The notes under the pieces were generated by a model. It was not told the origin of the DNA. It ran no database searches and saw only the letters and a program-made list of their open reading frames with translations. A stretch of 58,447 nt of DNA, from positions 1 through 58,447 of the IMG/VR virus record IMGVR_UViG_3300042934_000463. One strand, written 5' to 3'. The translations under genes and the position numbers were made by a program. Origin of the DNA: a virus. Below, piece by piece: positions 1 through 58,447 of this stretch; position 1 is the first letter of the stretch, and every line of letters begins with the position of its first letter.

Positions 1-32
1 TTATCTTCTCTAATTGCAGCTAAAAATGTCAT
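1..32 (-). CDS. Partial 5' end of the small fibre-associated gene (copy of 58321-58352)
   Basis: The first 11 codons of the gene found complete at 58005-58352 are repeated here because of the terminal overlap. The ATG is at 32 and its Shine-Dalgarno site (AGGAGG) lies just upstream on the minus strand. This is the same gene and should not be counted twice. Confidence 0.9.
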   Translation of the reverse strand, partial: MTFLAAIRED

Positions 33-127
33 TTTTTTATACCTCCTTAATATCCTATTGCAAGCCAATTAACTGTGATAGGGTTATTATTATCAGTTCT
101 TCTAGCGTAAAGATCAAAATTAGATAT
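1..127. repeat. Left copy of exact 127-bp terminal repeat (assembly overlap)
   Basis: Bases 1-127 are identical to 58321-58447. The repeat cuts through two genes, the 5' end of the small fibre-associated gene and the 3' end of the tail fibre, so it is not a gene-free terminal repeat. The length of 127 is the usual largest k-mer of short-read assemblers, so this is best read as the overlap of a circular assembly graph. Joining the ends restores both genes. Confidence 0.95.
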
Positions 128-3100
128 CGTGCTCCCAGACACTGTAGCATCCACCATAAGAGGGAGATAAGTTCTTGGAGTGCATACTATTGATTGGCAA
201 TACGTAGGGAATGTTATAGGGAAATTAACTGTTGTAGAAACTGCCCCACCAACTGTAGTTGGAGTTAAACTTGTAGAACCCCATTGTATTATTAGACCAT
301 TTGGCAACTTTTGGTACCCATTAGATGATTTGTTTGCCACAAAATCATCTGTGAGATTTATTATTGTTCTCCAAGGTGTCCAAATATTAGCGTGCTTTGT
401 TCTAGTATACACTCTACCACTATCAGTTAGAGTAATTCTTTGCATTGTGCTTTCGGCAGCTCCAGCTATCACTCTTCTTTGAACCTCTAGTATGCCATAC
501 ATAGTAACTGCGGGAGCATTAGTGAAAGATGCTCCGGATAATCCATAAACACCAGTACTAGCAAAGTTATTTAGGTCTGTCGCTCCGGGTATTGAATATA
601 GGGGTAACCCATCTTTGTCTGTTAGGGAATAACTCTGAAAATTACTATTGGTATCAATAGATTCTACCCAACTGGACCAAGTAACTGTACCAGAATGATA
701 ACTTCTTATATACTTACACCCACCATTGGAACCTATATAGTCTTGGTCATAGGTAAACTCTTGTATGATTCTACCTGTATTTAGCTTTTTGACCTCTAAT
801 ATACCTCTAGCTGAAGTTCCCTGTCTTGGGTTATTATCACAAGTTCCATCTATAGTGTATACTCCAGGAGCTAACATGGTATTAAAGTTAGAGGTTCCTA
901 AATATGATTTACCCGTACCATCTGAGTTAGTTATTTGGTAACGTTGTAGATTTCCCCAGCTAGACCAGGTAGATCCTGATTTTGCTCTATTAAGGATATC
1001 TCCACCATCAAAGTATATAGTCTGTGCTAATCCTGTACTTGTTCCATATACAACTTCTAAGGTACCATATATAGCAGAAGTAGGACCATTGGTATAACTA
1101 GTACCCTGTAACCTGTAAAAACCTGGACTTACTATAGCATTTAAATCAGTGGTTAATGGGTCCTTAGCTGCTCCATTAGACTGGGTTAATGCATAAGCTT
1201 GATTTGACAAGCTAGCATCTAATGTTACTGTAGTGGTAATTCCAGTCTCAGAGGTAATTATGGATATTTCCCAACCAAGGTCCCATCCGGTTTGGTTAGA
1301 AAAAGCTGCTAATACTTCGGATATTAATAGCTTAGGGTAATTCCAAGTTGTGGATAGAGTACCCAATAAAATACAACAGTTAGTGCCATCATGAGCAAAA
1401 CGTACTTGAGTAAAGGGAGCTTCTTTATTTAGTACCGCAGAGCAACCTTGCCAAGTAGGTGAGGCAGTATTATAATTGTAACCCCCAGTTCTCAATTCCC
1501 AAGCTCCCCAGCCAATACCACTATGGGTGTGACCTTTAATTACCAGGTCAAGCATTGTATTAGACCAGGATTTGGGAAGTTTAATTTTTAGAGTTCCCGT
1601 AATAGCTGAGGTATTATTATTATAGTTTGCTACATCTCTATAATGTACACCAGCACTGTTACCACCAGCTATGAGTGGTAAGTCTGTAGTCTTAGGAAAG
1701 TATAGAGCATCTGTATAGCTCTTAGCCATTATAGTATCCCAAGATCCCCATCCTGAGGAATTTTTAACTCTAGTTGTGGGATAGCCATTTCGAGGATAAA
1801 AAATCTGTCTTATATTAGTTGATGTATCCTCGGGCATTACATGAAGGATACCATACATTCCCCCTCCAGGGCCATTTGTTGGGGTAGCTTGTAGGAAAGT
1901 GTAAAACCCAGCACTAGTATAGGTATTCAAGTCCTTTGAGGTAGCTGATAAGCCAGTTCCATTGGTATTAACTAAATGATACATTTCTCCACCAGCTATT
2001 CTCCAAGCAGTCCATTCCCCTGTTAGACCCCTGGACCTTATAGCCGTTCTTGCTACTCCACTTGCATCGTCAAAAGAAGTTGCTATTTGAACACAACTAT
2101 TAACTGCACTACCCATAACTACCATGTAGGAGTTACCAAAAGCCTCATCGGGTAAATTACCACAAGTTGGAGTTACTTGATATATTCCAGTACTTATTAC
2201 AGTGTTTAGATCAGTGGAGTTAAGAACATTAGCTGCTCCCATATCACCTATATCACTTTGACTTAAAGACCTTTTCCAACTATTCCAAACTCCATTAACT
2301 AAGGTTCTAGTGTACATAATCCCCGTAACATATTCAGTAGCTATTTGAGTACAGTATTGTGTTGCGTCATGTTGTATGACCATTACATACCACCACACAC
2401 CAGTACTATATCCAGGCTTAGCCTCTGGAGAATTTGCAAGTGCTTGACCTCTATAAAAACCAGTAGTCTTGTAGTTATTCCAATCAGTTACAGCTTGTTT
2501 TGCTGTGCCTCCAAGTCCATAGTTACCAGGTGCGTAGATATTGTCTGCATAGTTCTTATTCAATACTCTTTCCCAAGGTGTCCAAACAGGAGATCCTGGA
2601 ACTGTGGTTGTTAGCTTTCTAACCCACATCAAGTTTCCAGTTGTGTTTGTCATATCAAAAGCCAACTGGGTCACATACTTAGAATCTCCTGATATTACTG
2701 TTAGTATACTACACCAGCCTGTTCCAATTTCTGTAGGCCCATTAATAGGACTATTCACATCGAACCAACCATTGGTGTAGACTAAGGTATTTAAGTCGTA
2801 ACCTGTAGCTAGTCTCTTACCTTGAGCTCCCAATCCATATCCTGTAGGGGCTTTCCCATCAAGAGCAGTTTGTAACCCATCCACATTATCAATAATATGG
2901 TTATGGGAATCATCTACTACATCTACGTTTATTGTAGCTGTACCCTCTGACCCATTCACACTTACGCTTCCAAGAGCATCTCCAGCTAATTGTATTTTTG
3001 TAGGGGTTTTCCACCTAGTTGCTGTATCAGCATTTCCCCCTAGATCAGCTATGATAGTTGGCCCCAGCTTTGTAGTTATCTCATGTCCAACTATTTTATT

Positions 3101-4696
3101 TGCATCTATAGTGGTTCCATCATCAAAGGTTGTAACTCCTGAAAGAGTTTCTGCCACATATATACTATTTAGGTTTATTATCTGTATATGGGGATTAATT
3201 ATGGTAGCAGATGTAGCTGAACCATTATCATCATACATTTCTATATAACCATCTCCATAAGAGTTAATTACTGCCCTTATTTTAAAATTACTATAGGAGG
3301 TATTAGCTAATTGAATGATATTTGCCTTTTGTGAGTGAGAGGTGGTTATTAAAAAAGTAGCACTATATACTACACTACCCCTGGTACCTGAAACATGCAA
3401 TATAAATGAATGTCCCAATATATTATTTGGGGATACCATACTTACTATTCTAGACCAAGTAGCACCTCTAACATCTCCAACAAAGCTAATAGATTTAGCA
3501 TGATTATTATGGGGTGAGCCTGCATCTATATGAGCTTTTGCCTCAGTAAGAGTTGTTGGGGGATTATTATACCAGTTAGCTCCACCTACAATTTTTTTTA
3601 GCATATTCCCTAATTGGCCAAATAAAGCCGTTATACTATCAGCAGCCCCTGAAGTCTGGGGAGTAGCATCGTTTATAGTTCTAACCCCTATCATTCCATC
3701 ACTAACTGCAGCACCCCCTATGGATAGAGTATCTCCTGACTTAACTAATCCTCCTCCAGCAGTTATTTGACCTGCTCCTGAGGTTTGAATCCAGGCTAGG
3801 GATGTAGTTCCTAGGGTTATAGTTCCATCAGTAGTCATTAAAAAGGTATCATCTGCAAAATTTGTACCTTCTCTTACTGCTACCTCAGCAGATAGAATCT
3901 TTTCAGCAGTATCACAATCTGTAGATCTTGTCCATGCTCCTGAAGCAACTACGTAAATACCATTTTGAGATCCTGTAGTTTGATTCTTTACTAATACTCT
4001 ATCACCAATAGCTAAGGCTACACCATCTATGGTTTGGGTCCCACTTAAAGTTATATTTGCAGTAGTAGCAGCTCTAACTGAATCTTTTCTATTAATTTTT
4101 TGTATAGCTAGGTCTATATAGGTCTTAATAGCTGCTATAAGGGCTTCCAACTGAGTTACTGAACCAAAACCTGTATTGGAAGGAACTCCTATCTTACTAG
4201 CTCCTGAAGACCCTGAGGTAGTAGCTTGTAAAGAAGCACCTGTAAAGTATCTATTATCATGGTCAGTGCTACCCGCAGCAATATGTGCTGATATAACATT
4301 GGAATCAGCAACCTTTAACCATGCTCCCCAAGTTGAGGCTGTATATCTAGAATACCACATAGTTTGTGTGTCAATTTGAATGAATAGTAAACTGATTATA
4401 GTAGCTTGATTTGATGAGTCTTTAGCAGCAGTTGCCATAATTATGGCATTACCTGTTGCAGGGGCATTAGCTAAATTTTTACCATAATAAAATCCACTTT
4501 TTGTGATTGATCTGCAATCGGTAATTAAAGTAGCATCTGTTCCTAAACCAAAACCTACTGGAGCTTTACTATCTTGTAACCCTTTTAGAGCAGTGTCTAT
4601 TTTTGAATTATCCAGGTTAAAATCACTCATTTTAGGTTTATCAGTTAATAGGTATTGATTAAGATTGTAGTTGGGTGTTTTATTAGTACTAGGCAT
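47..4696 (-). CDS. Tail fibre / receptor-binding protein with pyocin-knob repeats
   Basis: At 1,549 residues this is the largest protein of the phage, and it is predicted to form the host-binding fibre at the baseplate. The first ~50 residues (repeated 'SKAPVGFGLG'-type phrases) look like a tail attachment region. Residues ~205-310 form a common fibre module (VRAATTANITLSG, GDRVLVKNQ). About eight pyocin-knob units follow, each with a DLN...GFY opening and a W..W closing; they sit near 55-130, 640-725, 735-820, 830-905, 915-990, 1155-1235, 1245-1320 and 1335-1420. The last ~95 residues (YQKLPNGLIIQWG...FP..FP) match the gp53-like C-terminal head found at fibre tips. It lies directly after the YmfQ-like baseplate gene, as receptor-binding genes do in PBSX-type phages. 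Confidence 0.9.
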   Translation of the reverse strand: MPSTNKTPNYNLNQYLLTDKPKMSDFNLDNSKIDTALKGLQDSKAPVGFGLGTDATLITDCRSITKSGFYYGKNLANAPATGNAIIMATAAKDSSNQATIISLLFIQIDTQTMWYSRYTASTWGAWLKVADSNVISAHIAAGSTDHDNRYFTGASLQATTSGSSGASKIGVPSNTGFGSVTQLEALIAAIKTYIDLAIQKINRKDSVRAATTANITLSGTQTIDGVALAIGDRVLVKNQTTGSQNGIYVVASGAWTRSTDCDTAEKILSAEVAVREGTNFADDTFLMTTDGTITLGTTSLAWIQTSGAGQITAGGGLVKSGDTLSIGGAAVSDGMIGVRTINDATPQTSGAADSITALFGQLGNMLKKIVGGANWYNNPPTTLTEAKAHIDAGSPHNNHAKSISFVGDVRGATWSRIVSMVSPNNILGHSFILHVSGTRGSVVYSATFLITTSHSQKANIIQLANTSYSNFKIRAVINSYGDGYIEMYDDNGSATSATIINPHIQIINLNSIYVAETLSGVTTFDDGTTIDANKIVGHEITTKLGPTIIADLGGNADTATRWKTPTKIQLAGDALGSVSVNGSEGTATINVDVVDDSHNHIIDNVDGLQTALDGKAPTGYGLGAQGKRLATGYDLNTLVYTNGWFDVNSPINGPTEIGTGWCSILTVISGDSKYVTQLAFDMTNTTGNLMWVRKLTTTVPGSPVWTPWERVLNKNYADNIYAPGNYGLGGTAKQAVTDWNNYKTTGFYRGQALANSPEAKPGYSTGVWWYVMVIQHDATQYCTQIATEYVTGIMYTRTLVNGVWNSWKRSLSQSDIGDMGAANVLNSTDLNTVISTGIYQVTPTCGNLPDEAFGNSYMVVMGSAVNSCVQIATSFDDASGVARTAIRSRGLTGEWTAWRIAGGEMYHLVNTNGTGLSATSKDLNTYTSAGFYTFLQATPTNGPGGGMYGILHVMPEDTSTNIRQIFYPRNGYPTTRVKNSSGWGSWDTIMAKSYTDALYFPKTTDLPLIAGGNSAGVHYRDVANYNNNTSAITGTLKIKLPKSWSNTMLDLVIKGHTHSGIGWGAWELRTGGYNYNTASPTWQGCSAVLNKEAPFTQVRFAHDGTNCCILLGTLSTTWNYPKLLISEVLAAFSNQTGWDLGWEISIITSETGITTTVTLDASLSNQAYALTQSNGAAKDPLTTDLNAIVSPGFYRLQGTSYTNGPTSAIYGTLEVVYGTSTGLAQTIYFDGGDILNRAKSGSTWSSWGNLQRYQITNSDGTGKSYLGTSNFNTMLAPGVYTIDGTCDNNPRQGTSARGILEVKKLNTGRIIQEFTYDQDYIGSNGGCKYIRSYHSGTVTWSSWVESIDTNSNFQSYSLTDKDGLPLYSIPGATDLNNFASTGVYGLSGASFTNAPAVTMYGILEVQRRVIAGAAESTMQRITLTDSGRVYTRTKHANIWTPWRTIINLTDDFVANKSSNGYQKLPNGLIIQWGSTSLTPTTVGGAVSTTVNFPITFPTYCQSIVCTPRTYLPLMVDATVSGSTISNFDLYARRTDNNNPITVNWLAIGY

Positions 4697-4706
4697 TTTA
4701 TTCCTC

Positions 4707-5273
4707 CTATCCGCCTAAAGCATATTCTTCCCATTCTTTCCAATTTAATTCCTTACTATCCCATGTAGCCCATGTATAGTCATAGCTATCAAATATCTCC
4801 CAAGTAATATAAAGAAATATAATTTCATAAATTAAATGGGCGGGTATTCTTTGTTCTATTACCTTTTGGAGAGCTGTTATATTAGGGGGTACCCCTGGTA
4901 AATCTGTAAAGAAAATCATCAATTTACTTTCTAAATACTTAAACTCAGTTCTAACAGATCCTCCCGTATAGGCTCTGGATAAATTGTTAAGTGAGGTGGC
5001 ATTAAATTTTTTCCATGAGGTTAGTACTACTTTGGCAATTCTTGATTTTTCTAATTCTGTAGGTTCATAATTAAAGAGTTTATACAGTTGGAATAATTTA
5101 AAATATTCTTCTCCACCACCATCTAAATAATATCTAATCTCATCTTTTATTAGTTGTTCTAATTCTGAGGTTTTATGTGCTAGGGATTTTATTAATTCAT
5201 GAGACTCTAAAAACTCAGTATATAAAGGGGGCACATAAGTTTTTAGCTGCTCTAAAACTTTATCATAGGACAT
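4707..5273 (-). CDS. Baseplate protein, YmfQ/XkdU-like (DUF2313)
   Basis: 188 residues with the size, helical N-terminus and position of the XkdU/YmfQ family, which sits between the baseplate J protein and the fibre in PBSX-type phages and is thought to connect the wedge to the fibres. The start overlaps the end of the baseplate J gene by 11 bases, so the two are translationally coupled. The C-terminus is rich in Trp and Tyr (SYDYTWATWDSKELNWKEW). Assignment rests on gene order and overall resemblance rather than a catalytic motif. Confidence 0.75.
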   Translation of the reverse strand: MSYDKVLEQLKTYVPPLYTEFLESHELIKSLAHKTSELEQLIKDEIRYYLDGGGEEYFKLFQLYKLFNYEPTELEKSRIAKVVLTSWKKFNATSLNNLSRAYTGGSVRTEFKYLESKLMIFFTDLPGVPPNITALQKVIEQRIPAHLIYEIIFLYITWEIFDSYDYTWATWDSKELNWKEWEEYALGG

Positions 5274-6327
5274 TTATGGTTACTCCAGCTAATTGAGGTA
5301 CAGTTGCATAAGGTATACTTAAATTAGCTTCTAACCCATTAAGAGTTAGTTCATCATAATCTTGTACTTCTGGTATGGTTAGTAATAAAGCCCCCATCTT
5401 ATTTAAGGATAACACAGTAAGGGAGAATAAACCATTAGTTGCAAAGTATTGGTTTATTAGTTCTGTATATTTTACTCTTACAGTTTCAGTAGTAGCTCCA
5501 AAGGTTAATTGAGCCTTAACGGAGAAGGTAACATTTATGGCATTAGCAGCTACTGCGGTAAACTTACAACCAATAGGAGCTACTCCCTCTCCTAATCCAG
5601 CAGATCCAGGATCTATATATTCTTGAACCTGGTTCACCAAAGCAGTATTTGCAGGATTAAATTGTGTATTTACTAAATAAGCTTTTACAGTATTTATTCC
5701 ATCCCAAACAGGTTGAACTAAAGCATCTCCTACACCAGATACTTCCATACACCATTTCCTTATTTGATTTTGATTAGCATTTCTCTCAGGGGTGGTTATG
5801 AAGTTTATTAGTCTTTCTCTTAACTCATCATCTGTCTCTGGTTCATCTCCCAAAACCAATACTGCTCCCATAGTAGCAGACTCTAACCCTATGATTACTG
5901 AAGTTGGTATTAGAGTGGTTCCGGTAATTACCTCATTAGGTTTTATACCAATGCTTTCACATTGTATTAAGTTAGTACTTATTAGAGTCCAAAAGAAATT
6001 ACCTGCCTGGAATTGTGTTCCTATGGAAGGAGTAATTCCAGTAAAGGTTGCAACTCTTTGGGATTGAGTACCAGTTAATCTATACAACCCATAGTCATTA
6101 GCTCTACTATCTAGGTCTTCACCAGTACAACTACCAATGAAGGTTTGAGATTTGGTTTCGGGTATTAGCCCAACTTCTAATTCTGCCTGTTTAAGAGCAT
6201 ACAAAAAAGCAAGATCATATAAAATACTTCCGGGCCTTTTGTCAATAGTAGCATCTGCAAGAGATAACATCTCATTAAGTAGCTCTTCCTGCCTTTGCTC
6301 TAATTCAGCTTGATTATCAGTTGCCAT
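5263..6327 (-). CDS. Baseplate J-like wedge protein (XkdT family)
   Basis: 354 residues with typical baseplate J features: an N-terminal helix region with DATIDKRPGSILYDLAFLYAL, then a central ...ETDDELRERLINFI... segment with GVGDALVQPVWDG, and a C-terminal domain with repeated beta strands. The family forms the wedge ring of the contractile baseplate (gp6-like in T4, J in P2). It overlaps the XkdS-like gene by one base on one side and the XkdU-like gene on the other, within a tightly packed tail operon. Confidence 0.9.
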   Translation of the reverse strand: MATDNQAELEQRQEELLNEMLSLADATIDKRPGSILYDLAFLYALKQAELEVGLIPETKSQTFIGSCTGEDLDSRANDYGLYRLTGTQSQRVATFTGITPSIGTQFQAGNFFWTLISTNLIQCESIGIKPNEVITGTTLIPTSVIIGLESATMGAVLVLGDEPETDDELRERLINFITTPERNANQNQIRKWCMEVSGVGDALVQPVWDGINTVKAYLVNTQFNPANTALVNQVQEYIDPGSAGLGEGVAPIGCKFTAVAANAINVTFSVKAQLTFGATTETVRVKYTELINQYFATNGLFSLTVLSLNKMGALLLTIPEVQDYDELTLNGLEANLSIPYATVPQLAGVTINVL

Positions 6328-6755
6328 TATACACTCACCTCCGTTTCAAGTTGCCCATATATGGTGTTAAGCACAATTTTTATTTCTATAGAGCCATTAT
6401 AGTTATAATTAATATAATCAATGCTAACTATTTCCTTTACTCTTGATTCTTGTGCTATAGTCTCCTTTATCATTCTATCTAGTTCTATCTGGATTAATTC
6501 ATTAGTATAGCCTTTTGATAATAGAGTTTCACCTTCAAAGCCATAACCTTGATTAACTATATCTGGGCTTTCTAAATATATTTTGAAAGTATCTTTTTTT
6601 GTTGATAGTTTTTTTATAACTGATTGAATTACTGAATCTTGCCCATTTACAAAACCTATAATTCTATTATTCTCAAAATCCATTTTATAGGTTCTATCTA
6701 CTTGATCTAATTGAGTAGTAACTTGTATATCATCATTAAAGGTTATTGGTAACAC
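6327..6755 (-). CDS. Baseplate protein, XkdS-like (DUF2634)
   Basis: 142 residues. Size and position (between an XkdR-like and an XkdT-like gene) match XkdS/DUF2634, related to the gp25-like baseplate wedge lysozyme-fold component. The start is a GTG at 6755 with an AAGGTGA ribosome site six bases upstream, overlapping the last base of the preceding gene. The family is structural and no catalytic activity is expected. Confidence 0.78.
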   Translation of the reverse strand: MLPITFNDDIQVTTQLDQVDRTYKMDFENNRIIGFVNGQDSVIQSVIKKLSTKKDTFKIYLESPDIVNQGYGFEGETLLSKGYTNELIQIELDRMIKETIAQESRVKEIVSIDYINYNYNGSIEIKIVLNTIYGQLETEVSV

Positions 6756-6997
6756 TAGATCACCTTCTTTCCTATAATTATATAGCGTTGGTTTTCATCA
6801 TAGGGTAAGCCAAACAATAAATCTCCACTTGATATACTACCGATGTGTTGGGGTATATCTATTATACCTAGAGGCAATTCAATCCTATCATTATGCTGAG
6901 GCTTAAAAGTTAGAGGGTTGGTATTTTGAACTACTAGGATATGGATATCAATTTGGGTTGGCATTCCAGCAACAATTTTTTTAATTTGGTCAACCAT
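6755..6997 (-). CDS. Baseplate-associated protein, XkdR-like (DUF2577)
   Basis: A small protein of 80 residues rich in beta strands (RIELPLGIIDIPQHIGSI). It sits between the XkdQ-like hub protein and the XkdS-like wedge protein, where XkdR/DUF2577 is found. It starts at the last base of the upstream gene and ends at the first base of the next, so it is coupled on both sides. Homology is inferred mainly from synteny, as the protein is short. Confidence 0.65.
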   Translation of the reverse strand: MVDQIKKIVAGMPTQIDIHILVVQNTNPLTFKPQHNDRIELPLGIIDIPQHIGSISSGDLLFGLPYDENQRYIIIGKKVI

Positions 6998-7968
6998 TAG
7001 AAACTCACCTCATTTGTCTCCATTAATGTTAGGTCCATAGAATGATACCCTTCTATAAAAGTGTGATTATCATTTTGGACATAAAAGGCCTTTGATATAT
7101 TAAGATGGGGTATTGTTACTATAATGGCTTCACCTGATATTACTGAATCAACCCCCATAACCTTTAGATTTATATTCTTACTACCATTCCTTTTGGAAGC
7201 TAATAAACTTGTAGCTCTTTGGTTAAGTTGGGCCTGATTAAGTTTTTCGTTAATACTTTCATATAGTTGGAATACCCCAAATTTACTCTGGCTATTTGGA
7301 TCTTTAGCTAGAGAGGTAATTATATTATCTCCATCTTTACACACTAACTTAACTTGATTCCTAATATCAGAAATATTAAAACCCAAGTTAAATTCCTCAA
7401 TATTTTTACTATGCTCAAATTTCCACAAGGTAGTATTGGTTCTTCTGTTAAAGAAGTCAGAAGCATTATTCTGAGCATTATACCTCATATAGAATCTTTC
7501 TCCAGTTTGTTCAAAAGTGGTTTTGATTGCTTTTTGGATCATATCATATAGAGTTGTTCCATCACATACTAATGAGCCTATTACATAGGGAGCTGATTCG
7601 GACCTTCCTACTTTTAGGCCTAAGGTTTTACATATTATATTATGAATCTCATGGGCTCTTTGATTGCTAAATACATAACTATCTTCATTATTTGCAGCAT
7701 ATATTAGAGGGTCATAGGAAACAATTTCTTGGGTATATTTTTTAATATTCTCATTTACCTCTAATACTATGCCATTAAATAATTTAGCCCCCTTGGGATT
7801 AACTAATAATATTTGTTCTCCCCCTGTAAACCTTATGCTTTGAGGCCCATAATACTCAAAGGATAAACTTCTTGGAGCATTAGTAGCACTACCCTTCCAA
7901 GATATTTTACCCACTGATTTACTTATATCATAAGCTTTGGAATTAGCTATTACAATGATAGAATACAT
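6997..7968 (-). CDS. Baseplate hub protein, XkdQ/YqbQ-like
   Basis: 323 residues with the expected length and order for XkdQ/YqbQ, the phage-late-control-D-like hub related to T4 gp27. The N-terminus (SVGKISWKGSATNAPRSLSF) and the segment GEQILLVNPKGAKLFNGIVLEV are characteristic of this family, as is ATSLLASKRNG...NLKVMGVDSVISGEAI near the C-terminus. It should form the central hub through which the tube passes. It lies one base away from the XkdP-like gene. Confidence 0.85.
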   Translation of the reverse strand: MYSIIVIANSKAYDISKSVGKISWKGSATNAPRSLSFEYYGPQSIRFTGGEQILLVNPKGAKLFNGIVLEVNENIKKYTQEIVSYDPLIYAANNEDSYVFSNQRAHEIHNIICKTLGLKVGRSESAPYVIGSLVCDGTTLYDMIQKAIKTTFEQTGERFYMRYNAQNNASDFFNRRTNTTLWKFEHSKNIEEFNLGFNISDIRNQVKLVCKDGDNIITSLAKDPNSQSKFGVFQLYESINEKLNQAQLNQRATSLLASKRNGSKNINLKVMGVDSVISGEAIIVTIPHLNISKAFYVQNDNHTFIEGYHSMDLTLMETNEVSF

Positions 7969-7969
7969 A

Positions 7970-8695
7970 CTAATCCCTCCTTATATATGAGCTATGAGAA
8001 TAACCATCTTGAATATTGCCAGCTGAATCCTTATATTTTATTTTATACCAGGGATTGGAATTAGTGTCAATTATCATGAATCTCTCATTATTATACATCT
8101 TACCTACTGTTGCCCCATTGGGTGAGTTTCTAACCCATAACCAGGAGCTAACATTTATTACTCTTGCATTGGGTTGCCAAGGATTAGGTGGAGGAGCTGG
8201 TGGAGCAGTTGATATGGTATTACCAGTCACTTGTAATCCTGAATAATTTAAGGTAACAGCTTGTATTTGATAATTAACTGGTACTACACTAGTAGACCTG
8301 TACTCCTTTAGAGTTAAAGTTACTATATAACTGCCAACATCTCCCCCCTTTTCCACATAGCTTAAATTTTGAATAGTTACTTCCATATTTATCCCTGTTC
8401 CTGTAACTATTAATCTACAGGAATTTCTTGACATACTAACTAGTCTATTATAAAGAGTTTCAGCTGGGGGAAAATTGTTATACTCACAACCATCATAATA
8501 AGCAAAGGGTAGTTCAACATCAAAGGAGAAGGAGGTAAGGGATTTATCAGATATAAAGGTTGCTTCCCCTAACCCCTCAATATTTACTGTGGTATTTTGT
8601 TGTTTATTGTCTACATTAAATTCGGTGGGATTAACTGGGAATCTAACACTAGTATTTCCCTGTATTAGCCAAAATTGATATTTACTAATAGTCAT
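7970..8695 (-). CDS. XkdP-like tail protein with C-terminal SH3-like domain
   Basis: 241 residues from the ATG at 8695, chosen because GGAGGTGGAGGATT lies just upstream; four more codons are open further 5'. The N-terminal half (WLIQGNTSVRFPVNPTEF) resembles XkdP/gp53-like tail proteins that clamp the hub and tape measure. In PBSX the C-terminus is a LysM domain. Here, after a proline-rich linker (APPAPPPNPW), residues ~180-241 look like a bacterial SH3 domain (VNVSSWLWVRNSPNG, IIDTNSNPWYKIKY). Both folds bind cell wall, so this would be a domain swap. It overlaps the tape measure gene by 11 bases. Confidence 0.8.
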   Translation of the reverse strand: MTISKYQFWLIQGNTSVRFPVNPTEFNVDNKQQNTTVNIEGLGEATFISDKSLTSFSFDVELPFAYYDGCEYNNFPPAETLYNRLVSMSRNSCRLIVTGTGINMEVTIQNLSYVEKGGDVGSYIVTLTLKEYRSTSVVPVNYQIQAVTLNYSGLQVTGNTISTAPPAPPPNPWQPNARVINVSSWLWVRNSPNGATVGKMYNNERFMIIDTNSNPWYKIKYKDSAGNIQDGYSHSSYIRRD

Positions 8696-11516
8696 ATAAT
8701 CCTCCACCTCCTCCTAGGATTTCTTCATCCAATTTCTTTTTAAGGAATTTATACATTCTCTCTAATTCACTATCTGGAATTTTTCCATCCTCAGAATTAA
8801 CCTGAATAATGAAAGTGTTATTATTGGTAGTATCACCAACACTAGTAACTGAGTTATTATTACTTTGATTTAAAAGGTCTTGGGTTTTATCAGCAGGGAT
8901 AACTCTAGAGCCTGGATCTAAATCAGTTATAGTTGGACCTGTAACTAACTCAGGACCTCTCTCACCTATCATAGCCCTACCACCCAACCAGTTATTAGTA
9001 CCTTTTGCTAAGAATGGTATATGACTTATATTGGGTCTAAAACTCTTACCTGCCCCTAAAAAATCAGGAACCCAATCAGGTATATCTATACCTATACTAT
9101 TAATACCATCAATAGCTCCATTAATTAGAGATATTACAGCATTAAGGGGAATTTTAATTATACCCACTAAGCCATTGAAAATACCTTTAAATATCTCTAC
9201 TACACCTTCCCAAGCTTTGCCCCAATGTCCTGTGAATACACCTACTACAAAGTCAATTAGTCCTCCAAATATTTGAACTAAACCAGTAAATATCTGAGAC
9301 ACATTATTAAATATTGCAATAAAAGTATTATAAAATATTGGCCACAAGTATTGAACCCAGGATATAATATTTTGTATAGCTGGATATAGAATAGTATTCC
9401 ATACCTCATTAATGAGTATAAAGGCAGTTTCTACTACACTTGCAATAACGGGGAATATCTCATTAAAGGTTTGATAAAGTGCAGGTAGAAGGTCTTCAAC
9501 AAAGGCATTAAAAGCCGCTTCCATCATTGGCATTACATCTTCAACTATGATATTTACAACGTCTGAAATAATGGGTAATATATAAGTTTGAAAAGCTTCA
9601 ATTACTGAAGCTACAAAAGGAGCAAATATAAAACTATAGGCATTTATAAACCATGTAGCTATGGGCATTAATACATCTAAGACCATATCCACAAATTTGA
9701 AAATTCCAGGTAAAACCTGATCCATTAATATATCCCCTAAACCGGACACAAGGTTTATAAAGGGGTCTAACATCTCAGCAGTACCCATTATAATACTCAT
9801 TAGGCCAGAGGATAAAAACCCTGATAGTTTATCAATGGTGTTACTTACAAAGGGAGCAAGAGTATCCTCATAGAAACTCAAGAACCAACCATTCATTTTA
9901 TCTAAGAGAGGTAAAACCATATCCAGTAGAGTGGTTAATCCAGGAGTTACTACATTTAAAAGCATACTTCCTAAATTTTGGGCTCCTTTTACCATGGAAT
10001 CAAACATAACTCCAGTACTTTTAACTATTACTTCCACATTGTTTTGTATGAGGGGTATTAGTTTATCTTCAAAAAGGTCAGAGAGTTGGTCATACATCTG
10101 AGTTACAAATCTTTGAAAAGCTGGTATTCCTTGTTGAATAACTATGTCAGCTTTATCAGTAAAAGTATACCAACCATCCAGAAATTTATCAGATAGTTGA
10201 GATCCCAAATCATCACCAAATATATACATTATTTGCTCACCAATATTTTCTTTAAAAGCCTGGAAGGCAGTATCAACACCATCTCCAGGATTAGCTATTA
10301 GGTTTTTAACCCCTTGGACAAAATTACTTCCCAGTCTATAGCCTGCTTCAAAAAAGCTACCAGTCATATTGATTATATCCTTAACAATGAATTTACCATA
10401 CTCAGCTATTAAGCTCATACCATTTAATATAGCATCGGATACTTTTTGAACATATGGTGCAAGAGCATCTCCTAAGTCTAGAAGAGCTACCTTTGTTCTA
10501 ACCTTAATTCTTTCCCATGTTCTTGCAATACCCTTATCCATAATCTGATAAGCTGCTTCTGTAGAACCTGCAGCATTATTCATGGCATCAGAAAATTTAG
10601 TAAACATGGCCGCACCATTTTCAGAGGTTAATAATTGGGCAGCACTAGCAGCTTCAACAGAACCAAATAGGTCTCCAATATTTCCTCCGGTTTCTAGAGC
10701 TTTCTTATTCATGATGGATAAAGCTTCCTGAACAGTTCCTCCAGCAGCCACAAAGTCTCTAAATCCTTTACCCGATAGTTCTTTGAACATATCAGCAGCT
10801 TTTTGGCCTGGCTTAGCTAATTCATCTAACATTGATCTTATTTTAGTGGTTGATTCAGCAGTTCTAACACCTTGTGCTGTAGTAGTAGCTAACATAGCTC
10901 CTACCTGTTCAAAGCTTACTCCAGCTGCTTTAGCACTTGGTAACACATTAGCCATTGAGGCAGATAATTCCTCAAATCGAGTCTTACCTAATTTAACTGT
11001 TTGGAACATGATATCCGAAGCTCTTTCAGCAGATATAACATTACTGCCATAGGTATTAGTTACAGTGGTTAGAGAATCCACTGCAACTTTAGCTTCAGTA
11101 ACTCCAGCTATTGCAGCTTTTTGTGCAGTAGCTAGAAAATCAAATACATTATCTGCTGGTACTCCAGCTGATAGAGCTTCATATAAAGCAGGTACTACTT
11201 TTTCTGGTAATACACCCATATCTAAAGCTAACATTTTTACTTTTTCCCCAATGTTACCTATAGCTTTAGCTGAATCATCATCTAATAAAGTATTTACTTC
11301 ATTAATACCTTTCTCAAATTGAGCAAAGTCTATAGTAGCCTTGGTTGAGGCGGCTACCGCAGCTGCTCCTATAGCAGCAAAGGAAACAGCAGCTACACTA
11401 CCTATCTTACTAAATATACCAGAGGTTTCTTCTCCAGCTCTTCCCATATTTTTTAACTTATCACTAACCTCATCTTTAGCTCCAAAAATTGCAGTTAATT
11501 TTTTACTAAGGGACAT
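8685..11516 (-). CDS. Tail tape measure protein
   Basis: 943 residues. The N-terminal ~300 residues form the conserved phage tail tape measure domain (MLATTTAQGVRTAESTTKIRSM), and long hydrophobic helical stretches run through residues 480-800, as expected of a protein packed inside the tail tube. The family sets tail length; 943 residues predicts a tail of roughly 140 nm by the usual ~1.5 A per residue rule. The ATG has a GGGGGTGA site upstream and lies 11 bases after the end of the frameshifted chaperone reading frame. Confidence 0.92.
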   Translation of the reverse strand: MSLSKKLTAIFGAKDEVSDKLKNMGRAGEETSGIFSKIGSVAAVSFAAIGAAAVAASTKATIDFAQFEKGINEVNTLLDDDSAKAIGNIGEKVKMLALDMGVLPEKVVPALYEALSAGVPADNVFDFLATAQKAAIAGVTEAKVAVDSLTTVTNTYGSNVISAERASDIMFQTVKLGKTRFEELSASMANVLPSAKAAGVSFEQVGAMLATTTAQGVRTAESTTKIRSMLDELAKPGQKAADMFKELSGKGFRDFVAAGGTVQEALSIMNKKALETGGNIGDLFGSVEAASAAQLLTSENGAAMFTKFSDAMNNAAGSTEAAYQIMDKGIARTWERIKVRTKVALLDLGDALAPYVQKVSDAILNGMSLIAEYGKFIVKDIINMTGSFFEAGYRLGSNFVQGVKNLIANPGDGVDTAFQAFKENIGEQIMYIFGDDLGSQLSDKFLDGWYTFTDKADIVIQQGIPAFQRFVTQMYDQLSDLFEDKLIPLIQNNVEVIVKSTGVMFDSMVKGAQNLGSMLLNVVTPGLTTLLDMVLPLLDKMNGWFLSFYEDTLAPFVSNTIDKLSGFLSSGLMSIIMGTAEMLDPFINLVSGLGDILMDQVLPGIFKFVDMVLDVLMPIATWFINAYSFIFAPFVASVIEAFQTYILPIISDVVNIIVEDVMPMMEAAFNAFVEDLLPALYQTFNEIFPVIASVVETAFILINEVWNTILYPAIQNIISWVQYLWPIFYNTFIAIFNNVSQIFTGLVQIFGGLIDFVVGVFTGHWGKAWEGVVEIFKGIFNGLVGIIKIPLNAVISLINGAIDGINSIGIDIPDWVPDFLGAGKSFRPNISHIPFLAKGTNNWLGGRAMIGERGPELVTGPTITDLDPGSRVIPADKTQDLLNQSNNNSVTSVGDTTNNNTFIIQVNSEDGKIPDSELERMYKFLKKKLDEEILGGGGGLYDY

Positions 11517-11527
11517 TTATTCACCCC

Positions 11528-11697
11528 CTATTTTTTAGGTTTAGGTTTATTTTCCTCATTAATAATTTCGGAGGCAATTAAATAAGCTCTTTTCCTAGAA
11601 GAAAGAGCGATGAATACCTCAGGGTCCATGTTATGCTTTTGCCACATAACGTGAGCCCATACTGCTAGGTAGTCACCGCTCTTTATTAGTTTTTTGC
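11528..11697 (-). CDS. -1 frameshift extension of the tail assembly chaperone
   Basis: This open stretch has no start codon or ribosome site of its own. It reads on in the -1 frame from the slip heptamer at 11695-11689 and gives about 54 extra residues (KKLIKSGDYLAVWAHVMWQK..., ending ENKPKPKK) before a TAG at 11528. The fused product corresponds to the T part of the G/GT chaperone pair of lambda and to the extended product in PBSX-like myophages. It would bind the tape measure protein, encoded immediately downstream. Confidence 0.85.
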
Positions 11698-12135
11698 TTC
11701 TTCAGTTAGGGATTCCTCATCATCACTCTCGGAAAGACCATTGACTGCCATTACTTCTTTAGATATTCTAGAGAAGTCTCCTGGCCTATTTAGGGTCTTT
11801 TTTAGTAATTCCACAGGATCTAAAATTTGTTCTTTCTTTAACCAAGATTCATCCTTAAAATTAGGATAAACAATACTATCCACCATAATATCATAGGTTA
11901 CTCTATTTTCATCTATGTTTCTGGTCTTTACTTTCTTTTTAGTTGTTACTGTAGTATTACTCTTGGTTATTTCCTCTAATCTTTCAGTGGTAATACTTTT
12001 AATTACCCAAGGAATTTTATCCCCTTTTTTGAACCCCTCTCCATCACATGGGAATCTGAACTTATTTATACCTTCTATTTCAATTTCTTCTATTTCAATT
12101 TCTTCTGCATCCATGAAAAAACTCATATCTCTCAT
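11686..12135 (-). CDS. Tail assembly chaperone, XkdN-like (unshifted product)
   Basis: 149 acidic residues located between the tail tube and tape measure genes, the fixed position of tail assembly chaperones. The N-terminus has a repeated EEIEIEEIEIEGINKFRF stretch. The reading frame ends in GAA GCA AAA AAC TAA TAA, which contains a -1 slippery site, so a fraction of ribosomes should make a longer protein continuing to 11528. The ATG at 12135 follows a GAGAGGGG site. Confidence 0.85.
   Translation of the reverse strand: MRDMSFFMDAEEIEIEEIEIEGINKFRFPCDGEGFKKGDKIPWVIKSITTERLEEITKSNTTVTTKKKVKTRNIDENRVTYDIMVDSIVYPNFKDESWLKKEQILDPVELLKKTLNRPGDFSRISKEVMAVNGLSESDDEESLTEEAKN
11689..11695 (-). other. 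-1 programmed ribosomal frameshift heptamer A AAA AAC
   Basis: On the minus strand the zero frame reads GCA AAA AAC TAA, which gives the canonical X XXY YYZ heptamer A AAA AAC in the correct phase, two codons before the stop. Slipping back one base opens a frame of about 170 bases with tail-chaperone-like composition. This arrangement is conserved across long-tailed phages. Confidence 0.88.
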
Positions 12136-12166
12136 GTTTAATAATCCCCTCTCTTAATTTATTAGA

Positions 12167-12604
12167 TTATAAAAATCTTACTTCAGCTGCACTAAAGCTT
12201 ATTTCTTCTTGAACTTCTTCACCTTCTGAGTCTATATCAATTAAAGGAAGATCTCCTTCTAATTGAACCCCTATAAATTGTATTCTAGCTTCTCCATACT
12301 GTTTATAGTAATCTGAGTCTTTATCATCCATTACAGCTTGAATATCTAATTTAGGGAATATACCCGTTGCTAAATATTGTTTAATTAAGTCTCTTATGAA
12401 AGGTGTATTTTTAAATTGGGTTAAAGTTCCAGTTATCTCATACCCTATAACTTTAGGGGTAGTACCTCTTTGACCCACAACTCTTTTTTTAGAAACTTCA
12501 GGAGTAAATATAGCATTTAATTTAACTAAGCTTGTAACTTGTTTTCCACCAATAAATGCTCTACCTTCTCTAGCACTCATTCTGTTAATTGTTGTAACAG
12601 CCAT
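12167..12604 (-). CDS. Tail tube protein, XkdM-like
   Basis: 145 residues, directly downstream of the sheath gene, as in all PBSX-type myophages. The N-terminus (NRMSAREGRAFIGGKQVTSL) and the motif VVGQRGTTPKVIGYEITGTLT are typical of XkdM/DUF2001 tube proteins, which polymerise as stacked hexamers inside the sheath. Spacing to the sheath gene is 13 bases with a clear AAGGAGG site. Confidence 0.9.
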   Translation of the reverse strand: MAVTTINRMSAREGRAFIGGKQVTSLVKLNAIFTPEVSKKRVVGQRGTTPKVIGYEITGTLTQFKNTPFIRDLIKQYLATGIFPKLDIQAVMDDKDSDYYKQYGEARIQFIGVQLEGDLPLIDIDSEGEEVQEEISFSAAEVRFL

Positions 12605-12617
12605 CTAACATTCCTCC

Positions 12618-13964
12618 TTATGCAGTTTGTATGGTTACATAGTATTTCTTAAAGGTTCTTACTGGTTGAGCCCCAACAGTTAAGTATAGAGATTTACCAG
12701 TACTTCTTACAGTATCAGCTATAACATCGGTTTCAGGATCTATACCTTGTATAGCACCCTCTCTTTCCAAATCTTCTAATAGATTAAGCATATCTTGTTC
12801 AGCATGTTTAATACCATCAACATTATTTGGATATTTATTAGGTACTAATAGTTGAGATCCTAAATCAGCTATAGCATCTAGAGTGGCAATAAATTTATTA
12901 TCAGTATAATCTTCTCCCCAATCACTTGTGAAAGTATGAAAGGAATTAAGATCTTCTTCAACTCTAACTTTTATATTTTCATCTGGATTAGTGGAAGCAC
13001 CTTCAACTACAGTTGTAAACATAAAGTGGCCTGTTTTTAATCCCTGAATTATTTGCTCATTTGTCAATCTTGGGTTAGCATCTATAGCTCCAACATATTG
13101 CTTATGAGTAATATCTACAAGGTAGCCTGCTGCAGCTCTTGCTCCAGCTACCCAAGCAACGGACTGTTTAGCACTTAATAGAGTTCCATTGGACAATTTA
13201 ACCCCATTAGTAACATTAATGATATATGGATAGTCAAAATCAAAATTAGCAGATACACCAATAACATTCTTACCAATCTCTTGTCTTAGATATCTAATTT
13301 GAGATAAGAAAGCAGCTTGTAAAGTTGAATCATCGAAAGGAAAAGCAAGAGTTTTAAAATTATATAATTCACAATTTGATAAAAACTCAGTTATATCGGA
13401 ATTAACTATGGCATTACTAGAACCTCCAGCAAATTGAGATTTAGCAGTTGCAGTTAATGCTCCAGTACCTGTTTTAGTAAACCATATTGAGGATGGTAGA
13501 TCAGCAACAGTAGCTACTCCGGTTGCTTTATATATTTGGGTATTTTCAACATATACTTCTACATCGAACCCACTAATAACATTGGTCTTTACTATTAAGT
13601 AAAAATCATTTCCTCTAGCTCCAGCTTGTTTTAGAGTTAAAGTTAAGTTACCAGCAGTTACAGATGCAGAACTACCTGTATTTAAAACATATCCTAATAC
13701 AGTTGTAGCTTCTTTTAAAGCTTCTCTTACCAAAAGCATAGCACTATGGGATAGGTCATACCCCAGTTTGAAGAATTGCTCATCATCTAAATTGGATGTA
13801 ATGTTTATTACATCTCCCTTAGTACCCCACTTTGAATCTATGAGGGGTAACATAATTACACCAGTATTAGTTAATCCTACAGATACTTTTCCAGATCCTG
13901 TATATCTGGTGTAAAAACCTGGTCTAGTTTTTTCTTGTCCACTGACAAAAGTTCCACCTGCCAT
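12618..13964 (-). CDS. Tail sheath protein, XkdK-like
   Basis: 448 residues. MAGGTFVSGQEKTRPGFYTRY at the N-terminus and DSKWGTKGDVINI...LREALKEA are hallmarks of the phage tail sheath family, and residues near the C-terminus (LDAIADLGSQLLVPNKYPNNVDGIKHAEQDML) match the conserved C-terminal handshake domain. The protein makes the contractile outer tail tube, so its presence identifies the phage as a myovirus. Its ATG overlaps the stop of the small YkzM-like gene. Confidence 0.95.
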   Translation of the reverse strand: MAGGTFVSGQEKTRPGFYTRYTGSGKVSVGLTNTGVIMLPLIDSKWGTKGDVINITSNLDDEQFFKLGYDLSHSAMLLVREALKEATTVLGYVLNTGSSASVTAGNLTLTLKQAGARGNDFYLIVKTNVISGFDVEVYVENTQIYKATGVATVADLPSSIWFTKTGTGALTATAKSQFAGGSSNAIVNSDITEFLSNCELYNFKTLAFPFDDSTLQAAFLSQIRYLRQEIGKNVIGVSANFDFDYPYIINVTNGVKLSNGTLLSAKQSVAWVAGARAAAGYLVDITHKQYVGAIDANPRLTNEQIIQGLKTGHFMFTTVVEGASTNPDENIKVRVEEDLNSFHTFTSDWGEDYTDNKFIATLDAIADLGSQLLVPNKYPNNVDGIKHAEQDMLNLLEDLEREGAIQGIDPETDVIADTVRSTGKSLYLTVGAQPVRTFKKYYVTIQTA

Positions 13965-14146
13965 TATTTAACCTCCCTTTTTAAAAATTCTTCAATTAAC
14001 TCTTTAGCATCAGATACAGTTATAGTCTCTATGGGATCTTTTCTATATAAGGCTCCCTCAACTACAATCTTACTAACACCAAAAAGTTGTTTTGAGTTAT
14101 CAATTATGTCTTTAAGTGGAAAGGAATTTTCTCTTTTCTTAGACAA
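13964..14146 (-). CDS. Small YqzN/YkzM-domain protein
   Basis: 60 residues. The pattern NSKQLFGVSKIVVEGALY...TVSDAKELIEEFLKREV matches the YqzN/YkzM family, small proteins encoded just before the sheath gene in PBSX and the skin element. Their role is unknown, probably tail assembly. It overlaps the sheath start by one base and has an AGGAGTGA site upstream. Confidence 0.7.
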   Translation of the reverse strand: MSKKRENSFPLKDIIDNSKQLFGVSKIVVEGALYRKDPIETITVSDAKELIEEFLKREVK

Positions 14147-14152
14147 ATCACA

Positions 14153-14605
14153 TCACTCCTTTAAGTAACTTTCCACAGTTAGTTTGTCAAAATATTCTAT
14201 TGGCTCATCTAGAGATTTTAATACATTGTGCCATTGAATAGCCACTTGGGAAACTCCATTATCTATTTTACTACTAGTACATTTGTCTAGCTTTAAATAT
14301 GAACTATCTAGACTGCCATTAACCCTGATTATTGGAACCTTTAGATTCTGACTATATAAATTTAAACATACATCATCGGCTACCTCCATGGCTTGGGTAG
14401 TAGTATTGTGAAATATATTTATATACACAACATAGTCTCTTCTAAAGGTATCCACTGAGTCAAAGGTATTATCAACACTTTCTGGAAAAGGTATATATAA
14501 AGAAGGAGTTTCAAATTCTTCAGGAACATCATCTAGATATACTTTTTCTATACCACAAATATCAATTAAGTTTCTAGCTATTGAAGCTATTTGTTGTTCA
14601 ATCAT
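14153..14605 (-). CDS. Tail terminator / tail completion protein (XkdJ-position)
   Basis: 150 residues in the position of XkdJ/YqbJ, between the gp10-like connector and the sheath module. The fold-typical start (ASIARNLIDICGIEKVYLDDVPEEFETPSLYIPFP) and a DSVDTFRRDYVVYINIF strand resemble phage tail terminator proteins, which cap the tube and join it to the head. Assignment depends on synteny and general resemblance. Confidence 0.7.
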   Translation of the reverse strand: MIEQQIASIARNLIDICGIEKVYLDDVPEEFETPSLYIPFPESVDNTFDSVDTFRRDYVVYINIFHNTTTQAMEVADDVCLNLYSQNLKVPIIRVNGSLDSSYLKLDKCTSSKIDNGVSQVAIQWHNVLKSLDEPIEYFDKLTVESYLKE

Positions 14606-14614
14606 ATATACCTC

Positions 14615-15124
14615 CTAAAAGTATTTTATTAACCATTCTTCTAATTTCTTTTCTAGAGTTTTACCAAATATTTTCTCAAAGATAATTTGAGCACTATCCC
14701 AATAGTGGTAGCCTTTGACAAATTGTTGTCTTAAAAGCATACCAGTTTTAGCACCCCTTTTATACTCAAATTTATCTCCTCTCCATTCTCCTGGAACCCA
14801 TCGAGTTTCAACTCCTTTGGGATTAGTCCAATGGCCATTATTTACAGCTTCAGCATATTTTACATTTGTTCCTACCTCAAGAGTAAGACCCCCATTGCTA
14901 GTTATCCAAACATTTGAACTAGTTCCTTTCTCAAAAGAATTAAATAGCAATCTAGTATCTACTACACCTTTCCTTTTTATTTCATCTTGTACAATGTCTA
15001 AAAGCTCAAAGCCCAAAGCTTCATACCATAACCCAATTTCTTTTTTAAACTCAGAATTACCCGCCTTAATCATTTTCTTGAAGAAGTCTTTATATTCCTT
15101 GGTGTCTATTTTAACACTAGACAT
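14615..15124 (-). CDS. Head-tail connector, HK97 gp10 / XkdI-like
   Basis: 169 residues. The region VVDTRLLFNSFEKG...LTLEVGTNVKYAEAVNNGHW is the conserved core of the HK97 gp10/XkdI family (V.TG.L..S.......VGT...YA..VE.GH). These proteins complete the head-tail joint. It overlaps the upstream connector gene by 8 bases. Confidence 0.85.
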   Translation of the reverse strand: MSSVKIDTKEYKDFFKKMIKAGNSEFKKEIGLWYEALGFELLDIVQDEIKRKGVVDTRLLFNSFEKGTSSNVWITSNGGLTLEVGTNVKYAEAVNNGHWTNPKGVETRWVPGEWRGDKFEYKRGAKTGMLLRQQFVKGYHYWDSAQIIFEKIFGKTLEKKLEEWLIKYF

Positions 15125-15476
15125 ATTGTCTCTCCATGAATAGTTGTATTTTTAAATGGCTGTTTCTGATATTTCTGGGTTTTTGGGCATAATAGATTAG
15201 ACTTGTTTCTTTATCTATAACCTTGTCATTGAATCGTATGTCTGTATCTAAGGGGCATAGTAAAGTAACATCATGGTTAATATTCCTCTGTGGCTCAGAT
15301 ATGGTTATCGTTTCCACTGGGTGAACATTAAAGTGGCAAATTATGTCTACTAAATCAGGCTCTTCATTATATTTATATTCTTTTGAAGTAGTGGAAGGTA
15401 GACCATATTTTGGAGGATTATCTACTATATCAAAATGGTAAATATCACATTTATGATTGAATAGATCCTCTATCAT
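15117..15476 (-). CDS. Head closure protein, XkdH/YqbH-like (DUF3599)
   Basis: 119 residues with the motif IEDLFNHKCDIYHF at the start, typical of head-closure proteins of the XkdH/YqbH group (the sequence normally opens with a loop that describes 'D.Y......'). Located between YqbG-like and gp10-like genes and overlapping both neighbours by a few bases. It is predicted to be a stopper or adaptor ring at the portal. Confidence 0.75.
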   Translation of the reverse strand: MIEDLFNHKCDIYHFDIVDNPPKYGLPSTTSKEYKYNEEPDLVDIICHFNVHPVETITISEPQRNINHDVTLLCPLDTDIRFNDKVIDKETSLIYYAQKPRNIRNSHLKIQLFMERQYV

Positions 15477-15862
15477 AGTAGCCTCATTTTAAATGATACA
15501 GGATTAGGGGTATTTTCAATTTTTAAAAATTCCTTAACTAATCCAGTAACATCTGGCATGGATATTTCAGCTTTTTGGTAGGTATAATCATCTAAAGTCT
15601 CGGAGGATACTCCAGCGTTTTTTTGAGATATGGCTCTTAAAGCAAAATACTCTGCTAACATAATTAGAGCTAATTTTGCTTTAGATGGGAAGGGGTTCAT
15701 ATCTTTAATAATCTGAAAATCCTTATTGTTTTCAATGAATATTCTCTCAAGTTCAGATTCAGCTTGCACAATATCAAATTCTAGTTTGGTAGTTTGTCTT
15801 AAACTTACTTTTGAGTTTTCAGTATAGTCTATTATATCTTGAGGAATGATTAAGGGATCCAT
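15473..15862 (-). CDS. Head-tail connector adaptor, YqbG-like (DUF3199)
   Basis: 129 mostly helical residues with KLALIMLAEYFALRAI, as seen in the gp6/gp15/YqbG adaptor family that docks onto the portal. Located just after the capsid and the small SAP-like gene. It begins with a good AGGAGGAATAG site and overlaps the next gene by four bases (ATGA). Confidence 0.75.
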   Translation of the reverse strand: MDPLIIPQDIIDYTENSKVSLRQTTKLEFDIVQAESELERIFIENNKDFQIIKDMNPFPSKAKLALIMLAEYFALRAISQKNAGVSSETLDDYTYQKAEISMPDVTGLVKEFLKIENTPNPVSFKMRLL

Positions 15863-15866
15863 AATT

Positions 15867-16205
15867 CTATTCCTCCTCTACATTTTCTCCTGAAATTTTC
15901 TCAATCTCTTCTTGGGCTTTTCTTATCATATACATGATTTTACCTCTACCCAATTTATCAACATTTTTTAATTGAATACCCAAATCAACAGCTAATTGCA
16001 CTAATTCCTTTTTGCTTAAGCCTTCCATATTGGTTTCAGGTTCCAATTCTTCTGAACCTTCCTCAACTAAAATGGGGTAGTCCTGGCCTTGTAAATAGGC
16101 CAGATTTTCTTTACTTACTAACTCCCATCTGTGAGGAACTATTTTATGAGATCCTAGGTAGAGTATATTCATACCTTTAGAATCATCAAGCTTAACCTTT
16201 GGCAT
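15867..16205 (-). CDS. Small head-region protein with Rho-N/SAP-like C-terminus
   Basis: 112 residues, located directly after the capsid gene. The C-terminal half (GLSKKELVQLAVDLGIQLKN...GKIMYMIRKAQEEI) matches the short helix-extended-helix fold of Rho-N, SAP and LEM domains. The same fold recurs in the acidic proteins at 40093 and 51070. In other phages, proteins of this place and fold are capsid decoration or tail-connector factors of unknown role. Function not established here. Confidence 0.6.
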   Translation of the reverse strand: MPKVKLDDSKGMNILYLGSHKIVPHRWELVSKENLAYLQGQDYPILVEEGSEELEPETNMEGLSKKELVQLAVDLGIQLKNVDKLGRGKIMYMIRKAQEEIEKISGENVEEE

Positions 16206-16225
16206 AATAGTACCTCCTCACTTTA

Positions 16226-17167
16226 TTAGTCTTTTATTTTAGTTATTTTTACTACTGCATCTTCTTCTTCAAATTTAACATCCATTTTTAAAGTAAGCAC
16301 AATGTAGCTAGCTCTTTCTCTTGGTTTTCTTTCAGTTTCTATTCTTATGTCTCTTGATATACCTACTATTATATTTTGAGGGTTAACTAATAGAGCATCT
16401 GAAACATCTATACCAGAACCATTATCATAAGCATCTAACATAGCTATACCCTTAACTGGTATACCATAAGCTGGTTTTACTGAGGCATTTAAGAAAGAAT
16501 CATCCCCATTTTGACCAACTCTTTCTCCAACTACATCAGTCCACTCAGTTTCAGTATTGTATGATACATAGAATCTTGAGTCAGAAGCATTTCTTAAATA
16601 CTTTTTAGGCATAGCCTTTTTAGCATTTTTGAATATGTCCTTTCCTAATGCAGCTGAAGCGGCATCTACTATATGAGCTGTTGCTTGTTTCTTTAAACCA
16701 TTTAATTGTTTTAAGAAAAGATCACTAGAAGCAGTATCTCCTTTAACCACAATTTCTTCCATATCTAATGCAACTCTTTTAGCAAGTAAAGACATGATAG
16801 TATCTTCTATAGAAGTTCCTTCAATGTTATTCTCTATAGTATCATCAGTGATCTTTACAACTGCTATAAATTCTTTAGCATTAAGCTCTACAGTTCCTGT
16901 AGTTGGAGCTGAGTAGTTTGATTCTCCTGGATCTGTTCCTTCCACCCCTGGGTGAAGTACTCTTTGACCAAATCCTATCTTCTCAATCTTTCTACTATCA
17001 CCGGTCATTTTAACGGTTCTAGCATCGTTTATTAGAGTAGGCTCATCAATTAAACTTTGAATAAAAGCATTAGCTTGTTCTGTATTTAATCTACCTCCAG
17101 TTGTAAGAGTATTTAAGTTAAATACTGCTTTAGAAATTAAGTCTCTATTTACTTTAACTTTAGCCAT
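16226..17167 (-). CDS. Major capsid protein (HK97 fold, XkdG-like)
   Basis: 313 residues in the capsid position after protease/scaffold. Conserved traits of the XkdG-type capsids include RLNTEQANAFIQSLIDEPTLINDARTVKM at the start, the A-domain-like LLAKRVALDMEEIVVKGDT, and the C-terminal ERKPRERASYIVLTLKMDVKFEEEDAVV strand. No long N-terminal delta domain is visible, consistent with a separate scaffold. Expected to form the icosahedral shell. Confidence 0.92.
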   Translation of the reverse strand: MAKVKVNRDLISKAVFNLNTLTTGGRLNTEQANAFIQSLIDEPTLINDARTVKMTGDSRKIEKIGFGQRVLHPGVEGTDPGESNYSAPTTGTVELNAKEFIAVVKITDDTIENNIEGTSIEDTIMSLLAKRVALDMEEIVVKGDTASSDLFLKQLNGLKKQATAHIVDAASAALGKDIFKNAKKAMPKKYLRNASDSRFYVSYNTETEWTDVVGERVGQNGDDSFLNASVKPAYGIPVKGIAMLDAYDNGSGIDVSDALLVNPQNIIVGISRDIRIETERKPRERASYIVLTLKMDVKFEEEDAVVKITKIKD

Positions 17168-17180
17168 TTACATATCCTCC

Positions 17181-18485
17181 CTATATTCCAGTGTTGCCAA
17201 AAATGCCTTTGTAGACACTTTTATTAACTGGTTCATTATCATCTTCGTCTTCTTCATCATCTTCATTGTCTAGAGCTTTAGATATACCTCTAGCTTTGTA
17301 TATTGGTTCCATAGCCTTTTCTACTGCCTTAGCAATTTTGTCCTCTATAGTTTCTTCTGGGGTTTCTTCAGCTTTAACAATTGGTTCCATTGCCTTAGCA
17401 ACTGCTTCAGCTATTTTCTCCTCAAGAGATTTTTCTACTGGTACTGGATCAGTAGCAGCTGATGGTGTAGGGTTTGGATTTTGTTGCATACCTTTTAATA
17501 CTAGGTCTGCTACTTTTTGAATATCTTCTGGTTTCACTTCTTCATCCTCCTCATTATCTTCAAAATTATTTTTAAAATTATTAATAGATTCCACAATGTT
17601 GTCTAGTGTAGCTTTATTAGCTCCAGACATCTTTTTGCCAGCTTTTTCTATTATAGCCTTAGAGGGTTCTAAAGCCTTTTCAATATCATCACTAGCTAAA
17701 GCTTCTTGGATAGCTTCACTAAAGTCTTTTAGTGATTGGGTTATTAGGTCTTTATCATTCTGGAAAACTGTATTCCATGACCAATTATCTGCATAGGGAA
17801 CTAGGATTGTTTCTAATACACTCCAAGCATTCCAGAATTTAGATGATTTATTTTTCTTATCCAATTCTTCTTGGAAACTTGTATCTGCAATAGGTTTTCC
17901 ATCCCAAGTAAAACCTAAAGCTTTGCCTATTTGAGAAAATATTTTTTGAGTTATGCTTTTTTCAATAGTTTCTAAATCAACATCTACAGTTGAGTAGTTT
18001 CCTTCTCCACCCATAGACCAACCAGTGATTTCGCCTTTTTCAATTTTTTCCCACAAGTTAGAATCAGTAACCTCTGCTTCAGCTAACCAAGTTCCAGCTT
18101 TTACAACAGTTCCATTAATTGTGGTGTCTTCTTCAACTACCCAGGATTTGGTAATGGTTATGCCTTCTTGAACACTATAATTGTGCTGTAAATCAGCTCC
18201 CTGTCCATTGGTATTAAACCAATCAGCAGCTTTTTTGATTTCCTCAGCAGTCATATAGTTGTCATGAGCATCTCCAACTAGGGGTTCATAGACTACACCT
18301 GTTATATAATGTTTCTCTTGTGAGTCCTCAAATTTGAGGATAGGGGCTTGTAATTTGAATCCAGGTTTACTTTTGTTATCTTTCGCTATTACCCATTCCC
18401 AGCCATTGGCTGCTTTATCCACAAGTGATAAAAAGGATATTTTAGCATCTGATATTTCTATTGACTTTTTAATTTTTTTGGACAT
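17181..18485 (-). CDS. XkdF-like prohead serine protease with scaffold-like acidic tail
   Basis: 434 residues. Residues ~1-175 match the XkdF peptidase family (S78-related): ITGVVYEPLVGDAHDNYMTAEEI, then the probable catalytic His in ADLQHN and Ser in GWSMGG. The rest is charged and helix-rich, with repeats such as EKIAEAVAKAMEPIVKAEE...IEDKIAKAVEKAMEPIYKA and a final EDEEDEDDNE run, as expected for a scaffold that is cut away. Protease plus scaffold in one chain is known in phages. It sits between head morphogenesis and capsid genes. Confidence 0.85.
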   Translation of the reverse strand: MSKKIKKSIEISDAKISFLSLVDKAANGWEWVIAKDNKSKPGFKLQAPILKFEDSQEKHYITGVVYEPLVGDAHDNYMTAEEIKKAADWFNTNGQGADLQHNYSVQEGITITKSWVVEEDTTINGTVVKAGTWLAEAEVTDSNLWEKIEKGEITGWSMGGEGNYSTVDVDLETIEKSITQKIFSQIGKALGFTWDGKPIADTSFQEELDKKNKSSKFWNAWSVLETILVPYADNWSWNTVFQNDKDLITQSLKDFSEAIQEALASDDIEKALEPSKAIIEKAGKKMSGANKATLDNIVESINNFKNNFEDNEEDEEVKPEDIQKVADLVLKGMQQNPNPTPSAATDPVPVEKSLEEKIAEAVAKAMEPIVKAEETPEETIEDKIAKAVEKAMEPIYKARGISKALDNEDDEEDEDDNEPVNKSVYKGIFGNTGI

Positions 18486-18497
18486 TGTTTCACCTCC

Positions 18498-19400
18498 TTA
18501 TCCATATAGCTTATCAGCCTCGGCTATAGCTTCATCTCTTAACTTTATCTTTTCCTCTTTGGAAAGACCTAAGATATCTTCATCAACTACAGCAGAATGA
18601 GTACAATGGCATTCTACAGTTTCTGAGGCTGGCAAATTAGTATCTCTGGGAAACATAGCTTTAAAGGTTCCACTAGGAGCGTAAATGGTAAATTTACCAT
18701 TCTTCTTAATAGTAGTTCCATCTAAGGCTTCATGATGTTTTCTAGGATTTATGCCTTTCCCTCCTGAATGTTTCCACTGTACTTTTGTAACCACAGGAGA
18801 TTGTGTGAAAGCCTCATTTTTGGCATAGGAATGAGCTCTTAACATTTCAGTAATTGCAGTTCTTCTAGCTCTTAATCTACTAAAACAGTATGCATCTTCT
18901 AGGTCTGCAATTACATCTTGAACAGAATCTCCATTTTCTAAGGCTATATCTAAAATTTCCTGTAGTCTATCATGGGAAGCCAACTTCATTATTTCTCCAA
19001 GCTGTTCTGACCAATCATTTATAAAATTGGTAGTAGCTTTAGTGAACATTTCAAAGGGCACATCTTTATCCAGTAGTGCCATATAGGTTTTGGTTAGTTG
19101 TTCTAAAGTTATTTCTAACACTTGTTTGTTAGCTAGACCTATGGCAGCAGCAAAAGTATCTGAAGCCATAAGGTCTTGCTTAACATGATTTATATAATCA
19201 TTAAGTGAGGGGCTATTTCCATCATTAGAAAAGTGTTCTCTTTCCTTTTCCAATGCCTCTGCAAATTTATCCTCCAGAGCATTTATCTGCTCTACAGTAT
19301 ATGCAGTATCTGAGAATCCTTCACTTGCTAAAAGATCCGATAGATCATCATCTTCAGATTTTAATATAACATCAATGGCTTTTATTAAATCATTATACAT
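18498..19400 (-). CDS. Phage head morphogenesis protein (SPP1 gp7 / Mu F family)
   Basis: 300 residues from the ATG at 19400, preferred because AAGGAGATGG lies ten bases upstream; an in-frame TTG exists 24 bases earlier. The C-terminal ~130 residues carry the family core: RARRTAITEMLRAHSYAKNEAF, WKHSGGKGINPRKHHEALDGT and HCTHSAVV near the end with two close Cys/His residues. Family members are minor head proteins ejected with the DNA or helping portal incorporation. It overlaps the portal gene by 8 bases. Confidence 0.85.
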   Translation of the reverse strand: MYNDLIKAIDVILKSEDDDLSDLLASEGFSDTAYTVEQINALEDKFAEALEKEREHFSNDGNSPSLNDYINHVKQDLMASDTFAAAIGLANKQVLEITLEQLTKTYMALLDKDVPFEMFTKATTNFINDWSEQLGEIMKLASHDRLQEILDIALENGDSVQDVIADLEDAYCFSRLRARRTAITEMLRAHSYAKNEAFTQSPVVTKVQWKHSGGKGINPRKHHEALDGTTIKKNGKFTIYAPSGTFKAMFPRDTNLPASETVECHCTHSAVVDEDILGLSKEEKIKLRDEAIAEADKLYG

Positions 19401-20973
19401 TGTTATCCATCTCCTTTTTAGCAAGATCTATTAAAGCTTTTTTAACCTCTTTAAGTACCACAAGGATATTTTCATCCTTTTCTTTAGCAGCTTTCTCAAT
19501 AGCTGTTTGGGTGTTAGAGGTTAGGGCATTTAAGCTACTCATTCCAACAGGAACATTAGCCCAAGGTTCAGTAGAGTTCTCATAATCCTCATTCATAGTT
19601 GAATAGTACTCAGTAAGCATTTGGTTAGGAGTCATTCCTTTACTAGCTACTGAGAACATACGGAATTGATGGTCAGTATTCTCAATGTTAGGACTTTTAA
19701 AATAAGCCTTAACATACTTAAATTCATAAGGGGAAAGTATATTATTAAGAACCCACTCAAGGTATTCTCTTTCTGGCTGAAAAACTTGTTCTTCAGTCTT
19801 TTTGGTAGCCTCCTTAGCAGTAGCTACATTATAGTCCTGGGAATACCCTACATAAATATCTGGTAATAAGAATGATGATTGAGCTTTCTTTCTAGAATTT
19901 TCCAAATAACTTTGGAATAGTTCATCTTTTTGGAGAATCTCAGCTAGTGGCTTAATTTCAACCTCAACTTTATCAGTAACATCTGTTGCAGTTGCAGCTT
20001 CCATTTTCTCAGCCTCTAAGACAAGGAATCCATGTTGGCCCTTTTCTCCTTCAATATCATTCATGTAGGCTTGTAGCTTACTCCAGGAATCATCACTTAA
20101 ACTTCCACCTTTAACAATTATCATAAGTGGGGTATGTCTACCTCTTTTGAAGTAACGCCAATTTAACAGTTCTGCTTCTCTAGCTCCCTGTATAGTTAGC
20201 ATTGGTCCTTCCCATCTAGGAGTTCCATAAACATCAAAATTATTTACAGCTAAGTGGATAATAGCATTAGCTTGTTTTTCTTCAGGTAGATTATCAGTAC
20301 TATATTCTCCTGTAGTAAAGTCTAAGTCTCTAGGATCTCCAAACTCTTTAAAATAAATTTTCTTACTATTCACTATTTGAACAAATCTTCTGAACCTTTT
20401 CTTTCTTTTAAAAGTTTGGTTATTTCTCTTAATTTCATATTCGGTTAATTTAGAATCCTTAGGAAGAATGTACATAGTTTTAGTATCAGGCATATTTAAC
20501 TCTACTGGGTACCCTTGACCATCATTTATTACCTCTATAAAACTATGACCATAGATTTCTCGGTTTTCTACCAAATCCTCAAATAGTGTTTTAGTGGGTA
20601 TGTCTATTGATAACATTTCAATGATATCAGTAAGTTTAGTATATTCAGCTTCCATATCTGGTTTTTCTTTACCCTTACTGTCTAGCTTCTTATACTCATC
20701 CTTATAGTCTACTCCTATACCAAAGCCACAGATATTATTTCTATAGGCTTGAATACATTGGGGAATAATAGTTGATTCTCTAACCATCTGTTCAAGTCTA
20801 TCAACATCATAGGGTTTAGTTAAAGCCTTAGCTCCAGCCACAAGGGAATTGTTAGCTACCTCACTTTCTATGGATATAGGGTTAGTAGCTTTATCAACTT
20901 TACCTTTAATTAACCCAATATTCATTTTCGAGTTTTTATGGATATTGCCTTTCTTCTTTTTTATTGGTTTCAC
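19393..20973 (-). CDS. Portal protein (PBSX XkdE family)
   Basis: 526 residues, the right length for a portal, directly after terminase. Typical segments: LVAGAKALTKPYDVDRLEQMVRESTIIPQCIQAYRNNICGFG, the stem/wing region GTPRWEGPMLTIQGAREAELLNWRYFKRGRHTPLMIIV, and SFLLPDIYVGYSQDYNVATAKEATKKTEEQVFQPERE. The dodecameric portal is the DNA entry ring and docking point of terminase. A promoter with its own operator-like element precedes the gene (20985-21067), so portal and later genes may be transcribed apart from terminase. Confidence 0.92.
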   Translation of the reverse strand: MKPIKKKKGNIHKNSKMNIGLIKGKVDKATNPISIESEVANNSLVAGAKALTKPYDVDRLEQMVRESTIIPQCIQAYRNNICGFGIGVDYKDEYKKLDSKGKEKPDMEAEYTKLTDIIEMLSIDIPTKTLFEDLVENREIYGHSFIEVINDGQGYPVELNMPDTKTMYILPKDSKLTEYEIKRNNQTFKRKKRFRRFVQIVNSKKIYFKEFGDPRDLDFTTGEYSTDNLPEEKQANAIIHLAVNNFDVYGTPRWEGPMLTIQGAREAELLNWRYFKRGRHTPLMIIVKGGSLSDDSWSKLQAYMNDIEGEKGQHGFLVLEAEKMEAATATDVTDKVEVEIKPLAEILQKDELFQSYLENSRKKAQSSFLLPDIYVGYSQDYNVATAKEATKKTEEQVFQPEREYLEWVLNNILSPYEFKYVKAYFKSPNIENTDHQFRMFSVASKGMTPNQMLTEYYSTMNEDYENSTEPWANVPVGMSSLNALTSNTQTAIEKAAKEKDENILVVLKEVKKALIDLAKKEMDNNV

Positions 20974-20984
20974 CCCCTTCCTTA

Positions 20985-21040
20985 ATTATACACAATACAC
21001 ATATATAATATAAATATTATATATTGTGTATGTGTATAAT
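20985..21040 (-). promoter_or_regulatory. 56-bp two-armed operator-like element, copy A
   Basis: On the minus strand this reads ATTATACACATACA, 27 bases of AT-rich DNA, then TGTATTGTGTATAAT. The arms are inverted repeats of each other with a one-base offset. The same arms with exactly the same 27-base spacer occur at 31445-31500. The first arm overlaps the -10 region of the portal promoter, so a bound protein would block it. Confidence 0.65.
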
Positions 21041-21067
21041 ATATCACACAGGTAAAGGCCCTGTCAA
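21038..21067 (-). promoter_or_regulatory. Sigma-A-type promoter before the portal gene
   Basis: TTGACA at 21067-21062, an 18-base spacer and TATATT at 21043-21038 on the minus strand. It overlaps the 3' end region of the large terminase gene and lies about 65 bases before the portal ATG. Confidence 0.7.
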
Positions 21068-21075
21068 TGTTTTTC

Positions 21076-22593
21076 TTATTTATCCCATTGTCTTACCTTC
21101 ATACCCACTGGCATACAAGCCAGGAATAGAGAGTCAGCTCTATCTGGAGATACTAGACCTCTCTTTTTCATTTCATCCTTGGATTCTAATTTTATTTGAC
21201 CCTTAGAATTATGGATAGCATATTTTCTATTAGTAAGTTGTCCAAGAAGATCAGAATCATTTGGTAACTTAATCCCACATGGTATGGATTTCCCTTCTTT
21301 ATCTACTGTGGACAAGGATTCCTTTACTACACTAGCCATAAAAGTGGTGGTGTCATAGTAATTATTATAGGCAATAGATCCTTTAGCTAGGGGTATACCA
21401 AATTTTACAGGAACTACTTTTAACCATTTGAGGTTTTCTTCTTGTTTTATTTCCTTTAATCTATCGGTTACACCTCCACCAAGACCAGTATCATCTACCT
21501 TTACTACTATAGCAGGTGTAGGATATTTTAAATGGAGTTCCTTTGCTAATCTAATAGCTGCTCCAGCAGTCTTCATGGTGTCCTTCCCCCTGTGAGTAAC
21601 TAGAGGAGGTACAATATTATTAATTTTTGGAGTTATAACTGTCTCATCATCCCCAAATCTTGCAACGTCTATGCCAATATCAATGGTAACTGGCTCACCT
21701 TCAAGGTGAATATCATTATTGATACCAGCCATAACCTCTGATAATTGAATATAAACATCATCTTCTTCCAGAGGAAATTCTCCATCAATCAATACTCTTA
21801 CTACATTTGAGTCTTTTCCATATTTCTTTTCCATCATTTCAATATTTTTCTTATCAGTTCTAGCACAATCTCTAGCGGATATCTTAATACATTTAAAATT
21901 ATCCTTCAAAGAATTGTGGGAATCAAAGAAAATACCTGAATTTCTGGTAGGGTTACCTATTAAAATTATCCTATTATCAGGATGGGAACAGGTACCAAGT
22001 AAAGCTTCCAATATATCATCTGATATACCAGGAGCCTCATCACAAACTATCAGCATATTTTCAGCATGGAGACCTAGCATATTCTCTTTTTTGGCAGCTG
22101 TTTTAGCATTACCAAAGGAAGTTCCCTCATGCCCTATTCTATAAATGAAGGTTTTAGTTGTGCTAAGATAATTTTGAGCATATGAACCATTTAACCATTT
22201 AGATATTTCTGGCCATAATACTATATTCAATTGATTGGCAGTTGGAGCAGTAGCTATTACCTTAGGGTGATATCTAAACATCATGTACCATATAATTAAA
22301 CAAGCCAAACAAGCCGTTTTACCAACTCCTTGACCTGCTCTAATACTAATCCTCTTATGAGTCAGAATCGACGTCATAATGTCAATTTGACTGCTATCAG
22401 GATAAAAGCACAAAATGTCTTCAGAAAATCCCACTGGATCATCATAGTACATATCTACCAAATCTTCCCAAGCAATTTCATCTATCTTTTGTTTAGCATA
22501 ACTAATATCCATTTCATTATCTAAAGCATCTGAAACATCTTCAAGAGACATGAGACTTAATGATTTTATTATCTCATCAATAATATTATCCAT
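21076..22593 (-). CDS. terL: Terminase large subunit (packaging ATPase and nuclease)
   Basis: 505 residues. ATPase domain: Walker A GQGVGKT at 87-93, Walker B LIVCDEAP with DE at 185-186, and the coupling motif GNPTRNSG near 213-220. Nuclease domain of RNase H fold: the metal-binding Asp in DIGIDVARFGDDE (about 309), VKVDDTGLGGG (about 365-373), and PDRADSLFLA near the C-terminus. All key acidic residues appear intact. The enzyme pumps DNA into the prohead and cuts it. It overlaps the small subunit gene by 8 bases. Confidence 0.95.
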   Translation of the reverse strand: MDNIIDEIIKSLSLMSLEDVSDALDNEMDISYAKQKIDEIAWEDLVDMYYDDPVGFSEDILCFYPDSSQIDIMTSILTHKRISIRAGQGVGKTACLACLIIWYMMFRYHPKVIATAPTANQLNIVLWPEISKWLNGSYAQNYLSTTKTFIYRIGHEGTSFGNAKTAAKKENMLGLHAENMLIVCDEAPGISDDILEALLGTCSHPDNRIILIGNPTRNSGIFFDSHNSLKDNFKCIKISARDCARTDKKNIEMMEKKYGKDSNVVRVLIDGEFPLEEDDVYIQLSEVMAGINNDIHLEGEPVTIDIGIDVARFGDDETVITPKINNIVPPLVTHRGKDTMKTAGAAIRLAKELHLKYPTPAIVVKVDDTGLGGGVTDRLKEIKQEENLKWLKVVPVKFGIPLAKGSIAYNNYYDTTTFMASVVKESLSTVDKEGKSIPCGIKLPNDSDLLGQLTNRKYAIHNSKGQIKLESKDEMKKRGLVSPDRADSLFLACMPVGMKVRQWDK

Positions 22594-23404
22594 TCTTCTT
22601 AGCCCCCCTTGCTTCCATCTTTTGCTTCAATAAACCAATATCAGCATTGGCCTTATTAGTATTTCTAGTTTGTTCAATATCCATAAGAACCTTAGCTCTA
22701 GCAAGCTTAAGCTTTTCCTTTTCAAAATCAAATATATAGAATCTTTCCAATCTTTTAAGAGCTTCAAGCTTATCATATAACTTGATTTTGAATCCTCCAT
22801 CCTTAGTTTGTGCTAATTCAGATATAAGCTTACCATCAACTTCAGTGTTGGACCTCATTCTTAATTCATCACCCTTGAATATTACCACATCTGTGATATC
22901 TGCAAAGGCTATATTAGCATATTGTCTAATGATATCTATTGAATCTATAAACAATTCTGTATCTCTGCAACTTTTAATATGTTTTAAAAATGATTGTATT
23001 TTTGGAGTGTTCATTAGATCACAACCTTTTTTATAACAAAAGGCAGATGAATAACCTGCTCTAGCTGCAGCAGTAGTTGCATTGAATGTCTTGAGGTAGT
23101 GAAAACAGAATAGTCTCTCTTCCTCACTTAAATCAAATTGATCGGCATCTTCTGAAATAGCTTTCTTGGTTTCTTCTGACAATGTGACTTTATCACCTTT
23201 CTCTTCTACTATAAGATCCTTCCAATTCTCTTCCTTCATCCATTTTCTTACATAGGATTGAGGAACTCTAGCTACTCGGGCCAGTACCTTAACAGATACA
23301 GCTCCTAGCTCATCAATGAATTTCTTCTTAGCAGCTTCTTTTAAAGCCATCAGTTGTTTCTGGGTGTAACCTTTCACATCTTCGTCATATTTTATATTTC
23401 CCAC
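22586..23404 (-). CDS. terS: Terminase small subunit (PBSX XtmA / Terminase_2-like)
   Basis: 272 residues. An N-terminal helix-turn-helix (GAVSVKVLARVARVPQSYVRKWMKEENW, about 34-61) should bind the packaging site. The centre has the Terminase_2 pattern LFCFHYLKTFNATTAAARAGYSS...G..LM..PKIQ, and a helical C-terminus follows. The start is a GTG at 23404, 11 bases after GGGGGTGA; a nearby ATG is in another frame and gives only seven codons. It is the first gene of the late operon. Confidence 0.88.
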   Translation of the reverse strand: MGNIKYDEDVKGYTQKQLMALKEAAKKKFIDELGAVSVKVLARVARVPQSYVRKWMKEENWKDLIVEEKGDKVTLSEETKKAISEDADQFDLSEEERLFCFHYLKTFNATTAAARAGYSSAFCYKKGCDLMNTPKIQSFLKHIKSCRDTELFIDSIDIIRQYANIAFADITDVVIFKGDELRMRSNTEVDGKLISELAQTKDGGFKIKLYDKLEALKRLERFYIFDFEKEKLKLARAKVLMDIEQTRNTNKANADIGLLKQKMEARGAKKNG

Positions 23405-23486
23405 AGTTTATTCATTCACCCCCTTATTAATATAAATGATGTGAAAAAATGTTAGTAAAAATACAAAGTTTAGGAAATTATAATCT

Positions 23487-23533
23487 AAAAAGGAAAGACC
23501 CCAATATTACAATATGTGTAATACCAAGGCCTT
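23487..23533 (-). terminator. Attenuator-like hairpin in the late leader
   Basis: Between the late promoter and the small terminase gene the minus-strand RNA can form a 17-bp stem (23533-23517 with 23511-23494; six G-U pairs, the rest Watson-Crick) and a five-base loop, followed by CCUUUUU. It looks like an intrinsic terminator inside the leader, which implies antitermination control of the late genes. Confidence 0.55.
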
Positions 23534-23574
23534 GAGAGATTATAAAATGTATTTTACTACTATTTCATACGTTT

Positions 23575-23604
23575 ATTATACCATACCTGTCCGGGGAAAG
23601 TCAA
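23575..23604 (-). promoter_or_regulatory. Late operon promoter
   Basis: TTGACT at 23604-23599, an 18-base spacer and a perfect TATAAT at 23580-23575, preceded by TGG to give an extended -10. Located about 170 bases before the small terminase start. Confidence 0.8.
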
Positions 23605-23658
23605 AGGGGTAAAATAAAAAACTTTTGACTCAGTATATGACTCAGTAGACTTAGGGTC

Positions 23659-23688
23659 AAAATAAAAATCTGGGTGTTATAACCCAGA
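23659..23688 (-). terminator. Terminator separating early and late minus-strand units
   Basis: Stem TCTGGGT/ACCCAGA (7 bp, 23688-23669) with a six-base loop, followed by TTTTTATTTT on the minus strand. The stop codon of the Cys-rich gene lies in the loop. Confidence 0.8.
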
Positions 23689-24342
23689 CTCTTTTAAATC
23701 CTCTTCAGTAATTTTACCTTCTCTTAATAACTTCTCTTTTGCTTGTTTCATATCCTCATCGGATGGAACTATACCTCTCTTATCTATTTCCAATCCTGTG
23801 TATGAATCAATCTTACTTCTATTCATACCATAGCCTATAGTCTTATGCTTTTCTAATTGACCATGCTCAGATTCAAAGTCTTCAAGAGCTTCATTATAAA
23901 ACTCTTTTTCATAGTTGATTCTATCCTTACATTCTGGGGCTTTATTATCCTTCATCATTTGCTTGGCATTTCTATTACCACCATTTTCAGATTTACTACC
24001 TCCACTTCCTCTATGCTTATCTTCCTCATAGCATTCTCTAGCTTCACTGGTAGATCTTAGATCATATATAAATTTAATATGCTCATACTCCTTTTTGAGT
24101 TCTGAGTACATCACATGGTTTTTATCCTTATTATAGATCATGAGATCCTCTAGTTCTTTGATATATAATTCAAAATTAACTATTCTTGATGGGCATCCAG
24201 TTTTATAGGGTTTACTAAATGCAATACAACCAACCCCTAATTTATTTCTTAGACAGTCTTTACATTGTGGAGGCATAGCTATCACTCTACCATCACTCTG
24301 ATTCTTATTTACATTTTTAGCAACCTTAACACTTCTACCCAT
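23677..24342 (-). CDS. Hypothetical Cys-rich protein, last early minus-strand gene
   Basis: 221 residues, not recognised. The N-terminal quarter has a probable zinc site, CKDC...GVGC...TGC (residues ~27-50), after a basic opening. The middle is charged and contains a Gly/Ser/Asn-rich linker (RGSGGSKSENGGNRN). The C-terminus is helical. It is the last gene before the early terminator and lies just upstream of the late promoter. That is the usual place for a late regulator, but nothing in the sequence proves such a role. Confidence 0.75.
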   Translation of the reverse strand: MGRSVKVAKNVNKNQSDGRVIAMPPQCKDCLRNKLGVGCIAFSKPYKTGCPSRIVNFELYIKELEDLMIYNKDKNHVMYSELKKEYEHIKFIYDLRSTSEARECYEEDKHRGSGGSKSENGGNRNAKQMMKDNKAPECKDRINYEKEFYNEALEDFESEHGQLEKHKTIGYGMNRSKIDSYTGLEIDKRGIVPSDEDMKQAKEKLLREGKITEEDLKESGL

Positions 24343-24343
24343 T

Positions 24344-24790
24344 TTAATACCCCTCTTCCAATTTAGTATACTCTCTGAGTTTTTCTATACTGTGTATTTT
24401 TATAAAATTACTTAAAAATTCTACACCAGATAAATCTCTATAAGGTTCATCATATATAACTTGTTTAATTCCTGCATTTAGAATTAGCTCAGCACATTTT
24501 TTGCATGGGCTATAGGTCACATATAATATACTATTTTCAAGAGCAATCCCTTTTCTTGCTGCAAAGCTTATTGCTGCAGCTTCAGCATGAACAGCTACAC
24601 TACAGGATGGACCAGTACAAGTCTCAGATGTACAATGAGGAACTCCAGCAGGGGCTCCATTATATCCTGTTACTACTATTCTATTATCTACAGTAATTAC
24701 ACACCCTACCTGTTTTCTTAGGCAGGTACTTCTCTTAGCTATTGAATGGGCTATTTCCATATTTAGATCATGTCTCTCAATTCTCTCCAT
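24344..24790 (-). CDS. Deoxycytidylate (dCMP) deaminase
   Basis: 148 residues of the zinc-dependent cytidine/dCMP deaminase fold. The zinc and catalytic motif HAE is at 68-70 and PCKKC at 95-99; NGAPAGVPHC (44-53) is the substrate-binding signature of the ComEB/dCMP deaminase group. It converts dCMP to dUMP and so supplies dTMP synthesis, presumably together with the ThyX-like protein. It is separated by one base from the next gene. Confidence 0.95.
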   Translation of the reverse strand: MERIERHDLNMEIAHSIAKRSTCLRKQVGCVITVDNRIVVTGYNGAPAGVPHCTSETCTGPSCSVAVHAEAAAISFAARKGIALENSILYVTYSPCKKCAELILNAGIKQVIYDEPYRDLSGVEFLSNFIKIHSIEKLREYTKLEEGY

Positions 24791-24794
24791 ATTA

Positions 24795-24908
24795 TTACCT
24801 CCTTATTAATGCCTTAATGGTTGATACAATTACAAGTAAACTCATCATGAAAAAGAATATTGCAAGGAACCCAGCGAAGGCCCACCTTACTATTTGTATA
24901 GGATCCAT
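24795..24908 (-). CDS. 37-residue single-span membrane protein
   Basis: A short gene with an excellent AGGAGGTGATAAT site. The product has one hydrophobic span (WAFAGFLAIFFFMMSLLVIV) between a short N-terminus and a basic tail (KALIRR). Its stop overlaps the ribosome site of the dCMP deaminase. Function unknown. Confidence 0.7.
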   Translation of the reverse strand: MDPIQIVRWAFAGFLAIFFFMMSLLVIVSTIKALIRR

Positions 24909-24919
24909 ATTATCACCTC

Positions 24920-25348
24920 CTAAAATGGTATATCATCATTATTAACATAAGCTAGAGTTTTGTTAAAGCTCTTCTCAATAGGTTTTTCTTGGGGTTTATG
25001 GGGGAATAACTTTCTGTATTCCTTTTTAGTTAATGCTTGACTTAATCTAAACTCCCATGACTTAATTAAAAGCTTTTGACCACATACATACTTGAATCTT
25101 CTAGATATGGGTTTCAAAGCTTTTAATGCAGATTGCTCAGTTGGATTTTTTATTGAGCCCACTACTAACAATCCAGTTTTCCTATCAGTTACACAATAAG
25201 ATCCTTTATTGATTGACTCATGTATAATCAGTTCTCTTCCTTGGTAATCAAATTTATGCAGGACCTTCACTAGTTTTTTGAATATCTTAATTCTGTTACT
25301 AGGTTTATCAAAGTTCCTACAGTGAACATAAGTATATTCTTTCATCAT
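24920..25348 (-). CDS. Hypothetical protein with SSB-like C-terminal tip DDIPF
   Basis: 142 residues, basic overall, not assigned to a family. Its final residues, NNDDIPF, match the acidic tip of bacterial single-stranded DNA-binding proteins, which recruits repair and replication proteins. The body (YQGRELIIHESINKGSYCVTDRKTGLLVVG) is strand-rich but is not a clear OB fold. The mRNA leader can fold into a three-stem structure (25372-25445), which suggests autoregulation. It could be a divergent ssDNA-binding protein or a mimic of the host SSB tail. Confidence 0.7.
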   Translation of the reverse strand: MMKEYTYVHCRNFDKPSNRIKIFKKLVKVLHKFDYQGRELIIHESINKGSYCVTDRKTGLLVVGSIKNPTEQSALKALKPISRRFKYVCGQKLLIKSWEFRLSQALTKKEYRKLFPHKPQEKPIEKSFNKTLAYVNNDDIPF

Positions 25349-25371
25349 TCACCTCCAGATCAGGGGTATGG

Positions 25372-25445
25372 GGTGAAGGGAGGGTACAAGACATAGCTAT
25401 TATTTTGTATCTGTGGTTACACCATAGTTATATCAGCCCTTCACC
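25372..25445 (-). ncRNA. Structured 5' leader RNA candidate (three-way junction)
   Basis: The minus-strand transcript can form a perfect 9-bp closing stem GGTGAAGGG/CCCTTCACC (25445-25437 with 25380-25372). Inside it are a hairpin CTATGGT/ACCACAG (25427-25411) and a second stem TACAA/TTGTA (25409-25385). It begins at the predicted transcription start and ends about 25 bases before the ATG. It does not match a riboswitch class that I can recognise. Confidence 0.5.
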
Positions 25446-25453
25446 TTAATTAA

Positions 25454-25482
25454 ATTATACCATATTATAGTTTATAAGTCAA
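25454..25482 (-). promoter_or_regulatory. Early promoter (TTGACT-17-TATAAT)
   Basis: TTGACT at 25482-25477 and TATAAT at 25459-25454 with a 17-base spacer and TGG before the -10. It drives the SSB-tail gene, the 37-residue membrane protein, the deaminase and probably the Cys-rich gene. Confidence 0.8.
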
Positions 25483-25490
25483 AAGAAACC

Positions 25491-25516
25491 TAAAATAAAA
25501 AAGGCCATTTCTGGCC
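25491..25516 (-). terminator. Intrinsic terminator after the 72-residue gene
   Basis: GGCC AGAAAT GGCC hairpin (25516-25503) followed by TTTTTTATTTT on the minus strand. Confidence 0.8.
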
Positions 25517-25523
25517 CTATGGA

Positions 25524-25742
25524 CTATTTTGAATATATACCTAATAACATTCTAGCCATTAAATTAGCCACATATTCATCATGTATTATATCATTAGCTT
25601 CTTCTACTGATTGTATATAATCTACCCAATCTCCTTGTCCATAATTTTTAAGTTCTAACCTTTCTTCTTCTGAAAATTGTATATCTATTGACCCCTTTAC
25701 CATTTCAAATAACTCATTATATCTTTCCATCCAGTTTCCCAT
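25524..25742 (-). CDS. Hypothetical 72-residue acidic protein
   Basis: A small acidic helical protein (SEEERLELKNYGQGDWVDYI) of unknown function. It stands alone between its own TTGAGA-type promoter and its own terminator, with the AAGGAGAGATA leader shared by the other early cassettes. I do not recognise a family. Confidence 0.7.
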   Translation of the reverse strand: MGNWMERYNELFEMVKGSIDIQFSEEERLELKNYGQGDWVDYIQSVEEANDIIHDEYVANLMARMLLGIYSK

Positions 25743-25785
25743 TTTAATATCTCTCCTTCAAATAATTAATTTTGATTACAATATT

Positions 25786-25814
25786 ATTATACCAGATGTC
25801 TGGGTATATCTCAA
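25786..25814 (-). promoter_or_regulatory. Early promoter (TTGAGA-17-TATAAT)
   Basis: TTGAGA 25814-25809 and TATAAT 25791-25786 with a 17-base spacer and TGG before the -10; upstream of the 72-residue gene. Confidence 0.8.
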
Positions 25815-25826
25815 TGGGTAAACTAA

Positions 25827-25852
25827 AGAAAAAGGAGATATTTCTATCCCCC
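25827..25852 (-). terminator. Intrinsic terminator after the 70-residue gene
   Basis: GGGGATA GAAA TATCTCC stem-loop on the minus strand (seven pairs, one G-U, GAAA tetraloop) followed by TTTTTC. Confidence 0.75.
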
Positions 25853-26064
25853 TATTGAATCATTATGCCTATTATATTATTTTCCTTTAGCTGTTCATCA
25901 ATGTCTCCATATTTATCTTTGTAGTCACCATACAGTCCCATATCAGGGGTCCATCCTATTCCTACCTCATCTCCCACAATATCTGTGAATCTTATCATAT
26001 AACTGAGCTTTTCTTGGTTGAGTAAATTCAGAGCCAAGTCCAATTTGGTTAATCTCTTTGCCAT
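25852..26064 (-). CDS. Hypothetical 70-residue protein
   Basis: Start at 26064 (MAKRLTKLDLALNLL), because AAAGGAGAGTTAGAC lies just upstream and the promoter falls in the longer reading frame. It contains the segment SYMIRFTDIVGDEVGIGWTPDMGLYG. No family recognised. It is a monocistronic early cassette with its own promoter and terminator. Confidence 0.7.
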   Translation of the reverse strand: MAKRLTKLDLALNLLNQEKLSYMIRFTDIVGDEVGIGWTPDMGLYGDYKDKYGDIDEQLKENNIIGIMIQ

Positions 26065-26097
26065 GTCTAACTCTCCTTTACAATATATGTTAATTCT

Positions 26098-26126
26098 ATT
26101 ATAAGCCATTCATAGGGGAATCTCAA
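26098..26126 (-). promoter_or_regulatory. Early promoter (TTGAGA-17-TATAAT)
   Basis: TTGAGA 26126-26121, TATAAT 26103-26098, 17-base spacer. It begins directly after the stop codon of the upstream gene. Confidence 0.78.
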
Positions 26127-26128
26127 TA

Positions 26129-26593
26129 TTATTTGTTTAATAATTCTTTGATTGCTTCAACTTCTTCAGGTGTAAATCTCCAGCCTGATTCTGGTTTACC
26201 CATTTTGTTTCTTAGGATTCTTCTAGCTTTTTTATCTGTCATGTTTTCAATTTCTTTACAAATTTGTGTTAATGATATTTTGCCATCCTCAACCTTTTCA
26301 GTTTTAGGTGTTCTTGGTTTTCTTTCTGATTTAGGTTTAGCTTCTTCTTGTTTAGGTTCTTCCTTAGGTTGTTCATCAACTTTATTGATAGTTTCCACAA
26401 TAGTAGTGATTTGTTCTAATACAGTTGTTAGATCCTTCATGTTAGTATCTTGGAATTTCCATTCCTTTGCAGACTTCCAATTCATTAAAAAGATGTTTTG
26501 TTCCTTTGTGATTGATTCAACTTGTTTTAATGATAGTTCTCCTACCTTTGATAATTCACCTTTGATTGTTGATATCATTTCCTTCTTATTCAT
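26129..26593 (-). CDS. Protein with C-terminal KARRILR domain
   Basis: 154 residues: an N-terminal helical region, a Lys/Glu/Pro-rich linker (~80-105), and a C-terminal ~50-residue domain with SLTQICKEIENM, KKARRILR, then W.F and an amphipathic last helix. The domain recurs in the proteins at 28737, 54979 and 55760 and looks like a small helical DNA-binding unit. The linker and basic domain suggest a DNA- or RNA-binding protein. It has its own early promoter. The function is inferred, not shown. Confidence 0.75.
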   Translation of the reverse strand: MNKKEMISTIKGELSKVGELSLKQVESITKEQNIFLMNWKSAKEWKFQDTNMKDLTTVLEQITTIVETINKVDEQPKEEPKQEEAKPKSERKPRTPKTEKVEDGKISLTQICKEIENMTDKKARRILRNKMGKPESGWRFTPEEVEAIKELLNK

Positions 26594-26636
26594 AATATAA
26601 TCTCTCCTTCTTATTTATCAGTTATTTGTTAATATA

Positions 26637-26665
26637 ATTATACCACCAGAGGGGGGATATCTCAA
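26637..26665 (-). promoter_or_regulatory. Early promoter (TTGAGA-17-TATAAT)
   Basis: TTGAGA 26665-26660, TATAAT 26642-26637, 17-base spacer, TGG before the -10. Confidence 0.8.
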
Positions 26666-26710
26666 TAGGGTTTCGAGAAGTTTTTAGGGTTTTTCTAAAT
26701 ATATTTTGAC

Positions 26711-26737
26711 AATGAAAAAGGAACCTTTTCAGGTTCC
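26711..26737 (-). terminator. Intrinsic terminator after the 80-residue acidic gene
   Basis: GGAACC TGAAAA GGTTCC hairpin (26737-26720) followed by TTTTTCATT on the minus strand. Confidence 0.85.
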
Positions 26738-26743
26738 AAATTC

Positions 26744-26986
26744 TTATTCTTCATCAACAAATATTTCAGGGTAATTATCTGTTAGCATTTCAATAGTTCC
26801 TCCATCAAGTTCAAATTCAGTAATGTCAGATCCTTTAGCATCCATTTCTTCAATGATAGCATATTCTGGAAAATCTTCCTGTTCCATTTCATCATCTTCT
26901 TCCATATCATCATTGATTACCTGTTGCATAAAATCCTTTAATTCCTCACCTTTTAATTTTGAATCTTCTCTTAATCTTAATATCAT
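26744..26986 (-). CDS. Hypothetical highly acidic 80-residue protein
   Basis: About one third of its residues are Asp or Glu (NDDMEEDDEMEQEDFPEY), with only a few basic residues near the start. Such small acidic early proteins are sometimes DNA mimics that inhibit host enzymes, but no specific resemblance is visible, so this remains a guess. It has its own promoter and terminator. Confidence 0.7.
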   Translation of the reverse strand: MILRLREDSKLKGEELKDFMQQVINDDMEEDDEMEQEDFPEYAIIEEMDAKGSDITEFELDGGTIEMLTDNYPEIFVDEE

Positions 26987-27023
26987 TTTAACATCTCTCC
27001 TTTTTGTTTTTGTTTACAATATA

Positions 27024-27052
27024 ATTATACCAGACTATGGTGGTGTTGTCAG
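27024..27052 (-). promoter_or_regulatory. Early promoter (CTGACA-17-TATAAT)
   Basis: CTGACA 27052-27047, TATAAT 27029-27024, 17-base spacer, TGG before the -10. Confidence 0.72.
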
Positions 27053-27063
27053 GGGTTTTCTAA

Positions 27064-27089
27064 AAGAAAAAGAAGCCATATTAGCTTCT
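27064..27089 (-). terminator. Intrinsic terminator after the DenV-like gene
   Basis: AGAAGCT AATAT GGCTTCT stem-loop followed by TTTTTCTTTT on the minus strand. The stop codon of the glycosylase gene is in the loop. Confidence 0.78.
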
Positions 27090-27470
27090 TCTTATATCAT
27101 GACCCTTACCTTTTAAATTATCCAAACATTCCTGCATATAGTCCTCATTATGCTCAGGATATATTAAACCAGGAGCAGTATAGTATTCAGCTGTCCAATA
27201 GTCACTAGCCTGTTCACAACCTAGGATCTTACCTCTATAATGTATATTCTTCCATTTAGGATCTACCTCCATTAGGTTCTGTCTCTCAAGCTCATCAATA
27301 AGTCTTAAATGGTAGGCTACTAACATCTCCATGGGGTGTGTAAATACATAATCAACAGTCTTATGTTTTCTCCCCCATCCTTTACCTCTAAGAGCACAAC
27401 ATTCTCTATGTTGACCTCTCAACTGCATAACAGGAAGATCCTTTAATAATGCTTCATGCCATAATCTCAT
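27081..27470 (-). CDS. Pyrimidine dimer DNA glycosylase / T4 endonuclease V family
   Basis: 129 residues. The N-terminal half, with LLKDLPVMQLRGQHRECCALRGKGWG and KHKTVDYVF...PMEMLVAYH, is the family signature; the Arg/His-rich loop and the QHREC motif carry the substrate-binding and catalytic residues in the T4 enzyme. T4 DenV starts its active site at Thr2 after removal of Met1; here residue 2 is Arg, so the chemistry may differ. The family excises UV-induced dimers. It has its own promoter and terminator. Confidence 0.85.
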   Translation of the reverse strand: MRLWHEALLKDLPVMQLRGQHRECCALRGKGWGRKHKTVDYVFTHPMEMLVAYHLRLIDELERQNLMEVDPKWKNIHYRGKILGCEQASDYWTAEYYTAPGLIYPEHNEDYMQECLDNLKGKGHDIRRS

Positions 27471-27501
27471 ACATGATACCTCCTAATATATTTATAGTTC
27501 T

Positions 27502-27530
27502 ATTATAAGATATATCTAGTCTGCCCTCAA
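27502..27530 (-). promoter_or_regulatory. Early promoter (TTGAGG-17-TATAAT)
   Basis: TTGAGG 27530-27525, TATAAT 27507-27502, 17-base spacer; upstream of the DenV-like gene. Confidence 0.78.
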
Positions 27531-27559
27531 TAGAAAAAAAAGAGAGATTATTCAATCTC
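27531..27559 (-). terminator. Intrinsic terminator after the DUF2786 gene
   Basis: GAGATT GAAT AATCTC hairpin (27559-27544) followed by TCTTTTTTTT on the minus strand. Confidence 0.85.
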
Positions 27560-28171
27560 CCTTCCTAACCCTTTCCCATCTTGATAGCCTCTTAGGTATA
27601 ATTCTGTATTACCTGCACCTTTATGCTTGATAGCCTTAGTAGATACATTCCATTTAGACATTACATCATGAACCTTTTGAGGTGTCACAACAACTAATCC
27701 CATTTCGGTTACATTTCTTTTAAAGGATTCATCAACACCTAATAAGAATCCCATTACATAGTCTTCCCTGATCCCTTTTGTTGGCCTTCCTGCTTTCTTT
27801 GCTTCTCTGTATACCTGTCTCCTTTTCTTTTCCATGAATTTGTGTATTGACTCAAAGGTCATGATAGCAATTTCCAAATCTTCTTCTAATCCTATGAACT
27901 TAATTGTGGATCCTTCCTTGTAACATTCAACCTTGAAATTCTTAGCCACAATGGTTGCTAACCTTAAATTTCTTGCAGCTGAAGCTCTATCATCAATGAT
28001 GGTTTCAGTATCAACCTTAGCTTCCTTCTTGATCTCAACTTCCTTTGTTGATATATTATTCTGAGCCATTAATTGTTGAGCCTTGTTAAAGAACATTTGA
28101 GCCTCATGCTCATTATTTGTACTTTCTGCTTTAGCTAATAACTTTTGGATTTTCTCTACTAATGGATTCAT
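27548..28171 (-). CDS. DUF2786-domain protein
   Basis: 207 residues. The first ~40 (KIQKLLAKAESTNNEHEAQMFFNKAQQLMAQNNIS) are a textbook DUF2786 domain, and the rest (LATIVAKNFKVECYKE, FMEKKRRQVYREAKKAGRP, LYLRGYQDG) matches the domain that usually follows it. Such proteins are common in phages and plasmids but have no known function. It is the second gene of a two-gene unit with the 76-residue gene upstream, spaced one base apart. Confidence 0.85.
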   Translation of the reverse strand: MNPLVEKIQKLLAKAESTNNEHEAQMFFNKAQQLMAQNNISTKEVEIKKEAKVDTETIIDDRASAARNLRLATIVAKNFKVECYKEGSTIKFIGLEEDLEIAIMTFESIHKFMEKKRRQVYREAKKAGRPTKGIREDYVMGFLLGVDESFKRNVTEMGLVVVTPQKVHDVMSKWNVSTKAIKHKGAGNTELYLRGYQDGKGLGREIE

Positions 28172-28172
28172 A

Positions 28173-28403
28173 TTATTTATCCCCCTTTAATTTGTATTCA
28201 TCATATATGGCAGTACCCTCATAAGGTAGTTTTTCAAGTTGAGGTAATAGTTTAAGGTAAGTATCAAATCTTACAGATCCTAACCTATCATAATTGTCTT
28301 TGTCAATTATATAAACCTTTCCAGCTATTGTTATATATTGTAGTATGTGTCCTTCCTTTAATAATGAGGATATATCTTTTTTATTTAATACTTTTAAATT
28401 CAT
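28173..28403 (-). CDS. Hypothetical 76-residue protein
   Basis: A small protein of mixed charge (KKDISSLLKEGHILQYITIAGKVYIIDKDNYDRLG) with no family I can name. It is the first gene of a two-gene early unit with the DUF2786 gene and has the shared AAGGAGAGATATAAA leader. Confidence 0.7.
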   Translation of the reverse strand: MNLKVLNKKDISSLLKEGHILQYITIAGKVYIIDKDNYDRLGSVRFDTYLKLLPQLEKLPYEGTAIYDEYKLKGDK

Positions 28404-28441
28404 TTTATATCTCTCCTTCAGTGTTTATTGATTATATATTC

Positions 28442-28470
28442 ATTATAAGAGATAGACCCAGAGATCTCAA
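28442..28470 (-). promoter_or_regulatory. Early promoter (TTGAGA-17-TATAAT)
   Basis: TTGAGA 28470-28465, TATAAT 28447-28442, 17-base spacer; drives the 76-residue and DUF2786 genes. Confidence 0.8.
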
Positions 28471-28692
28471 TAGACTTTCGAAAGAAAAGAGAAAAAACTT
28501 CTATGCTAATTTCCATGGGACAGTATTTTCGATCAGGTCGCAGTATTTGACAAGAATTACCATAGATGGAACTCTTTTACATCTTCTCTCTCCCTAAAGC
28601 TTGTCACTACGACTGGCTATTACCCTGAAAACTGGAAAGTGGTTCTGTACTTCTCGGGCAAAATATGACTGTATATTACAAAAGGAAGAGGG
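28471..28692. other. Non-coding 220-bp divergent region of unusual composition
   Basis: It lies between divergent transcripts, with no supported reading frame. It is richer in G and C than the flanks and holds two CAGTATTT repeats (around 28520 and 28551). A weak CCC...GGG hairpin is possible near 28623-28659. It may encode a small RNA or be a leftover of an exchanged gene. Confidence 0.4.
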
Positions 28693-28698
28693 TATAAT
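28665..28698 (+). promoter_or_regulatory. Possible promoter before the stand-alone KARRILR-domain gene
   Basis: A perfect TATAAT at 28693-28698, but no good -35 at 17 bases; the nearest, ATGACT at 28665-28670, is 22 bases away. An activator may be needed. Confidence 0.4.
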
Positions 28699-28736
28699 AA
28701 TAACATAAACAATATGTAAAGGAGAGATATATTATT

Positions 28737-28913
28737 ATGAATAAAAACTTAATTGCATTGAAGGAAATTGCTCAAGAGGTAGGAATCACAGAGAGGAAGG
28801 CAAGAAAGATCCTAAGAGAAAATGAGGCAGAAAAACAACATACATATTTTTGGATGTTTACTGAAAAGGAATCTAAACAAGTTGCAAAGAAATTAAAAAG
28901 AGAGTTACATTAA
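28737..28913 (+). CDS. 58-residue stand-alone KARRILR-domain protein
   Basis: A short gene with the usual AAAGGAGAGATAT leader. The product is almost only the domain shared with three other proteins of this phage: LKEIAQEVGIT, then RKARKILREN, then FWMFTEKE and a basic terminal helix (KKLKRELH). The helix pattern and net positive charge suggest a small DNA-binding regulator. A terminator follows immediately. Confidence 0.75.
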   Translation: MNKNLIALKEIAQEVGITERKARKILRENEAEKQHTYFWMFTEKESKQVAKKLKRELH

Positions 28914-28927
28914 TATGTAGCTTTTTT
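28904..28927 (+). terminator. Intrinsic terminator overlapping the gene end
   Basis: GTTACAT TAAT ATGTAGC stem-loop followed by TTTTTT. The TAA stop codon is in the loop. Confidence 0.8.
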
Positions 28928-28941
28928 CTTTGGAGTTTTCC

Positions 28942-28970
28942 CTGACAAGTCTGGGTTATTATCTTATAAT
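28942..28970 (+). promoter_or_regulatory. Early promoter (CTGACA-17-TATAAT)
   Basis: CTGACA 28942-28947, TATAAT 28965-28970, 17-base spacer; serves the 140-residue gene. Confidence 0.7.
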
Positions 28971-29006
28971 TGTATTAATGAATAAATTATTTAAGGAGAG
29001 GTTATT

Positions 29007-29429
29007 ATGATAAGTAAGAATGCCCAAAGAATATTAAATATGTGCAGGAAACATGGTCACTTAACATATGTAAAGTCAAAAGGATCTCACACAATATTTA
29101 TAGAAGGGTCTGATAAGGTATGGTTGCAAACCAAAACCCAAGATGAGATGATTGAAAAACTTCTACAGGTTGTAGATGAAGAGGAAGTTTCAACAATTAA
29201 TATAAAAGCTTTAAAGGAAAACATAAGAAGGGAAGTAAATGAGATCACTAAAGAAATGAAGGATAGATCACCAAGTAGACATATTCTAAATGCTAAAATT
29301 GATAATTTAAAACAACTGCTTGTATTACTTGATAATTCTTCAAAGGCTAATTCATCAAAGATTCTATCCTCAAGAGGTTATGATAAAGTATCAGAAGCTA
29401 CACAATTCATAATAACATATTTTAAGTAG
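29007..29429 (+). CDS. Hypothetical 140-residue protein, weak HicA-like N-terminus
   Basis: The first ~60 residues (RILNMCRKHGHLTYVKSKGSHTIF) have the GSH.IF pattern of the HicA/dsRBD-like RNA-binding fold, including the His used by HicA toxins. No HicB partner is adjacent and the rest (~80 helical residues) is unlike HicA, so the resemblance may be chance. It is a monocistronic plus-strand gene lying between minus-strand early genes, with its own promoter and terminator. Confidence 0.65.
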   Translation: MISKNAQRILNMCRKHGHLTYVKSKGSHTIFIEGSDKVWLQTKTQDEMIEKLLQVVDEEEVSTINIKALKENIRREVNEITKEMKDRSPSRHILNAKIDNLKQLLVLLDNSSKANSSKILSSRGYDKVSEATQFIITYFK

Positions 29430-29456
29430 GAGGCTTTATGCCTCCTCTACTTTTTC
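29427..29456. terminator. Bidirectional terminator between convergent genes
   Basis: GGAGGC TTTAT GCCTCC stem-loop (29429-29445) followed by a T-run on the plus strand. It separates the 140-residue gene (+) from the 66-residue gene (-). Confidence 0.75.
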
Positions 29457-29636
29457 TATTTGGTTCCAATCATACCATTTAACTCTTACTGGATCAGTTG
29501 GTAATACTACATAGGATCCACCTATCCTTCTCCCCTTAGTCACATATCCTTCAAGAATAGTTCCTGCTGGCATTTCACATATAGTCTTACCCCAATCAAG
29601 AACAACTGAATCCTGTTTCAATCTGTATTTAACCAT
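29436..29636 (-). CDS. Hypothetical 66-residue protein
   Basis: A short strand-rich protein (ILEGYVTKGRRIGGSYVVLPTDPVRVKWYDWNQI), not assigned to a family. It is the last gene of the minus-strand operon that starts at 31335 and has a GGAGGTGATTAAC site. Confidence 0.65.
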   Translation of the reverse strand: MVKYRLKQDSVVLDWGKTICEMPAGTILEGYVTKGRRIGGSYVVLPTDPVRVKWYDWNQIEKVEEA

Positions 29637-29651
29637 TGGTTAATCACCTCC

Positions 29652-29807
29652 TTATAATATGAATATAGTTATGCTTACACAAAGGTATTGAACCCATATA
29701 TAGATCATGTCTACAATGTCATGAGAATTATTTTTAATGAACTTCCTGTACTTGATGAACCAAAATGTTAAAACAGCCCATACCATTATTCTTAATCCTA
29801 AATGCAT
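29652..29807 (-). CDS. 51-residue two-span membrane protein
   Basis: A short gene with a GGGGAGGTAATTAAT site. The product has two hydrophobic stretches (LRIMVWAVLTFWFI near the start and WVQYLCVSITIFIL at the end) joined by a basic and polar loop. It lies between the 3D-domain exported protein and the 66-residue protein. Possible roles are a small holin-like or exclusion protein; nothing specific can be seen. Confidence 0.6.
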   Translation of the reverse strand: MHLGLRIMVWAVLTFWFIKYRKFIKNNSHDIVDMIYIWVQYLCVSITIFIL

Positions 29808-29808
29808 A

Positions 29809-30396
29809 TTAATTACCTCCCCATTGTAATATCCTTATCTTAGCTCCATCAACTCCTTTGCCTTGAGCACTGTTCACATACTTATCAAGTCTCATGGTTG
29901 CTCCTGAGATTTGTCTGCTGTCTTCCCTATTGAATACCTTGATAGCCCATAAAGCCCCTCTGTCCTTAACAATACCTGTCTCTCTATAACCATTATCAAA
30001 TTGTATTTCAAATATTGTACCTATTGGGAATAGATCAGGTGTAGAGTAGTCACTATGGTGTATGCCATTACCTTCCTTTAATGTATCCCCATTAGCTGCA
30101 ATAGTACTTGATTCAGCAGGACTATAATAAGATACTTCTACTGGAATCCAAATTGCTTGAGCGGATTGATAGACATTGACCTGTTCTTTCAGTCCTCGGA
30201 CCTGTTCATCTAATTGGGATATTTGAGCCCCTTGTTTTTGTATTGTCTCAGAATAGAATTTCCTGTTCATTGAGTTCTCTTGGTTGATATGTTCTATATA
30301 GTTATCCTTCTCATGCAGATCCTTTCCTTGGTTATGGATAATACCCATTAACCCTACAATCACCATCATTAAAAATACATTGAATATCTTCTTCAT
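29809..30396 (-). CDS. Membrane-anchored or exported 3D/DPBB-domain protein
   Basis: 195 residues: a signal-anchor helix (IFNVFLMMVIVGLMGII, about 4-20), a coiled coil (30-75), and a C-terminal 3D domain (double-psi beta barrel, 85-195) with VSYYSPAESSTIAANGDTL, FPIGTIFEIQF and GIVKDRGALW. The 3D domain is shared with MltA-type transglycosylases and YabE/YuiC-like wall enzymes, so the protein probably acts on peptidoglycan outside the cell. It is in an early unit, not with the lysis genes. It touches the upstream gene. Confidence 0.75.
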   Translation of the reverse strand: MKKIFNVFLMMVIVGLMGIIHNQGKDLHEKDNYIEHINQENSMNRKFYSETIQKQGAQISQLDEQVRGLKEQVNVYQSAQAIWIPVEVSYYSPAESSTIAANGDTLKEGNGIHHSDYSTPDLFPIGTIFEIQFDNGYRETGIVKDRGALWAIKVFNREDSRQISGATMRLDKYVNSAQGKGVDGAKIRILQWGGN

Positions 30397-31335
30397 TTAT
30401 AATTCCTCCTCTAATTCACTTATTAGTTTTTTGATGTAGTCCAACACTAATTTATTATTGTAGTACTTAGCTTGAACTGTCTTACCCTTTATTTCATTAT
30501 ATCCCCATCCGGCTGCAATACCTTCTTTAGTAAATCTCCAACGTTTTCCATCAGGTTTTTCTATTAAGCATTTAAGCTTCAGGTCCTTATTGATCTCCTT
30601 AATGATTAAATCACAATGGGCTCTACTAGGATCTACTGTATGGCCACATTGATTGCATATGTCAGTTATTGAGTATCCTTTGACCTTACTAGGTTTCTTT
30701 GTCATTACTTCCTTGAATTGGATCAGTTCTAGCAATTTAAGGAATCTCTTGGAATGAAACAATACACCTGAGCCTTTTGCAGTTGCAACAGTCTTCATGT
30801 AAGGTTTTCCTTTTGGTGTAGGCCTTCTACCTTTATTAGATCTCAATATATACCCACTATTCTCTAATAATCCATATATGACTCTTGCATAATGCATAGG
30901 CCCTATATTGTTTCTCTTTATTAATTCAGGTAGGGTTTCAAACTCATCAAGAATTAGTTTGTCAATTCCCCCTACATCTTTTATAATGCTATTATATGCC
31001 CATTCATAAAACTTCATGGTCTTACCTGTTCTTTTACCATATGGCATTATAAAGGTTCTTACACCACTCTCATTGGGCAGTGACACTATCTTCTCTTGGG
31101 TTAAATAAATATAGATCCTTTGAATTACTTTCCTAGCCTGATTCTTTGTTAAGGTTGGAAAATCTCTTTTTATAAAATCAGTCAAGGGACTGCAATCTTC
31201 ATCTACAAACTTAATTCTAACCATAGGACTAGGGAACATATCATTATACTGTTCTGGAGTTAGAAGTTGTTTACCCAGTGCCTTATATAATTCTGGGTTA
31301 TGTTTAAGTTCAGCTGGAACATTGAATATCATCAT
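30397..31335 (-). CDS. Hypothetical protein next to the origin, possible zinc site
   Basis: 312 residues, no family recognised. A basic, helix-rich protein with a CNQCGHTVDPSRAHC segment (about 233-247) that could bind zinc, and a predicted winged-helix-like C-terminus (LIEKPDGKRWRFTKEGIAAGWG). It is the first gene leftward of the origin-like region, driven by a TTGACA-17-TACAAT promoter. Genes in this place often act in replication initiation or early control, but that is inference from position only. Confidence 0.75.
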   Translation of the reverse strand: MMIFNVPAELKHNPELYKALGKQLLTPEQYNDMFPSPMVRIKFVDEDCSPLTDFIKRDFPTLTKNQARKVIQRIYIYLTQEKIVSLPNESGVRTFIMPYGKRTGKTMKFYEWAYNSIIKDVGGIDKLILDEFETLPELIKRNNIGPMHYARVIYGLLENSGYILRSNKGRRPTPKGKPYMKTVATAKGSGVLFHSKRFLKLLELIQFKEVMTKKPSKVKGYSITDICNQCGHTVDPSRAHCDLIIKEINKDLKLKCLIEKPDGKRWRFTKEGIAAGWGYNEIKGKTVQAKYYNNKLVLDYIKKLISELEEEL

Positions 31336-31352
31336 AACACCTCCTCATGACT

Positions 31353-31381
31353 ATTGTATCACATTAATTGAATCATGTCAA
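31353..31381 (-). promoter_or_regulatory. Leftward promoter at the origin region (TTGACA-17-TACAAT)
   Basis: TTGACA 31381-31376, TACAAT 31358-31353, 17-base spacer; drives the 312-residue gene and those after it. Confidence 0.72.
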
Positions 31382-31386
31382 AGTTC

Positions 31387-31952
31387 TGGATATCCACAAC
31401 TGGATGTATAGGAAAGCGTATTCCTGTGTTTACCTATCCATTATATTATACACATACATATGATATTATCTTACAGATATATCAATGTATTGTGTATAAT
31501 GAGGATATAACAGGAAAGAAAGGTAGTGAAATCAAGGCCTCAGCATGTCTTGGTTATTAATAGGAAGGTAGTAAGTCCACCTGTATCTAACTGTGGATAA
31601 CTATACGTAGGGACTCTTGAACCGTCACCGAACAAGGCTTGCCTTGGAGGTATGGTAAAAAGAGGCCATTAGAGAAGAAATAGATATCCATAGCTAGGGG
31701 AAGAAATAATAACAAGGATCCATAAATAACAGTAAATACTGTCCACACTTAGGGGAAGAATGGGTCTAATGCAGACAGTATGGACATAGAACATTGAAGG
31801 CCAATAAGTTTGTCCACAGCTAAGCCCATATCAGCAATTATGCTTAAGTATGGATAACTTCCTCAGTATGACTTCATGGACATACAATAATGATATAAAA
31901 TATCTGTCCACACTAAAGGAAAGAATTAGAAATATTCTCTAAATATGGATAA
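31387..31952. other. Candidate replication origin with DnaA-box-like cluster
   Basis: A gene-free stretch of nearly 700 bases between divergent promoters. One perfect DnaA box (TGTGGATAA, 31592-31600) and close variants at 31390-31398, 31684-31692, 31739-31747, 31779-31787, 31810-31818, 31849-31857, 31904-31912 and 31944-31952. Three of these sit in a longer repeat resembling TNTCCAYANYTAGGGGAAGAA (31685, 31740, 31905). A CAAGGC-TT-GCCTTG palindrome lies near 31633-31646. Divergent transcription from this point supports an origin. Confidence 0.6.
31445..31500 (+). promoter_or_regulatory. 56-bp two-armed operator-like element, copy B
   Basis: ATTATACACATACA, 27 bases, TGTATTGTGTATAAT: the same arms and the same spacing as at 20985-21040. 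The spacer sequence itself is not conserved, so the arms are the selected part. It lies inside the origin-like region. Confidence 0.65.
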
Positions 31953-31959
31953 GTTTCTA

Positions 31960-31988
31960 TTGTATTCCTTCTGGATATCTTATATAAT
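31960..31988 (+). promoter_or_regulatory. Rightward promoter at the origin region (TTGTAT-17-TATAAT)
   Basis: TTGTAT 31960-31965, TATAAT 31983-31988, 17-base spacer; first promoter of the plus-strand unit. Confidence 0.7.
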
Positions 31989-32030
31989 AATATTGTAATC
32001 AAATAACAAATATAAAGGAGAAGATATAAA

Positions 32031-32243
32031 ATGGCTAAAGGATTTGTAAGAACTATCAATGAAATGGTAAATAATAAAGAAAAGGAAATATGGATCAATT
32101 GGGTGAATACACCTGAACATCTATATAAGAAGAATCCTAACTTTGTACCTGAAATGAGAAAGATGCTTTTAGATAATGGGTATGTAAGGGAATCAGAACA
32201 CAACATGGCTCAAGAAACATACATATATAAAGGAGGTAAGTAA
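32031..32243 (+). CDS. Hypothetical 70-residue protein, first rightward gene
   Basis: A small protein (EKEIWINWVNTPEHLYKKNPNFVPEMRKMLLDNG) with no family recognised. It has the AAAGGAGAAGATATAAA leader and lies just right of the origin-like region, so it should be among the first genes expressed. Confidence 0.7.
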   Translation: MAKGFVRTINEMVNNKEKEIWINWVNTPEHLYKKNPNFVPEMRKMLLDNGYVRESEHNMAQETYIYKGGK

Positions 32244-32244
32244 T

Positions 32245-32409
32245 ATGAACAAACAACAAACAGTATTAAATGACCTATTTAAAAAGGTAAATGAACAAAA
32301 ACTAATAAAGGGGTTCATCTTTGATAGAGAGGTACTCCAATTCCAATCTCTTGATGGTACAATGGTTAAAGTAAAATTAATAGTAATGGAGGAAACTAAC
32401 AATGACTAA
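32245..32409 (+). CDS. Hypothetical 54-residue protein
   Basis: A short gene with an AAAGGAGGTAAGTAAT site two bases after the previous stop. The product (LFKKVNEQKLIKGFIFDREVLQFQSLDGTMVKV) is beta-rich in its second half. It overlaps the next start by eight bases. Function unknown. Confidence 0.65.
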   Translation: MNKQQTVLNDLFKKVNEQKLIKGFIFDREVLQFQSLDGTMVKVKLIVMEETNND

Positions 32410-32653
32410 TGAAGGAAGAAAGTTATTGGAACTGTTAATTGATAAGAAAGGTTTAAGAGATTACTTCAATGGGATAAGAGATGCTCAATGGTATCAAAAA
32501 GTTCAGGCCCATGACCCATACCTACTCAATACCTTGGAACTTGCTATAACCGATGAGAATGAAGACCTAATGTATATGCAGGTACAAACAATAGTAGGAA
32601 TGAACATATTGTCTCAACTTGATATTGAAGAAATGGAAGGAACATTATTTTAA
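32402..32653 (+). CDS. Hypothetical 83-residue protein
   Basis: A helical acidic protein (LLIDKKGLRDYFNGIRDAQWYQKVQAHDP) of unknown function. It is the third gene of the first rightward unit, with a TGGAGGAAACTAAC site, and is followed by a terminator. Confidence 0.65.
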   Translation: MTNEGRKLLELLIDKKGLRDYFNGIRDAQWYQKVQAHDPYLLNTLELAITDENEDLMYMQVQTIVGMNILSQLDIEEMEGTLF

Positions 32654-32683
32654 GAGGAGGGTGTAAAAACCTTCTTTTTTTCT
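32651..32683 (+). terminator. Intrinsic terminator of the first rightward unit
   Basis: AGGAGG and CCTTCT can pair (one G-U) around an A-rich loop, followed by TTTTTTTC. Confidence 0.65.
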
Positions 32684-32696
32684 TTCGAGAAAACTA

Positions 32697-32725
32697 TTGA
32701 GATCCTGCGTCAGATCTTATACAAT
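32697..32725 (+). promoter_or_regulatory. Early promoter (TTGAGA-17-TACAAT)
   Basis: TTGAGA 32697-32702, TACAAT 32720-32725, 17-base spacer. Confidence 0.75.
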
Positions 32726-32767
32726 TATATTAAGGTAATAAATGTTAATCAAAGGAGAGATTGTGAA

Positions 32768-32995
32768 ATGGTTGAAGAGTTTGTGGTTATTACCATGCTT
32801 ACTAAAACTGACAAGAAATTATACTTAAGTATGCAAAATGCTAAACCTACCTGGAGCTTTGATCCAGATGAGGCTTGTGTATGGGACTTTGAGGAGGAAG
32901 CTCAAAAGTTTGCGGACAACTGGTTTAAGGGGTTCAAGGATTACAGTATAGAACCTTATAGAATAAATATAATGGAGGGTGTTAGAGTTGAATAA
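32768..32995 (+). CDS. Hypothetical 75-residue protein
   Basis: A small acidic protein (PTWSFDPDEACVWDFEEEAQKFADNWFKG) that looks like a compact alpha/beta fold; no family recognised. It has the AAAGGAGAGATTGTGAA leader typical of the early cassettes and overlaps the next gene. Confidence 0.7.
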   Translation: MVEEFVVITMLTKTDKKLYLSMQNAKPTWSFDPDEACVWDFEEEAQKFADNWFKGFKDYSIEPYRINIMEGVRVE

Positions 32996-33482
32996 TGAAA
33001 ACAAGTTATGGATTGCAAGTTTATCTCTTGATGGGGTAATTGAAGTTGAAGAGGTAATCATACTAAAGGATCTAGGCCAACAATACAGAGTTACAGCAAA
33101 TAGCCAATTTAGGAACAGAATCAATAAAAGTGAAATGGGTAGAGTTAGCAGGAGCTATACAAGAGGTGAGACTTATATACCATATGTAATTACTCAATCA
33201 GCTACATCTGCAAGGTATAGGCTTAATGAATGGATTGAAGGTAAGATAGGTGAATATGATAAGAAGGCCCAAAGATTAAGAGAGGCCATAGGTGATAAAC
33301 TAGACAGGGTATTGGACTTACTGGTTTCCACTGAGGCAGACAATGGAGATCCAATGCATGGGTTTACACCTGTAGTTGAACAGTATAAGAAAGATGCAGA
33401 CATTGAAAACCTAGTTTGTAATATATTTAATCTAGTGTACAATGAGGAGGAATTATGGCAAAGAGTAAATGGGACCAAATAA
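32988..33482 (+). CDS. Hypothetical 164-residue protein
   Basis: I favour the TTG at 32988, nine bases after GGAGG; a GTG at 32979 directly abuts that site and is less likely. The protein has a beta-rich N-terminus (DGVIEVEEVIILKDLGQQYRVT) and a helical C-terminus. Phage proteins of this pattern occur widely, but I cannot name a function. It overlaps both neighbours. Confidence 0.65.
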   Translation: MNNENKLWIASLSLDGVIEVEEVIILKDLGQQYRVTANSQFRNRINKSEMGRVSRSYTRGETYIPYVITQSATSARYRLNEWIEGKIGEYDKKAQRLREAIGDKLDRVLDLLVSTEADNGDPMHGFTPVVEQYKKDADIENLVCNIFNLVYNEEELWQRVNGTK

Positions 33483-33661
33483 TTAAAGGGTTGGCTAACA
33501 TAAGCAGTAGCCATGACAGAGTTAAGATTGTTGAAGTACTAATCATGAACATGACCAGGAAGGAAAAGCTTCAGGCTACTAAGGAACTAAAGGAATTGTT
33601 TGAAGAGGATCTGCAGTTGGTACTAGATGAACATGAAAAAGAATTACCGGAGGAAGATTAA
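33455..33661 (+). CDS. Hypothetical 68-residue helical protein
   Basis: A short charged helical protein (LKELFEEDLQLVLDEHEKELPEED) with a GAGGAGGAATT site. It overlaps the previous gene by 28 bases and is followed by a terminator. Function unknown. Confidence 0.65.
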   Translation: MAKSKWDQIIKGLANISSSHDRVKIVEVLIMNMTRKEKLQATKELKELFEEDLQLVLDEHEKELPEED

Positions 33662-33678
33662 TTTCTTCTTCTTTTTTC
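33650..33678 (+). terminator. Probable intrinsic terminator
   Basis: GGAAGA/TCTTC-type stem across the stop codon, followed by TTCTTTTTT. Confidence 0.55.
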
Positions 33679-33679
33679 G

Positions 33680-33708
33680 TTGAGATTTGGTAGTAGGTCT
33701 CATATAAT
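33680..33708 (+). promoter_or_regulatory. Early promoter (TTGAGA-17-TATAAT)
   Basis: TTGAGA 33680-33685, TATAAT 33703-33708, 17-base spacer. Confidence 0.8.
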
Positions 33709-33739
33709 TATATTAATGAAACAACAGGAGGTAATATAT

Positions 33740-33961
33740 ATGAGGATCCATATAATTAAAGATGAAGAAGGTAAGACTATTGGGTGGACTGATACTAAAG
33801 ACAATGTAAGGGTAGAGATTGAGAACTGGAAGTACAGATACTTCTGCTCACACTGTGGAAGATCAACTAAGGATATGAAGTTTATCAAGGAAGAAGGCTA
33901 TGAACAAAAAACAGTAACTCTTAAATGCCCATGTGGCAAAATAGTTAGATATGGGGACTAA
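33740..33961 (+). CDS. Small zinc-ribbon protein
   Basis: 73 residues from the ATG at 33740, chosen because AGGAGGTAATATAT lies upstream and the promoter occupies the longer frame. It carries CSHC at about 36-39 and CPC at about 64-66, a zinc-ribbon arrangement. No enzymatic domain. It may bind nucleic acid or a host polymerase subunit; unproven. Confidence 0.7.
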   Translation: MRIHIIKDEEGKTIGWTDTKDNVRVEIENWKYRYFCSHCGRSTKDMKFIKEEGYEQKTVTLKCPCGKIVRYGD

Positions 33962-33994
33962 CCTCCCCAGTCTTAAAATTCTTTAAAGTTTCTA

Positions 33995-34023
33995 TTGAGA
34001 TATGACTTAGTATCTTATATAAT
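33995..34023 (+). promoter_or_regulatory. Early promoter (TTGAGA-17-TATAAT)
   Basis: TTGAGA 33995-34000, TATAAT 34018-34023, 17-base spacer. Confidence 0.8.
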
Positions 34024-34051
34024 GAATATATCAAATGAAGGAGGAGTTACC

Positions 34052-34261
34052 ATGTTAAGATTATGGGCTAAGGAATCTGGAGAAGTAATGGAAGGTAAGG
34101 TTAAGATATATGGGGTTATATTCCACATAGCTAGAGGTATAGTTGCATATGATGAAGGAGAAGAAGTTGCATCTGCAGCAGTACCTAAGAAGGAAATACT
34201 GGAAGCTTTATCTAAGGATAGAGTGTATGAGAACAAATGGATAAAGGCTGAGATCATCTAA
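34052..34261 (+). CDS. Hypothetical 69-residue protein
   Basis: Start at 34052, because GAAGGAGGAGTTACC precedes it and the promoter overlaps the longer frame. The product (KIYGVIFHIARGIVAYDEGEEVASAAVPKKEIL) is an unknown alpha/beta protein. It heads a run of closely spaced plus-strand genes up to 36.8 kb. Confidence 0.7.
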   Translation: MLRLWAKESGEVMEGKVKIYGVIFHIARGIVAYDEGEEVASAAVPKKEILEALSKDRVYENKWIKAEII

Positions 34262-34275
34262 GGAGGACTTCACAA

Positions 34276-34422
34276 ATGGTAGTTGAATTACAATACATAA
34301 GATCAGGTAAGGCTCTAGAGATATGTTATTATGAGCTATTACAAAGTAAGGTGGGTGAAGGGGCTCAGGTTCCTGACTCATGTACATACAATTATTATAA
34401 TAAAGGAGACGATGAAAAATGA
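34276..34422 (+). CDS. Hypothetical 48-residue protein
   Basis: A short gene with an AGGAGGACTTCACAA site, ending in ATGA shared with the next start. The product (MVVELQYIRSGKALEICYYE...) is of unknown function. Confidence 0.6.
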   Translation: MVVELQYIRSGKALEICYYELLQSKVGEGAQVPDSCTYNYYNKGDDEK

Positions 34423-34916
34423 TAAAAACTAAGTACAATGTATTAGAAGCAGCCAATGATCTATTAAAGGGGGTTTCCCCTGCTTTCTCATCTACTAACC
34501 TTCAAATGGTTATAGATCCATTATCAAAGAATGTAGTAATTTTTAATGCTAACACCAACACTAAAGAAACCTTTGGCCAATACCTTAGCAAATTAGCTTA
34601 TGGGGGTATTCTGGAAGAGAAATGGTTGATAGAGTACCCAGTTATAAGTACTATTCAACTAATCAACTATTACAAAAACCATCCTAACAATGACATAGTG
34701 GTTAAGTTCAAATGGACTGGATATGATAGTCCAGAAATGGTTGAAGCTGTTACTGACTTCAAATATGATAACACTAATTGGAATGACTTTGAATCTATAG
34801 TATATGCAATCCTAGAGGATGGGTGGACAGAACCACTTGAACAAATACTACTGGAAGGTAGTTGGGTAATTAATGACAGAGGATTAAAGGAGGCTAATAT
34901 AAATGAAGAAAGCTAA
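34419..34916 (+). CDS. Hypothetical 165-residue protein
   Basis: An acidic alpha/beta protein (KNVVIFNANTNTKETFGQYLSKLAYGGI) with no family recognised. Coupled to both neighbours by overlapping starts and stops. AAAGGAGACGATGAAAA serves as ribosome site. Confidence 0.7.
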   Translation: MIKTKYNVLEAANDLLKGVSPAFSSTNLQMVIDPLSKNVVIFNANTNTKETFGQYLSKLAYGGILEEKWLIEYPVISTIQLINYYKNHPNNDIVVKFKWTGYDSPEMVEAVTDFKYDNTNWNDFESIVYAILEDGWTEPLEQILLEGSWVINDRGLKEANINEES

Positions 34917-35211
34917 TAAATTATTAACTAACCCAAAGATCCTAGAAGGATTGAATCAATTAGGAACCATTGTGGAAGACTTATATCAATCAACTAGTGC
35001 TAATTCAGATGTATGGGAAGTAATAGGTGAGATTAAAGGCAAACTTGCAGAAGCTCAGGATTTGGTTAAACCTAAGACCAGAGAGGATCTGTTGAATGAT
35101 GTAGAGGACATCTATATAGAACTTCATAACACCATTACTCATGGTGGGGACTTCAATGAAATATTGGAAAAGGTAAAGGGTATATTATATAGGGAAGGTA
35201 TAGATGTATAA
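34903..35211 (+). CDS. Hypothetical 102-residue helical protein
   Basis: A mainly helical protein (LNQLGTIVEDLYQSTSANSDVWEVIGEIKGKLAEAQDLV) that may form a coiled coil. Function unknown. It overlaps the previous gene by 14 bases, and its stop overlaps the start of the next. Confidence 0.7.
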   Translation: MKKANKLLTNPKILEGLNQLGTIVEDLYQSTSANSDVWEVIGEIKGKLAEAQDLVKPKTREDLLNDVEDIYIELHNTITHGGDFNEILEKVKGILYREGIDV

Positions 35212-35333
35212 TGCATGATTTGATAACTATGATTTTCTATTTATCTGGAATATGGATTTTAGCCATAGCTACTACTTTTATGATAGGGGCATTAGCAATT
35301 ATATATTGGGAGAAACTAAAGGAGGAAAAGTGA
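35211..35333 (+). CDS. 40-residue single-span membrane protein
   Basis: Reads from the TAATG overlap at 35209-35213. One long hydrophobic span (LSGIWILAIATTFMIGALAII) and a charged C-terminus (YWEKLKEEK). The stop overlaps the next start (TGATG). Function unknown; one of four such peptides in this operon. Confidence 0.65.
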   Translation: MHDLITMIFYLSGIWILAIATTFMIGALAIIYWEKLKEEK

Positions 35334-35521
35334 TGATTCTTATTTCCACAATGTTTGTTGGTTCTATTGTAGTTTTGGGTGTACTCATATGGAGAGACAA
35401 GAAGGTTCCGGGTAGATGCCCAGGTTGTATGTATTATAAGAAAAGAGAATGCCAAAGAAGAGGAACACTAATTGAAAACTTTGGGAAGAAAGGTGTATGC
35501 TGGATGGAGGAGGAGTATTAA
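35333..35521 (+). CDS. 62-residue membrane protein with Cys-rich tail
   Basis: ATG at 35333 with AAAGGAGGAAAAGTG upstream, preferred over a longer frame without a ribosome site. An N-terminal span (ILISTMFVGSIVVLGVLIW) is followed by CPGC...C...C, four Cys that could bind a metal on one side of the membrane. Unknown function. Confidence 0.65.
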   Translation: MILISTMFVGSIVVLGVLIWRDKKVPGRCPGCMYYKKRECQRRGTLIENFGKKGVCWMEEEY

Positions 35522-35874
35522 TGAGAGTTGTAGTCATAGATCCCATAGGTCTAACAGCTGAGGAAATTCATGAAGCTATTGAAGTGGGTCTAAAAGCTCA
35601 ACAGGATGGAATTATTCCAGATGATATTGCTCTAGAAGGTTTGACAGAAGCTTTTGAAAGGATAAGAGATCAGTTTGAACAAATGGTAAACAATGAAATA
35701 CTAGACAAGGGGTTAATAGAGGAAGAGTTTTATGAGAAGTTCATTATGGAGGCACAAAGTGATATTGATAGGCCGGACTATATTGATTCTTATAAATCTC
35801 CAACTCTTAACACTAAAGGATATACACCTAGAAAAGAACACAAGTCAAGAGATAGGTTGAGGAGGATTAAGTAG
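35521..35874 (+). CDS. Hypothetical 117-residue acidic protein
   Basis: Start at 35521 after GGAGGAGGAGTATTA. A mostly helical acidic protein (AEEIHEAIEVGLKAQQDGIIPDDIALEGLTEAFERI) with a short basic tail. No family recognised. It starts at the last base of the upstream gene. Confidence 0.7.
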   Translation: MRVVVIDPIGLTAEEIHEAIEVGLKAQQDGIIPDDIALEGLTEAFERIRDQFEQMVNNEILDKGLIEEEFYEKFIMEAQSDIDRPDYIDSYKSPTLNTKGYTPRKEHKSRDRLRRIK

Positions 35875-35948
35875 TGAAGAGATTTGGTTACTTCTTCCTC
35901 ATGCTATGTATTGTAGAATATATAATATCACATTTTAGAAAGGAATAA
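35874..35948 (+). CDS. 24-residue membrane peptide (GTG start)
   Basis: GTG at 35874 with TGAGGAGGATTAAGTA upstream. The product is essentially one hydrophobic helix (FGYFFLMLCIVEYIISHF) with basic ends. The reading frame is short, but the ribosome site and tight spacing support it. Confidence 0.5.
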   Translation: MKRFGYFFLMLCIVEYIISHFRKE

Positions 35949-35967
35949 TTATTGGGAGGAATTATTA

Positions 35968-36186
35968 ATGAGTCAATCAATAGAAGATGCAAAAAGAAGG
36001 GCTTTAGATGAGATAGAGGACAGAGAATATAGGATTAGAGTTGCTAGTGAGATCAGGTCTGGTGAAAGGAAGGAAATGTCAAACTCTACTGCTATGCTAA
36101 TATTCTGGATTATGGTTATACTAATAGGTATAATATTCAAAAGCCCAGGGCTAAGCTTCTTGAAATACTTTAGGTGGCTCAAATGA
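35968..36186 (+). CDS. 72-residue tail-anchored membrane protein
   Basis: A charged helical N-terminus (AKRRALDEIEDREYRIRVASEIRSGERKEM) is followed by one span (STAMLIFWIMVILIGIIF) and a short basic end. Ribosome site GGGAGGAATTATTA. Unknown function; the stop overlaps the next start. Confidence 0.7.
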   Translation: MSQSIEDAKRRALDEIEDREYRIRVASEIRSGERKEMSNSTAMLIFWIMVILIGIIFKSPGLSFLKYFRWLK

Positions 36187-36269
36187 CGGGTAAGGAAGTA
36201 TTAATTGGATTCTGTGTATATTTTGGTTTGCTTATACTGATTGCTTTAGCTTATGCAATAGAAGAGTAA
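36183..36269 (+). CDS. 28-residue membrane peptide
   Basis: ATG at 36183 inside an ATGA overlap with the previous stop. The product is one hydrophobic helix (VLIGFCVYFGLLILIALAYA) ending in EE. Probably translated by coupling. Confidence 0.5.
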   Translation: MTGKEVLIGFCVYFGLLILIALAYAIEE

Positions 36270-36280
36270 GGAGGATTATA

Positions 36281-36568
36281 TTGGCTGCACTGTATTTAGA
36301 ATCATCTTTGTGGACTAGATATGAGGGCATAGCTCAAAATTATAAAGATGAATTAAAAGACCCCCAACTATCTAGCCTCATGAAATATGTTCGATATATA
36401 CTACTTCATAAATACACAACTCTTACAAAAGGTAAAAAACAACAAATAGGATTTCATCTAGGAAAGATTGAGCAAGAATGTAAAAAGCTCAGACAATTAC
36501 ACATTGATGTAATACAATTAAAAATAACACTGAATAGGGGGATATTAGAAGATGTTAAAGTACAATGA
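36281..36568 (+). CDS. Hypothetical 95-residue protein (TTG start)
   Basis: The start is a TTG at 36281, seven bases after AAGGAGG. The product is helical and basic in its second half (KYTTLTKGKKQQIGFHLGKIEQECKKLRQ). No family recognised. It overlaps the MazG-like gene by 17 bases. Confidence 0.65.
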   Translation: MAALYLESSLWTRYEGIAQNYKDELKDPQLSSLMKYVRYILLHKYTTLTKGKKQQIGFHLGKIEQECKKLRQLHIDVIQLKITLNRGILEDVKVQ

Positions 36569-36779
36569 TAAGGAAGTATTGATAAAACTAGCTGAGGAGT
36601 GTAGTGAGCTTGCTGTTGAAGCTAATAAGGCTGCAAATGGTAACATGAGAAGAAACTCCATGGAAGAGGAAATAGCCCATGTTAGGTTATATATTGATGA
36701 GGTTATTGCCAGGTATAGGTTAGACCAGTGTGATATACAAAAGGAATACAACCACAAGAAAAAGAAAAAATCACAATAA
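36552..36779 (+). CDS. MazG-like all-alpha NTP pyrophosphatase homologue
   Basis: 75 residues. LAEECSELAVEANKAANG followed by EEEIAHVRLYIDEV shows the E..E / E..H-D arrangement of the MazG-like metal site, with His in place of the usual Asp. The family hydrolyses non-canonical or excess dNTPs. It is short, with a basic Lys-rich tail. A promoter for the next unit follows at once. Confidence 0.65.
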   Translation: MLKYNDKEVLIKLAEECSELAVEANKAANGNMRRNSMEEEIAHVRLYIDEVIARYRLDQCDIQKEYNHKKKKKSQ

Positions 36780-36781
36780 GA

Positions 36782-36810
36782 TTGACTTGCCTAAAAGGTA
36801 ATGGTATAAT
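36782..36810 (+). promoter_or_regulatory. Promoter (TTGACT-17-TATAAT, extended -10)
   Basis: TTGACT 36782-36787, TATAAT 36805-36810, 17-base spacer, TGG before the -10. Confidence 0.8.
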
Positions 36811-36841
36811 GAATTATATCAATTATTAGGGAGGTAGTATT

Positions 36842-36988
36842 ATGTTTAAACTCTGGAATAAGCTTTTCGGGGGTGCCATGAAAATAAATAGTAAGATAGG
36901 TGATTTCAATTCTATCAGGAAGGGCAGATATCCTAAAAGAGTTATAAGGAGGTCAATATTTAACATTATACGAAAAATCCTTTCCTAA
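36842..36988 (+). CDS. 48-residue basic protein
   Basis: A short gene with a GGGAGGTAGTATT site behind a strong promoter. The product is strongly basic (KGRYPKRVIRRSIFNIIRKILS) and could bind nucleic acid. Function unknown. Confidence 0.6.
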   Translation: MFKLWNKLFGGAMKINSKIGDFNSIRKGRYPKRVIRRSIFNIIRKILS

Positions 36989-37014
36989 TTGGTAAAGTCA
37001 GAAAGGGAGGGAAT

Positions 37015-37185
37015 ATGCCAACAAAGACTCAATGGAGAATGTTCCATTACATCAATAGGGATGGCTCACTAGTTAAAGAATGGGATGGTTTTAGTAAAAT
37101 GACATTTTCAGAAGCAGGTAAGTTTTTGAGTAAGTATATTGTCAGGAGAATAAAGCCATCCCAAAATAGAAAGAGGAGGTATTAA
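37015..37185 (+). CDS. 56-residue basic protein
   Basis: A short gene with an AAGGGAGGGAAT site. The product (TQWRMFHYINRDGSLVKEWDGFSKM...) has a basic tail rich in Arg and Lys. Function unknown. It is the second gene of the 36.8 kb unit. Confidence 0.6.
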   Translation: MPTKTQWRMFHYINRDGSLVKEWDGFSKMTFSEAGKFLSKYIVRRIKPSQNRKRRY

Positions 37186-37189
37186 TGGT

Positions 37190-37858
37190 ATGAGTTATAT
37201 AATAACTAACAATGTTAAAGACTACAAGGGGTTCCTACTTAAACAAGTAAGATATTCCAATGGAGAACTAGGTGGATGGGTTATAGGAGAAGGAGCTTTA
37301 GGATCTAATGCATATATAGGACCAGAAGTTATGGTATTTGGGGCAGTATCTGGTGTAGCTAGAGTGGAAGGTAAAAGTATTATAGATGGTATAGTTCAAG
37401 GTAATGCTAGAGTGTATGATTCACATATTCGAGGAGTGGTTAAACAAGATGTTATTGTTAATAATTCAGTAATATACAGAGATGCCATTATATCAGGGAA
37501 GTCTGAAATATCAAATGCTTTTATACACGATGTTGTTGAAGATGGAGTTAAGATCATTGGAACTGGTGAAGCTTCTAGATCTCTATCTGTTAACACTCCA
37601 CTAAGGGGTAAGTTGATTATAGAAGGAAAAGGCTCAATAGGATCTAATGCAAGAATATGGGTTCAAGAGGATTATGTATATACCAAAATCTGTGGAGAAG
37701 ATGTTATGATATATAAGACTCAGGATCTAACTCTACACTGCTCATCTAGTAATCCAGAAGTACAATCTATGGTTAAAAGATTTATAGTTGGTAATATGTA
37801 TAGAGTAGGAGAATATGCAGATGCAATTGGCTTAAGTGCAGCTATTGGAGAATTATAA
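37190..37858 (+). CDS. Left-handed beta-helix (hexapeptide-repeat) protein
   Basis: 222 residues. Residues ~30-165 contain regular hydrophobic-turn repeats (GGWVIGEGALGSNAYIGPEV, GNARVYDSHIRG, NNSVIYRDAIISGKSEISNA) that form a beta helix, as in hexapeptide acyltransferases and phage 'polymer-forming' proteins. No catalytic His of acyltransferases is evident. Similar proteins are common in phage early regions with no known role. Confidence 0.75.
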   Translation: MSYIITNNVKDYKGFLLKQVRYSNGELGGWVIGEGALGSNAYIGPEVMVFGAVSGVARVEGKSIIDGIVQGNARVYDSHIRGVVKQDVIVNNSVIYRDAIISGKSEISNAFIHDVVEDGVKIIGTGEASRSLSVNTPLRGKLIIEGKGSIGSNARIWVQEDYVYTKICGEDVMIYKTQDLTLHCSSSNPEVQSMVKRFIVGNMYRVGEYADAIGLSAAIGEL

Positions 37859-37860
37859 TC

Positions 37861-38136
37861 ATGAAGAGAGTAATCATACACAAGATAACAGAGGAATTAC
37901 CAGGACACCTGCAGGGAGTTGACTTTGAAGGTAAAATAGGAACCATGATAAACAACCCTAGACAAATGAGTAGAGTCACAATATATCTGCCAACTGAAAA
38001 AGGATCTATGGGATTCATATCTTCAAGGATTTTGAGTATTGTAGGTAAGGATACTAACTTTATAACTTATGAAACTATAAAAGGTATAATCATAGTGGAG
38101 GTAATAGATGAAGAGAAGGAAGCCTCAGCTCAGTAA
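37861..38136 (+). CDS. Hypothetical 91-residue protein
   Basis: A strand-rich small protein (RVIIHKITEELPGHLQGVDFEGKIGTMI) with no family recognised. It follows the beta-helix gene by two bases and overlaps the LigA-like gene by 29 bases. Confidence 0.7.
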   Translation: MKRVIIHKITEELPGHLQGVDFEGKIGTMINNPRQMSRVTIYLPTEKGSMGFISSRILSIVGKDTNFITYETIKGIIIVEVIDEEKEASAQ

Positions 38137-38494
38137 AACAATGGAACTAGCTAAGCTGGGTGTAGAAGAATCAGAAGAAAGGATTTTGATGAGAAGGCTA
38201 TGGCTTTCAATACTGATCCACAGTTGTATATATTATGAGTTGGATGATTCACTTATTAGTGATGAGGTATGGAACCTAATGGCCCATGAATTGGTCAAGT
38301 TAAGAGATGAGAATCCTGGAATAGTTAAAAGCATGAAGTTTCCAGATGAGCTAAGGAAGTTTACACCTGCAACAGGACATGATCTGCCATTAAGAGATCC
38401 ATGGGTGTTGAGTATATCCCAGGACTTAATAAGAACAAGAGATAGAATGAAAAATACTATAAGACTCGATTTTAGGAGAGTAAAGAATGGATAA
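38108..38494 (+). CDS. Protein resembling the NAD+-binding Ia domain of DNA ligase LigA
   Basis: 128 residues. The segment YYELDDSLISDEVWNLMAHELVKLRDENP closely follows the LigA domain Ia consensus (YY..D.P.ISD..YD.L...L..LE...P), which binds NMN. The adenylation and C-terminal ligase domains are absent. Such 'LigA-related' stand-alone proteins are known from phages; their function is unknown, possibly NAD-related. Confidence 0.7.
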   Translation: MKRRKPQLSKTMELAKLGVEESEERILMRRLWLSILIHSCIYYELDDSLISDEVWNLMAHELVKLRDENPGIVKSMKFPDELRKFTPATGHDLPLRDPWVLSISQDLIRTRDRMKNTIRLDFRRVKNG

Positions 38495-38867
38495 TCATTT
38501 TGAAAAGCTAGTCAATAATTTAGCTGGAGGTAAGGATAAACAATTAACAGAGTATGCAAAGGCCAATATTATTAGAACATTTTGTCCCCATATGTTCTTT
38601 CAAGATATGGAAAAGATTCAATGTAGGACCGCCAAAGGTACAATTAAAGCAGGCTTCTCATGTGAGAAGTGTTGGGGATGTAAAATAGTAGATAAACCGC
38701 TTAAAAAGAAGGAGAGGAATAAAAATGGCAAAAAGAAGAATAGGACTAATCAAGATACCCCAATATCTAGCAGCAGAGTTGGGAACCCAAGTGGAAAGAC
38801 AACTAACAATAGAAAAAGTAATGTTCGAAAGGTTACAAAAAGAAATTCAAATAGTGGAAAGGCATAA
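38487..38867 (+). CDS. Hypothetical Cys-rich protein with basic tail
   Basis: 126 residues. The middle has CPHM...C...CEKCWGC, a likely metal site. The last ~50 residues are low-complexity Lys/Arg/Asn/Ser and are encoded in the same DNA as the start of the next gene in another frame, an overlap of 143 bases. The tail may be real (nucleic-acid binding) or the gene may have lost its old stop. Confidence 0.6.
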   Translation: MDNHFEKLVNNLAGGKDKQLTEYAKANIIRTFCPHMFFQDMEKIQCRTAKGTIKAGFSCEKCWGCKIVDKPLKKKERNKNGKKKNRTNQDTPISSSRVGNPSGKTTNNRKSNVRKVTKRNSNSGKA

Positions 38868-39198
38868 CACCCATGACTATTTATTTTTATATTGTACCCA
38901 TCCTAAATTTGAGGAGATTGAAGATTACCAGGAAGTGGAAATACCAACTTATGAATACTATTTTAATTCTAGAGGAGATTTGAAATTTACAAATCCCGAT
39001 AGGCCATCTTCAGAACCAGGGGATCTAAATATATCTTGGGATACAGTACCAACGGGTGAATTATGGAAGGTACTGCAAGAAAGAAAAGGTGTTAAGTCCC
39101 AAACTATAAGAGCTACTTTAGGACCTTGTGACATTATATGTAGAACTTTAATTAAACCCACTAAGGAGGATTCAGATGAGGAAGAAAAAGGTCAATAG
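38725..39198 (+). CDS. Hypothetical 157-residue protein
   Basis: Good AAGGAGAGGAATAAAA site. An acidic protein with an alpha/beta pattern (HDYLFLYCTHPKFEEIEDYQEVEIPTYEYYF) and a GPCDIICRTLI end; no family recognised. It overlaps both neighbours, so translation is coupled. Confidence 0.7.
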   Translation: MAKRRIGLIKIPQYLAAELGTQVERQLTIEKVMFERLQKEIQIVERHNTHDYLFLYCTHPKFEEIEDYQEVEIPTYEYYFNSRGDLKFTNPDRPSSEPGDLNISWDTVPTGELWKVLQERKGVKSQTIRATLGPCDIICRTLIKPTKEDSDEEEKGQ

Positions 39199-39733
39199 CC
39201 CCCATGAAGAATTAGTAATGGATATTAGGAATCAAGGTGTAACTGATCTACTGGAAACAATATTGAAGATAGATGATAAGAATTATATGGATTTTATTAA
39301 TGACGCTATTGATATACTGCCCATTGGATTCTTTATACAACCTGCAAGTTCTTCGGGCAAGTATCATCCTGATTATGCAGCAGGTCTAGGAGGTCTTGTT
39401 AAGCATACTAAGGCTGCTTGTTTATATGCTGAGATATTATTCCCTATATATAGGTTCAAGGCCTCAACAAAGAATAGTATAAGGTGTGCATTAGTATTGC
39501 ATGATATAGCTAAGCCTGATAAGAACCATCCTATATTAGCTAAATTGATACTAGAGCCTCTAAGAAATAAATATGGTAAGATATTTGATGAGGTTATCCC
39601 CTTAATAGAATCACATATGGGGCAATGGGATAAGTATGGCAAACTACCTACCCCTATAACTGAAGCTCAGAAGTTTGTCCATCTATGTGATTATCTGGCA
39701 TCAAGGAAAGAATTAAATATTCCCATAAGGTAG
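39176..39733 (+). CDS. HD-domain phosphohydrolase
   Basis: 185 residues. The HD metal site is complete: His in KHTKAACLY (about 80), HD in VLHDIAKPDKN (about 111-112), a later His in ESHMGQWD, and Asp in HLCDYLASR. The family includes nucleotidases and 3'-5' exoribonucleases of the YhaM type. In this nucleotide-rich genome a (d)NMP phosphohydrolase role is plausible, but the substrate cannot be read from the sequence. Confidence 0.85.
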   Translation: MRKKKVNSPHEELVMDIRNQGVTDLLETILKIDDKNYMDFINDAIDILPIGFFIQPASSSGKYHPDYAAGLGGLVKHTKAACLYAEILFPIYRFKASTKNSIRCALVLHDIAKPDKNHPILAKLILEPLRNKYGKIFDEVIPLIESHMGQWDKYGKLPTPITEAQKFVHLCDYLASRKELNIPIR

Positions 39734-39743
39734 GTGATTTGGT

Positions 39744-40001
39744 ATGGGTTTTGCTAGACAACAAAGAAGGAAACAAGCCAGAAAAGAAGATAATGATGTA
39801 ACTAAGGAATTAAGAGACCTACAAAAATTACCCTTGAATGAATTTGCACAAACTATATATGACCAGATGATTAGTGAACATTTTAAGATCAGGAACATTA
39901 TAATTGAAGCTTTAAAGGAGACCAAAGGCATTGGCCCTAAAAGGATTCAACAAATTCTGGATAAGTATGAAGTTAAATATAAAGAATATTTAGAAAAATA
40001 G
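39744..40001 (+). CDS. Small basic protein with helix-hairpin-helix motif
   Basis: 85 residues. A very basic N-terminus (ARQQRRKQARKE) and a C-terminal helix-hairpin-helix (TKGIGPKRIQQILDKY) that contacts DNA without sequence preference in other proteins. The order is like that of mIHF-type nucleoid proteins. Probably a DNA-binding accessory factor. Confidence 0.7.
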   Translation: MGFARQQRRKQARKEDNDVTKELRDLQKLPLNEFAQTIYDQMISEHFKIRNIIIEALKETKGIGPKRIQQILDKYEVKYKEYLEK

Positions 40002-40012
40002 GAAAATGTTCG

Positions 40013-40041
40013 TTGACATAGTTCTAGCTGTATGGTAATAT
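40013..40041 (+). promoter_or_regulatory. Replication-region promoter (TTGACA-17-TAATAT)
   Basis: TTGACA 40013-40018 followed by TAG, TAATAT 40036-40041, 17-base spacer. One of three near-identical promoters in this region. Confidence 0.72.
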
Positions 40042-40092
40042 ATTAATGTAATCAAAAAAATTAATTTTTTAAAATATGAGGAGGAAACAAAA

Positions 40093-40665
40093 ATGGCAAA
40101 GGCAAAGGCAAAATGGTTAGAGGAATCAAGCAACAAGGAATTACTGGAAATTGTAAAGGCAGGTATATCTGGGGATGAAGCTGCAGGAAAGAAAGCTCCA
40201 AAGGCTGTTGATGAATTATTAGAAAGAACACCAGACACAGATGGGGAAGTATCAGTAGAGGAAGCATTAGCTAACCTAGAAGTAGCAACTAATGTGGTTA
40301 AAGCTGCATACCAAGCTGAATTAGATGCAATGGATGGAGATCTAGGTGATACTGAAGAAGGCGGCGAAGATGAAGAAGAAGGAACACCTTCATTAGCTGA
40401 TATGTCCAAGAAAGAACTTGTTGAAATAGCTAAGGAATTAGGAATCAAGGGAGCTAAGAAAAAATCACAAGAGGAGCTAATCAAATTAATTGAAGAAGCT
40501 CAAGGTGAAACTGAAGAAGAAGATGGGGAAGATGATGTAGACTATTCTGAAATGTCTAAGAAAGAGCTAATAGCTGAATGTAAGGATAGAGGACTTAAGG
40601 TAAATAAAAAGGACTCAACTGAAAAATTAATAGCTGCCCTAGAAGCTGATGATAAAGACAAATAA
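40093..40665 (+). CDS. Acidic protein with two SAP/Rho-N-like domains
   Basis: 190 residues. A helical N-terminal half is followed by two ~35-residue helix-extended-helix units, LADMSKKELVEIAKELGIKG (about 102-135) and YSEMSKKELIAECKDRGLKV (about 152-186), joined by Glu/Asp-rich linkers. Such domains bind nucleic acid. The same design is seen in the ssDNA-binding-like protein at 51070. Strong AGGAGGAAAC site and its own promoter suggest high expression. Confidence 0.75.
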   Translation: MAKAKAKWLEESSNKELLEIVKAGISGDEAAGKKAPKAVDELLERTPDTDGEVSVEEALANLEVATNVVKAAYQAELDAMDGDLGDTEEGGEDEEEGTPSLADMSKKELVEIAKELGIKGAKKKSQEELIKLIEEAQGETEEEDGEDDVDYSEMSKKELIAECKDRGLKVNKKDSTEKLIAALEADDKDK

Positions 40666-40685
40666 TATCCTTTAAGGGACATAAT

Positions 40686-40712
40686 GGGAGGCTTAGGCTT
40701 CCCTTAATTTTT
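40686..40712 (+). terminator. Intrinsic terminator
   Basis: GGGAGGC TTAG GCTTCCC stem-loop (one G-U) followed by TTAATTTTT. Confidence 0.75.
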
Positions 40713-40735
40713 ACAGAAAGGAGACTTAGTATAAA

Positions 40736-40942
40736 ATGGATAAACTAATATATCCAAATAAGGCTAAACCCATATACTGCCCTGAGCTGGGAACCTATTA
40801 CCCCTCAGCTAGTAACTGTGCAAAGACATTAGGAATTAGCCTACAAAATATCCGAAAGGTGTTAAAAGGTGATAGACAGACTTGCCATGGTTACCATTTC
40901 GAATATGCGCCAGAGGAGGTCCAGGATAAGGGGGAAGAATAA
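40736..40942 (+). CDS. Small NUMOD1-like helix-turn-helix protein
   Basis: 68 residues. TYYPSASNCAKTLGISLQNIRKVLKG, ending GYHFEYA, matches the NUMOD1/IENR1 DNA-binding module normally found on homing endonucleases. No nuclease domain is attached. It may be a remnant of a homing endonuclease or a small regulator. It is located just before the primase/helicase gene. Confidence 0.7.
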   Translation: MDKLIYPNKAKPIYCPELGTYYPSASNCAKTLGISLQNIRKVLKGDRQTCHGYHFEYAPEEVQDKGEE

Positions 40943-40945
40943 ATC

Positions 40946-42910
40946 ATGGGTGATAAGAAGGTCCAATTCCTAAAAGACATATATTCTAAACAGTGTGAAA
41001 ATGGGGACTATATAATCTTATCAGCTAAAGGACTGGATACTCCTTGGAAAGATGTGGCTATCCCTTATAATGATAAGACTATTGATAAAAAGTTAGATGG
41101 GTTTTTTAAACAGTACCCCACTGAAGACTATGATCTCTATTGGTCTCCAATGCCATACGCAGGACCTAAGAGAAGACTAGATAATTCAATAGAAAGTAAA
41201 TTCCTAGTACAGGATATAGATGAGTATGATAATCCTATGTCCATTGAACCCAAACCAAGCTACCTATGGGAATCATCTCCTGGAAAGTATCAGGGAATAT
41301 GGGAGCTTGATAGGTATATACCAGAATCTGAATATACACCCTTAAACAAAGCTTTAGCTGAGTCTATTGGTTGTGATGATTGTTTCGACTATTGTCATGT
41401 ATATAGAATACCTGGAAGTATAAACCATAAGTATAAAAATAACCCAAAGGTTAAATCTCCACAACATACTAACATGATCTATAAACCTAAGAATCTTAAA
41501 AAACTTCTAGGTGTAAATCATAAACAAGAAGAACCCACTGGAGATATAGATTCTAATGATCTAACTGAGAGAGGTATATATGCTAAATATAATATCCCCC
41601 AAAAGGTCAGAGATTTATTAGCTCTAACAGACATTACAGGTATTGACAGAAGTGATACCATATGGTATATTGAAAATAAGCTACATGAATTAAAGATGAC
41701 CCCCAATGAGATTATTTACCTTGTGAAAAATTCATCCTTTAATAAATATAAAGGGAGACATGATGAAGATAAAAGGCTTAGAAATGAGCTGGATAAAATC
41801 ATTAGTGGGAAGATTGAAGGTAAGATACAAAAAATGGAAGAATCCCAACTTAGAGTAGATTCCTACTTTGATGTAATGGGGAATCAAAGATCCTTTCCAG
41901 GATGGCTAATTGAAGGATTCTGGGGAAGAAGATCACATGGGATTGTAGCTGGTCAACCTAAAGTATTTAAGTCTACATTTACTCAGGATCTAATAATATC
42001 AGTAGCCTCAGGAAGACCCTTTCTAGGGAAATATAAGGTATTAGAACCTGGACCTGTGATATTAGTTCAAAATGAAAATGCTGATTGGATACTTAAGGAT
42101 AGAACTGAAAAATTAATTAATCATAGAGGATTGGTGGGTAAAGCTAAGATAAGGAATAGCCATATATTAAATGTTGATTTTCCACCAGAATTGCCAATAC
42201 ACTTCATTAACCAACAAGGATTTAGTTTTGATAATGACTCTCATAGAAAACAATTAGAAGATATGATTGTAGAAACTAAACCTGTGTTAATAGTATTTGA
42301 CCCATTGTATTTAATGATTAATGGAGACTTAAACAGTGCTTCTGAATTAGGTCCAACACTACAATGGTTATTACATCTAAAGAACACCTATAACACTGGA
42401 GTCATGGTAATACACCATTATAATAAAGGTGGAAATGCCACTCAAGTAAGAGGTGGTCAAAAGATGTTAGGTTCAGCTATCCTACATGGTTGGGTAGAAT
42501 CTGCTTGGTATTTAAAAAGAAGTGATGATGATCTAGAAGAACCTGATGAGGATATAGAGGATTTTGATAAACAATCTGATGTGCCTTCCAAGGTAATCAT
42601 GGATAGAGAGTTCCGTCTTGCAGGAACATTCCCACAAATACAATTAGAAATAGCAATGGGTAAGCATGGAGATCCTTATTATCATGTAGATGTAACAATG
42701 CCAGATAAGGAAGATAGGCCTAGTAATAAAGGTAGCCAAATCGAAAAGGATATTATAAACCTGATTGAATCACAAAGTGTTCCAGTAACTAAAGAAGATT
42801 TGAGGGAAAGGCTGGGATTAAAACATAAACAAATAAATGTGGCCTTGGATAAATTAATCCAGGATAAAAAAATCTCACCTACTAAAAATGGTTTTACTCT
42901 TTACAAATAA
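40946..42910 (+). CDS. RepB-like primase / RepA-type replicative helicase
   Basis: 654 residues. Residues ~75-185 resemble the RepB/archaeo-eukaryotic primase fold (LVQDIDEYDN, SYLWESSPGKYQGIWEL, HVYRIPGSINHKY). Residues ~318-560 are a RecA-fold helicase: Walker A GQPKVFKST at 336-344, Walker B VLIVFDPLY, and the H-motif VMVIHHYNKGG. The C-terminal 60 residues are a winged helix (VTKEDLRERLGLKHKQINVALDKLIQ). This should be the main replication fork enzyme. The stop overlaps the next promoter. Confidence 0.88.
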   Translation: MGDKKVQFLKDIYSKQCENGDYIILSAKGLDTPWKDVAIPYNDKTIDKKLDGFFKQYPTEDYDLYWSPMPYAGPKRRLDNSIESKFLVQDIDEYDNPMSIEPKPSYLWESSPGKYQGIWELDRYIPESEYTPLNKALAESIGCDDCFDYCHVYRIPGSINHKYKNNPKVKSPQHTNMIYKPKNLKKLLGVNHKQEEPTGDIDSNDLTERGIYAKYNIPQKVRDLLALTDITGIDRSDTIWYIENKLHELKMTPNEIIYLVKNSSFNKYKGRHDEDKRLRNELDKIISGKIEGKIQKMEESQLRVDSYFDVMGNQRSFPGWLIEGFWGRRSHGIVAGQPKVFKSTFTQDLIISVASGRPFLGKYKVLEPGPVILVQNENADWILKDRTEKLINHRGLVGKAKIRNSHILNVDFPPELPIHFINQQGFSFDNDSHRKQLEDMIVETKPVLIVFDPLYLMINGDLNSASELGPTLQWLLHLKNTYNTGVMVIHHYNKGGNATQVRGGQKMLGSAILHGWVESAWYLKRSDDDLEEPDEDIEDFDKQSDVPSKVIMDREFRLAGTFPQIQLEIAMGKHGDPYYHVDVTMPDKEDRPSNKGSQIEKDIINLIESQSVPVTKEDLRERLGLKHKQINVALDKLIQDKKISPTKNGFTLYK

Positions 42911-42928
42911 AACTATTAATGATATAAT
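42900..42928 (+). promoter_or_regulatory. Promoter overlapping the primase/helicase stop (TTTACA-17-TATAAT)
   Basis: TTTACA 42900-42905, TATAAT 42923-42928, 17-base spacer; starts the nucleotide-metabolism unit. Confidence 0.7.
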
Positions 42929-42960
42929 CTAATTATCATAATCGGAAGGAAAGAGATGTT

Positions 42961-43422
42961 ATGAATATATATTTAAACTTCGAGGAGGGAATGGTTAGGA
43001 TAAAAAAATATGTAGTGGTTATAGTTATGAGAAGTAATAAAAAGGAAAAGATCCTTTATAACTCTGGACTACAATATTTTTATACTGAAGCTTCCAAAAA
43101 TCTTTATGTTAGAAGTATAAAAGAGAAATTTAAAGGTTCCAATTTAGAGGTTCATGATGTAGATATATATCAAGCCCATGCCCCTGAATCAGATACAAAG
43201 GTTAGAGGAAAATATTGGTGTCCCTATTGCCAAGGATATCACAAATATAAGAAGGATGGCTACTCAGGTTATTTAAGATGTGAAATTTGTGGTATGTCAG
43301 ATGGTGACTTCTATGTTAAAACTTATAATCATTTATGGTCAAAGACTGGAATTAAAACAACTGTATCAACAGTTCCAGTTGAAAATAAATCCACTAAAAA
43401 GAGGAGAGTGAAGAGAAAATGA
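42961..43422 (+). CDS. Hypothetical zinc-ribbon protein
   Basis: 153 residues. YWCPYCQGYH and YLRCEICGMS form a two-CxxC zinc ribbon at about 86-115, and the end is strongly basic (TKKRRVKRK). The ATG at 42961 has only a weak ribosome site, and an internal ATG at 42991 sits too close to GAGGAGGG. A nucleic-acid-binding role is likely. Its stop overlaps the dNMP kinase start. Confidence 0.65.
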   Translation: MNIYLNFEEGMVRIKKYVVVIVMRSNKKEKILYNSGLQYFYTEASKNLYVRSIKEKFKGSNLEVHDVDIYQAHAPESDTKVRGKYWCPYCQGYHKYKKDGYSGYLRCEICGMSDGDFYVKTYNHLWSKTGIKTTVSTVPVENKSTKKRRVKRK

Positions 43423-43946
43423 TAATTTGCACTGGAATGGATAATACGGGTAAAACTACACTATGTAATAAGTTAAAGATTCATTATGGATTAGAACTTA
43501 AAAAATCCCCTGGGCCTATATCTTACCCTGAACAAAAAGAATGGATGATGGAACAAGCTTTGAATAGTTTAGTATCTAATGAAGAAGTTATATATGATAG
43601 GTTCTCATTTATGGAAGAAATGGTATATGGTACTGTGTTAAGAAATGGCACATTATTTGATTTTAATTCTGAGGTAGTTAAAGCTGTTGCAGCTACTAGG
43701 CCTCAAATTATATATACTAGACCCCCAAGAAAAAAGATCTTTAACTTTGGTGATAGAGAACAGATGAAAGGTGTTGTTGACCAAAAGGAAGAGTTACTCA
43801 ATGCCTATGATGAATTAATATTTAATATGATATCAAAGGGATGGTTGGTCCATGTATATGATTATACAGAACCTGCAGCTCTTGAAAAATTAATGGAAAA
43901 GATAAACATGACCTTATTACTAAAAACAAAATTGGGAGGAATTTAA
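43419..43946 (+). CDS. Deoxynucleoside monophosphate kinase (thymidylate kinase-like)
   Basis: 175 residues. The P-loop is GMDNTGKTT at 6-14, and the DR motif (IYDRFSFMEE, about 62-71) and LID-like region fit the thymidylate kinase family. The enzyme adds a phosphate to a dNMP. Given neighbouring enzymes it may act on a modified dNMP. It overlaps the zinc-ribbon gene by four bases. Confidence 0.8.
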   Translation: MIICTGMDNTGKTTLCNKLKIHYGLELKKSPGPISYPEQKEWMMEQALNSLVSNEEVIYDRFSFMEEMVYGTVLRNGTLFDFNSEVVKAVAATRPQIIYTRPPRKKIFNFGDREQMKGVVDQKEELLNAYDELIFNMISKGWLVHVYDYTEPAALEKLMEKINMTLLLKTKLGGI

Positions 43947-43947
43947 T

Positions 43948-44601
43948 ATGAATATTACACATGCAACTGAGGAACAAATAATAGGGGATAAATTACAAGC
44001 CATATTTAAAAGACAAAGTGAACTAATGGAGAAGTACCATGACATTGAAGCTAGATCTGGACTATTACAGACACCCTTCGTACCTGTGAATATTAATGAC
44101 AAAAGGGGTCAAGCTAGAATTAAGGATTTTGCATGGAGGTTGACTGAAGAATTAGGAGAAGCTCTGGATGCCCTATCACATGAAGAGCATTTTCAGGAAG
44201 AACTTATTGATGGATTGCATTTTCTAACAGAGTTGACAATACTAGCTGGGAAGGATTATAATAGTATTATACCTAACACTATAGATGTAGAAAATATAGA
44301 AGGAGACTATCTAGATAAACTTCATGCCATAGCAACAATAAATTATATAAGTACCCATCTAGCTGATAATATAATGATCTTCATAAGAGAACTTGGCATG
44401 ATGTGTAATTGCCTCAAAAATAAACCTTGGAAACAATCTCAAATGTTAACTGACATGGAAGCTTTTAATACTAGGTTATATAATACATGGGTAGCTTATA
44501 TAGGAATACTAGAAGAATCTGGATTATTATCAGAAGATATAGCTAATATATATTTGAAAAAATCTCAGGTAAACCAATTCAGACAAAGAAGTAATTATTA
44601 A
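43948..44601 (+). CDS. All-alpha NTP pyrophosphatase (dUTPase/dCTPase-like)
   Basis: 217 helical residues. WRLTEELGEALDAL and FQEELIDGLHFLTEL give the E..E and E..D metal-binding pattern of dimeric dUTPase-like all-alpha pyrophosphatases. Such enzymes hydrolyse dUTP or dCTP to the monophosphate. In phages with altered cytosine, a dCTPase supplies dCMP and keeps dCTP low. Which substrate is used here cannot be decided from the sequence. Neighbours are the dNMP kinase and thymidylate-synthase-like genes. Confidence 0.75.
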   Translation: MNITHATEEQIIGDKLQAIFKRQSELMEKYHDIEARSGLLQTPFVPVNINDKRGQARIKDFAWRLTEELGEALDALSHEEHFQEELIDGLHFLTELTILAGKDYNSIIPNTIDVENIEGDYLDKLHAIATINYISTHLADNIMIFIRELGMMCNCLKNKPWKQSQMLTDMEAFNTRLYNTWVAYIGILEESGLLSEDIANIYLKKSQVNQFRQRSNY

Positions 44602-44612
44602 GAGGTGATGTA

Positions 44613-45359
44613 ATGCTAATAAGGGAATACCAAAACTTTGATGAGCTATTCCTAAAACTGAATCAAGAAATTATATTGAATCCAGAGGAATGTATGGACT
44701 ATACTCAAAATATCCAAGGATTCATGGAAGACCTAATCATTACTTGTCATGGACATGGCTGTACCTTAGACTTGGGTGATTTTGGTTATAAGGTTGGTAA
44801 ATGGGGACATTTATTAAGATCCTATATTGACTACCCACAACTTCTTGAATTTAGGGAAAAGCTTCAAACAATAAGTGGTATGTCATACACATATTACTTC
44901 AATAGGAAAAAGGCCACTAATGGCTCATGCCTCATAGCTGTGGTTATGACTAGACCCAAAAGAAAAGGCCCATGGAAACACATGAAGATCATGTATAGAG
45001 TATGTGAATTACAAAAGAAGTTTGCAGCAGATTTGGTTTTAATAAACAGATTCATTGAAGAATTACCCCAAGAATGTTGTGAGATTGATGAAATTACCTT
45101 CCATATGTCTCAAGCTTATTTATCAGGTATGTTTATAAATGGCTACTTTGAATATTTCAAGGTTGATAGAAAAATTATTGAAAAGAGTAAACATCCATGG
45201 CATAGAACTCTAACTTCAAACTTTAATAGGTTTTTTAAATCTCCTGACCAAATACACTCATACAAAGCTCTTCAAAAGATGCAAAAATTACATTTTGGTA
45301 TGGAAGACTTTGAATCAATACAACTGGAGAAGTTATCAATAGATGAGTACTTTAAATAA
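44613..45359 (+). CDS. Divergent thymidylate-synthase-fold protein, or unknown
   Basis: 248 residues, no clear family hit by eye. The stretch SCLIAVVMTRPKRKGPWKHM followed by KIMYRVCELQKKFAADLVLI runs parallel to the thymidylate synthase core of the gene at 45614 (PCSLGYNFQ ... IMRSCDFATHFPNDVYLS), with the Cys, Arg, Cys, acidic and Asp positions in register. If this alignment is right, the phage has two adjacent TS-fold proteins. Part of the nucleotide operon; overlaps the next gene by 17 bases. Confidence 0.5.
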   Translation: MLIREYQNFDELFLKLNQEIILNPEECMDYTQNIQGFMEDLIITCHGHGCTLDLGDFGYKVGKWGHLLRSYIDYPQLLEFREKLQTISGMSYTYYFNRKKATNGSCLIAVVMTRPKRKGPWKHMKIMYRVCELQKKFAADLVLINRFIEELPQECCEIDEITFHMSQAYLSGMFINGYFEYFKVDRKIIEKSKHPWHRTLTSNFNRFFKSPDQIHSYKALQKMQKLHFGMEDFESIQLEKLSIDEYFK

Positions 45360-45612
45360 TCATATAACTATCTTTGAAGTCTCACCTTGTGGGATAGGAA
45401 ATAAAAACTTAGTTGTAAGAGTGATATGTAGTGAAGCTAAGGACTGGAGTGAAAAACAAATAAGAGATAATTATAAAAGGATTAAAAAACTCATGAAGAA
45501 AAAGAATCATGATTTTAAAGAACTTGATGTATTTATCTGGTATGAAGACCCTACAAAAAATAATTGGCCTGGAGCTAATATCATAATAAATAATAAAGGA
45601 GAGAGGCTGTAA
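45343..45612 (+). CDS. Hypothetical 89-residue protein
   Basis: A small alpha/beta protein (LVVRVICSEAKDWSEKQIRDNYKRIKKLMKKK; LDVFIWYEDPTKNNWPGANI) of unknown function lying between the two TS-like genes and overlapping the first. Confidence 0.65.
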   Translation: MSTLNNHITIFEVSPCGIGNKNLVVRVICSEAKDWSEKQIRDNYKRIKKLMKKKNHDFKELDVFIWYEDPTKNNWPGANIIINNKGERL

Positions 45613-45613
45613 A

Positions 45614-46378
45614 ATGAGAATATATATTGATGTAAATGAAGCTTTTGAAGAAGTTAAAAGAGACTTAATGGAAATGGGTATTGAGGTTAAACCCAAATCA
45701 ATGCAAGATAAGGACATTGAAGGAAACACTGACTATTATACAAAGGAACTACAAAATTATTCATATAGTATATTAGCTGTTAAACCAGAAGATGTTCCTA
45801 GAGTAACACAACCTTGGGCCGATGCTGAATTTGAGGAAAGAGTAATGGATCCAATAGGTCTTAGGAATTACTATGATGATGAAGAACTACTATCTAAGTT
45901 TGGTATTAATGTAGAAAAGTCTGATGAGAAATACACAATTAATCCGGGTAAGGCATATAAGCTAAGAGATGAAGTATGGAATGAGTTTTTACATGATGGG
46001 GAATTTGGTTATACCTATAATGAAAGAATTAATCATTTTAACCAACTAAACCAAATCATCAATAGGATTAAAAAAGATCCAGGCTCAAGACAACTATGGT
46101 TATCTCTTTGGGATCCATCTATAGATCCAGCTCATATTGGGGGTAAGGTAAGAGTACCATGCTCATTAGGATATAATTTCCAAGTAAGAGAGGGTAAATT
46201 AAACATCCACTACATTATGAGAAGTTGTGATTTTGCTACTCACTTCCCTAATGATGTTTACCTATCAATGAAACTATTACAATATATAGCTGAACAAACA
46301 GGCTACCCTGTAGGCTCATTTACACATACCATATTCTCACTCCATGTATATAATAAAGATGTTGAGGGGGTATTCTAA
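45614..46378 (+). CDS. Thymidylate synthase-family enzyme with dCMP-type Asp
   Basis: 254 residues. ThyA core: catalytic Cys183 in RVPCSLGYNFQV, RSCD at 203-206, and H244/Y246 in LHVYN. Two positions differ from dUMP enzymes. The Asn that reads uracil (E. coli N177) is Asp214 here (FPNDVY, eight residues after RSCD), as in T4 dCMP hydroxymethylase, and the Gln before RS is Met. A dCMP methylase or hydroxymethylase is therefore more likely than dTMP synthesis. The start is weakly conserved and the protein is about the usual ThyA length. Confidence 0.78.
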   Translation: MRIYIDVNEAFEEVKRDLMEMGIEVKPKSMQDKDIEGNTDYYTKELQNYSYSILAVKPEDVPRVTQPWADAEFEERVMDPIGLRNYYDDEELLSKFGINVEKSDEKYTINPGKAYKLRDEVWNEFLHDGEFGYTYNERINHFNQLNQIINRIKKDPGSRQLWLSLWDPSIDPAHIGGKVRVPCSLGYNFQVREGKLNIHYIMRSCDFATHFPNDVYLSMKLLQYIAEQTGYPVGSFTHTIFSLHVYNKDVEGVF

Positions 46379-46614
46379 TGAATCATTGTAAAGATGAGGA
46401 TAACAAAAGAACAGAAAAGGTTAGGAACATTGTATGGGGTGATAGTGTTAAAGATGATAAGGTAGCTGTATATATTACCAACTTAAATGGATTAGTTAAG
46501 ACTACTGGATTAAATGTAAAACCTGGAATAGGTTTATATGAAGAAGGTGTATTAATAGCTACTATTGAATATGACCAGAATAAAGGTGAATACTACGCTA
46601 TGCCACCAATTTAA
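46378..46614 (+). CDS. Hypothetical 78-residue protein
   Basis: A strand-rich small protein (DDKVAVYITNLNGLVKTTGLNVKPGIGLYEEGVLIATIEY) of unknown function. Its ATG overlaps the stop of the TS-like gene (TAATG), and a hairpin follows its stop. Confidence 0.65.
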   Translation: MNHCKDEDNKRTEKVRNIVWGDSVKDDKVAVYITNLNGLVKTTGLNVKPGIGLYEEGVLIATIEYDQNKGEYYAMPPI

Positions 46615-46620
46615 AATTTT

Positions 46621-46640
46621 GAGGAGAGTAACATCTCCTC
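46621..46640 (+). other. Perfect hairpin between the 78-residue gene and DNA polymerase
   Basis: GAGGAGA GTAACA TCTCCTC, 7 bp, ending 22 bases before the polymerase ATG and just ahead of its AGGAGG site. There is no T-run, so it is more likely an mRNA processing or stability element, or a decoy ribosome site, than a terminator. Confidence 0.55.
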
Positions 46641-46662
46641 TCTACCATTAGGAGGTAACTAT

Positions 46663-49116
46663 ATGTCATGCAAAAATTGTGGATTACACATACATTCAGC
46701 CCCCACTTGTATACAAGGTTGTGGTAGTAAAAAAGCTGATATAATGATTATAAATAGTTTAGCTGGAGATTTAGATGAATCTGAAGAAAAAGCTATAATG
46801 GATGATGTATTAAAAAAACATTTACAAGATATAGGTATTGATCTTAAAAGGGTATATTATACTAATGCTATTAAGTGTAGAACACCCAAAGGAACTAAGG
46901 TTAAGATAACTGAGGTTAAGAGATGTAAGAAATATTTGGATGATGAGATAAAAAAGGTTAATCCCAAATTTGTATTAGCTATAGGAGCTCAGGCTACAAA
47001 AGCTTTAACTGATGAGGGTATCACATCAATAAATGGAGTTATTAGAGAAAAGGATGGTTATAAATATATGGCTACTTTTGCTCCTGGTATTATATATAGA
47101 GATCCAGGAAAAGCTCCTTATGTAATACAGGCCTTTAATAATTTCAAAGATATGGTAAAGGGTATTGAAACCAAATTACCTGAATTAAATATAAAATTTG
47201 TAAAAAATAAGAGAGAGATTATTAAGGCCTTACATTATTTAGAAAAGCATAATTATAGACAAATAGCTTATGATATTGAGACTAGAGGTCTAGATAGATA
47301 TAAACAAAATATAACCCTATTTGGTTTTGGTAATGATAAAGTACAATTCATATTGCCTTTGGAAGTAAAATACTCACCCCTGAGGGGTAAGAAGATAGCA
47401 CAGATCAATCTGATGAGGTTCCTCATTAAGAGGTTGAATAATATCACAAATGAAAGGATAGGACAAAATGGTAAGTTTGATGATTTATTCATAGAAGAAG
47501 TTTTTGGTGTAAGGCCTGATATTACCTTTGATACTATGTTAGCTTCCCATGCCCTTGATGAAAATACCCCAAATGGATTAAAGGAGAATGCTGTAAGATT
47601 TTGTGGGGCTAAGGATTGGGATATTAATAAAAAGCTAAAAACTGGTAATGTTCAAACCAAGTTGGATTATGAGCAATACACTAGTTATTTGGGATATGAT
47701 GTATTCTACACCTTTAAACTCAAAAAGAAATTCAGAAAACTATTAAGACAAGATATGGCCATATATAAAATATTCAAGCATATCTACATGCCTGCTAGCA
47801 AGGCCTATGAGGACATTCAAAAGAAGGGAGCATATGTTAGACAGAAACAATTTAAAGAGGCTGAAAAGTACCTTAAGGATAAATTGGCTGATATTGAGAA
47901 AAGACTTAAAAAATATACAAAGGGTAAGGAAATTAATTGGAACTCACCAAAACAAGTGGGGGATTTTTTGTATAAGGATCTTAAGTTACCAATATTAGAA
48001 AAGACTGAATCAGGAGCTCCAGCTACAGGTGAATCCATATTATTAAGATTAAGAGATAAACACCCTGCAGTTGAAGTATTATTAGAATATAGAGGGGTCC
48101 ATATACAGATATCCCATTTTATTACTGGGTGGCAAGAGAGAATGGTTGGCAAGAGATTACACCCTAACTTTAAACTTCATGGAACAGTAACAGGAAGAAC
48201 CTCATCCAATGACCCAAATCTTCAACAGGTTCCTAGAGATAAAATTATAAGGAGCTTAATAGGAGCCCCTGAAGGAAGAGTATTTGTGGAAGCTGATTTA
48301 TCACAAGCAGAATTAAGAATAGCCGCTATGATGAGTGGAGACCATACAATGAAGCTTACTTATCAAACTGGAGGAGATATTCATAATACAACTTACAATG
48401 CCATAGCTGAGGATAGAATTGAGGATGAAAAGGATCCAGCTGTTAAAAAAGAAAAAAGGAAAAAGGCCAAGGCAGTTAATTTTGGTTTCCTATATGGTAT
48501 GGGATGGAAAAAATTCCAGGAATATGCAAGAGATACTTATGGTCTTAAACTTACTGATAAGGAAGCTAAGGAATATCGTAAACGTTTCTTTATGATGTAT
48601 ACAGACTTACCAGCATGGCATGATAGACAAAGAAAGATAGTTCATGCATTGAAACAGGTTAGATCACCAATAGGAAGATTAAGAAGATTACCTGATATTG
48701 ATTCTTCTGAAAAGTCAAAAGTTGCCGAAGCCGAAAGACAATCAATTAATTCACCAGTTCAAGGGTTTGGCTCAGATATTACTCTATTAGGATTATGTGA
48801 GTTAATGGGTTATGCAAAATATTATAATCCAGAATGGGTTGTAGACAAATCAAAATTTGATTGTATTGGAACAGTTCATGACTCTATACTTTGTGAAGTT
48901 GATGAGGATTATGTAGAAGAGTTTGTATGGAAGATCAAGAATATAGTACAATATTCTAAGGTTCTTACTAAGGTCTTTAAATTTAACCCAACTGTTCCAA
49001 TAATAATGGATGTTTCAGTGGGTAAGACCTGGGGTAATTGTAAAGAGCTGGACTTTAATGGAGACTGGAAAAAAGAAGTTAAAAATATATTAAAAGATAT
49101 AAAACAATCTGCATAA
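46663..49116 (+). CDS. DNA polymerase A with N-terminal UDG-like Fe-S domain
   Basis: 817 residues. Residues 1-165 resemble family 4 uracil-DNA glycosylases and keep the four cluster cysteines (C3, C6, C72, C88; NAIKCRTP, RCKKYL), but the catalytic GE.PG loop is SLAGD and the HPS motif is APG, so glycosylase activity is doubtful. A DEDD exonuclease follows (YDIETRG at 203, QNGKFDD, YLGYDVFYTF). The polymerase domain has DLSQAELR, KAVNFGFLYG and VHDS (usually VHDE). SPO1-type phage polymerases have a similar N-terminal domain. Confidence 0.9.
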   Translation: MSCKNCGLHIHSAPTCIQGCGSKKADIMIINSLAGDLDESEEKAIMDDVLKKHLQDIGIDLKRVYYTNAIKCRTPKGTKVKITEVKRCKKYLDDEIKKVNPKFVLAIGAQATKALTDEGITSINGVIREKDGYKYMATFAPGIIYRDPGKAPYVIQAFNNFKDMVKGIETKLPELNIKFVKNKREIIKALHYLEKHNYRQIAYDIETRGLDRYKQNITLFGFGNDKVQFILPLEVKYSPLRGKKIAQINLMRFLIKRLNNITNERIGQNGKFDDLFIEEVFGVRPDITFDTMLASHALDENTPNGLKENAVRFCGAKDWDINKKLKTGNVQTKLDYEQYTSYLGYDVFYTFKLKKKFRKLLRQDMAIYKIFKHIYMPASKAYEDIQKKGAYVRQKQFKEAEKYLKDKLADIEKRLKKYTKGKEINWNSPKQVGDFLYKDLKLPILEKTESGAPATGESILLRLRDKHPAVEVLLEYRGVHIQISHFITGWQERMVGKRLHPNFKLHGTVTGRTSSNDPNLQQVPRDKIIRSLIGAPEGRVFVEADLSQAELRIAAMMSGDHTMKLTYQTGGDIHNTTYNAIAEDRIEDEKDPAVKKEKRKKAKAVNFGFLYGMGWKKFQEYARDTYGLKLTDKEAKEYRKRFFMMYTDLPAWHDRQRKIVHALKQVRSPIGRLRRLPDIDSSEKSKVAEAERQSINSPVQGFGSDITLLGLCELMGYAKYYNPEWVVDKSKFDCIGTVHDSILCEVDEDYVEEFVWKIKNIVQYSKVLTKVFKFNPTVPIIMDVSVGKTWGNCKELDFNGDWKKEVKNILKDIKQSA

Positions 49117-49123
49117 AATGATA

Positions 49124-49152
49124 TTGACATAGCTTAAAGGTTATGATAATAT
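49124..49152 (+). promoter_or_regulatory. Replication-region promoter (TTGACA-17-TAATAT)
   Basis: TTGACA 49124-49129 followed by TAG, TAATAT 49147-49152, 17-base spacer. The transcript start would be only about 10 bases before the ribosome site. Confidence 0.72.
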
Positions 49153-49181
49153 ATTAATGATGAAGAAAGGAGGTGATTCCT

Positions 49182-50177
49182 ATTAAAGTTTCAAACTCCA
49201 GAATTAATTTATTTCTAAGATGTCCCTATGCACATTATTTAAAATATTATGAGCATCTGGAAAGAAAAACTAAAGCTGCAGCTCTTCAAAGGGGTACTGT
49301 AGTACATGAAGCTATTGAGGCCTACAACACAGGTAAATCCTGGAAGAAGGTAATAAAGAGATTTGAAAGAGACTTCATGAAAAATACCATGGCTGAGGAA
49401 AGAGTAGAACTGGGAGATATCCCTAAAATAGCTCAAACTATATGTGAAAACTATTTTGCTTGTTATGAGCAAGAGGATGAGAACCTAGAATATATCCAAA
49501 ATGAATTACACTTTGATCTGCCATTGACCAAAACCATAACTTTGGAGGGGTATATAGATGCTCTAACCTTAGATAATAAAATCCTTTGGCCAATGGAACA
49601 TAAAACCTATGCTAGATTACCAGATAGAGACTTCTTAATGTTTAATTCACAATCTGGAAGATATATATGGGCTTTATGGGAATTAGGTTATAATCCTGCA
49701 GGATTCCTGTGGAATATACTTTTAGTAAAAGAACCTGCAAAACCAAAAATGACTGAGAAGACTAATAAACTTTCACTTGCTGCAATAAACTCTACACCTT
49801 TTGCGGTAGAAAAGGGAATCAAGGAATTGGGATTAGATCCTAGAAAATATAAGGATTATATCAACAAATTTAGTTATGATGATTTCTTTTTCAGACACAA
49901 AGTAAGGCTATCAAAACCAGTAGTTAATTCAATCATGGAGGATACTATACAAGTAGCTAAAATGATAGAATCCCATGGCATGACCTATAAGAGTAAGAAT
50001 CTAGGTAAAGATTGTGGATGGTGTTCCTATAAATCCATATGCCAAGGAGAATTATGTGGTTTAGATGTAGACTTCATTAAAAAGACTGAATATGTAATAA
50101 GAGAAGGAAGGGATAAAAAAGATGGTAAAGAAAAAGGGAAGTCCCAGTCCACCAAAAAAGTCAAGCATAGAAGATAG
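49182..50177 (+). CDS. Cas4/RecB-like PD-(D/E)XK exonuclease with Fe-S cysteines
   Basis: About 331 residues. SRINLFLRCPYAHYLKY near the start is the typical first Cys region, the nuclease core is GYIDAL...WPMEHKTY (D...E.K), and the C-terminus has CGWCSYKSICQ, completing a 4Cys cluster as in Cas4 and AddB. The start is unusual: the full AAAGGAGGTGAT ribosome site is followed eight bases later by ATT, and the only upstream option, GTG at 49173, lies inside that site. It should resect DNA ends for the adjacent Sak4-like ATPase. Confidence 0.82.
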   Translation: MKVSNSRINLFLRCPYAHYLKYYEHLERKTKAAALQRGTVVHEAIEAYNTGKSWKKVIKRFERDFMKNTMAEERVELGDIPKIAQTICENYFACYEQEDENLEYIQNELHFDLPLTKTITLEGYIDALTLDNKILWPMEHKTYARLPDRDFLMFNSQSGRYIWALWELGYNPAGFLWNILLVKEPAKPKMTEKTNKLSLAAINSTPFAVEKGIKELGLDPRKYKDYINKFSYDDFFFRHKVRLSKPVVNSIMEDTIQVAKMIESHGMTYKSKNLGKDCGWCSYKSICQGELCGLDVDFIKKTEYVIREGRDKKDGKEKGKSQSTKKVKHRR

Positions 50178-50988
50178 GATAAAGGATCTAATGGATATGA
50201 ATATGCCTTTAGTAACAACTTTGTATGGTAGAGGTGGAACAGGTAAAACTACTATTGCAAGTTTCTACCCAAAGCCTATGTTATTTATTGATGTAAAAGA
50301 CAAGGGTACGGAATCAGCTAAACACAAGAATCTTAAAAGAGGAGATGTTAAGGTTTTTGAGGTTAAAGATTTGGATGACATTTATGAGATCTATGACCAT
50401 ATAGTTGATAGTGGAAAATATAAATCGGTAATTATTGACCATATGACTGCATTACAAGAGATATCACATAATAAGGTTAAAGAAGAAGAAGGTAAAGATC
50501 AGATGTCTCAAAGGATGTTTGGAGTATCAGCTGGATATTTAAAAGAGATTGTACAGATGTATAAGGGGTTGGGAGATATGGGAATAGATCCTGTATTCCT
50601 ATGCCAAGATAGACTACAAGAAGGTGATGGAGAAGGAGATGAACAACTTCTACCAGAAGTAGGAGCAGGGTTAATGCCTTCAGTGGCTACCTTTCTAAAT
50701 GCTGCCTCAAGAATAATTGGTCATACTTATTTATATGAAACCATGACTAAGACTGGAAATATGCAAGTCCATAGAGAAATAGAATATAGGCTAAGGTTAG
50801 GGCCTAACCCTTACTATGTTACTAAATTTACTAGGCCTAGAGGTACACCTTGCCCACAATATTTAACTATAGATGTTGAGAATGGTAATCCCTATGAAGA
50901 CTTACAGACTATATTAAGGGGTGAATGGAAAGCTCCTACAGTAACTAAAAAACCCAATAAGAAAAAAGGTAAGAAGGTTAAAAAATAG
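50122..50988 (+). CDS. Sak4-like RecA-fold recombination ATPase
   Basis: 288 residues. Walker A GRGGTGKTT at 36-44, Walker B-like YKSVIIDHMTAL, and a following QEGDGEGDEQLLPEV loop typical of phage Sak4/AAA_24 proteins, which are single-domain RecA relatives promoting annealing with an SSB partner. The C-terminus is basic (KKPNKKKGKKVKK). It overlaps the Cas4-like gene by 56 bases, and the gene for the likely SSB partner follows. Confidence 0.85.
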   Translation: MVKKKGSPSPPKKSSIEDRIKDLMDMNMPLVTTLYGRGGTGKTTIASFYPKPMLFIDVKDKGTESAKHKNLKRGDVKVFEVKDLDDIYEIYDHIVDSGKYKSVIIDHMTALQEISHNKVKEEEGKDQMSQRMFGVSAGYLKEIVQMYKGLGDMGIDPVFLCQDRLQEGDGEGDEQLLPEVGAGLMPSVATFLNAASRIIGHTYLYETMTKTGNMQVHREIEYRLRLGPNPYYVTKFTRPRGTPCPQYLTIDVENGNPYEDLQTILRGEWKAPTVTKKPNKKKGKKVKK

Positions 50989-50991
50989 TTC

Positions 50992-51020
50992 TTGACATAG
51001 TTTAAATGCTGTGTTAATAT
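50992..51020 (+). promoter_or_regulatory. Replication-region promoter (TTGACA-17-TAATAT)
   Basis: TTGACA 50992-50997 followed by TAG, TAATAT 51015-51020, 17-base spacer; begins four bases after the Sak4-like stop. Confidence 0.72.
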
Positions 51021-51069
51021 AAAATTATCCATGAATAGAAAACTATAAATATTTAGGAGGAATTTAAAA

Positions 51070-52041
51070 ATGGCTAAAAGAAATGGAAGAAATAAAGGAA
51101 CAGGTGTTAGTGTTGATTTATCAGGAGTTGAAACTGGAAGTAGAAAGGCTATACCAGAAGGAACTTATCCAGTAACTGTTGACTCAATAGAATTGAAAAA
51201 ATCCGATAACTCAGGCGGTAATTATTTATCCTTTACTTTTGAAGTTGAAGAAGGAACACATAAGGGGTCTAAATTATTCCATAACTGTTCATTACAACCC
51301 CAAGCATTATTCAACTTAAAAAGTGTATTATTAGCTTTAGGATTTGAAATACCTAACAAGGCTTTTGACTTAGATACTACACAACTTGTGGGACTATCAT
51401 GTTTAGTAGAAGTATCTCATGAGGTTTATGAAGGTAAGAAAAAAGCTAGAATCACTGATTTTATAAATCCAGAAGATTCCGATGATGATGGAGAAGACTC
51501 TGATTTTGATTTAGAAGAATTGGAAAAAGATGAATTAGTGGAATTAGCTAAAGCTCTAAAAATAACTGCTAAAAAGATCAAGGGAGCTAAAACAGAAGAA
51601 GCACTAATTGAACTAATTGAAGCTGTTGAAGATTGGGAAGAAACAGCAGAGGAAATGTTTGGAGAAGAAGATAGTGATGATAATGAAGAAGATGAGACAG
51701 AGGAAACTCCAGAACTAGAAGATCTTGAACTTGACTCATTAAAGGAATTAGCTAAATATATGGACATACCAGCTAAGAAAATGAAAAAGGCAAAAACAGA
51801 AGAAGCTATAATAGCTGTTATACAAGATTCAGCAGATGAAGATGAAATAGAAGAAGCTATTGAACATTTATTTGGTGTAGACTCAGATGATGATGGGGGA
51901 GAAGATGATGATACTCCAGATTATGAAGAAATGTCTCTAAAAGATTTAAAAGCCCTAGCTAAGGAAAGGGGAATCAAAATAACCAAGAAAGATGATAAAG
52001 ATTCCATCATTGAAAAGCTAGAAGAAGATGATGAGGAATAA
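51070..52041 (+). CDS. DUF669-like ssDNA-binding protein with three SAP-like domains
   Basis: 323 residues. Residues ~1-135 match DUF669-type phage proteins (AIPEGTYPVTVDSIEL, YLSFTFEVEEGTHKGSKLF, LKSVLLALGFE), an OB-like ssDNA-binding family placed next to Sak4 in other phages. Three SAP/Rho-N-like units follow (about 145-185, 215-250, 280-320), with Asp/Glu-rich linkers replacing the normal acidic SSB tail. Highly expressed by design: own promoter and AGGAGG site. Confidence 0.78.
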   Translation: MAKRNGRNKGTGVSVDLSGVETGSRKAIPEGTYPVTVDSIELKKSDNSGGNYLSFTFEVEEGTHKGSKLFHNCSLQPQALFNLKSVLLALGFEIPNKAFDLDTTQLVGLSCLVEVSHEVYEGKKKARITDFINPEDSDDDGEDSDFDLEELEKDELVELAKALKITAKKIKGAKTEEALIELIEAVEDWEETAEEMFGEEDSDDNEEDETEETPELEDLELDSLKELAKYMDIPAKKMKKAKTEEAIIAVIQDSADEDEIEEAIEHLFGVDSDDDGGEDDDTPDYEEMSLKDLKALAKERGIKITKKDDKDSIIEKLEEDDEE

Positions 52042-52054
52042 TTAAAAATTGAAT

Positions 52055-52077
52055 AGGGGCCTGTAATGGGCCCTTTT
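52055..52077 (+). terminator. Weak terminator or attenuator
   Basis: AGGGGCC pairs with GGCCCTT around a seven-base loop, followed by TTA. The short T-run suggests partial readthrough into the ThyX-like gene. Confidence 0.45.
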
Positions 52078-52095
52078 ATATTAGGAGGAAATATT

Positions 52096-52689
52096 ATGAA
52101 GCAGGATAACTTAAAAATAACTGTTGAGATCACACAAGGCACATACAGGGAAATAGCTGATAGAGCTAGAACTACTATTGGTATGGGAAAAGGTGATAAG
52201 GTTATATCCTTAAACTATGTTAGAAAGATGTACTTGTGTGAGCATAGCCCTATTAGAATTAGAAATTTCTTGATAAGGATTGAAAATGTTCCAAGCTGGT
52301 TATCAGTACATTTTGTTAGACACCATGTAGGATATACTCCTTTTGTATCTACACAAAGGGATGATAGAAACCCAACTATTATAGATAGAGATGAAGAGAA
52401 ACAGGGTAATTTAGTTACATTAGAGATATATGCTAATGTTCAAGCTATCATAGCTGTAAGTAGGAAAAGGCTATGTAATTGTGCTCACCCAAGAGCTAAG
52501 GCTTTATGGTCTCAGGTAATACAAAAGCTTGGGGAAGTGGATGAAGTAATACCAAAAATAGCTGTTCCTGATTGTGTATATAGAGGATGGTGTTTTGAGC
52601 ATAAATCATGCAACTACCATCAAAGCCAAGGATTCGAGAAAGCTATCAATGAGTATAGAGAAGGTATAAATGGATGGAGAATGCAGTAG
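52096..52689 (+). CDS. thyX: Flavin-dependent thymidylate synthase (ThyX family)
   Basis: 197 residues from the ATG at 52096, with TTAGGAGGAAATATT upstream (ten further codons are open 5'). The ThyX signature RHRX7S is present as RHH-X7-S (75-85: RHHVGYTPFVS), with His for the third residue, and LCNCAHPRAKALW matches the substrate-binding region. The enzyme methylates dUMP to dTMP using FAD. The changed Arg may affect activity or substrate. Confidence 0.82.
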   Translation: MKQDNLKITVEITQGTYREIADRARTTIGMGKGDKVISLNYVRKMYLCEHSPIRIRNFLIRIENVPSWLSVHFVRHHVGYTPFVSTQRDDRNPTIIDRDEEKQGNLVTLEIYANVQAIIAVSRKRLCNCAHPRAKALWSQVIQKLGEVDEVIPKIAVPDCVYRGWCFEHKSCNYHQSQGFEKAINEYREGINGWRMQ

Positions 52690-52982
52690 TTAAAAAAATC
52701 AGAGAAGCCATAAAAAAAGAATATCCTAAGGCTTTTCAATTCAAATCTCATGGGGGAATGTATCAAAGATCAGGACTACCTGATATTATATGTAGTATCA
52801 ATGGTATATTTGTAGGTATAGAAGTTAAAGATGTGGGTAAGGAGAATACTCTAACCAAAATACAGCAACACAATCTAGATGTGATAAATGAGTCAGGGGG
52901 TATTGCTTTTATGTCTTCATCTGCAACACATACTATAAAAGAATTAAAGAGGAGGATTAAGAAATGGGAAATAAATATTTAG
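52674..52982 (+). CDS. VRR-NUC domain nuclease
   Basis: 102 residues, the size of phage VRR-NUC proteins. FKSHGGMYQRSGLPDIICSINGIFVGIEVKDVGK contains the catalytic D and E.K residues, and the QQHNLDVINESGG segment follows as in other family members. These PD-(D/E)XK nucleases act on branched or flapped DNA and often travel with SNF2 helicases, here 0.35 kb downstream. Overlaps both neighbours. Confidence 0.88.
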   Translation: MENAVVKKIREAIKKEYPKAFQFKSHGGMYQRSGLPDIICSINGIFVGIEVKDVGKENTLTKIQQHNLDVINESGGIAFMSSSATHTIKELKRRIKKWEINI

Positions 52983-53359
52983 GACAGGAACTAGTACCAG
53001 AGGGAGATCATAAAATGGGAGAGACAGTAAAGATGTGGGTGTGTGATGGTATAGCTGTTAAAGTGGATAAGCCCATAAACAAGGTAGCTAAACATCAAAT
53101 TATATGCCAAGAAATGAACGCTTTATATCAAAGGAAGAATGATAAGTATGGAGATAGTTTCCACAAGACATATGAAGAATATGGTTCTGCTATGTTATGT
53201 ATAAGGTTAGATGATAAACTAGCAAGAGCTAAACAACTCCTAATCCATGGAAAAGAAGCTACTGATAATGAGTCTATTAGAGATACATTAATTGATCTGG
53301 CTAATTATGCTATCATGGGAATAATGGAGTTAGAAGATGAAAAAAATCCAACTATTTAA
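52964..53359 (+). CDS. DUF1599 (Nmad1) nucleotide-modification-associated protein
   Basis: 131 residues. The C-terminal ~85 (NALYQRKNDKYGDSFHKTYEEYGSAMLCIRLDDKLARAKQL...DTLIDLANYAIMGIMELE) match DUF1599, a helical domain often found in phages near base-modification genes. It may bind or hydrolyse a nucleotide. It supports, but does not prove, modified DNA. Overlaps both neighbours by about 20 bases. Confidence 0.85.
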   Translation: MGNKYLGQELVPEGDHKMGETVKMWVCDGIAVKVDKPINKVAKHQIICQEMNALYQRKNDKYGDSFHKTYEEYGSAMLCIRLDDKLARAKQLLIHGKEATDNESIRDTLIDLANYAIMGIMELEDEKNPTI

Positions 53360-54914
53360 ACATCAAAAGGAGGCCCTGAAAAGGGTCTTAAAAAATCCCT
53401 ATTATGCACTATTCATGGAACAGGGGACTGGTAAAACACTAGTGGCTATTAAGGCCATTGAGAAAAGGTATAAAGAAGGAAAGCTTACTAGAGTTTTAAT
53501 ATTTGTACCTAAGACTATTGTATTTAATTGGCAGGAAGAAATTGAACGATTTTTAAGTATACCTAAAAAGAGTTATAGAGTTGAGGTTCTGGATGAAAGG
53601 AAAAAGGAGAAACAAATTGAGGCTCTTAAGAACTTCTATAAATTAGATCCTAGCAAACTAACAGTTAAGCAATTAAGAACCATGACAGAGGCTCCTAAAA
53701 AGGCTACTAAGACAGAGATGCTTAGGAATATACCTCAAAAACTTCAAATTCTAGTTATCAATTATCAAAAGTCATGGGTATTAAATAAGGAGTTAAAGAA
53801 GTATAAGCCCCAGATGTTAGTTATTGATGAATCACACAAGTTGAAGAATAGGAATGCTGATATCTCTAAAAATATTCACAGGTTAACTAGAGAATGTGAT
53901 TATAGGATTATTATGACTGGAACTCCAATATGTAATGGCTATGAAGATATATTTATGCAATTCAAAATATTAGATGATAATATACTAGGTAGTAATTATG
54001 GTGATTTTGAAGAAGACTATGTAGTTAAAGGTGGGTATATGAATTATCAGATCACAGGATATCAAAACATTGAAGATTTGGATAGAATCATACAAGAGAA
54101 TGCATATAGAGTTAAAATTGAAGAGTGTATTGATCTGCCTGAACAAATACCCGATCTATATTTAACCTGTGAATTGAATCCAAAGGCTAGGAAACTATAT
54201 AATGAGTTGGATAAAGAAATGGTAGTTGAATTAGATCTACTACAGGAAAACCTACCTCGTAAAGAATTGAAGTCCATATTGAAAAATCATGAAGTAAAGT
54301 ATAGCCCAAGAGAATCCTATTATGAATTATTAATAAAGGCTGCACAATATGTTAATACTTCTTCAGTTGAATTAATCATGACTAAAACTATGAGGCTGCA
54401 ACAGATAACAGGTGGGTTTATAAAAATGGACTCGGGTGAAGTGTTGAATATTAGTAAGGATAAACTATTGATGGCTAAAGAGTTTGTTGAAGAGTATTCA
54501 AAGCCTCTAGTAATATTCTGTCAATATATTCCTGAAATTGATATGCTTAAAAAAGAATTGGGTAAAATTAAGAGGGGCATGAAAAAGAAGAAACTAAGGA
54601 TAGAAACTATTACTGGTAAAACTAAGGATAAGGGTAAGATTAATAAAGAGTTCCAAGATGGTAAAATTGATGTATTGATATTACAATTAAAAGCTGGTAG
54701 TGTTGGCTTGAATCTGTTTAAGGCTTCTAAATTAATGTTTTATAGTTGGAACCATAGCTATGATGATTATGTCCAGGCTATAGCAAGAATTAAAAGAAAT
54801 GGGCAAAAGGAACCTTGGCAAATTATACATCTAATAGCTCAGGATACCATTGATTCTAAAATCCTAAAGGTGATAAAGTCTAAGGGTGATTTAGCTAAGA
54901 GGTTATTAAGATAA
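53337..54914 (+). CDS. SNF2-family helicase / translocase
   Basis: 525 residues. Helicase motifs: I MEQGTGKT (about 27-34), Ia IFVPKTIVFNWQEE, II DESH, III MTGTPICNG, IV VIFCQYIPEI, V LKAGSVGLNL and VI YVQAIARIKRNGQ. This is the full SNF2 (DEAD/H type) set, as found in phage replication modules next to VRR-NUC. It probably remodels forks or moves along dsDNA. A promoter for the next unit lies just after the stop. Confidence 0.92.
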   Translation: MKKIQLFKHQKEALKRVLKNPYYALFMEQGTGKTLVAIKAIEKRYKEGKLTRVLIFVPKTIVFNWQEEIERFLSIPKKSYRVEVLDERKKEKQIEALKNFYKLDPSKLTVKQLRTMTEAPKKATKTEMLRNIPQKLQILVINYQKSWVLNKELKKYKPQMLVIDESHKLKNRNADISKNIHRLTRECDYRIIMTGTPICNGYEDIFMQFKILDDNILGSNYGDFEEDYVVKGGYMNYQITGYQNIEDLDRIIQENAYRVKIEECIDLPEQIPDLYLTCELNPKARKLYNELDKEMVVELDLLQENLPRKELKSILKNHEVKYSPRESYYELLIKAAQYVNTSSVELIMTKTMRLQQITGGFIKMDSGEVLNISKDKLLMAKEFVEEYSKPLVIFCQYIPEIDMLKKELGKIKRGMKKKKLRIETITGKTKDKGKINKEFQDGKIDVLILQLKAGSVGLNLFKASKLMFYSWNHSYDDYVQAIARIKRNGQKEPWQIIHLIAQDTIDSKILKVIKSKGDLAKRLLR

Positions 54915-54917
54915 TTA

Positions 54918-54946
54918 TTTACTTCCTCCTAAGAGTATGGTATAAT
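54918..54946 (+). promoter_or_regulatory. Promoter (TTTACT-17-TATAAT, extended -10)
   Basis: TTTACT 54918-54923, TATAAT 54941-54946, 17-base spacer, TGG before the -10. Confidence 0.75.
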
Positions 54947-54978
54947 AAATATATACTAACTTAATAGGAGGATTTATT

Positions 54979-55638
54979 ATGAGATCATTGATAATTTTAC
55001 ATGCCTTAAACCACATAACCATATATAATAATGATGGTGAAGAAAGACATATTATGGTTCCACAAGAAAGTAGAGAAGAAAGAAAGCAATTCATTAGAAA
55101 TTTATTTGGTGATGATATAGCAGATAGACTATTGAAAGTGTTATTATCTGAAGTAAGGATTCCTAATTCCCATGAAACTTGGATTGGTAATATAGCTGTA
55201 CAAACTGAGAAGGACATTATAAATTGTGATGTTAAACAAGCTACAGAAAATATGTTCAGGACTATATCTGATAGAGGAGAATTAATAGAAGCTGAACATA
55301 GAGCAAAAGAAACTATCATGGGTATTGAATCATCAATAAAAGGAAAAGAATCCCAGGTTGAAACACCAAATAAGAAAAATAAGAGTAATACAATCAAATT
55401 GAATTTCAACACAGAGGTAGCTAACAGCTCCGCTAAGGCTCCTGTAGTAAATAATACATCTAAAACCTCATTAGATAATATAATAACACTAAAAGACCTA
55501 TGTATTGAGGTTAATATTGACCCTGGTAAAGCAAGAAGAATACTTAGAAAAAATGAGGATAGGTATAAAATAAATGGTAAATGGGAATGGGATCTAAAAA
55601 GTGATATATTGAAAGAAATTAGGGGCCTATTGAAATAG
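54979..55638 (+). CDS. Protein with C-terminal KARRILR domain (219 residues)
   Basis: N-terminal ~120 residues are of unknown type (LFGDDIADRLLKVLLSEVRI). A Lys/Asn/Ser linker follows, and the last ~50 residues are the domain ITLKDLCIEVNIDPGKARRI with LRKNED and WEWD. The same C-terminal domain ends the neighbouring gene at 55760. Likely a nucleic-acid-binding protein. It has its own promoter and terminator, unlike the packed operon before it. Confidence 0.75.
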   Translation: MRSLIILHALNHITIYNNDGEERHIMVPQESREERKQFIRNLFGDDIADRLLKVLLSEVRIPNSHETWIGNIAVQTEKDIINCDVKQATENMFRTISDRGELIEAEHRAKETIMGIESSIKGKESQVETPNKKNKSNTIKLNFNTEVANSSAKAPVVNNTSKTSLDNIITLKDLCIEVNIDPGKARRILRKNEDRYKINGKWEWDLKSDILKEIRGLLK

Positions 55639-55648
55639 GCTCTTTTTT
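55624..55648 (+). terminator. Intrinsic terminator
   Basis: GGCCTAT TGAA ATAGGCT stem-loop (one G-U) followed by CTTTTTT. Confidence 0.85.
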
Positions 55649-55687
55649 ATAGCCAAAAAGAAATTGTTAAAATTAGGAAAGTTTCTA

Positions 55688-55716
55688 TTGAGATATAATA
55701 TTCATACTCTTATAAT
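55688..55716 (+). promoter_or_regulatory. Early promoter (TTGAGA-17-TATAAT)
   Basis: TTGAGA 55688-55693, TATAAT 55711-55716, 17-base spacer. It is the same class as the early cassettes 25-34 kb away. Confidence 0.8.
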
Positions 55717-55759
55717 GATACTGTCATAAAAAATTAAATATATAAGGAGAGAGAAAACT

Positions 55760-56173
55760 ATGAGTAACAAAGATTTGGCAGATATGTCATATAAGGAAAT
55801 TAAGGAGGAAGCTAAGAGATTAAAAGTAAAAGAATGGTGGACTTTTGATTTTGCTACATTGGTGAGTATAGTAAAAGATGTTAGGAAGGAATTGAATTTG
55901 GAAAGTGCCCCCAAGGTTGAAAGGAAAGTAAGGAAAGCTAATGAACCTGCTGAAACTACTGTACAAATACCAGATGAAGTAAAAAGGGAAAATATAACAA
56001 CTCTACAGGATATATTAGATAAGTTGAAAAAGGAAGGTAAACCCATAAAAGGTTCAAAGGCAAGAAGAATATTAAGGACTGGTAATATTGAAAGACCCTT
56101 TGAAAATTGGGAGTGGGATAATAAACTACACAAGGATATCATAAAAGAGGTTGAAAGGTTATTAAGGAAATAA
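55760..56173 (+). CDS. Protein with SAP-like N-terminus and KARRILR C-terminus
   Basis: 137 residues. The first ~45 resemble the SAP/Rho-N fold (LADMSYKEIKEEAKRLKV), followed by a basic linker. The last ~55 are the shared domain (TTLQDILDKLKK, SKARRILRTG, NWEWDN, then a helical end). It thus combines the two small modules that recur in this genome. It has its own TTGAGA promoter and is the last gene of the plus strand. Confidence 0.75.
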   Translation: MSNKDLADMSYKEIKEEAKRLKVKEWWTFDFATLVSIVKDVRKELNLESAPKVERKVRKANEPAETTVQIPDEVKRENITTLQDILDKLKKEGKPIKGSKARRILRTGNIERPFENWEWDNKLHKDIIKEVERLLRK

Positions 56174-56179
56174 AGGAAC

Positions 56180-56205
56180 AGGGGCTTAAAGGCCCCTATT
56201 TTTAT
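56180..56205 (+). terminator. Strong terminator at the convergence of the two strands
   Basis: AGGGGC TTAAAG GCCCCT stem-loop followed by ATTTTTATT. It separates the plus-strand early unit from the end of the late minus-strand operon. Confidence 0.88.
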
Positions 56206-56468
56206 TCAGGCTTTTTATTAATTCCTTCCATTAATTGCTTAAAGATTTGGTTACCATAAACTGCCAATGCTGTAAGTAATATGGCTTGTATGACAGCCTC
56301 AACCACAAAGCCTATTATAAGGAAACAAAACATAATAGCTATTGCTAATAGTATGAAGGGGATTAACCAATCGGGAATCCTCTTTGTACCTTTTAACATT
56401 AAACCTATTACATAAATAACTAAGACAATAACTAATACCTCAGGTTTGATAAATTGCATAACATCCAT
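56202..56468 (-). CDS. Holin (Phage_holin_5_2-like)
   Basis: 88 residues with three hydrophobic spans (LVIVLVIYVIGLML, WLIPFILLAIAIMFCFLIIGF, VIQAILLTALAVYG). MQFIKPEVLVIVLVIYVIG...IPDWLIP is typical of the 5_2 holin family. Holins form the lesion that starts lysis. It is the last gene of the late operon, after the endolysin. Confidence 0.82.
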   Translation of the reverse strand: MDVMQFIKPEVLVIVLVIYVIGLMLKGTKRIPDWLIPFILLAIAIMFCFLIIGFVVEAVIQAILLTALAVYGNQIFKQLMEGINKKPE

Positions 56469-56488
56469 TTTTATATTCCTCCTTCAAA

Positions 56489-57430
56489 TTATATACTAAA
56501 TAATGCTCTAAGGGTTTTAGGTCCAGCTATTCCATCAACTGATAGACCTCTAGCTTGTTGGAATGATCTAATTGCTGCTATTGATTCATCCCCATACCAA
56601 CCATCTGCCCCAAATTGTGGTAATCTATACCCTAATTGTAAAAGCCTTTCTTGTACAACTTTCACAATTTGATTTTGAGTACCTTTTGTTAATAATACAT
56701 TGTCAAGTAATGACCATGATCTATCCCCTAAGAATCCATCAACTGCAAGTTTAGGACCATATACAGAGTTAGCAGCTTTTTGTAAGTTTTGAGCTACAAA
56801 ACCTTGAACAAAGAACTCCCATGTTTGTTTCTTAGCATTGATTACTTCCTCTGGTTTTCCTACAGGTGTAGTTACTGGTACATATGAAGCTCCAATATGT
56901 TTTAATATACCCATAGCAATAGCTGTACCAATAGCTTCTTGCTCCTCAATACTATCTAATATAAATCTATCATCACTATCTACAAAACCTGGTTCAACTA
57001 TAACAGCAGTCATTCTTGTCTCTCTGATTACACCAAAATAGTCTCCATTTTGACCTGCTTTAGTATATGCTCTTCTAAGGTTTTGACCAGTAGTATCTCT
57101 GATACTATCAAGTATTGAATTAGATAAAGCTTGACCTTCTCCAGGATGGATACTATATATAGCCTCAGCACCATCTCCACCACCACCATTGTAGTGATCT
57201 GATATGAAATAATCTGCTCCCCATTCATTTGCCATTCTTGCTCTTTCATTTATATCCACATATACATCTGATTCTCTGGTTAATTTAACTATTTGGCCAT
57301 TAGCTTCTAATACTGCTTTTGCCTTTCTAGTAGTTACCATAACCATGTTCTTTTCTACTAAACCATTAGCTACTACCCCTGGATCGCTTCCACCATGTCC
57401 TGGATCCATCATAATTTTCTTTTGAATCAT
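56489..57430 (-). CDS. Endolysin: N-acetylmuramoyl-L-alanine amidase with peptidoglycan-binding domain
   Basis: 313 residues. Amidase_3 domain (1-175): zinc ligands His12 (DPGHGGSDPG), Glu26 and His in FISDHYNGG, and the catalytic Glu in VIVEPGFVDS. A linker follows, then a C-terminal peptidoglycan-binding PG_binding_1 domain (about 250-313, VVQERLLQLGYRLP...DGWYGDESIAAIRSFQQARGL). It cuts the bond between muramic acid and the stem peptide. No signal peptide, so release depends on the holin. Confidence 0.95.
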   Translation of the reverse strand: MIQKKIMMDPGHGGSDPGVVANGLVEKNMVMVTTRKAKAVLEANGQIVKLTRESDVYVDINERARMANEWGADYFISDHYNGGGGDGAEAIYSIHPGEGQALSNSILDSIRDTTGQNLRRAYTKAGQNGDYFGVIRETRMTAVIVEPGFVDSDDRFILDSIEEQEAIGTAIAMGILKHIGASYVPVTTPVGKPEEVINAKKQTWEFFVQGFVAQNLQKAANSVYGPKLAVDGFLGDRSWSLLDNVLLTKGTQNQIVKVVQERLLQLGYRLPQFGADGWYGDESIAAIRSFQQARGLSVDGIAGPKTLRALFSI

Positions 57431-57443
57431 TAATAATCCCTCC

Positions 57444-57827
57444 TTAAGGTTTTATACCTTGATATACTTTTAATGCATCGCTAAGATTAAGACCTATAGC
57501 TGCAATTATAACTAAAAATAGTAATGCTACACCTGATTTAATTAAAAACTTTCCTATGTCACTTTCATACCAGACCTTCTTTTTCACATCATTCTTAGGT
57601 GTTAATGCCTGTAAATTTTGTAAAAGAAGCTCTTGGGTTTTAGCCTGTTGTTCTTGTATTGCGATTACACTGTAAACCAATTTAGACAACTCCTTCAATT
57701 CGTTACTGTGGCCATTGAGCCTCCTCTCAGTTCTATCTTGCTCTTTCTTTATATTCTCATGTCTTTCATTACATAAACCTTCAGCCATAGTTGAGTACCC
57801 TTTTTCTTTCATAAGATTAGGGCTCAT
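57444..57827 (-). CDS. XhlA-like holin-associated membrane protein
   Basis: 127 residues from the ATG at 57827. A long coiled-coil region (ENIKKEQDRTERRLNGHSNELKELSKLV) is followed by a C-terminal span (GVALLFLVIIAAIGL), the pattern of XhlA. Alternative starts are a TTG at 57842 and an ATG at 57788. A hairpin (57820-57837) covers the ribosome site and the start at 57827. Confidence 0.7.
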   Translation of the reverse strand: MSPNLMKEKGYSTMAEGLCNERHENIKKEQDRTERRLNGHSNELKELSKLVYSVIAIQEQQAKTQELLLQNLQALTPKNDVKKKVWYESDIGKFLIKSGVALLFLVIIAAIGLNLSDALKVYQGIKP

Positions 57828-57837
57828 AAAGAGCCCC
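57820..57837 (-). promoter_or_regulatory. Hairpin over the XhlA-like ribosome site
   Basis: GGGCTC/GAGCCC with a short loop that holds the ATG; the stem includes part of the AAGGGG site. It could delay translation of the lysis gene or act as a weak terminator. Confidence 0.45.
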
Positions 57838-57842
57838 TTCAA

Positions 57843-57992
57843 TTAATTAATAGGTTCAACAGGTAATGGGTTTCCATTGCCATCTAAACCTAATGCAGTT
57901 AGCTCTGCTAATACTGCTTCTCTTAGGTTCACAGGAACTTGTTCTATAGTTCTTCTGTGATTAACTATTAAAGCCACATATACAGCTACCAT
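57843..57992 (-). CDS. Small tail-associated protein (49 residues)
   Basis: A short gene with AAGGAGGTGATATT upstream. MVAVYVALIVNHRRTIEQVPVNLREAV and the LGLDGNGNPL ending match small proteins encoded between fibre and lysis genes in Clostridium and Bacillus myophages. The role is unknown, and it may be structural. Confidence 0.7.
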   Translation of the reverse strand: MVAVYVALIVNHRRTIEQVPVNLREAVLAELTALGLDGNGNPLPVEPIN

Positions 57993-58004
57993 AATATCAC
58001 CTCC

Positions 58005-58352
58005 TTACATTAAATTATTAGCTAATAAAATTTCATACATTTGGGCCATAGCATCCATGGTATTAATAAGCATTTCTCTGGTTTCCTCAAGTTCCATTTC
58101 TATAGCAGACTTGGGTAATTCTGAGACCTGCATAGGAACCTCATCAAACATAACTATATCCTCTACAGTATACACCTCATCCTTGTCAATATAATAGCTA
58201 TTCAATTTAAACTTGCCAGCTATTAGAATTTGATGTAATTCAGAGTCTATCTTTATAGACTCTTTGGGTAGGTCTTTATACAATTCTAACATATCAAGGG
58301 GATAAAAACCTCCCAGTGTTTTATCTTCTCTAATTGCAGCTAAAAATGTCAT
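58005..58352 (-). CDS. Small fibre-associated protein (XkdW-position)
   Basis: 115 residues from the ATG at 58352, seven bases after AGGAGG; the 12 codons further upstream lack a ribosome site and overlap the fibre gene. An acidic, helical C-terminus (AIEMELEETREMLINTMDAMAQMYEIL) and position just after the fibre suggest a fibre chaperone or small tail protein. Its first bases also appear at the left end of the window. Confidence 0.75.
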   Translation of the reverse strand: MTFLAAIREDKTLGGFYPLDMLELYKDLPKESIKIDSELHQILIAGKFKLNSYYIDKDEVYTVEDIVMFDEVPMQVSELPKSAIEMELEETREMLINTMDAMAQMYEILLANNLM

Positions 58353-58447
58353 TTTTTTATACCTCCTTAATATCCTATTGCAAGCCAATTAACTGTGATA
58401 GGGTTATTATTATCAGTTCTTCTAGCGTAAAGATCAAAATTAGATAT
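58321..58447. repeat. Right copy of exact 127-bp terminal repeat
   Basis: Identical to 1-127. It contains the start of the small fibre-associated gene and, from 58367, the last codons of the tail fibre gene. It shows that the genome is circular in assembly (circular or permuted molecule). Confidence 0.95.

What the first reader, a model, noticed from the sequence alone, without database searches (positions are those of the whole stretch)
20985..21040. A 56-bp inverted-arm element duplicated with exactly conserved spacing, at the portal promoter and in the origin region
Minus strand 20985-21040 and plus strand 31445-31500 both read ATTATACACATACA, 27 bases, TGTATTGTGTATAAT. The arms are identical in the two copies and are near inverted repeats of each other, while the 27-bp spacer differs. 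Equal spacing with diverged interior is the mark of a protein that binds both arms at once (looping or a large multimer). One copy overlaps a -10 hexamer before the portal and the other sits among DnaA-box-like repeats. A phage-encoded factor linking replication to late transcription is a possible explanation.
Basis: partly seen in the sequence, partly recalled or inferred. Interest (0 to 1): 0.75.

Follow-up and report, generated by a model that had tools for sequence, protein, structure and literature searches.

The report
Duplicated replication-origin stem-loop in a phage
A 56-base palindrome occurs twice in this phage genome, once in its apparent replication origin and once at the start of its late genes; a distant relative has the same arrangement with unrelated sequence, so it is most likely a hairpin used by the phage's own replication machinery.

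Summary
In detail: 20985-21040 (-) and 31445-31500 (+) have identical 14+15-bp arms 27 bp apart. Each copy is one 56-nt hairpin of up to 25 bp, the two longest palindromes in this complete 58-kb genome (127-bp terminal repeat). Where the interiors differ inside the shared stem, all three changed pairs are compensated and none is broken.

Copy 2 lies in an origin-like region: 695-bp divergent intergenic gap, GC-skew switch, iteron cluster. Copy 1 lies between terL and portal, over a good promoter. A distant relative, G002 (primase-helicase 45% identical), repeats the layout with unrelated sequence: a hairpin whose arms are inverted iterons in its origin, and a second compensated copy after its major head gene. 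G013, and less securely G001, have one origin hairpin beside iterons. The phage's primase-helicase is RepB'/RepA-like, related to the RSF1010 primase that recognises origin hairpins.

Best reading: a replication-origin stem-loop duplicated into the late module, working like RSF1010 ssi or pRN1 stem-loops and placed like SPP1 oriL/oriR. A transcription operator, DnaA sites or a leader-RNA hairpin are weaker rivals. No binding or priming data exist.

The parts
20985..21040 (-). Copy 1: 56-nt imperfect palindrome/hairpin between terL and portal
   Evidence: Arms identical to copy 2; 25-pair fold, best hairpin of the window; ssDNA z -5.3
31445..31500 (+). Copy 2: 56-nt imperfect palindrome/hairpin in the origin-like region
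   Evidence: second-best hairpin of the window; ssDNA z -5.4; 0/60 shuffles of the region as good
21041..21056 (-). 5' flank of copy 1 with TTTACCT shared with copy 2
   Evidence: TTTACCT-N(4-9)-TATAWT occurs only at the two copies
31429..31444 (+). 5' flank of copy 2 with TTTACCT shared with copy 1
21038..21067 (-). Promoter-like TTGACA-18-TATATT overlapping copy 1 (predicted start inside the hairpin)
   Evidence: Pattern scan, 11 of 12 bases with TG before the second hexamer; not tested for activity
31336..32030 (.). Origin-like divergent intergenic region with iteron-like repeats
   Evidence: 695-bp divergent gap, GC-skew switch at 31.5 kb, repeats, seven DnaA-box-like words counting both arms
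31586..31951 (.). Main cluster of iteron-like words (TNTCCAYA...), both orientations
   Evidence: 31586(-), 31685(+), 31740(+), 31811(+), 31843(-), 31905(+), 31938(-); a further related word at 31390(+)
31353..31381 (-). Leftward promoter-like site TTGACA-17-TACAAT for the 312-aa gene
31960..31988 (+). Rightward promoter-like site TTGTAT-17-TATAAT for the early operon
   Evidence: Read from the sequence; resembles the early promoters listed
30397..31335 (-). 312-aa protein, candidate initiator (inferred)
   Evidence: Next to the origin-like region; distant homologue (22%, E 1e-4) at the same place in G001; no family match
40946..42910 (+). Fused RepB'-like primase / RepA-like helicase
   Evidence: AAA_25 and RepB_primase in 7/7 family members; best PDB hits 3h25/3h20 RepB'; fold match to RepA 1nlf among many RecA-type hits
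19393..20973 (-). Portal gene directly downstream of copy 1
   Evidence: phrog_12 portal, E 2e-37
21076..22593 (-). Large terminase gene directly upstream of copy 1
   Evidence: phrog_2 terminase large subunit, E 1e-36

Best explanation
The element is a stem-loop site of the phage's own replication system, present in the main origin (copy 2) and again in the late module (copy 1). Proposed working: an initiator, perhaps the 312-aa protein, binds the iterons and melts the origin; the element's strand folds into the hairpin; the fused RepB'-like primase/RepA-like helicase recognises it and starts a primer. Copy 1 would be a second priming or late-origin site used when the fork passes it, or a fork barrier that favours the switch to concatemers. 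Shown by sequence: the palindromes, the compensated differences, the origin-like context, the parallel in G002, and the primase relationship. Inferred: protein recognition, priming, and the role of copy 1.
For: Both copies are continuous hairpins, the two best of the genome, z -5.3 and -5.4. On one shared structure 3 pairs changed on both sides, none on one side only, none broken; P about 2e-4 under random interior change, about 0.05 with the changed positions fixed. Copy 2 lies in the origin-like region. G002 repeats the layout with unrelated sequence: origin hairpin with inverted-iteron arms and a second copy directly after the major head gene, with 3 compensated pairs and 1 broken. G013 has significant origin hairpins beside iterons; G001 has its best hairpin in its iteron region. 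The replicase relationship was predicted from this layout and then found: RepB_primase in 7/7 members, RepB' as best PDB hit. Literature: RepB' recognises origin hairpins (PMC4434180); pRN1's essential stem-loop is conserved in structure and not in sequence (PMC4234260).
Against: Only two copies per phage, so covariation is thin; the interior of copy 1 is explained by its dinucleotides alone (P 0.155). Only one relative (G002) shares the late-module copy; G001 and G013 have none. G001's hairpin fails the stricter palindrome score. The hairpin is larger than ssiA and has no GTG at the ssiA position. The two copies are on opposite strands in the window but on the same strand in G002. Copy 1 overlaps a good promoter. 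The GC-skew switch coincides with the gene-strand switch, so the origin is not proven.
Confidence: 0.55

Rival explanations
1. A phage regulator binds the symmetric arms as an operator and controls the late portal promoter and origin activity, possibly by looping.
For: Copy 1 overlaps TTGACA-18-TATATT; arms identical while the interior drifts; similar TATACACA/TGTGTATA arms flank promoter-like sequences in some unrelated viral contigs.
Against: Interior keeps pairing in both copies, which an operator does not need. The two half-sites differ by a one-base insertion. Copy 2 has no good -35 at the matching place and the genes on both sides have their own promoters.
Confidence: 0.15
2. Host DnaA binds the inverted TTATACACA boxes in the arms, starting replication at copy 2 and regulating the late promoter at copy 1.
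For: All four TTATACACA words of the genome are in the arms; seven DnaA-box-like words within 560 bp of the origin-like region, two of them the arms.
Against: Counterpart hairpins of G001, G002 and G013 have other arm sequences and no TTATCCACA-like cluster exists in G001 or G002. Arm conservation goes beyond the 9-mer. DnaA binding does not need the paired interior.
Confidence: 0.1
3. A structured leader of mRNA: the hairpin at the 5' end of the portal transcript controls stability or translation, and copy 2 does the same for a transcript from the origin region.
For: Predicted start at copy 1 lies inside the hairpin and the ribosome-binding site follows within about 10 nt; compensated changes fit RNA as well as DNA.
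Against: Copy 2 is about 530 bp from the next gene on its strand, and that gene has its own promoter-like site. In G002 the late copy reads antisense to the gene it precedes, although a near-palindrome can fold on either strand. No Rfam match.
Confidence: 0.1
4. A neutral or mobile palindrome that was duplicated by chance and has no function.
For: Interior of copy 1 is AT-repeat-like (dinucleotide shuffles P 0.155). Only two copies exist.
Against: Arms unchanged while the interior changed at 13 of 27 positions; pairing kept; a parallel in G002; no target duplication seen at the flanks.
Confidence: 0.08

Closest known systems
RSF1010 oriV with ssiA/ssiB hairpins and RepA/RepB'/RepC (PMC4434180, PMC4234260)
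   Same: Iterons beside hairpins; RepB'-type primase and RepA-type helicase; in the window one copy on each strand
   Different: ssiA is a 40-nt site with a hairpin over nt 7-27 and a GTG start nearby; here a 56-nt hairpin of up to 25 bp, no GTG at that place, copies 10.4 kb apart, primase and helicase fused in one protein
pRN1 plasmid origin stem-loop, also proposed for phage BIP-1 (PMC4234260)
   Same: Long origin stem-loop conserved in structure and not in sequence; archaeo-eukaryotic-type primase fused to a helicase; a C-terminal HTH match in some family members
   Different: pRN1's helicase is superfamily 3 and its origin has no iterons; here the helicase is RecA/RepA-like and iterons are present; pRN1 has one stem-loop of about 100 nt
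Bacillus phage SPP1 oriL/oriR (PMC6316719, PMC3485210)
   Same: Two origin-type sites about 12-13 kb apart, the second inside the late gene region; this phage also has exonuclease, Sak4-type annealing protein, SSB and a Holliday-resolvase-like gene
   Different: SPP1 sites are direct repeats plus an AT-rich region bound by gp38, with DnaB-type helicase and host primase; no shared stem-loop in the text read; copy 1 here has no iteron cluster

Membership tests
RSF1010-type ssi site / RepB' system | RepB'-type primase with catalytic aspartates | tested here: met
   PF16793 25.1 bits against cutoff 24.3 in the window protein, 7/7 members matched; RepB' best PDB hit with the DD motif aligned; similarity is distant (E 0.0013)
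RSF1010-type ssi site / RepB' system | RepA-type RecA-fold helicase | tested here: met
   AAA_25 7/7; 1nlf RepA TMt 0.67 although DnaB and RadA score a little better by E-value, on a model of modest confidence
RSF1010-type ssi site / RepB' system | Site of about 40 nt: hairpin nt 7-27, 6-nt 5' tail, GTG in the 3' tail | tested here: not met
   56-nt hairpin; GTG 12 and 26 nt after the stem in the window, none within 60 nt in G002 copy B
RSF1010-type ssi site / RepB' system | One site on each strand | tested here: inconclusive
   Opposite strands in the window, same strand in G002
RSF1010-type ssi site / RepB' system | Primase binds the hairpin and primes 3' of it | not testable with these tools
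   Needs purified protein
SPP1-type paired origins | Two sites bound by the same initiator, the second in the late region | not testable with these tools
   Position fits (10.4 kb apart, late module); binding unknown
SPP1-type paired origins | Direct repeats plus AT-rich region at both sites | tested here: not met
   Copy 1 has no iteron cluster; G002's second copy does have several iteron words
pRN1-type stem-loop origin | Superfamily 3 helicase fused to the primase | tested here: not met
   AAA_25 RecA-type domain instead
pRN1-type stem-loop origin | Origin stem-loop conserved in structure, not in sequence | tested here: inconclusive
   Significant hairpin in G000, G002 and G013; G001 only by folding energy
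Host DnaA box cluster | TTATNCACA words clustered | tested here: met
Host DnaA box cluster | Boxes retained in counterpart elements of relatives | tested here: not met
   Counterpart hairpins have other arms and no box cluster was found in G001 or G002

The most novel reading that the evidence does not exclude
A class of lytic phages with a fused RepB'-RepA replicase uses a pair of stem-loops conserved in structure but not in sequence: one in the origin, the other inside the head-gene module. The second acts as a strand-initiation site on the displaced strand or as a timed late origin, so that synthesis of the second strand, or the switch to concatemers, is set by the fork reaching the late genes.
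Probability: 0.25. Interest if true: 0.8.

Novelty: new variant of a known kind. Interest (0 to 1): 0.6.

Why it matters
If right, it gives a sequence-level handle on how phages with archaeo-eukaryotic-type (RepB'-like) primases start replication, a mode worked out for a few plasmids and only suggested for phages in the paper read (PMC4234260). It also suggests that a second, dispersed origin-type site in the late genes, known from SPP1, exists in phages with a different replicase. Both copies are short and can be tested directly in a minimal plasmid.

Tried and rejected
Arm-pair search in 2.9 million viral contigs: no match. A looser pair gave 60 loci of mixed kinds: unrelated palindromes, DnaA-type clusters, promoter operators. 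Blastn of the copy 1 region in phages and plasmids: none. Rfam: none; tRNA: none. G013 'duplicated hairpins' at 32.5 and 43.2 kb lie in coding sequence and were rejected. TerL and portal relatives were too distant for comparison of the intergenic sequence. Fold of the 312-aa protein: pLDDT 34, unusable. Pseudomonas phage PMBT14 and other 35-40% relatives, and the fragment G018: no significant hairpin in the divergent gaps tested. Serratia phage Serbin, read from its annotation, has only a short gap between its divergent operons. A telomere-resolution site was considered because of the 56-bp palindrome and set aside because there are two copies and no resolvase was seen among the proteins scanned. 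Arms as copies of the iteron: window arms have A where the iteron words have an invariant C, so they are at best degenerate iterons. Guessed accession NC_014457 is not held.

Full report
What is there. The two 56-mers are at the stated coordinates, with identical 14- and 15-bp arms and a 27-bp interior that matches at only 14 positions. Neither arm occurs elsewhere in the window within 2 mismatches. The contig has a 127-bp direct terminal repeat and so is a complete genome: a myovirus with sheath, TerL, portal, PolA, Sak4, SSB and a primase-helicase.

The interior continues the palindrome in both copies. Each copy folds end to end with 25 pairs, a conserved unpaired T at position 46 and a bulged A at 16/17; these are the two best hairpins of the genome, with DNA-fold z-scores -5.3 and -5.4. 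They form the only repeated hairpin family found with 8-nt arms (shuffled genomes give a mean of 0.75 such words, up to 4, so the count alone is not the argument). On one common structure 21 pairs exist in both; 18 are unchanged, 3 changed on both sides and still pair, none changed on one side. Random substitution of the interior gives this with P about 2e-4; with the changed positions fixed, about 0.05. The interior of copy 1 alone is not remarkable for its dinucleotides (P 0.155), that of copy 2 is (P 0.011). The similarity also extends 5': TTTACCT and TATATT at the same offsets, found nowhere else.

Context. Copy 2 is in a 695-bp divergent gap at the GC-skew switch, beside iteron-like words TNTCCAYA. 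The gene clusters on both sides have their own promoter-like sites. Copy 1 is in the roughly 100-bp gap between terL and portal, overlapping TTGACA-18-TATATT, so a transcript would begin inside the hairpin. GC skew follows gene strand here, so it does not by itself prove an origin.

Relatives. The primase-helicase led to G001 (66% identical), G013 (53%) and G002 (45%), with largely collinear replication genes. G002's origin-like region holds iterons TGGTGCGA and a 52-nt hairpin at 3258-3309 whose arms are inverted iteron words CTGGTGC/GCACCAG. A diverged copy lies at about 46956-47007, directly after the major head protein gene and with further iteron words. Local alignment scores for the second copy are 60 (window) and 49 (G002) against best null scores of 28 and 24. 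G002's two copies again show three compensated pairs, and one broken pair. G013 has a perfect 15-bp hairpin and others beside iterons CTATAGTGAGG; 0/60 shuffles and 0/122 genome tiles are as good. G001's best hairpin of the genome lies in its iteron region (z -5.4), but fails the stricter palindrome score. G001 and G013 have no detected second copy. In the window and G002 the order is leftward gene, hairpin, iterons, early operon; G001 is the mirror image. The 312-aa window protein and its G001 counterpart are distant homologues (22%, E 1e-4), as expected if initiator and iterons change together.

Machinery. From this architecture an RSF1010-like replicase was predicted and then tested. All seven family members carry AAA_25 and RepB_primase, and the profile's best PDB hits are RSF1010 RepB', including 3h25, the complex with a hairpin site, with the catalytic DD motif aligned. 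The papers state that RepB' recognises hairpin sites, one per strand (PMC4434180), and that RepC binds iterons and RepA exposes the stem-loops (PMC4234260).

Mechanism proposed. An initiator melts the iteron region; the primase-helicase recognises the stem-loop and primes. In the window, copy 1 is on the strand that a leftward fork from 31.5 kb would displace, so it could prime the second strand. In G002 the second copy is on the same strand as the first, which does not fit that detail; a late-origin or fork-barrier role as proposed for SPP1 oriR (PMC6316719, PMC3485210) then fits better. Which of these holds is open.

Rivals. Operator or looping, DnaA, leader RNA and neutral duplication are scored in the rival list. 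The strongest point for a transcription role is the promoter at copy 1; the strongest against is that pairing, and not only arm sequence, is kept, and that counterpart elements keep the layout without the sequence.

Limits. There are no binding, priming or replication data; covariation rests on two sequences per phage; the best hairpins were picked from many windows; only one relative shares the late-module copy; and G001 support is partial.

Noticed in passing
window 38108-38494 (+); G001 8285-8662; G013 10096-10524: A short protein matching only the N-terminal NAD-binding Ia domain of NAD-dependent DNA ligase (PF22745), kept as a stand-alone gene in three relatives.
   Followed up: no
window, for example 25482, 25814, 26126, 26665, 27052, 28470 (-) and 33680, 33995, 36782 (+): A family of very similar promoter-like sites (often TTGAGAT, 17-bp spacer, TATAAT, then ATATTAA) in the early regions on both strands; the copy 1 promoter is of a different type.
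   Followed up: no
window 40093-40665 and 51070-52041 (+): A Rho_N/SAP-type protein and the SSB share a domain (phrog_2250), so the SSB looks fused to an extra C-terminal domain.
   Followed up: no
window 26129-26593 (-), 54979-55638 (+), 55760-56173 (+): Three proteins share the C-terminal region of phrog_33386, a possible repeated domain of unknown role.
   Followed up: no
window 44613-45359 (+): A 248-aa protein matches phrog_34294 almost full length (490 bits) yet had no match in the phage or plasmid collections, apart from relatives found through the primase-helicase.
   Followed up: partly
window 1-127 and 58321-58447: A 127-bp direct terminal repeat: the contig is a complete, circularly assembled genome.
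   Followed up: yes
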